DNA from: a virus | Virus record (IMG/VR): IMGVR_UViG_3300032118_000067 | Coordinates: 1 to 21,550 of that record | DNA length: 21,550 bases | Strand: one strand, 5' to 3' | Shown: positions 1 to 21,550 of the stretch, piece after piece | Position numbering within the stretch: position 1 is the first letter of the stretch | Layout of the letters: every line of letters begins with the position of its first letter | The notes under the pieces: model-generated | Seen by the model: the letters and a program-made list of their open reading frames with translations, nothing else | Database searches by the model: none | Told to the model about the DNA's origin: nothing | Made by a program: the position numbers and the translations under genes

Positions 1-1282
1 GCTGAGGACTCGACATAAACTCAGAGTTCAGATTCGTGGAACGCCAGCCGTACTTCCGCAACAGGTGGTAGTCGGTAACAGAGGTGAAGGGTGTGAGGGC
101 TGCATCGACACCATAATCAACGGTACCCCCGTATGAGCCTTGCAGGATGATCTGTGTGACAACCTCAGACTCGGAGTCTGAGAAGTCCCAGTCAATGATG
201 TCTATATCTTGGATCCATGAGACTGGCTTGTTGCCCAACGTGTCTAGGTTGTAGAAGGGCGGCTTGAACACGATGTCCCCAGTAACATCCATGTAAAACT
301 CAAAGCCGACCGCTTCCTTCGCTGCGTTAGCTAGCTCTAGCTTCGTCTGAAACTCAGATTGCCAAAGGTCCTGAGCGCCTGCGTTAGACGTGACGGCTTT
401 GAAGGCAACCACATTCGGGGACGTGGGATCATAGACCATTCCCGAACTATCGGGACCACCATTAGCTTGACTCACAATCTGTGAAGCGAATGGCTTCTTC
501 GGGACCGTCCCGGGCGGGTTGTCCACGGAGTACGTGCGGTACAAGGCGTCACCTCGAACCGCGACACCTTGTGCGCCATACAACACAAGGTTACTCCGCA
601 TGCGAGAGAAGCGCTTCTCCCAGTATTGCATGAGGTCTGACAAGGCTGCGTCGAATGTTGCTTTCTGTCCGGATTCTTGAACCAGGTTTTGGAGACTTCC
701 CGTACCCACGATAACGTCACCAAACGACTGCAAGGCGAGAGAGAAGATCATGTCGTAAGGGTTAGACTGGGTAAACACGTTGCCGAAGATGTTACGCCCC
801 TGCTGCCCCGGCGTTGCAGTATAGGCCGGGTTGACGTTCATCTTACACAGTTCCCACCACTTCAAGATATCAGAGCAGTGGATGTTAACTGTATGCTCAC
901 CCCCGGAGTAGCCGTCGGTCACTTCTGTAACGAGACCCCAGAAGATGGGGTAGTATTGAGCCAGACCTTCCACCAGGTAATACCCCTTAGCGTAGATCTC
1001 GATCTCCATCATAGGGGTGATGACAGCGGCACCATCGAAGTAGAAGTCATCGATGGTGTGGCGCGGTATGGACATCGTAATGGAAGCGCTGCCAGGGGCA
1101 CTATCCACACTCAAGTCCATCTGTACTGCCGTGATGTACTTGTTGAAGTCGAACGAGCGGGAACACTGCGGACAGCCAATAACTTCCTGCTCCCCGTTAA
1201 TGTAAACGATAGCGTCCGGAGCCGTCACAACAGTGGGCCGGACATTAGGGTTATACGTGCCTTGGAAGGGTCCGCGTGCCAT
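1..1282 (-). CDS. Baseplate hub protein, gpD/gp27-like (3' end outside window)
   Basis: I translated this frame by hand from the ATG at 1282 to the left edge and found no stop, so at least 427 residues are present and the C-terminus is missing. The first 140 residues read like the first domain of phage late-control gpD / T4 gp27-type hub proteins: a run of beta strands with a stretch such as VDSAPGSASITMSIP, followed by a description-of-axes-like segment rich in aromatic residues. The hub sits at the tip of the tail tube and carries the central spike. A CPQC pair (C37, C40) is unusual. The ATG overlaps the stop of the upstream peptidase gene (ATGA), so the two are probably translationally coupled. 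The ribosome site is weak. The assignment rests on position after tape measure and peptidase as well as on sequence feel; another baseplate wedge protein is the main alternative. Confidence 0.75.
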   Translation of the reverse strand, partial: MARGPFQGTYNPNVRPTVVTAPDAIVYINGEQEVIGCPQCSRSFDFNKYITAVQMDLSVDSAPGSASITMSIPRHTIDDFYFDGAAVITPMMEIEIYAKGYYLVEGLAQYYPIFWGLVTEVTDGYSGGEHTVNIHCSDILKWWELCKMNVNPAYTATPGQQGRNIFGNVFTQSNPYDMIFSLALQSFGDVIVGTGSLQNLVQESGQKATFDAALSDLMQYWEKRFSRMRSNLVLYGAQGVAVRGDALYRTYSVDNPPGTVPKKPFASQIVSQANGGPDSSGMVYDPTSPNVVAFKAVTSNAGAQDLWQSEFQTKLELANAAKEAVGFEFYMDVTGDIVFKPPFYNLDTLGNKPVSWIQDIDIIDWDFSDSESEVVTQIILQGSYGGTVDYGVDAALTPFTSVTDYHLLRKYGWRSTNLNSEFMSSPQ

Positions 1283-2970
1283 CAGGTGGTTCCAGTACCT
1301 ACCGTAAGGTGCGCATCTGGAGGAAGCGCTACCTCAGGACTCGGTTGAGGATTGTTACCCCCCATAGTCGGGCTGTTCCCAGTGCCTGTCGGGATAGAGG
1401 GTGCTGCTGGCCCTGGTCGGCCGTACATGTACTGAGGGTCGTCTTGATGGTCCAACAAGTACCAAGACCTGACCGTAAAAGTGAAGTTGTAGTCCAGGGT
1501 GAACGGGGCCGTTTCAGACTCAGTCAAGCTGAAGTTGTCAAACGATCCAACGTAGAGAATTTCGTCAAAGTATAGGTAGACTGACCCGACCACCGCAAGG
1601 TTCTTGGCGTGACCCGTACGAACAATGGGGTCTGGCAGCCAGACACCTCCGTTGTTCTTGTAGATGAGCCACAGAGCCAACAGGTTCTGGTAGCTCGTTG
1701 AGAACTGACGTGCCGTGCGGGTCAACCCAGGACCAGTAGCGTTCTGAGCGTCCATCGAGTAGAACGCCGCAACCTTACCGGACCCCTCGATCTTGTCCTG
1801 AGCGTCCCCCCAATGTTCGACGATGTATCCGTTACGACCCCAGTTACCGTCCGAGATGATCTTCTCAGCAGAGACTTTGAATGACTGCGGATTAACCAGT
1901 AGGCGCAAGGGAGGGGTCTTGGCCATTTGCTCAAGAGCCGCCTGCATCATGTTGATCGTAGCTTGCTGCTGAGCCTGGAACTGCTTGCCAAGGTTAGTCT
2001 CGTTCAGGGCCTTGTTGGCAGCCAGACTCGCTGTACGGGCCGCCTGATTGGCGTTGGGTGCCCCCGTTGCTACCCATGTACCTGTAGAATTCGCGACGTC
2101 CCTTACCGGAAGCACTTCAGTGGGTACAGGAGGTACAACACCTGCACGGGCTTGTCTCAAGCCGAACCCCGGATGATACTCAAAGTGCCCAGGATCGTGG
2201 ATATTGGAGAAATCACCGCCCCAAATCATACCTAGCTGCTTACCAAGGCCACCCACCACACCCCATTGCGTCCACTGGCTAGGGAAATAGGCGCTACCTA
2301 ATGAAGGCGATGGCCCTGGAGAAACCATAGCGAAGTCAACGGCCAATCCGAAGTTGTGCCAAGACTCACCACCCTTTACCCCAGTTACCACATTCCCAGG
2401 AGCAGTTCGTCCTTTAGCAAACAAGGCATCCTGCTGGGCATTAGTGCGAAGGCCGTTCAAAGCTACGATGCTGATCCCTTCGGCGGCGGCGGCTGCAATG
2501 AGCTTACGGATCAGAGGCTGAATACTCGGGTGGGTGCTCGCTATCGCGCTCTCACTGCGACGAAATGCGTTAGCAGAAGGCGTGACAGTCGAACTATTGC
2601 TCAAACTTGACGGGGCACCTTCCACGGTGTTGACCCAGTTACCGAGCACTTCTTCAGTCCCAAGTGCTTCAACCTCCTCAGCCGTAGCGGTTGAAGCCGC
2701 CAAGGCATCCCCAGAGAAGACAGATACGGATGCCGACCGATCAAGTAATCGCCCAGGCACCCTAATAGACGGTGGAATCAACCCGACTGCAAAGATTTTT
2801 GTCTCTTGTGGGCTACGGGTCTGAACCGTAGTCATAGGGATGAACTGGCCATCCAGGGGCTCTTCCTGGTTCTCTAGCGCCTGGTAGAACGACAACAGTT
2901 CGTACACAGCAGGCTGGTAGAGCCCCGCACTTTTTTCGATCTGTTCAAGGATCCTGGAGTTAGCTACCAT
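1282..2970 (-). CDS. Tail-associated M15 peptidase fused to a baseplate-type domain
   Basis: The 562-aa protein has three parts. Residues 1-130 hold no domain I recognise. Residues about 140-270 are an M15 / VanY-like peptidase: SWHNFGLAVD at 203-212 matches the SxHxxGxAxD zinc motif (H205, D212), and DPGHFEYHPG at 259-268 supplies the third ligand H262 and an acidic residue. Enzymes of this family cut peptide bonds in peptidoglycan stems (D,D-carboxypeptidase or L-Ala-D-Glu endopeptidase). Residues about 354-505 repeat the domain of the neighbouring 225-aa protein (VNPQSF, VEHWGD, IYKNNGG). The C-terminus is Pro/Gly-rich. Placement between tape measure and hub, and fusion to a structural domain, point to a virion enzyme that opens the cell wall during DNA delivery, not a lysis endolysin. 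It starts 4 bases after the upstream stop. Confidence 0.85.
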   Translation of the reverse strand: MVANSRILEQIEKSAGLYQPAVYELLSFYQALENQEEPLDGQFIPMTTVQTRSPQETKIFAVGLIPPSIRVPGRLLDRSASVSVFSGDALAASTATAEEVEALGTEEVLGNWVNTVEGAPSSLSNSSTVTPSANAFRRSESAIASTHPSIQPLIRKLIAAAAAEGISIVALNGLRTNAQQDALFAKGRTAPGNVVTGVKGGESWHNFGLAVDFAMVSPGPSPSLGSAYFPSQWTQWGVVGGLGKQLGMIWGGDFSNIHDPGHFEYHPGFGLRQARAGVVPPVPTEVLPVRDVANSTGTWVATGAPNANQAARTASLAANKALNETNLGKQFQAQQQATINMMQAALEQMAKTPPLRLLVNPQSFKVSAEKIISDGNWGRNGYIVEHWGDAQDKIEGSGKVAAFYSMDAQNATGPGLTRTARQFSTSYQNLLALWLIYKNNGGVWLPDPIVRTGHAKNLAVVGSVYLYFDEILYVGSFDNFSLTESETAPFTLDYNFTFTVRSWYLLDHQDDPQYMYGRPGPAAPSIPTGTGNSPTMGGNNPQPSPEVALPPDAHLTVGTGTT

Positions 2971-2974
2971 TGGT

Positions 2975-3652
2975 TCAGACCTGAGGCCCCCCAGGCGTAT
3001 TGTTCTGCCTCTGGAAGTTAGGCACGTTCAAGTAATTCGCGACCCCACGAGATTCCGGGTTGATACTCATCCCAGGGATCTTCATGATTTCCTCTTCGAC
3101 TTTGAAATTCCAGGACACCTTGAACGCAAACGGTTGGTCGGCAGTCTCTTCAATGTCTATGGATTTAAAGAACCCAATGTACGTACCCCGGTCGTACATC
3201 AACATGATTGAACCTTGCAGCACGATGTTGCCGTAGGGGTCGAAGACACTCCCATTATTGCGGTAGAGGTCGTGCAAGTCTCGGTAGCGGTCCCAAGCAA
3301 TGGTCTTGTGCCGCATCACTGAAGACAGGCCCGTGTAGATGTTCATGAACGCCCCAGTAGACCCGTCAGCCGAGATCTCAGTCAGCTCATCGCCCCAGTG
3401 TTGCTCGACGAAGCCGCCCCTGGTCTGGATGCGCTCTACCTTCTTACTGTGGTTCTCTGAGTAGCTCTGAGGGTTAACATGGAGAACTAAGGCATGCGGT
3501 AGCAAACAACGCCGACTATTGAAAGGACTCGTGACCTGGAAGGCCATCGGGATGTACGACTTACGCTGCTCAAGACCGTGCTGGTAGTTGGGGTTCGTGG
3601 ACGGAACCTGCAACAGATCAGAATCGGGGTTGGCGGAATGGATTGACGGCAT
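2975..3652 (-). CDS. Baseplate / tube-initiator-like structural protein
   Basis: The 225-aa protein contains a domain at about residues 52-187 that is also found in the C-terminal half of the adjacent M15 peptidase: VNPQSY (59-64), VEQHWGDE (82-89), DLYRNNG (128-134) and a YIGFF strand. The NPxSF/Y start of the domain recalls LysM-bearing tail proteins and tube-initiator proteins of contractile injection systems (Afp7 type), which join the tube to the hub; that link is an inference from pattern and position. The ATG at 3652 has a GAGGT ribosome site 4 bases upstream, and the stop codon of the tape measure lies inside that site, so translation is likely coupled. Confidence 0.6.
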   Translation of the reverse strand: MPSIHSANPDSDLLQVPSTNPNYQHGLEQRKSYIPMAFQVTSPFNSRRCLLPHALVLHVNPQSYSENHSKKVERIQTRGGFVEQHWGDELTEISADGSTGAFMNIYTGLSSVMRHKTIAWDRYRDLHDLYRNNGSVFDPYGNIVLQGSIMLMYDRGTYIGFFKSIDIEETADQPFAFKVSWNFKVEEEIMKIPGMSINPESRGVANYLNVPNFQRQNNTPGGPQV

Positions 3653-3659
3653 CTAGACC

Positions 3660-6600
3660 TCAGCGCAGCCGCTTGTTGCGTTCAAATTGGGCAGTACCAT
3701 CAACCACACGAGCGTCAATGAACCGTCGCAAGTCGCCCTTGAGTTCCAGCTCTACCTTCACGTTACCGCCGCCACCACCGCCCCCACCACGTGGGCTAAT
3801 CCGCTCCCCAGTGCCTACCGAGGCTAACCCCTCACCCAGAGCCGGACGAACGTTGGCTATGCCGTTAGCGATGCTGGAGACTATGCCCCCGTCTGCGTTA
3901 GCCGACAGCATGCCACTCAACGCAGCTTGAGAGCTTCCTGTAGCCCTGGCACCGCCTACGATGCCTTGCCCAAACCCACCGGGAGTGAGTTTTCCCTGCA
4001 TCAAGCCCTGAGCGACCGCTCCTTGATCCAGATCCTTGTACATGTAATACTCGAAGAGTCCGGTGCGGATGGCATCAAGGGTCGAGAGGCCTAGCTGATC
4101 GATCGTTGACGTAGCAAGCGGCACCCCTGTTTGAAGGGTGGTGTCCACAGCCAAGGCTGCTTGTGTTGTGGCCTCCTGTGCCTCGTTCCCGCCGCCACGG
4201 GGTACCGGTACCACTCTGGCTGTTGCGGCAATGGGAGCTGCTGTAGGGGTAGCTGCTGTAGCTGCTGTTGTAGCTGGAGCCGCCCGTGGTGCTGTAGCTG
4301 CTGTAGGGGTAGGAGCGCTATTGAAGAAGTCGTATATGGCGTTACCGAGCGAAGCACCCCACTTCTCCGCGCCAGCCATATTAGCAAGCGAGTAGGTAGC
4401 CAGACCAGTAGAAACGGCGACAGCAACTGCTGCTGCTGGTGCAGCGGCGACACTAGTAGCAGCAAGAGTAGCAGCACTAGTTGCTACGCCTGTTAGTGCG
4501 GGCAGTATAGTCTTAGCAGCATTAACGACGATTGGTGTCGCCGCATTAGCAAGAGCCTTACCGCCAGTAGCAAGCCGACCGCCCGCTTGCGCAAGCTTAC
4601 CACCAGCCCCACCCGCAAGACCAGCAAGCTTACCACCACCCCCACCAAGCCCTTTAGCAGCCTCAAAAAGCTTGCCAAGCTTACCACCACCCCCACCAAG
4701 CCCTTTAGCAATATCAACAAGAGCCTTACCACCACCGGATGCGATGATAGCCGCGAGTATAGCTACAGTCGTAAGCCCAAGGCCCTCCAAGACCATGAAG
4801 ATCTTCCCCAGCATTGCATCTACCAGGTCAGAAAACTGATCTAGTGTGGTGACGGTTTCACCTGCTATTCCATCTTGAGCCTTCTTATCCACCTCAGCCT
4901 GAGCCAGTAACTCCTCCTGATCTTTTATGAGGGCGGTTTGCAGCGCCACGTCACCTGAAGCACGCACGGCTGCTGCCCCCGCAGCACCCTTGGTAGTTAC
5001 CCCAAGACGCTTCAAGATCTTCACCTCACTCGCAGTGAGGTCAGTTCCGGCCTCTATCTTATTTGCCAGCTCCTGCCGCTGCACTGATAGACCTGAAATC
5101 ATAGTTTTGAGCTGGTTCACAACCTCAGGACTTTGATCAATGGTATTCTGAACAGCTAAGAGAGCTTTCGGGTCTTTTTTCCCTAGTTCGGAAATACTGG
5201 TATGATGCATACTCTGGACCGCCGCTTCCAACTCTGCCATTGACCCAATTATATCATCAGACTCAAATGCGGCCAGCGATTCAAGAGATCCCTCGATGAC
5301 CCTCCCCATGTCTCTAGTCAACGCAAAGATTGCCTCCCTTTGTGGTCCAGCGGTGTCCTTCTTCTCCTTGTCTGACATCGTGGCAAAAATCTTCTCTACT
5401 TCTTCCGTGTTGCCACTTTCCATAGCTGCCTGAAGTCTAGTCATTGTCTCAGGGGCTAGCTTCAGTTCCCCCGTAGTTGCAGCGATCCCGCGTTTCGCAA
5501 CCCCCCTCTTGATCTCCTGGTATTTAGGCTGGCCAATTATCGCACCCCTTTTTAGCTTTGCGTGAATGTCCTCCTTACCTACCCCAGCGAGTGTCTGAAG
5601 CAGTTTCTGCGCCGACTTGGGATCCATAGCCTTAGCCATTGTACCAAGGACTGAAGTGACATCAGCCATGCGTAGAGCAAAGAGGGACAAGTCAGCCGAG
5701 AAGCTGCGGACGATCCCAAAGAATTTACCAGCATGCATCCCAGCATCCCCAGCAGCCGATGCAACACGTGCAAACTCAGCGGTCGTGCTAGCAGTCCCCA
5801 TCCCCACCTCAGCGACCATCTGCCCCTGGAACTGCGTAAGTTCTTGAAGGCTGACGCCAAAACTACGGGAGTATGCAACAGACGTCCACAAGACGTCGTT
5901 GAAGCTCGACAAGCCGCCAGCCAGGTCCCCCACCGTCTGAGGCACTTTGGCGATCTCTTGGTTCAACCTAGAGGTTGAGACGCCCTCCGCACCCATCTGG
6001 GATCTGAAAGCTACCGCCATTTCCTTTGTAACGCCTTTAGTTATGTTACCCAAGTCCAATGTCTGCTTGTAGGCATCACGCATAGCGGTTTTAGTGGCCT
6101 GGGTCGCTTTACCCACATCACCCATGCTGCCCGCCAAGAAATCCCCCGAACCTGCGGACTCCAAGACAGCTTTGTTGAAATCCTTGAAGGCCTTTTCACC
6201 ATCTAGAAGGAACTTGACGAGCCCCATAACGAGGGACCCAACTATACTCAGCAAGGGTAGTATCTTGCTGATACCTTGAATCAAGGGAGCCATGCTGCCT
6301 GCAAGACTCGCCATGCCTTTGAGGCCAGCCCCCATCCCCTCAGCTTTGGAAGGGTGCTTCTTGATACTCTCACCTAGCTTAGACAGCACCAAGGCCTTCT
6401 TAAGCATCTTAGCGGCAAGCGTACCGCCCTCTTTGAATGCCCCAGGAAGGTCCTTGTTGAGGAGTGCCTGGAACGGCTTCGCCAAATCTTCCCCAGACTC
6501 ACGGAGAGCCGTAGCCAAATGCTTGATGGAACCCGTTGAACCCAGATCAGCACTGCTCGTCTCCCTAGCTTTGGCTAAAGATCGAAGACTCTTTTGCTGC

Positions 6601-7112
6601 TTTTGAAGAGAAGCCAATTCAGACTTCGTGATAGCAGCAACCTGTTCCCGCTCTCGAACTTCATCCCTGGCCGCAGCCACCCTCTCTCTGGCCGCAGCCA
6701 CTTTACTCTCTGCGGCTTTCACAGACGAGCCATCGCCATCCCCACCCTTCCTACGAAGAGCCACCGCAGCTTTTTGAAGGGACAGTAACTCCTTTTCGGC
6801 ATCAATTTGATGCGATTTTAAGTCTTCGCTAGACTTCAAAACTCGATCAAGAGAATCTCTTGTGGTCCTGATCGCCTCCTTGATTGCCTTGCGAACCTTC
6901 AATTCCTTCTGCAAGACAGGGCCAACCATCTGCTTGGCACGACCCATCTTGTGGATGTACTTCGTGAGACCGTTGTTCAGGTCCTTCTCCGACTTCTCAA
7001 CCATTTTGAGACGCTTAGTCAGCGCTTTCTGAAACCGGGTCGCCTCCAAGATCGCGGTCTGAGATTCGAGCGCAAACTTGATATTGACTACTTCTGGTCT
7101 TGGGTCAGCCAC
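3660..7112 (-). CDS. Tape measure protein
   Basis: At 1150 aa this is among the two longest proteins here and has the classic layout. Residues about 12-215 are charged, heptad-rich coiled coil. The middle is helical. A hydrophobic segment near 783-795 is followed by Gly-Lys-rich repeats (800-850), an Ala/Val-rich membrane-like stretch (about 864-907), an Ala/Pro/Thr linker (925-975) and a poly-Gly run just before the C-terminus. Tape measures fill the tail tube, set its length and leave with the DNA at infection. Using the known rule of about 0.15 nm per residue the tail would be near 170 nm (inference). The start is GTG at 7112, with AGGAAG about 9 bases upstream, and lies 3 bases after the previous stop. 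Position downstream of two chaperone-like genes fits. No peptidase or lysozyme motif was seen inside it. Confidence 0.92.
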   Translation of the reverse strand: MADPRPEVVNIKFALESQTAILEATRFQKALTKRLKMVEKSEKDLNNGLTKYIHKMGRAKQMVGPVLQKELKVRKAIKEAIRTTRDSLDRVLKSSEDLKSHQIDAEKELLSLQKAAVALRRKGGDGDGSSVKAAESKVAAARERVAAARDEVREREQVAAITKSELASLQKQQKSLRSLAKARETSSADLGSTGSIKHLATALRESGEDLAKPFQALLNKDLPGAFKEGGTLAAKMLKKALVLSKLGESIKKHPSKAEGMGAGLKGMASLAGSMAPLIQGISKILPLLSIVGSLVMGLVKFLLDGEKAFKDFNKAVLESAGSGDFLAGSMGDVGKATQATKTAMRDAYKQTLDLGNITKGVTKEMAVAFRSQMGAEGVSTSRLNQEIAKVPQTVGDLAGGLSSFNDVLWTSVAYSRSFGVSLQELTQFQGQMVAEVGMGTASTTAEFARVASAAGDAGMHAGKFFGIVRSFSADLSLFALRMADVTSVLGTMAKAMDPKSAQKLLQTLAGVGKEDIHAKLKRGAIIGQPKYQEIKRGVAKRGIAATTGELKLAPETMTRLQAAMESGNTEEVEKIFATMSDKEKKDTAGPQREAIFALTRDMGRVIEGSLESLAAFESDDIIGSMAELEAAVQSMHHTSISELGKKDPKALLAVQNTIDQSPEVVNQLKTMISGLSVQRQELANKIEAGTDLTASEVKILKRLGVTTKGAAGAAAVRASGDVALQTALIKDQEELLAQAEVDKKAQDGIAGETVTTLDQFSDLVDAMLGKIFMVLEGLGLTTVAILAAIIASGGGKALVDIAKGLGGGGGKLGKLFEAAKGLGGGGGKLAGLAGGAGGKLAQAGGRLATGGKALANAATPIVVNAAKTILPALTGVATSAATLAATSVAAAPAAAVAVAVSTGLATYSLANMAGAEKWGASLGNAIYDFFNSAPTPTAATAPRAAPATTAATAATPTAAPIAATARVVPVPRGGGNEAQEATTQAALAVDTTLQTGVPLATSTIDQLGLSTLDAIRTGLFEYYMYKDLDQGAVAQGLMQGKLTPGGFGQGIVGGARATGSSQAALSGMLSANADGGIVSSIANGIANVRPALGEGLASVGTGERISPRGGGGGGGGNVKVELELKGDLRRFIDARVVDGTAQFERNKRLR
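4236..4312 (-). repeat. Direct repeats coding an Ala/Pro/Thr linker in the tape measure
   Basis: The 17-base string agctgctgtaggggtag occurs at 4236-4252 and again at 4296-4312 (60-base spacing), with shorter copies of agctgctgta between them. On the coding strand it yields the low-complexity Ala/Thr/Pro linker of the tape measure. Period is a multiple of three, so copy changes would keep the frame. Confidence 0.75.
4625..4710 (-). repeat. Tandem 35-bp identical repeat, 51-bp period, in the tape measure
   Basis: A 35-base string beginning caagcttaccaccaccc is identical at 4625-4659 and 4676-4710. The 51-base period equals 17 codons and codes for the AKGLGGGGGKL units of the tape measure. A degraded third copy lies just upstream on the plus axis (near 4590-4624). 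Confidence 0.85.
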
Positions 7113-7115
7113 TTG

Positions 7116-8396
7116 TCACGTCTTCCTTCGGAATGGAGTCGTAGGGGTCCTGGGAGCAGGCAGTTGAACAGCCCCTGATATATCCCGATCTGTAGTAGAA
7201 ACTTCAGTCGAGACTTCCGGACCCGTGACACCCCACTTACCCAAGAAGTTCTGCGCCTTCTCGTCCTGGTCCACAGAGTCCATGTGACGGTGCACTTGCT
7301 GTGCCTGTTGCTTGCGGCGCTCCACCCGATCAGCCACCTCTCGTGGTGTCAAACCTTCCCGCGCATCTGAGTTGCCCACGACATTGCGATCCCCGAACTG
7401 AACCGCGTTCTCTCTAGCTACCTGCTCAACCTGAACACGGCGATCATTGTACTGATTGCGGATCTTAGTCTCATGATCCTCAATCACTCTGTCGTGCCAG
7501 TCCTTCTCCCCTCGGAGATCCTTCTCTAGCTGACTAGCAAGTTCCTCAACCGTCCTCGGAACGGTGATCACAGCTCCTGGGATCTTGAGTACGTTCGCCT
7601 CTTGCTTCTCACCCAAGATGATCTCACGAAGGATCTTGTCCTTACGAGAAAGGCGTTCTTCCTTGTCCTTACGCCTACGTTCGTTGTCCTGGTTGTAGAC
7701 CTTGGCTATGCCCTTACCCGCAAAGCAGGAACCAACGAACTTGGCGTTTTCCCACTCACGCTCATGCTGTTCGTTCCGGTCCTCCGCATGATTGAGAGCC
7801 CGCCAAAGCTGCTGTGACCAGTTAAGCCCGAGCCGCTGAGTCCCCTCAATACCAGTCACAGCGGTAGACGTTAGGTCCAGACCCTTGATCTGCATCCAGC
7901 GATACCGGGATAACGACTCCATCGCGTAAGCCTCAGTAAGGGCTACCGCGTTGGATGCCCGCCGATTAACCTCACCCACATACCGCACGATCTTAGATCG
8001 TGCATCCTTAGGCAGAGATCCGAATGTGTCCGCTAGTTTGGGTATCCATTTGTCACGCTCAACGAGGATGTTAACCCCATCGACCATGAACACCCCGTAA
8101 GCCAAGAATGTCCACCAAAATTGCTCCGTAACCCGTCCCTCACGAAAGCCCCCGCTGAACCGCAGTAGCTCGAATTCGTGGTGATTCAGGCTCTTAAAGA
8201 CGAAGCTGACACTGTTGATCTCCGCAGATACCGTAAGGAACCCACGGTAGAGCAGAGGCTCAACGTCCTTCCAAACCTCGGGATTAACCTCCGGTTCTTT
8301 CGGGATGGTGATGTGGATGTCTTCCGCAGAGTTACCACTGTACTCCGCTTGAAGCTTAGTCTGCTCTGACTCGTATGTCTGGGTTGCTTCAGGCAT
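7116..8396 (-). CDS. Tail protein upstream of tape measure, chaperone-like paralogue
   Basis: This 426-aa protein has no family I can name firmly. Residues about 60-160 follow the same pattern as the next upstream gene product: a strand plus helix (FVFKSLNHHEFELLR), a hydrophobic helix ending in a G-V turn (WTFLAYGVFMVDGVNIL), then helices (PKLADTFGSLPKDARSKIV, VNRRASNAV). Residues about 160-230 are helical with GLNWSQQLWRALNHAEDR. From about 230 on it is very highly charged (many KxxRR and EE), consistent with coiled coil, and ends in a Pro/Thr-rich tail. The place between a chaperone-like gene and the tape measure is where tailed phages encode their second tail assembly chaperone, which coats the tape during tube growth. 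No frameshift link to the previous gene is evident: they are separate frames with an 11-base gap. Confidence 0.55.
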   Translation of the reverse strand: MPEATQTYESEQTKLQAEYSGNSAEDIHITIPKEPEVNPEVWKDVEPLLYRGFLTVSAEINSVSFVFKSLNHHEFELLRFSGGFREGRVTEQFWWTFLAYGVFMVDGVNILVERDKWIPKLADTFGSLPKDARSKIVRYVGEVNRRASNAVALTEAYAMESLSRYRWMQIKGLDLTSTAVTGIEGTQRLGLNWSQQLWRALNHAEDRNEQHEREWENAKFVGSCFAGKGIAKVYNQDNERRRKDKEERLSRKDKILREIILGEKQEANVLKIPGAVITVPRTVEELASQLEKDLRGEKDWHDRVIEDHETKIRNQYNDRRVQVEQVARENAVQFGDRNVVGNSDAREGLTPREVADRVERRKQQAQQVHRHMDSVDQDEKAQNFLGKWGVTGPEVSTEVSTTDRDISGAVQLPAPRTPTTPFRRKT

Positions 8397-8407
8397 TACG
8401 AGTCCAT

Positions 8408-9448
8408 CTAGATCTTGGGTTGAGGTCTAAACCTCGGGTTGATCCCAGCTACGGGAGGCTTGTCCAGAATCGCAGATGCCGCAGAAGCATCAAACGGTTG
8501 CTGCCGCTGACGCAGCTCTACAGGCTCCGGTCGTTGTTCCGGCCGGTACACCTCAATAGGCCCATGACTGCCGGGTAAAGAAGTCGGCAAGGCGGCCTCT
8601 AGGGCAGCAATTTCGGAGGTACGGCTTACGGCTTGGCTTTCACCTTGAGCCGCTTGAACGATTGGCGTAGCCGGGGCTGGGACATTGGCCGTACGGGCTT
8701 CGATCACTTGCTGGAGCGTCCGATGCGGGTCCACGGGACGACGGCTCTCTGCGGTGTCCAGAGGGGGTGCAGGGGGCTCAGGTTCCGCAACGGGTGCTGC
8801 CGGGACTACAGTTGTGGCCGCCGCACTGGCACGAGCCAACTCATCCGTTTTGGCCATCACCGCTTTGATCTCGTCGGCAGTGGACTTCCGCATGAGACCC
8901 ATGTCTGCAAGGATGTTGTCCACCATAGCGGTGGGAACCTCGTCTTCACACTCCTTAGCCTCTAGCAACAAACGTCGGTACTTGTCCTCCCCAGTCTCAT
9001 CTGTAGTGACGAACGTGATGCCTTGCTTAGCCTTACGCTCCGCAAGTTCGACCACATCTCCAAATTTACGGAAAGCCGTGTAGATGGCCTCTTTGCTCCA
9101 TGTACCCAACATGTGCTTGTTCAAGTACGCATGAAGCTCTAGCTTCACTACCTTCGTCTGCCCAGGCTTTTTAGGGTCGTCTTCCTCGACCTCTACCAAG
9201 TCAGTGTCGTGAAGGTCTACCCCGTTGACGATCACCAAAGCGCGAGCAAGGTGCCCACGTTGATAGGCATTCAGATACTCTACACCCTCAAGACTAGCGC
9301 AGTCTTGAATGATGTCCGCGTACTCAGTAGGCCTAAGGTTGCGAAGCGTTAACTCGCAGTCCTCAATCGTGAAGCTCTCTTCGACAAGACCAACATTTTT
9401 GGCTTTATCTAGAGCGTCCCTGAGTTTTCTACCGTCTAGTGTTCCCAT
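8408..9448 (-). CDS. Putative tail assembly chaperone
   Basis: The N-terminal 130 residues carry the pattern LTLRNLRPTEYADII, then YQRGHLARALVIVNGVDL and helices (AIYTAFRKFGDVVELAERKA), which resembles T4 gp26-like baseplate/chaperone proteins and gpG-type tail chaperones. The C-terminal 150 residues are Ala/Pro/Glu-rich and likely disordered. It sits after the tail tube and before a second chaperone-like gene and the tape measure, as expected for the helper that recruits tube subunits to the tape. I place the start at the ATG at 9448 (346 aa), because GAGGATGAG at 9450-9458 gives an AGGA site 5 bases upstream. The in-frame ATG at 9460 (350 aa) has no ribosome site. The downstream neighbour appears to be a divergent paralogue. 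Confidence 0.6.
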   Translation of the reverse strand: MGTLDGRKLRDALDKAKNVGLVEESFTIEDCELTLRNLRPTEYADIIQDCASLEGVEYLNAYQRGHLARALVIVNGVDLHDTDLVEVEEDDPKKPGQTKVVKLELHAYLNKHMLGTWSKEAIYTAFRKFGDVVELAERKAKQGITFVTTDETGEDKYRRLLLEAKECEDEVPTAMVDNILADMGLMRKSTADEIKAVMAKTDELARASAAATTVVPAAPVAEPEPPAPPLDTAESRRPVDPHRTLQQVIEARTANVPAPATPIVQAAQGESQAVSRTSEIAALEAALPTSLPGSHGPIEVYRPEQRPEPVELRQRQQPFDASAASAILDKPPVAGINPRFRPQPKI

Positions 9449-9644
9449 GCTCATCCTCATTTGATGGTGAGGATGACAGCGCTGGCTTACCTAGCTGATC
9501 TACATCTGGGTCTAGTGTGCTGCTCGCCTAGTACCTAATTCACATCTGGTTTGATCTGATTTGATGCGCATCTAGCTCAACCGCCGCTGTCACCCGCGTT
9601 TTGGCTCACACTTTGAGGGGGTGAGCGGCCCTTTTCACCCCAGG
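9449..9644 (-). promoter_or_regulatory. Leader between tail tube and chaperone genes
   Basis: This 196-base gap is the longest non-coding stretch inside the tail genes. It holds a 10-bp palindrome gatgcgcatc (9563-9572), an 8-bp palindrome cagcgctg (9477-9484), two copies of acatctgg, tandem tgatctgattttgat-like steps and four ctag sites. No convincing -10/-35 pair is visible on the minus strand. It may act as a leader that lowers expression after the abundant tube gene, but that is inference. Confidence 0.35.
9618..9641 (-). terminator. Terminator-like hairpin after the tail tube gene
   Basis: On the minus strand GGGGTGA (9641-9635) can pair with TCACCCC (9624-9618) around a 10-base loop, 3 bases after the tube stop codon. 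No T-tract follows, so it could be a weak terminator, an attenuator or an mRNA-stabilising hairpin. Confidence 0.35.
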
Positions 9645-10355
9645 TTAGACTGGGACAACCGAGTTGCTGTTGTTGGCAAAGCGAAGGGAGAAGCCCTTGC
9701 CCGGACCACCATTCGCAGACACTGGCGCAAGGCCCGTATCGATGAACTCACCGTACTGACTCACGCCGTCGATGATGTCAGTGACCGTCGCGGACGAGTT
9801 CTCCACAACCATCGCAGAGTCACTGGTGAACGATGCCGAGTAGCTGTTCAGCCAGCAACCCTCGTAGAACGTCAGAAGGGCACGCGGGACGACAATCGGA
9901 TTGTCAGCACTCGTAGGACCTGTCGTGACTGTCGCAGCCACAGACGCACCATTGGGGTCCTGCAACGATGCCAACTCCGAGAACACAAGCTCCTGCTTGA
10001 TGTCGAAGGGCCAGCGGTGGTGCCGCAGAGAACGGGCCAAGCCGTCAATGCCACCCTTGTAGCCCAAAATCTGCCACAAGTTCGCCGTGTAAAGCAGCGT
10101 CTTGTTGAGGGTCAGGGTCATCGGTTCGGTGACGGACGGAACCAACTCGGCAATCTGGTCACCGAATCCGACGCCACGAACGGGTTCAATGGAGCGGGAT
10201 TCGTCAAAACCGAACTCAGAGATCGCGCCGAGTTGCTGAAACCCACCAGCGCCCACCGTGTAGCCGTAGATCTTGTTCTTCTGGGATACAGCCGCACGTG
10301 TATTTGGCGCTGTTCCCATCCTGTATATGTAGTTACTCGTAGTGACGTTTGCCAT
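9645..10355 (-). CDS. Tail tube protein
   Basis: The 236-aa protein looks like a contractile-tail inner tube subunit. It has a mixed beta architecture with FQQLGAISEFGFDESR, a GFGDQIAELVP turn and the long strand pair SVTEPMTLTLNKTLLY, followed by AIM-like helices and a C-terminal DGVSQYGEF segment; many tubes repeat this T-x-x-P-x-T-L-x-L strand. Tube subunits form stacked hexameric rings inside the sheath. It is somewhat longer than typical (150-200 aa). It has the best ribosome site in the window (AAGGAG, 7 bases before the ATG), which fits a protein needed in hundreds of copies. Unlike most contractile phages, it is not next to the sheath gene: about 9.6 kb separates them. Confidence 0.82.
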   Translation of the reverse strand: MANVTTSNYIYRMGTAPNTRAAVSQKNKIYGYTVGAGGFQQLGAISEFGFDESRSIEPVRGVGFGDQIAELVPSVTEPMTLTLNKTLLYTANLWQILGYKGGIDGLARSLRHHRWPFDIKQELVFSELASLQDPNGASVAATVTTGPTSADNPIVVPRALLTFYEGCWLNSYSASFTSDSAMVVENSSATVTDIIDGVSQYGEFIDTGLAPVSANGGPGKGFSLRFANNSNSVVPV

Positions 10356-10362
10356 TTCAGGA

Positions 10363-10368
10363 CTCCTT
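10363..10368 (-). promoter_or_regulatory. Strong Shine-Dalgarno site of the tail tube gene
   Basis: AAGGAG on the minus strand ends 7 bases before the ATG at 10355. It is the closest match to the ribosomal consensus among the starts examined here and fixes the tube start. Confidence 0.85.
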
Positions 10369-10397
10369 CAGCGGTCAGGGTAGAGAACGAGACAGGC

Positions 10398-10961
10398 TCA
10401 GACGAACAGCCCGTGGATTTCAGTCGCTCTCTTGGAGAGATCAGCGAGGTCGTTACCAACCCACGGTTGCGCAAGGTCCACATTCTGCGCAATCTCGGCA
10501 ACCCGAGACGCAATCTTGTGGAGGTCCTGTTTGGCGCGGACCGAGTCAAACCGCTTGCCAGCGGTCATAAGACGGTCAATCGCCTCATCGGTGGCCGCTA
10601 CCTTGGCCACGATATCTTCGGCGGTTTCCACATTGGCGGTGAACGTGTCGTAGGAAGCTGTTTTGAGCATGGTTGATTTCTCCGAGAGGACCTGACGATC
10701 AGGTCCTTGCATAAGAGGGTTAGCAACAGACGAAAAACGCGCCCGCCTGAAAGGCAACATCGCCCACATACGGTCGAGATCCACCGACAGCATCACCTGC
10801 TTGGAATCCACGAACTCTTTGAGCGCCACTCTGGCGGTCCGCGACGGAACCAGTCCAGTGATCAACTTGAGCACAGAGACCGGACCTAGCATGAAACGTT
10901 GATTCTGCACCTCAACGTAGTCAACGAACCCATCAGTCCCAAACACTACTAAACTTCGCAC
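10398..10961 (-). CDS. Uncharacterised protein upstream of tail tube
   Basis: I do not recognise a named family. With the GTG at 10961 the product is 187 aa. That start has GGGGAG 8 bases upstream and overlaps the stop of the HNH gene by one base (TAGTG), which I prefer to the longer in-frame ATG at 11003 that would overlap the HNH gene by 43 bases and has no such site. The N-terminal half has hydrophobic strands and helices (MLGPVSVLKLITGLVP, VMLSVDLDRMWAML); the C-terminal 90 residues are helical and charged. An internal ATG at 10670 with a GGAG site 9 bases upstream could make a 90-aa second product. Being directly before the tube gene suggests a tail or neck role, but nothing in the sequence proves it. 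Confidence 0.65.
   Translation of the reverse strand: MRSLVVFGTDGFVDYVEVQNQRFMLGPVSVLKLITGLVPSRTARVALKEFVDSKQVMLSVDLDRMWAMLPFRRARFSSVANPLMQGPDRQVLSEKSTMLKTASYDTFTANVETAEDIVAKVAATDEAIDRLMTAGKRFDSVRAKQDLHKIASRVAEIAQNVDLAQPWVGNDLADLSKRATEIHGLFV
10687..10707 (-). other. Perfect 9-bp hairpin inside a coding region
   Basis: aggacctga and tcaggtcct flank a 3-base loop (cga). The hairpin lies inside the 187-aa gene, 16 bases before an internal ATG (10670) that has its own ribosome site. Coding alone does not require such symmetry. Confidence 0.6.
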
Positions 10962-11779
10962 TACATTTGCTCCCCGTAGAACTGTAGCAATTCTTTGGCC
11001 CATCTGATCTTGTCCGCCACTCTTTGACCGGGCGGTTGCGATTTAGACCACAGTTCTAGGTTATGATAAGTAGTACAGTCACACCTGGACCGAAGCAAGC
11101 ACGGCCCAATCGAATTTTCGTGTCTACTGCCGTTCCTATGATGGATATGTTCTGTTTCAGCTAGTTTACGCCCCAGAAATTCAGCAGCCATAACTCTATG
11201 CTCAAGAGCGGACCCAGATTTGTTGGTGCTGTGCTCTGGTCGATAGAGGACACGGTACCCATAGGAATTTAGGTACCCTGTCCCATCAAAAACTTTGATG
11301 GGATCCTCAGCTCGCACAGCACCTTGCTTGTTCCTTGCGTAATGTGCATCACACAAACCACGTCCATAGTGGGGGCGCTGGCACCCTGGAATAACACAAG
11401 CCTTCTCTACAAAGCGATGCTCCGGCAAAGTACCTCGTGTTTTGTGCTGCTTGTAATGCTTTGGGCAATAGCCGTACGCCTTCGGGTAAGCTTGACAGTT
11501 AGCTTCTTGGCAAACACTATATTGACCCTTCGATCTCACAGGTACCGCCGAAACCAAATCCCCCTTCTCTCTCAAACGAACATAGTGAGCGCCGCATAAA
11601 CCCTTAGCTAAACACGGGCGTGAGCAACCCGAAACTAAGCAAAACTCTGCTTGAGTACGCCGTAGTTGCACTGGAGCGTCCAACGGTCGCCCTTTACGAG
11701 CACGTTGATAGTGCACATTGCAGTACCCCTTTAAACGAGACACTCTAGAACAACCTGGTACTGAGCACGGTATTGCCAC
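10961..11779 (-). CDS. HNH endonuclease with four zinc knuckles
   Basis: The 272-aa protein begins with four copies of a C-x4-C-x9-C-x2-HY unit (C5/C10/C20/H23; C47/C52/C62/H65; C90/C95/C105/H108; C128/C133/C143/H146), each followed by basic residues, a common DNA-binding array in phage homing nucleases. After a GYLNSYGYRVLYRPEH linker comes the HNH core: EHRVMAAEFLGRKL (E193, H194), IHHRNGSRHEN (H213, H214, N216) and NLELWSKSQPPGQRV (N240). HNH enzymes cleave DNA using one metal ion. About 15 extra residues with three cysteines (C227, C233, C235) sit between the two halves of the core. The start is GTG at 11779, two codons after an in-frame stop and with AGGGG directly abutting it, so its ribosome site is poorly spaced. 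It is probably a free-standing mobile nuclease gene between tail genes. Confidence 0.88.
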   Translation of the reverse strand: MAIPCSVPGCSRVSRLKGYCNVHYQRARKGRPLDAPVQLRRTQAEFCLVSGCSRPCLAKGLCGAHYVRLREKGDLVSAVPVRSKGQYSVCQEANCQAYPKAYGYCPKHYKQHKTRGTLPEHRFVEKACVIPGCQRPHYGRGLCDAHYARNKQGAVRAEDPIKVFDGTGYLNSYGYRVLYRPEHSTNKSGSALEHRVMAAEFLGRKLAETEHIHHRNGSRHENSIGPCLLRSRCDCTTYHNLELWSKSQPPGQRVADKIRWAKELLQFYGEQM

Positions 11780-11871
11780 CCCCTAGTAGCAATACAAAGA
11801 CTTTAGGTAACTACACGATAGTCAGAGCAGAGGGGTATAGGTGATGGCACGCGGTGGGCACTAGAGTAGAG

Positions 11872-12270
11872 TCACTTACCCCAATCAACGTAACGGCCAG
11901 CCTCTATGTCCTCTTCCTTGCTGTCATACGCCTCAAGGTAAGCTTCCACTCTGTCCTTGAGATTATCGCGCCAGCCTTGAGTGCGCTTCACAATCGGCGC
12001 TTTACCAGGGACCAGAGAACGGCCCTTCGAGAAGCTATAGAGCTGTACCCGAATCGCATCATCCCCCACCCCAGCACCAGTGGTCCCATGCTGTGCGATC
12101 GAAGTCCAAACACGAATACCCGTTGTGGGACTCAAGTGTAGATCGAAAACAAGCTCACCCCTATGCGCACCCTTCGTAGGCTTGAGAGCACGAAACGCTC
12201 GCTTAAGGAACTTTTCCATATCCTCAAGGGATATCTCAGTGTAGGTTGCCGCCATGGCTCGCTTCTTCAT
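11872..12270 (-). CDS. Uncharacterised 132-aa phage protein
   Basis: No function can be assigned. The protein starts with TYTEISLEDMEKFLKRAF, has a beta-rich centre (ELVFDLHLSPTTGIRVWTSI), a conserved-looking GVGDDAIRVQL stretch, and an RTQGWRDNLKDRVEAYL helix near the end. The arrangement suggests a small globular alpha/beta protein. The ATG at 12270 overlaps the helicase stop (ATGA) and has AGGGGG 6 bases upstream, so it is probably coupled to the helicase and may act with it. A second ATG at 12255 would drop five residues. A 92-base gap without visible signals separates it from the HNH gene. Confidence 0.75.
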   Translation of the reverse strand: MKKRAMAATYTEISLEDMEKFLKRAFRALKPTKGAHRGELVFDLHLSPTTGIRVWTSIAQHGTTGAGVGDDAIRVQLYSFSKGRSLVPGKAPIVKRTQGWRDNLKDRVEAYLEAYDSKEEDIEAGRYVDWGK

Positions 12271-15200
12271 ACTTGCCCCCTACGATCATACGACACGACG
12301 GGGAGTTCATCCGCAAAGCGCTCCATGGTTTCGATAACGTAAGGATCCACCGCTTCCACAGCAGCGGTCTTTTCTCCCGACTCAAACACCTCACCCTTGG
12401 GTACGTTCTCACCCGCGTGCAGCCCAGCCTCATGCACAAACGGGCTGATCCCAGCCCGCATACCACCAGAGGTCTCAGGACACAAAATCTCAAGGTTCAC
12501 AGCAGCTCGGGTCAAAGCCACGTACGCAAGGTTGCGCTCTGCTTTCATCTTCTCAGCCTCCTCCACCGGATCTGGTGGGGGCTCATCGGGACGAGGCTTA
12601 CGAACCGGTGGGAATTTACCCAGAGGCATGAGCACCGAGACATTCGGCCACTCAAGGCCCTTCACGCTGTGTACCGTGGAAAGCGTAATGGCTGGGGGCT
12701 TTGCCCTACGTTGCCCTGGGTCTGCAATCTTGGCCTGCTCCCGCTCCCACTTCTCTGGATCAATACGCAGAGTCTCAGAGAGCTTAGAGTACCGGGCAAT
12801 CTTCGCCACAAACCCTTGAGCCGTCGAAGGGTCCGTTGCACTCTGTTGGTCATTCGCGTTTGGGATTGCCATCTGGTACAAGAACTGGACTGCACCCAAG
12901 CCCTTGCCCGGTACATCTTCCTTCTTCTCGACCCCCAACGAACCTTCCTCGCCAACCTCAGGCACCACCTCTTCTGTTTCGTCTTCCTCCCCATCATCAT
13001 CGGAGAAGATAGCGGTGTCATGCGTGATCTGTTCGCGCAACGTGTTAGTTTCTGTGTAGGCCCCGCGTTCACGGGACCAGCCTGAAACCACAGATGTCAT
13101 CTTGTCCAAGATGTAGTTCAACAGCTTGTCTGTGCTGTTGTCCGCAGCTCCGACAAACTCAGTCAAATCCCGCAAATTCTTGGCCATACCCTTGAGGTTG
13201 TCCGCCAGCTCATCCACACGCTTACCGTACATCCACTCGCCCTTACGGGTGTCCCCACGAGCCGAGCTGATGATCTTGATCCTGTATGGCTGTTTGAGCT
13301 TGTCCGCCAAAAGCCTAATGTTACGGCTCTCCAACAACGCCATGGGGCTCACGGACTTGATGTCCACTCGCTCACGCCTAGACAGGTCATCAAGAGCCTC
13401 ATCCACGGCCCTCGTTACATCATCTGGGCCCAAGTATAGCCCACGGTCAGGCTTCATGAGCGCAGAGACGAGAGAACCCTTCATCTTCTCGTAATCGTTA
13501 CCCGTGATGAGGTCTAGGTACCCCAGGACTGCCTTGGACTCAGGGGCTTCCAAGAAGCCTTTACCACCACGCCGCACGTAGGGGATCTCGTTAATGATGC
13601 AGGCAGTCTCGAAGTCGTTCAACTCTGCGTTGGTACGAGCCAAAACCGCGTAATCCTCAGCCTTAGCATCCTCGGTTGAGATGTCCTTGACGACACGACC
13701 AATGGTTTGGATCGCCGCATCCGTATTGTCGTTAGGCGTGTCCACAATGATCGAAGCCTTACCCCTAGCTTTCTTAGGGTTAGCTCGGGCCTCCATAGGG
13801 ATATTGCCATCATTGTGGGCAACTAAGCGATTGGCCGCGTCAACGATCTCCGCTTCACAACGGTAGTTTGTCTTGATCATCCGGGTCTTCCAACCCTCTT
13901 TGCCATCGAGACTCGTGAACAGCTCAGGACGTGCCCCGCGAAATTGGTAGATGGCCTGCTTATCGTCACCGATCATCCAGAGAGACTTGCCATCAGAGCC
14001 ATCCCCGATGTGCTCAGTCATCAACTCAAAGATCTGGTGCTGCACAAGATTCAAGTCCTGGCACTCATCGACCAAGAAGTGATCAAACATGCCCTGAACC
14101 ATCGCCTTGGCCTTCGGGTCCCGCTTCAAGATCTGCTGGAACACCTTGAGCATGTCGTCCAGGTCACCCAGACGTTCCCCACCCGGACGATTCTTCTTCA
14201 TGAAGTTGTCGTAAGCGGGAGATATGCATGGGGGACGCCACCCAGGAATGTCCCCCTTAACCCCCATGTACATCTCGTACCAGACAACCGCTTGAGCCTC
14301 CGCCTTCGAGGTGACCTTCTTCTTGGCCTCCTCAAGGCTCACGTCATTGCCCCGCCACTTGTTCAAGAGCAGACCGGCCTTCTTAGCCTTAGGGGGCTCC
14401 ACCAACCACTCGACCGGAAAGCCGAAGCGGCTAGCCAGCGCTTCCACATCGCAGTTGGTCCAAATGTTACGAATAGCGATTGAAAGCGTGGTCGGACTCA
14501 CCGACCTCACGCCCTTCTTGGCCGGAGCAATCAGACGGGGCGGTTTGAGCATCGCCTGTTCCTCAGGTGTGCCAAACCCAGGCACCTGACGGTCCCCCGT
14601 GATGAACTTGTAGAACAAGGAGTGCATGGTGCCGACCTGGACCCCAACATCGGAGCCATCGGTACCCAACTTCTTCGCAATCTTACCCTTGAGTTCGTCA
14701 GCCGCCTTACGATTGAACGAACAGGCAAGAATACGGTTGGGGTTCTGCTTGCGTTCCTTCACCAAGTAGTCGATGCGAGCCACGAGCGTGGTGGACTTAC
14801 CAGCACCCGCACCAGCAGCAACCAACACCTTCCCATCGGTAAGCGCTGCCGCTTGCTGCTCATCATCCAAACCCCGGAGAGAAGCCGGTACGTTGGTGGA
14901 CTTGCTCGGGTCCGTCATGGCGGCAGCCACCGCTGCGGTAGCAATGCCCACAACCTCAGACTTGTTCGGGGGCACATCAGGCTCTCCAGAAACTTCCATG
15001 GCCCTCTGAGCCGCCCCAGTGGCCCGCGTCTGCATGTCCAGAAGGATTTGGGCGTGCTGGTCCGCAGCCTGTTGGCTGTCCTCGGAAGCTGGAGTCGCCG
15101 CCTGCTGTTGAGCCTTGGCAGCATACAGTGAATCGAGGTCTGCTGCTGCCTCATCGCCGCCCACCGACACTGCGTTCTGGAACGACCCTGAACCAGCGGT

Positions 15201-15731
15201 CTCCGCCGCCATGTCGATCCACTTACGCAGCCTCTGGTTCTTCATCGGGATGACAGCGAACTTGTCGAGAGCCTGATCCGCATCATCCACCATAGAAGCA
15301 GCCAACGCTGCCTTAACCTCTAGCAGCGCCTTGTTCGACTTGAACACAGCCCGCATCGTGGAGGCACCGCCCCTCGAAAGAAGCGTGCGCATCTGGAGAC
15401 TACGACGACCAAGTCCCTGTGTGTTTGGCAAGAACCGGAAGGCCTTGTCCAACATCCGCTTGTGGTTGGCACTCGGAAGACTGTCCCCCAAGAAGGCTTG
15501 AATTGTCGCCATGTGACGTCGATCCGCAAGCTTGATGAGCTGTACGCCCTTCCGAATCAGTTCGTCCTCAACCCCCTCACCCGCCGTTTCCTCAACGTAA
15601 CGAGTGTAGGTGTCGAGCGCGAGAAGCATCACGATATATTCGGCAATCTCAAGTTCCCCAATGTCATCATCAGGTTCAGGTTCAGGTTCCGCTGCCACCC
15701 GACGAACAACGCGCTCTGAAAGACTTGTCAT
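12267..15731 (-). CDS. UvrD/PcrA/Rep-type superfamily 1 helicase with long N-terminal extension
   Basis: All SF1A motifs are present in order (residues counted from 15731): Q-like LDDEQQ (288-293), Walker A AGAGAGKST (306-314, K312), motif Ia SFNRKAADELK, VGTMHSLFYKF, Walker B VDECQD (about 555), GDDKQAIYQFRGA (about 590), IKTNYRCEAEI, TVHSVKGLEWPNV (about 1025) and AYVALTRA (about 1072). Such enzymes move 3'-5' on single-stranded DNA. The first 290 residues are extra: an acidic EPEPEPDDD start, helices, then an Ala/Gln-rich stretch. A very acidic insert lies near 905-940. The ATG at 15731 has GGAG 8 bases upstream and is preferred to the in-frame 15782 start, which would run into the previous gene. 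At 1154 aa it is far longer than UvrD (about 720). Finding a helicase among tail genes is unusual. Confidence 0.93.
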   Translation of the reverse strand: MTSLSERVVRRVAAEPEPEPDDDIGELEIAEYIVMLLALDTYTRYVEETAGEGVEDELIRKGVQLIKLADRRHMATIQAFLGDSLPSANHKRMLDKAFRFLPNTQGLGRRSLQMRTLLSRGGASTMRAVFKSNKALLEVKAALAASMVDDADQALDKFAVIPMKNQRLRKWIDMAAETAGSGSFQNAVSVGGDEAAADLDSLYAAKAQQQAATPASEDSQQAADQHAQILLDMQTRATGAAQRAMEVSGEPDVPPNKSEVVGIATAAVAAAMTDPSKSTNVPASLRGLDDEQQAAALTDGKVLVAAGAGAGKSTTLVARIDYLVKERKQNPNRILACSFNRKAADELKGKIAKKLGTDGSDVGVQVGTMHSLFYKFITGDRQVPGFGTPEEQAMLKPPRLIAPAKKGVRSVSPTTLSIAIRNIWTNCDVEALASRFGFPVEWLVEPPKAKKAGLLLNKWRGNDVSLEEAKKKVTSKAEAQAVVWYEMYMGVKGDIPGWRPPCISPAYDNFMKKNRPGGERLGDLDDMLKVFQQILKRDPKAKAMVQGMFDHFLVDECQDLNLVQHQIFELMTEHIGDGSDGKSLWMIGDDKQAIYQFRGARPELFTSLDGKEGWKTRMIKTNYRCEAEIVDAANRLVAHNDGNIPMEARANPKKARGKASIIVDTPNDNTDAAIQTIGRVVKDISTEDAKAEDYAVLARTNAELNDFETACIINEIPYVRRGGKGFLEAPESKAVLGYLDLITGNDYEKMKGSLVSALMKPDRGLYLGPDDVTRAVDEALDDLSRRERVDIKSVSPMALLESRNIRLLADKLKQPYRIKIISSARGDTRKGEWMYGKRVDELADNLKGMAKNLRDLTEFVGAADNSTDKLLNYILDKMTSVVSGWSRERGAYTETNTLREQITHDTAIFSDDDGEEDETEEVVPEVGEEGSLGVEKKEDVPGKGLGAVQFLYQMAIPNANDQQSATDPSTAQGFVAKIARYSKLSETLRIDPEKWEREQAKIADPGQRRAKPPAITLSTVHSVKGLEWPNVSVLMPLGKFPPVRKPRPDEPPPDPVEEAEKMKAERNLAYVALTRAAVNLEILCPETSGGMRAGISPFVHEAGLHAGENVPKGEVFESGEKTAAVEAVDPYVIETMERFADELPVVSYDRRGQV

Positions 15732-15765
15732 ACTTGACTCCAAACAACCTAAAGAATAACGATGT

Positions 15766-16338
15766 CTAGCACAGTGGATCACGAGCTGGGGGACAGTTTG
15801 GCCCCAAGAAAGGAAACTGCGGGGGACACTGCGGGGAACTGGGTTGCGGTTGCGGAACCATCGGGATGTTGGGGAACACCCTGATCAACCGAGGACGAAA
15901 GTTCATCACTAGAGCGTATTCCGTGAGCGTAGCTCTACCATCCGCCACGCAAACGCGAAAGGCCAAACAGCCCCAAGTGTTCCTCGGGATCTCAATCGTG
16001 TTGTCCTCCCACCCCTGCACAGTGGGCAACGGAACCCCGTACATGGCCGCCACATCGGCCTGCGTGAGCTGCAACGCCTCCCGGAGAAAAGCGAAGCTCT
16101 CCCCACGGATAAGCCCCATTTGAACCAAAGTCGAGGCCGCCCTGAGATTCGCCGCCTTCTGCACCGGGGCCGAAAAGGTCGGCCCCCATTGGTACAAACG
16201 CCCCGGCACCGCCGCCACGAAAATGAGTCCAGTGGACCCCACGGGCATCAACAGGTCGAAAAGCCCGATCTTACCCACTTGCTCGGGGTAGTCATTTTCG
16301 AGTACGACTATGGGGAACTGGTTAAGGTCGTCGGCCAT
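15766..16338 (-). CDS. XRE-like helix-turn-helix protein with Pro/Cys-rich tail
   Basis: Residues about 80-112 form a Cro/C1-type helix-turn-helix: FLREALQLTQADVAAMYGVP followed by LPTVQGWED, with the LTQxxVAxxxGV and TVxxWE positions typical of the family. Residues 1-79 are hydrophobic strands and loops I cannot assign. The last 30 residues are Pro/Gln/Cys-rich (three Cys), unusual for a repressor. The ATG at 16338 has AGGA 7 bases upstream, so I prefer it over GTG at 16362. It diverges from the only plus-strand gene across 47 bases that contain a 10-bp palindrome, so autoregulation and control of the neighbour are plausible. A DNA-binding role is well supported; its targets are inferred. 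Confidence 0.75.
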   Translation of the reverse strand: MADDLNQFPIVVLENDYPEQVGKIGLFDLLMPVGSTGLIFVAAVPGRLYQWGPTFSAPVQKAANLRAASTLVQMGLIRGESFAFLREALQLTQADVAAMYGVPLPTVQGWEDNTIEIPRNTWGCLAFRVCVADGRATLTEYALVMNFRPRLIRVFPNIPMVPQPQPSSPQCPPQFPFLGPNCPPARDPLC

Positions 16339-16385
16339 AGATCGATCCTGAAGGGTGTACACCTTACCAAAGCAACAAAGAATCC
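16339..16385. promoter_or_regulatory. Divergent intergenic region with candidate operator palindrome
   Basis: The spacer between the helix-turn-helix gene and the plus-strand gene holds the perfect 10-bp palindrome ggtgtacacc (16354-16363), which sits in a slightly longer near-symmetric aagggtgtacacctt, and gatcgatc (16340-16347). TGTACA-centred palindromes are common operators of Cro/C1-like proteins. Both genes' promoters must lie here or inside the flanking genes; no clear -10/-35 pair is visible. Confidence 0.5.
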
Positions 16386-17243
16386 ATGGAACTCAACGTA
16401 CGCATCGAAAAGAACCTCCCGACCATCGTACCCGACGCCGTGTCGTTTGAGACAGGCTGTACCAAACAGCAGGCCCAAGACCCTGCCATCGTGGCCTACG
16501 AGCACCACGGGGAGGAGTTCACCACACAAGACCGTGGAGCCCTACCCAGCTTCTACGAAGACCTGTTGCTTGGCCGAGCCATGCCCCTGACGTTCGCCAC
16601 AAAGAGCGTCCAAGACCCCGACACCCTACTCGCCATCGCGTTGTTCCTGCACCGAGACCTAGCGACCCACCCGCACACCGCTGGCTTCGTCTACATAGTG
16701 GACTTCGTACACCGGCTGGGCCTACCCGCGTTAGCCCACATCGAAGAAGACCTGGCCCGGTTTCTAGCTGCACTCAGGGTCTACTTCCCAGATCAAGGGA
16801 TCTCGCAACGCGAACTAAGCCTACGGGTAACCACTGCGGTAGGATGGATCCGGGACTATATCCACGAAGGCCCCATACCTCTCCTCGGTCCCACGCCCCG
16901 TACCGAAGTCCGGATCCTTGACCATGGGACCCAAGGGTTCGTAGTGGCCGAAACCCAAAGCACCCTGTGGGACGGTTGGGTCGAACTATTCCGAACTGGC
17001 TTCCTACGAGGGATCTTGGTTGATCACTCAGCCGGGGACCGAAAAGACTGCTTGATCGCCCGCAAGAGCCTCTACCTGGGCTTCGATCTCCCGATGGCCC
17101 AAAGGCTACTCAACCAAATGGAAACAGCGATGGGCGAGCTACCTGAGTGGACCACGACCCCAGACGGCCTCTGGCTCAAAAGCCCACCCGAGGGGACCCT
17201 ACTCCTACTCCGGGACATCCTGGAAGTTCTGGTTCGCGTCTAA
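16386..17243 (+). CDS. Uncharacterised 285-aa protein, the only plus-strand gene
   Basis: No family is recognised with confidence. The protein is rich in Leu and Pro, without signal peptide or membrane span, and has conserved-looking charged clusters: AYEHHGEEF (H40, H41), a DPDTLLAIALFLHRDL helix (77-92), VDFVHRLG (105-112), HIEEDLARFLAALR and GDRKDCLIARKS near 217-228. Paired His and Asp-rich helices vaguely recall DHH-type phosphoesterases, but the signature DHH motif is absent, so this is a guess only. The opposite strand also has no better frame here. It is divergent from the helix-turn-helix gene and converges on the 43-aa gene with one base between stops. Ribosome site is poor (AAAGAA). 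Its strand and partner suggest a cargo gene acquired with its regulator. Confidence 0.75.
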   Translation: MELNVRIEKNLPTIVPDAVSFETGCTKQQAQDPAIVAYEHHGEEFTTQDRGALPSFYEDLLLGRAMPLTFATKSVQDPDTLLAIALFLHRDLATHPHTAGFVYIVDFVHRLGLPALAHIEEDLARFLAALRVYFPDQGISQRELSLRVTTAVGWIRDYIHEGPIPLLGPTPRTEVRILDHGTQGFVVAETQSTLWDGWVELFRTGFLRGILVDHSAGDRKDCLIARKSLYLGFDLPMAQRLLNQMETAMGELPEWTTTPDGLWLKSPPEGTLLLLRDILEVLVRV

Positions 17244-17244
17244 G

Positions 17245-17376
17245 CTACCGCCTACCATCGAGGTCCACATCTTCCATGAACTCAAAGAGCTTGTGTAACG
17301 CCCGTTCGTACAGCGTCCGAGGGGGGTTCCGCGTGCGATCGTAAACCCAGTGCCACAAGCGATCCCACCTACTCAT
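17245..17376 (-). CDS. Uncharacterised 43-aa basic protein
   Basis: A short frame starts with ATG at 17376, overlapping the stop of the upstream 89-aa gene (ATGA), and ends with TAG at 17245, one base from the stop of the convergent plus-strand gene. The product begins MSRWDRLWHWVYDRTRN, is rich in Trp and Arg, and ends VDLDGRR. The exact fit between two genes and the ATGA overlap are the main evidence that it is real. No function can be stated. Confidence 0.55.
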   Translation of the reverse strand: MSRWDRLWHWVYDRTRNPPRTLYERALHKLFEFMEDVDLDGRR

Positions 17377-17642
17377 AACGCATCTAACTCGATCCGACGC
17401 AGCAACGCAATGTGATCCTGGTAAAGCTCAGTACCCGCCAGAGACGATTCCTCAACCGCCTCACGTATCTCTCGGGCTGCCTTGGATGCACCCCCACGAG
17501 TAGGGTTTAGGTAGTACGCCTGGGCCCAGGGACCCAGGGGCCACACAGAGCATAATGTGTGCAAGAGTTCGTAGTCTTCTGGGCTGGCACGCTCGATAGG
17601 TTCGGGCGCAGATAGCTTCCTCAGGTACCTCAAGAACCGCAT
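17373..17642 (-). CDS. Uncharacterised 89-aa protein
   Basis: No family recognised. It starts MRFLRYLRKLSAPEP, has a hydrophobic Trp/Pro/Tyr-rich centre (SVWPLGPWAQAYYLN) and a charged helical end (AAREIREAVEESSLAG, HIALLRRIELDAL). It begins 25 bases after the nuclease-methyltransferase stop, with no Shine-Dalgarno site, and ends in an ATGA overlap with the 43-aa frame, so the three are likely one transcript. A small partner of the methyltransferase protein is possible but unproven. Confidence 0.6.
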   Translation of the reverse strand: MRFLRYLRKLSAPEPIERASPEDYELLHTLCSVWPLGPWAQAYYLNPTRGGASKAAREIREAVEESSLAGTELYQDHIALLRRIELDAL

Positions 17643-17667
17643 GCAGTTAAGCAGTTCAAAGGAAGGA

Positions 17668-19866
17668 TCAAGGCTTCTGCCAAACCAACAAGGGTTCCCG
17701 CTTCATCCCACGCTTGAAACTACGCACGGGCATGTACACAGGTTCCCTAGGAAGCAAACCCAGGCGCTCTACCAAAGGCTGGACCGCCAGATCCAGCCTC
17801 AAACCACCCACAGGCTTCTGAGGCAGATTGAGGACCAGGAAGCCTCCAGGCTTCAAACGCCGAGAAGCCTGAGCCACAACCGCCCCAAGAAAAGACTCCA
17901 CCCACTGCCCAACAGAAAACCCACGTAACGATGCCTCAAACTTCTTCCCGTATACCTCCAAGTCAAAGTACGGAGGTGAGGTGAACACAAGGTCCAAAGG
18001 TTCCCCCGGATCAAAGGTCTGAGCATCACAACACTCCACACGACACCTTGTGGAACACTCAAGAGCCTCTGCCAACGCTTGGTTCCCCTGAGCCGTCTCG
18101 GGCTCCAAGTCCGTGCCGATGTAACAACCCACCCCCGCAGCCATCGCCCCCAAAAGACGGCCCCCATACCCCGCACAAGGGTCCCAAACCACCCCACCCT
18201 TTGGGCAATAGTTCTCGTACACGTACCTGGCCACAGCAGGCCGAAACACACTGGGGGTCCTAGAAAACATCACCACGGCCTTCAACACCCTCTCCGGGGT
18301 CGTCGGGTGCCCCGAATCCAGTTGAAGACGAATCGCTTTCCGCAAAGAAGAATCGTCGTGCCACATGTCCCAGGCACTCAAACCCTTCTGTCGTTCGGCG
18401 TGGTAGCGGTTGGGGAAGAATGTGCCCGCTGCGTAAGCCCCTGCTGTGCTGTAGGGACGGATCAGTGTCGCATCGTCTAGAAAAACTGCGAGCCGCTGTA
18501 AGCGAGTAAACTCGGCCTTGATCTGCACGGAGGGTTTGAGTTCCGGCCAACCGTGACGACGCACAATTTGGAAGATACCTGTCACAACAGAAGCTTTCTC
18601 ATCTTCTGTCTTATTGGACCACTGGAGATGCGAGCCGCCTAGCAAGTCAACCCAAAAAGAACTGCTGGCAACAGGGTCGGTAAATCGGATGACCCTGTAC
18701 TTGTACCCTAACGCCAAAGCCTTGGCTTCTTTAAGCACATCCAGGTCACGTTGACGTTCAAACTCTTCGATGCAGCCATGCCATAACTCGGAATACTGGT
18801 AGTGCTGTTGCCCGTGAGCCTCAATGATCAAGTTGTGCTCTGGGAAGAAACCGTCGAAGTTAAACCGCCACCCGCTAGTTGGGTTGGTGATACGCGGATC
18901 GGACCACTCCCAAACGTAATCGGACTGAAGGAAGGAGGCCGCTTTATCCAGCACAGTCCTTTGCCACGCCAACTTGTTTCGAGTAGGGAGGTTGTACCGC
19001 CTACAGTAGCTAATCACGGTTGATTCAACATGACCTGACGCAACCGTCACGCTTGACACAATCACTCGACCGTTCTCGTCCGCGTGTTTTAGGAGGTCTT
19101 CTTTTGAGAACAAGTCTCTGAACTGTGCCGCTGCCATGACTTCGGACCGCTTTGTACGTAAGGCGTCAGATCGTATCAGAGCCGTGTACTTAGCTTGGTA
19201 CTCCGTTGAGGTAAGACCATGTAACTTGATATGGTTGCTAAGAGTCTCACCCCTAAACCCACACACGGCACAAACCACGTAGTCCTGACCTTCTTGAAGG
19301 CCAGCCCACTTATCGTCCTCAACCTGCCTTCGCACCCCCTCCAAAGCCTTGATGTGTGGATCGTCCCCAGCACTGACCATGTGGTGGGTGAGAGCCTGGT
19401 ACCCAACAAAGCCAGACCCGCAGACCTGGCACCAATGGTCGGAGCCGCGAGCTACGTCCCGCTCACGGTAATGCTCATCCGTTACCCGTACCTTGCCCTT
19501 CCGACTGAGACCAGCCCTTGTACCGGCGTCGGAATGCAACTTCTTGGAACGAGCATCAAAAGCGTCCTTACCGAAAGCCTGGACCCACTTGGCCCGTAGG
19601 GTGTTAGGGCTCACCCCAATACGGGAAGCAACATCCTTAAAGGCTTCGTTAGAGTGGAAAGGCTCAAGGAGTTCCGACTCAGATGCAGTGGACTGCTTGG
19701 GATCGTTTCTGTCACGGATAGCTTGGAACTGTTCTTCCCCAAGCTTCTCCTTCAAGACCATCCGAATGGTGTTAGGGCTGCCCCCAACCCGCTTGCAAAT
19801 GGCCTTCAAGTGCTCTCCACCAACAAAAGCAGTGACCACAGCCTCTACCCAAGGTCCCTTACGCAT
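17668..19866 (-). CDS. Multidomain Vsr-like nuclease / amino-methyltransferase fusion
   Basis: The 732-aa protein has, in order: two helix-turn-helix-like units (KRVGGSPNTIR at 25-35; SRIGVSPNTLR at 81-91, each followed by an FG-like turn); zinc finger 1 (C146, C149, H161, H162); a Ros/MucR-like finger 2 (C199, C202, H212, H216, then HGLTSTEYQAKY); a Vsr/PD-(D/E)XK-like nuclease at about 330-395 with FDGFF (D338), IIEAHGQQHY (E349, H355), RDLDVLKEA (D374, K379) and RVIRF; and a methyltransferase with DPCAGYGGR (562-570, SAM site), TSPPYF (629-634, amino-MTase catalytic motif) and LKPGGFLVLN (671-680). SPPY enzymes methylate N4-cytosine or N6-adenine. One chain could therefore bind, cut and protect DNA. 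The ATG at 19866 has no clear ribosome site; an in-frame TAG lies four codons upstream. Confidence 0.85.
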   Translation of the reverse strand: MRKGPWVEAVVTAFVGGEHLKAICKRVGGSPNTIRMVLKEKLGEEQFQAIRDRNDPKQSTASESELLEPFHSNEAFKDVASRIGVSPNTLRAKWVQAFGKDAFDARSKKLHSDAGTRAGLSRKGKVRVTDEHYRERDVARGSDHWCQVCGSGFVGYQALTHHMVSAGDDPHIKALEGVRRQVEDDKWAGLQEGQDYVVCAVCGFRGETLSNHIKLHGLTSTEYQAKYTALIRSDALRTKRSEVMAAAQFRDLFSKEDLLKHADENGRVIVSSVTVASGHVESTVISYCRRYNLPTRNKLAWQRTVLDKAASFLQSDYVWEWSDPRITNPTSGWRFNFDGFFPEHNLIIEAHGQQHYQYSELWHGCIEEFERQRDLDVLKEAKALALGYKYRVIRFTDPVASSSFWVDLLGGSHLQWSNKTEDEKASVVTGIFQIVRRHGWPELKPSVQIKAEFTRLQRLAVFLDDATLIRPYSTAGAYAAGTFFPNRYHAERQKGLSAWDMWHDDSSLRKAIRLQLDSGHPTTPERVLKAVVMFSRTPSVFRPAVARYVYENYCPKGGVVWDPCAGYGGRLLGAMAAGVGCYIGTDLEPETAQGNQALAEALECSTRCRVECCDAQTFDPGEPLDLVFTSPPYFDLEVYGKKFEASLRGFSVGQWVESFLGAVVAQASRRLKPGGFLVLNLPQKPVGGLRLDLAVQPLVERLGLLPREPVYMPVRSFKRGMKREPLLVWQKP

Positions 19867-19892
19867 ACCAAAAGGCTAGGCCACAGACGCCC

Positions 19893-19938
19893 AAAAAGCA
19901 AGAGGGTCGGGACCGTGTTATCGGACCAGACCCTCTTG
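19893..19938 (-). terminator. Intrinsic terminator after tail sheath gene
   Basis: On the minus strand CAAGAGGGTC (19938-19929) pairs perfectly with GACCCTCTTG (19908-19899); the 20-base loop can form a small inner CCG/CGG stem. CTTTTT follows (19898-19893). The 10-bp stem plus T-run is a standard Rho-independent terminator, 30 bases after the sheath stop codon. Confidence 0.9.
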
Positions 19939-19968
19939 GACTCGTAAGTAGTTGCTTTTACTTGGGTT

Positions 19969-21550
19969 TTATACCCTAGCCCGAAGGTTGAATGTGAGGA
20001 CGATGTACAAAAGTGGAAAAATAGGGCTGTAGAACATCTCGAAGCGGAGGATTGTAGGGTCCTCGGAGTCGATTTCTGCGGACATCCCCGTGAAGGCCCC
20101 GACGATCTCGGCCTGGACCAAGGACTTGAACAGGGAGGTCATGGAGACCACGACTTCGTTGGTACGGCTCGCAAGGAACTTGGTTCCGATGAAGGAATCC
20201 AGGATTGCCCTGCTCTGCTGTTGCACGAAGTCCGCGATCTGCACCACGGTCGGCAACCTGGTCAGAACCGACGTCATGTTCGTGGTCAGACCCTGGCGGA
20301 TTCGGATGATCGGGTCCAAGTCCTCAAGGATCGTGATACCGGCAACTGCCGTCTGGTTAGCTTCGACCGGATCCATGATTCTGGGGATACGGGTAAAGCC
20401 TTGGATGCGACGACGGGTGTAGGGGGTCGCCACGTCCACAGCGGGGGATACAGCGGAACCGGCCACGGCAGCTCCGAAGAAGCTACCGTCAACCAGGCTC
20501 TCGAACGACTGCCCAAGCGAGTCAGTCAGAGTGATGACTGACGAATCTGGGTACAGGGCCAAGATACGTGAGGAGTTCAACCCTCTGGCCACCGTTTGAG
20601 CGGAAGTCGGAGACGTACCGGACGCAAACCCGATGAACCCAATGCGCTCCGACTGGTTACGGATGTTCGACTGGACTTCGCAGTGTGCTGTCAAGTGCGT
20701 GAAGACCGCTGTTGAGGTGGCGAGCGGGATCAAGATATCCGGCTTGATGTTGCCCGGAAGCGGTGTCGCCAACTCGTCGATAGCCGCGTTGAACGCCTGA
20801 TCCGACGCTTGGTTCGTGTTGGGCACCTTCAAGACTTGCTTGATGATAACCAGCACGGCACCGTTCAAGATGGCCAGGTAAGCGGCCAACGTGACGCGGT
20901 TCTCACTCGAAGTTCGACCGAAGTTCGCTTCGATCGTCTTGAGCTGCTGGTAGATCTTCGGGGAGTAGTCTTGCTTCAGGTAGCGGTAGCTAATGAAGTA
21001 GAAGTCCCCCACCGTCGGCTCAACGCCGCTCGGGTTGTATGTGACGAGCGTGGCGGTGTCATTGACGCCCACGCCCACCGTGTTGGATACGAGAAGCTCT
21101 AGGCCGCCCACCGAGTAGCGCGGTACCGAAGGGGACACGTGGAAGGTCGGTCCGACCTCCATCGTGAAGAACCCGGTCGGGGTGTAGCTGCCTGTGGAGG
21201 CCGGGAGGACCGTGAAGCGGAGGCCCGTACGAGCATCCGTGTACGTCTGCCCTGGGGTACCCGTGCCTGCTGAGCCAAGCGGAGACGTTGAGGTCACCAC
21301 GTAGTTGTTCTGGGCGTCCTCACCAACGTCACCGTCGGTGCCGGGGGTGATGCCCGTACCAGAGGTAACGTTGAATGCTGAGTTTGCAGAGGTCGAGAAC
21401 CCAATCGAGGAGGTGGCGGCACCCACCGACAAGGACTCGAAAGTGATGTAGTCCCTGCCACTGATAGGCGCGACATACGCTACAGCACCGGCCGCAAAGA
21501 GAACCGTGTCCATGAGGACATCGACAACCTCTTGCGCTGTGACCAGAGTC
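19969..21550 (-). CDS. Contractile tail sheath protein (5' end outside window)
   Basis: The frame is open from the right edge (526 residues visible, no start required at 21513), so the N-terminus is cut. The visible N-terminal part is a Gly/Thr/Ser-rich beta domain of variable type. The conserved C-terminal half has the order expected of a sheath: RIGFIGFA, SRILALYPDSSVITLTD, DGSFFGAAVAGSAVSPA, ATPYTRRRIQGFTRI, AVAGITILEDLDPIIRIRQG and a last strand PLLYIVLTFNLRARV. Sheath subunits wrap the tube and contract at infection; the final strand is used for subunit linking in the extended sheath. The gene is followed by a strong terminator, consistent with high, separately controlled expression. Confidence 0.9.
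   Translation of the reverse strand, partial: TLVTAQEVVDVLMDTVLFAAGAVAYVAPISGRDYITFESLSVGAATSSIGFSTSANSAFNVTSGTGITPGTDGDVGEDAQNNYVVTSTSPLGSAGTGTPGQTYTDARTGLRFTVLPASTGSYTPTGFFTMEVGPTFHVSPSVPRYSVGGLELLVSNTVGVGVNDTATLVTYNPSGVEPTVGDFYFISYRYLKQDYSPKIYQQLKTIEANFGRTSSENRVTLAAYLAILNGAVLVIIKQVLKVPNTNQASDQAFNAAIDELATPLPGNIKPDILIPLATSTAVFTHLTAHCEVQSNIRNQSERIGFIGFASGTSPTSAQTVARGLNSSRILALYPDSSVITLTDSLGQSFESLVDGSFFGAAVAGSAVSPAVDVATPYTRRRIQGFTRIPRIMDPVEANQTAVAGITILEDLDPIIRIRQGLTTNMTSVLTRLPTVVQIADFVQQQSRAILDSFIGTKFLASRTNEVVVSMTSLFKSLVQAEIVGAFTGMSAEIDSEDPTILRFEMFYSPIFPLLYIVLTFNLRARV

Follow-up and report, generated by a model that had tools for sequence, protein, structure and literature searches.

A homing endonuclease that lies beside its target, not inside it, must spare its own genome, and the usual answer is divergence of the target sequence. 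The free-standing homing elements of phage T4 cut genomes that lack the element and are copied in during repair; in the review of these elements no listed element carries a methyltransferase, and terms for methylation or modification are absent from the text (PMC2988022). Homing endonucleases can also favour their phage over co-infecting rivals (PMC12908238).

The locus described here lies in a 21,550-base IMG/VR virus fragment with tail genes (the window, meaning this whole stretch of DNA), from a jumbo (giant) phage. One of its genes encodes a single chain in which a predicted homing endonuclease is followed by a DNA methyltransferase. The reading favoured, at a probability of roughly 60%, is that of a free-standing ("intronless") EDxHD/Vsr-like homing endonuclease whose C-terminal amino-methyltransferase spares its own conserved target. 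The parts are known, and a search of the open-access literature, which most subscription journals lie outside, found no description of a homing endonuclease-methyltransferase fusion; this suggests that the pairing is new as far as that literature shows.

Domain architecture of the 732-residue protein

The gene occupies 17668..19866 on the minus strand, as do all features of the element and its flanks given below, and is a single unbroken reading frame of 732 codons. An earlier note, made from the sequence alone, had described one chain joining helix-turn-helix (HTH) motifs, zinc fingers, a Vsr-like nuclease and an SPPY methyltransferase, an order now upheld by Pfam, an AF2 model and independent contigs. 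The same one-chain layout recurs in the same genomic place in independent IMG/VR contigs (91% identity in L002, 68% in L003 and L004), which rules out an assembly artefact. Ten distinct fused relatives were found and, together with the window protein, gave 11 full-length proteins for comparison. The Pfam order along the chain is HTH_Tnp_1, C2H2 finger, ROS/MucR and N6_N4_Mtase, several of the single matches being below cut-off. PHROGs places homing/HNH endonuclease models at residues 331-398 and DNA methyltransferase models at 532-684. The full-length AF2 model has a pLDDT of 88.

The N-terminal part is an array of DNA-binding units. Two tandem HTH units (residues 6-98; 19573..19851) appear as three-helix units in the AF2 model, with the Pfam HTH_Tnp_1 match at residues 74-107. 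Two zinc fingers recognized by Pfam follow. In finger 1 (residues 144-167; 19366..19437), all 11 fused proteins keep C146, C149 and H162; in finger 2, of ROS/MucR type (residues 199-216; 19219..19272), C199, C202 and H212 are invariant and H216 is present in 7 of the 11. A third HTH (residues 255-290; 18997..19104) is seen in the AF2 model beside the nuclease.

The nuclease domain (residues ~300-404; 18655..18969) was delimited from the AF2 model, Foldseek and residue invariance. A nuclease fold, which the earlier note had placed at residues 330-395, is predicted with high confidence: residues 241-412, modelled from an alignment of 16 window and IMG/VR sequences, have a mean pLDDT of 88. In a Foldseek comparison with the PDB, E. 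coli Vsr is the top match (1vsr, probability 1.00; 1cw0, 0.94) and sixth place goes to I-Bth0305I, an EDxHD homing endonuclease represented by its catalytic domain (3r3p, 0.90). The E-values are modest, 3.7e-3 at best. When the nuclease alignment was run as a profile against solved structures, one match came up, weak and irrelevant. Against named families, the window protein matches phrog homing/HNH endonuclease models at ~1e-5 and has no Pfam Vsr match; its relative LR756508 reaches Pfam Vsr at that model's cut-off. Residues D338, E349, H351, H355, D376 and K379 are invariant in all 11 distinct fused proteins. The catalytic pattern proposed earlier, D338/E349/H355/D374/K379, is thus retained at four positions and amended at one, since D374 varies and the conserved acid is D376. 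On the model, the domain has the Vsr-like catalytic core of the EDxHD/Vsr-like homing-endonuclease class.

The methyltransferase consists of a variable N-terminal domain (residues 411-512; 18331..18636) and a catalytic domain (residues 531-732; 17671..18276), the latter delimited by the AF2 model and by Pfam N6_N4_Mtase at residues 625-731. It carries the SAM-binding motif I DPCAGYGG (residues 562-569; 18160..18183) and the catalytic motif IV TSPPYF (residues 629-634; 17965..17982). In the full-length model the core is mostly at pLDDT 96-98, two loops excepted. Foldseek matches of this model are class I methyltransferases, including the type IIG enzyme BpuSI, and in a viral library several named cytosine-N4 methyltransferases. 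DPxxGxG and TSPPY, hallmarks of amino-methyltransferases (N4-C/N6-A), are invariant across the 11 fused proteins, which agrees with the motifs picked out in the earlier note; the possibility raised with them, a degenerate methyltransferase half, does not hold. The C-terminal module (residues ~405-732) also occurs alone, as proteins of ~330-346 aa, in Bacteroides phages, in many IMG/VR contigs and in a Vibrio phage, where it is annotated as an N4-cytosine methylase. Its N-terminal domain, present in the stand-alone relatives too, varies more than any other part of the enzyme and lies inside the exchanged block described below; on these grounds it is proposed to be the target-recognition part.

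A probable homing locus behind the tail-sheath gene

The element follows the 3' part of a tail-sheath gene (19969..21513; phrog_2839 tail sheath, 4e-27), the putative homing neighbourhood. A terminator-like hairpin (19893..19937; fold -31.3 kcal/mol, z -4.1 for 19880-19960) stands after the sheath gene and directly before the element, and an 89-aa gene (17373..17642) forms the right flank. No consensus promoter was found upstream of the element gene. A nuclease-alignment scan with an HMM check (E <= 2e-48) gave 50 close nuclease loci in IMG/VR, and 51 jumbo-phage loci were recovered with the sheath protein as query. The sheath gene is directly upstream of the nuclease relative in 50 of 50 loci, the sheath call in L061/L062-type phages being based on C-terminal similarity, not PHROGs (L061 has no PHROGs match). 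Fourteen of these nucleases are fused to the methyltransferase (~10 distinct), 34 are unfused and two run off the contig; among the loci listed, some are the same phage from two samples. The stand-alone nucleases behind the sheath gene are 407-636 aa long and end where the nuclease part of the window protein ends.

Some of the jumbo-phage loci have nothing directly behind the sheath gene, and L010 provides such an empty site. Its sheath gene is followed by the 89-aa gene within ~100 bases; in the window and L004 this interval is filled by 2.2 kb. The L010 sheath protein is 93% identical to that of the window, and its sheath gene has ~83-97% nucleotide identity to that of the element-bearing L004, so the element is present or absent at one site between close genomes. 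The last 150 nt of the sheath gene are less alike than the gene middle, and no clear co-conversion tract was found at the sheath 3' end or flanks in the comparison of L010, L004 and the window. The element behaves as a free-standing homing endonuclease, and its mobility is strongly supported: the mobile-nuclease half of the earlier reading is borne out by the fold class, the fixed place 3' of the sheath gene and the presence or absence between close phages. In the nuclease-domain tree all fused forms make one clade (99% SH-aLRT), which two unfused sequences adjoin. Because the fused forms make a single clade, the methyltransferase was, on this tree, gained once in this nuclease lineage.

Other traces of mobile elements were seen in these phages. 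L011 holds an element remnant behind the sheath gene (7652-8218) that matches window residues 2-180 only and is followed by unrelated genes; it looks like decay of the element after homing. In the window, tail genes flank an HNH endonuclease gene (10961-11779) whose product has several repeats of a CxxC unit resembling a zinc ribbon and is likely a second homing endonuclease. The UvrD-like helicase (window 12267-15782; L003 5690-9166; L004 8724-12206) contains an intein with a LAGLIDADG domain in L003 and L004, inserted at the Walker A site (GAGAGK/S), and has none in the window.

Block exchange and other fusions of the methyltransferase

Part of the gene has been exchanged between phages as a block. 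The window and L002 share 94-100% nucleotide identity over most of codons 200-510 and about 70-90% outside, and L003 and the window share 33-53% protein identity inside the block and 72-93% outside. The exchanged block spans codons 188-512 (18331..19305; 0 of 5000 permutations). It includes the last finger, the third HTH, the nuclease and the methyltransferase N-terminal domain and leaves out the catalytic core. These comparisons point to the nuclease and the methyltransferase N-terminal domain having been swapped together, as expected if the specificities of cutting and modification are linked; the exchange is one event, and its ends may be set by chance. Between the window and L002, dN/dS is 0.15 in the nuclease half and 0.08 in the methyltransferase half and, judged by these values, both halves are under purifying selection.

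The methyltransferase has other nuclease partners. From a scan with the methyltransferase alignment, which gave 574 viral relatives, the best 80 were analysed, together with 24 from a prokaryote genome collection; ~30 of these have an extra N-terminal part of >200 residues, which is nearly always a homing nuclease. At least 22 proteins, LR745208 included, carry a LAGLIDADG_2 (PF03161) homing endonuclease N-terminal to the methyltransferase (17 assigned by Pfam, with E down to 1e-38, and the remainder by a local HMM), and in these fusions the LAGLIDADG catalytic motifs are intact. A GIY-YIG-like fusion was found in L080 only among the relatives analysed; it matches a homing-endonuclease PHROG and was assigned to GIY-YIG by eye. 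Two more Vsr-like fusions are LR756508 (Pfam Vsr and NUMOD3), in which the methyltransferase motif reads TSIPYF, and L118 (by eye). Virion genes recur beside these fusions as well. Many LAGLIDADG fusions are directly 3' of a ~290-aa gene, which is the major head protein (phrog_2522) in 3 of 3 tested. The gene immediately before L080 is a major head gene of phrog_138, and LR756508 also has one upstream, separated from the fusion by another homing-type gene. A quick tree of the methyltransferase groups the fused forms in clusters and puts the EDxHD ones among the LAGLIDADG-linked ones with 90 and 80% support; 5-8 changes of fusion state are needed overall, and inner branches have 80-90% support. 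Read most simply, this tree has one kind of homing nuclease acquiring a methyltransferase that was already moving about with another kind.

Some variants of the arrangement were also recorded. Among the stand-alone methyltransferases, an adjacent but unfused nuclease occurs in L108 only, where a LAGLIDADG gene immediately precedes the methyltransferase (2695-3705 and 3761-4954), possibly a two-gene version of the fusion. L143, a contig binned as Candidatus Altiarchaeales and possibly a virus contig, has tandem LAGLIDADG-methyltransferase genes (2984-5383 and 5392-7440). In L072 a separate LAGLIDADG gene (1930-2898) stands immediately before a LAGLIDADG-methyltransferase fusion, and the contig also holds a stand-alone sheath nuclease (L042). 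A 1229-aa LAGLIDADG-methyltransferase in L006 (2192-5881) has extra zf-CGNR zinc-ribbon units at the C-terminus. The Vsr-methyltransferase gene of the huge phage LR756508 is followed by a row of similar 250-280-aa paralogues without assigned function (L005 5414-9075).

Proposed self-protection, rival readings and known systems

In the favoured reading, the element would act in mixed infections. The HTH and zinc-finger array would read a long site, probably in the sheath gene's highly conserved 3' end; the nuclease would cut a rival genome without the element, which would then be copied in by recombinational repair. Through the same DNA-binding array and its own variable N-terminal domain, the methyltransferase would methylate the donor's own copy of that site. 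The donor would thereby escape cutting even though the target, in an essential structural gene, is too conserved to mutate away. We infer all four of cutting, cut position, methylation and the blocking of cutting by methylation. Self-protection is favoured by the recurrent fusion and by the one block exchange of the nuclease with the methyltransferase N-terminal domain. Protection by methylation cannot be obligatory at the sheath locus, because the 34 close stand-alone nucleases hold the same locus without a methyltransferase. Furthermore, the methyltransferase may recognize a short sequence independently of the nuclease, since its relatives include many stand-alone phage enzymes. Whether the window protein belongs to a wider class of self-protecting homing endonucleases, in which one methyltransferase family on at least three unrelated nuclease superfamilies would mark the element's own copy of targets in highly conserved codons of essential virion genes, those for tail sheath and major head, and the specificities would be exchanged as a cassette, we regard as an even question.

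A methyltransferase with a short site of its own could instead be cargo, guarding phage DNA from host restriction and so paying for the element's keep while sharing the chain and not the target. The stand-alone family members in many phages, the annotated Vibrio phage gene among them, and the presence of the N-terminal domain in those forms are in keeping with this; fusion is unnecessary for a cargo gene, however, and its repetition on at least three nuclease superfamilies, with the joint exchange, points to linked specificity, which leaves cargo a doubtful explanation. The earlier note had left the choice between a self-protecting mobile nuclease and a compact restriction-modification protein. 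The mobile nuclease stands, and a type IIG-like weapon that cuts host or competing phage DNA at many sites, with no single homing site, is improbable: one chain holds both activities and BpuSI is among the methyltransferase-fold matches, but the nuclease relatives are locus-bound, of homing type and mostly without a methyltransferase, the element is present or absent at one site, and the long finger and HTH arrays suggest a long, rare target.

The remaining readings concern the catalytic halves. Loss of activity in one half, leaving DNA binding only, might be suspected from the TSIPYF motif of LR756508; neither active site varies among the 11 fused window-type proteins and purifying selection acts on both halves, which makes it very unlikely, and the invariant catalytic residues rule out a dead nuclease half. 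The product of a C5-methyltransferase deaminates to T, and the solved fold nearest to the nuclease is that of Vsr, which partners Dcm. A role as mismatch-repair partner of the methyltransferase is nonetheless hardly credible and was rejected on methyltransferase class and locus, since TSPPYF and Pfam N6_N4_Mtase indicate an amino-methyltransferase, not a C5 enzyme, and the relatives hold a fixed locus like homing endonucleases.

If self-protection is true, methyltransferase fusion would be a different answer to the problem of sparing the own genome, usable on targets unable to diverge, and the border between homing elements and restriction-modification systems would blur. Since such fusions recur in different nuclease superfamilies, the idea is open to direct test by scoring epigenetic marks in native phage reads. 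Compact nuclease-methyltransferase modules would also be on offer, their specificity block possibly swappable.

Known systems resemble the window protein in part. The EDxHD homing endonucleases, represented by I-Bth0305I, share the Vsr-like catalytic fold, the multi-domain chain, an expected long target and a phage-borne gene (PMC3943268), but I-Bth0305I is described as a nuclease with DNA-binding regions, to which the window protein adds a whole methyltransferase. Like the window element, the Seg and Mob elements of T4, which undergo free-standing, intronless homing, are intergenic, follow a terminator next to a conserved structural gene and are variably present (PMC2988022). An HNH element inserted into a phage methylase (PMC11855218) is a different arrangement from a nuclease-methyltransferase fusion. 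Type IIG enzymes (BpuSI and kin) also have a nuclease followed by a methyltransferase in one chain, whereas in the window protein the nuclease is of homing type and tied to one locus, and recognition would be by the HTH/finger array. Vsr itself, the mismatch endonuclease, is matched in fold; the window protein differs from it in having an N6_N4-type methyltransferase in place of a C5-methyltransferase partner and an extra DNA-binding array. The LAGLIDADG_2 fusions share the C-terminal methyltransferase family and an adjoining structural gene, but their nuclease fold is unrelated and their neighbour is the major head gene, against the tail-sheath gene beside the window element.
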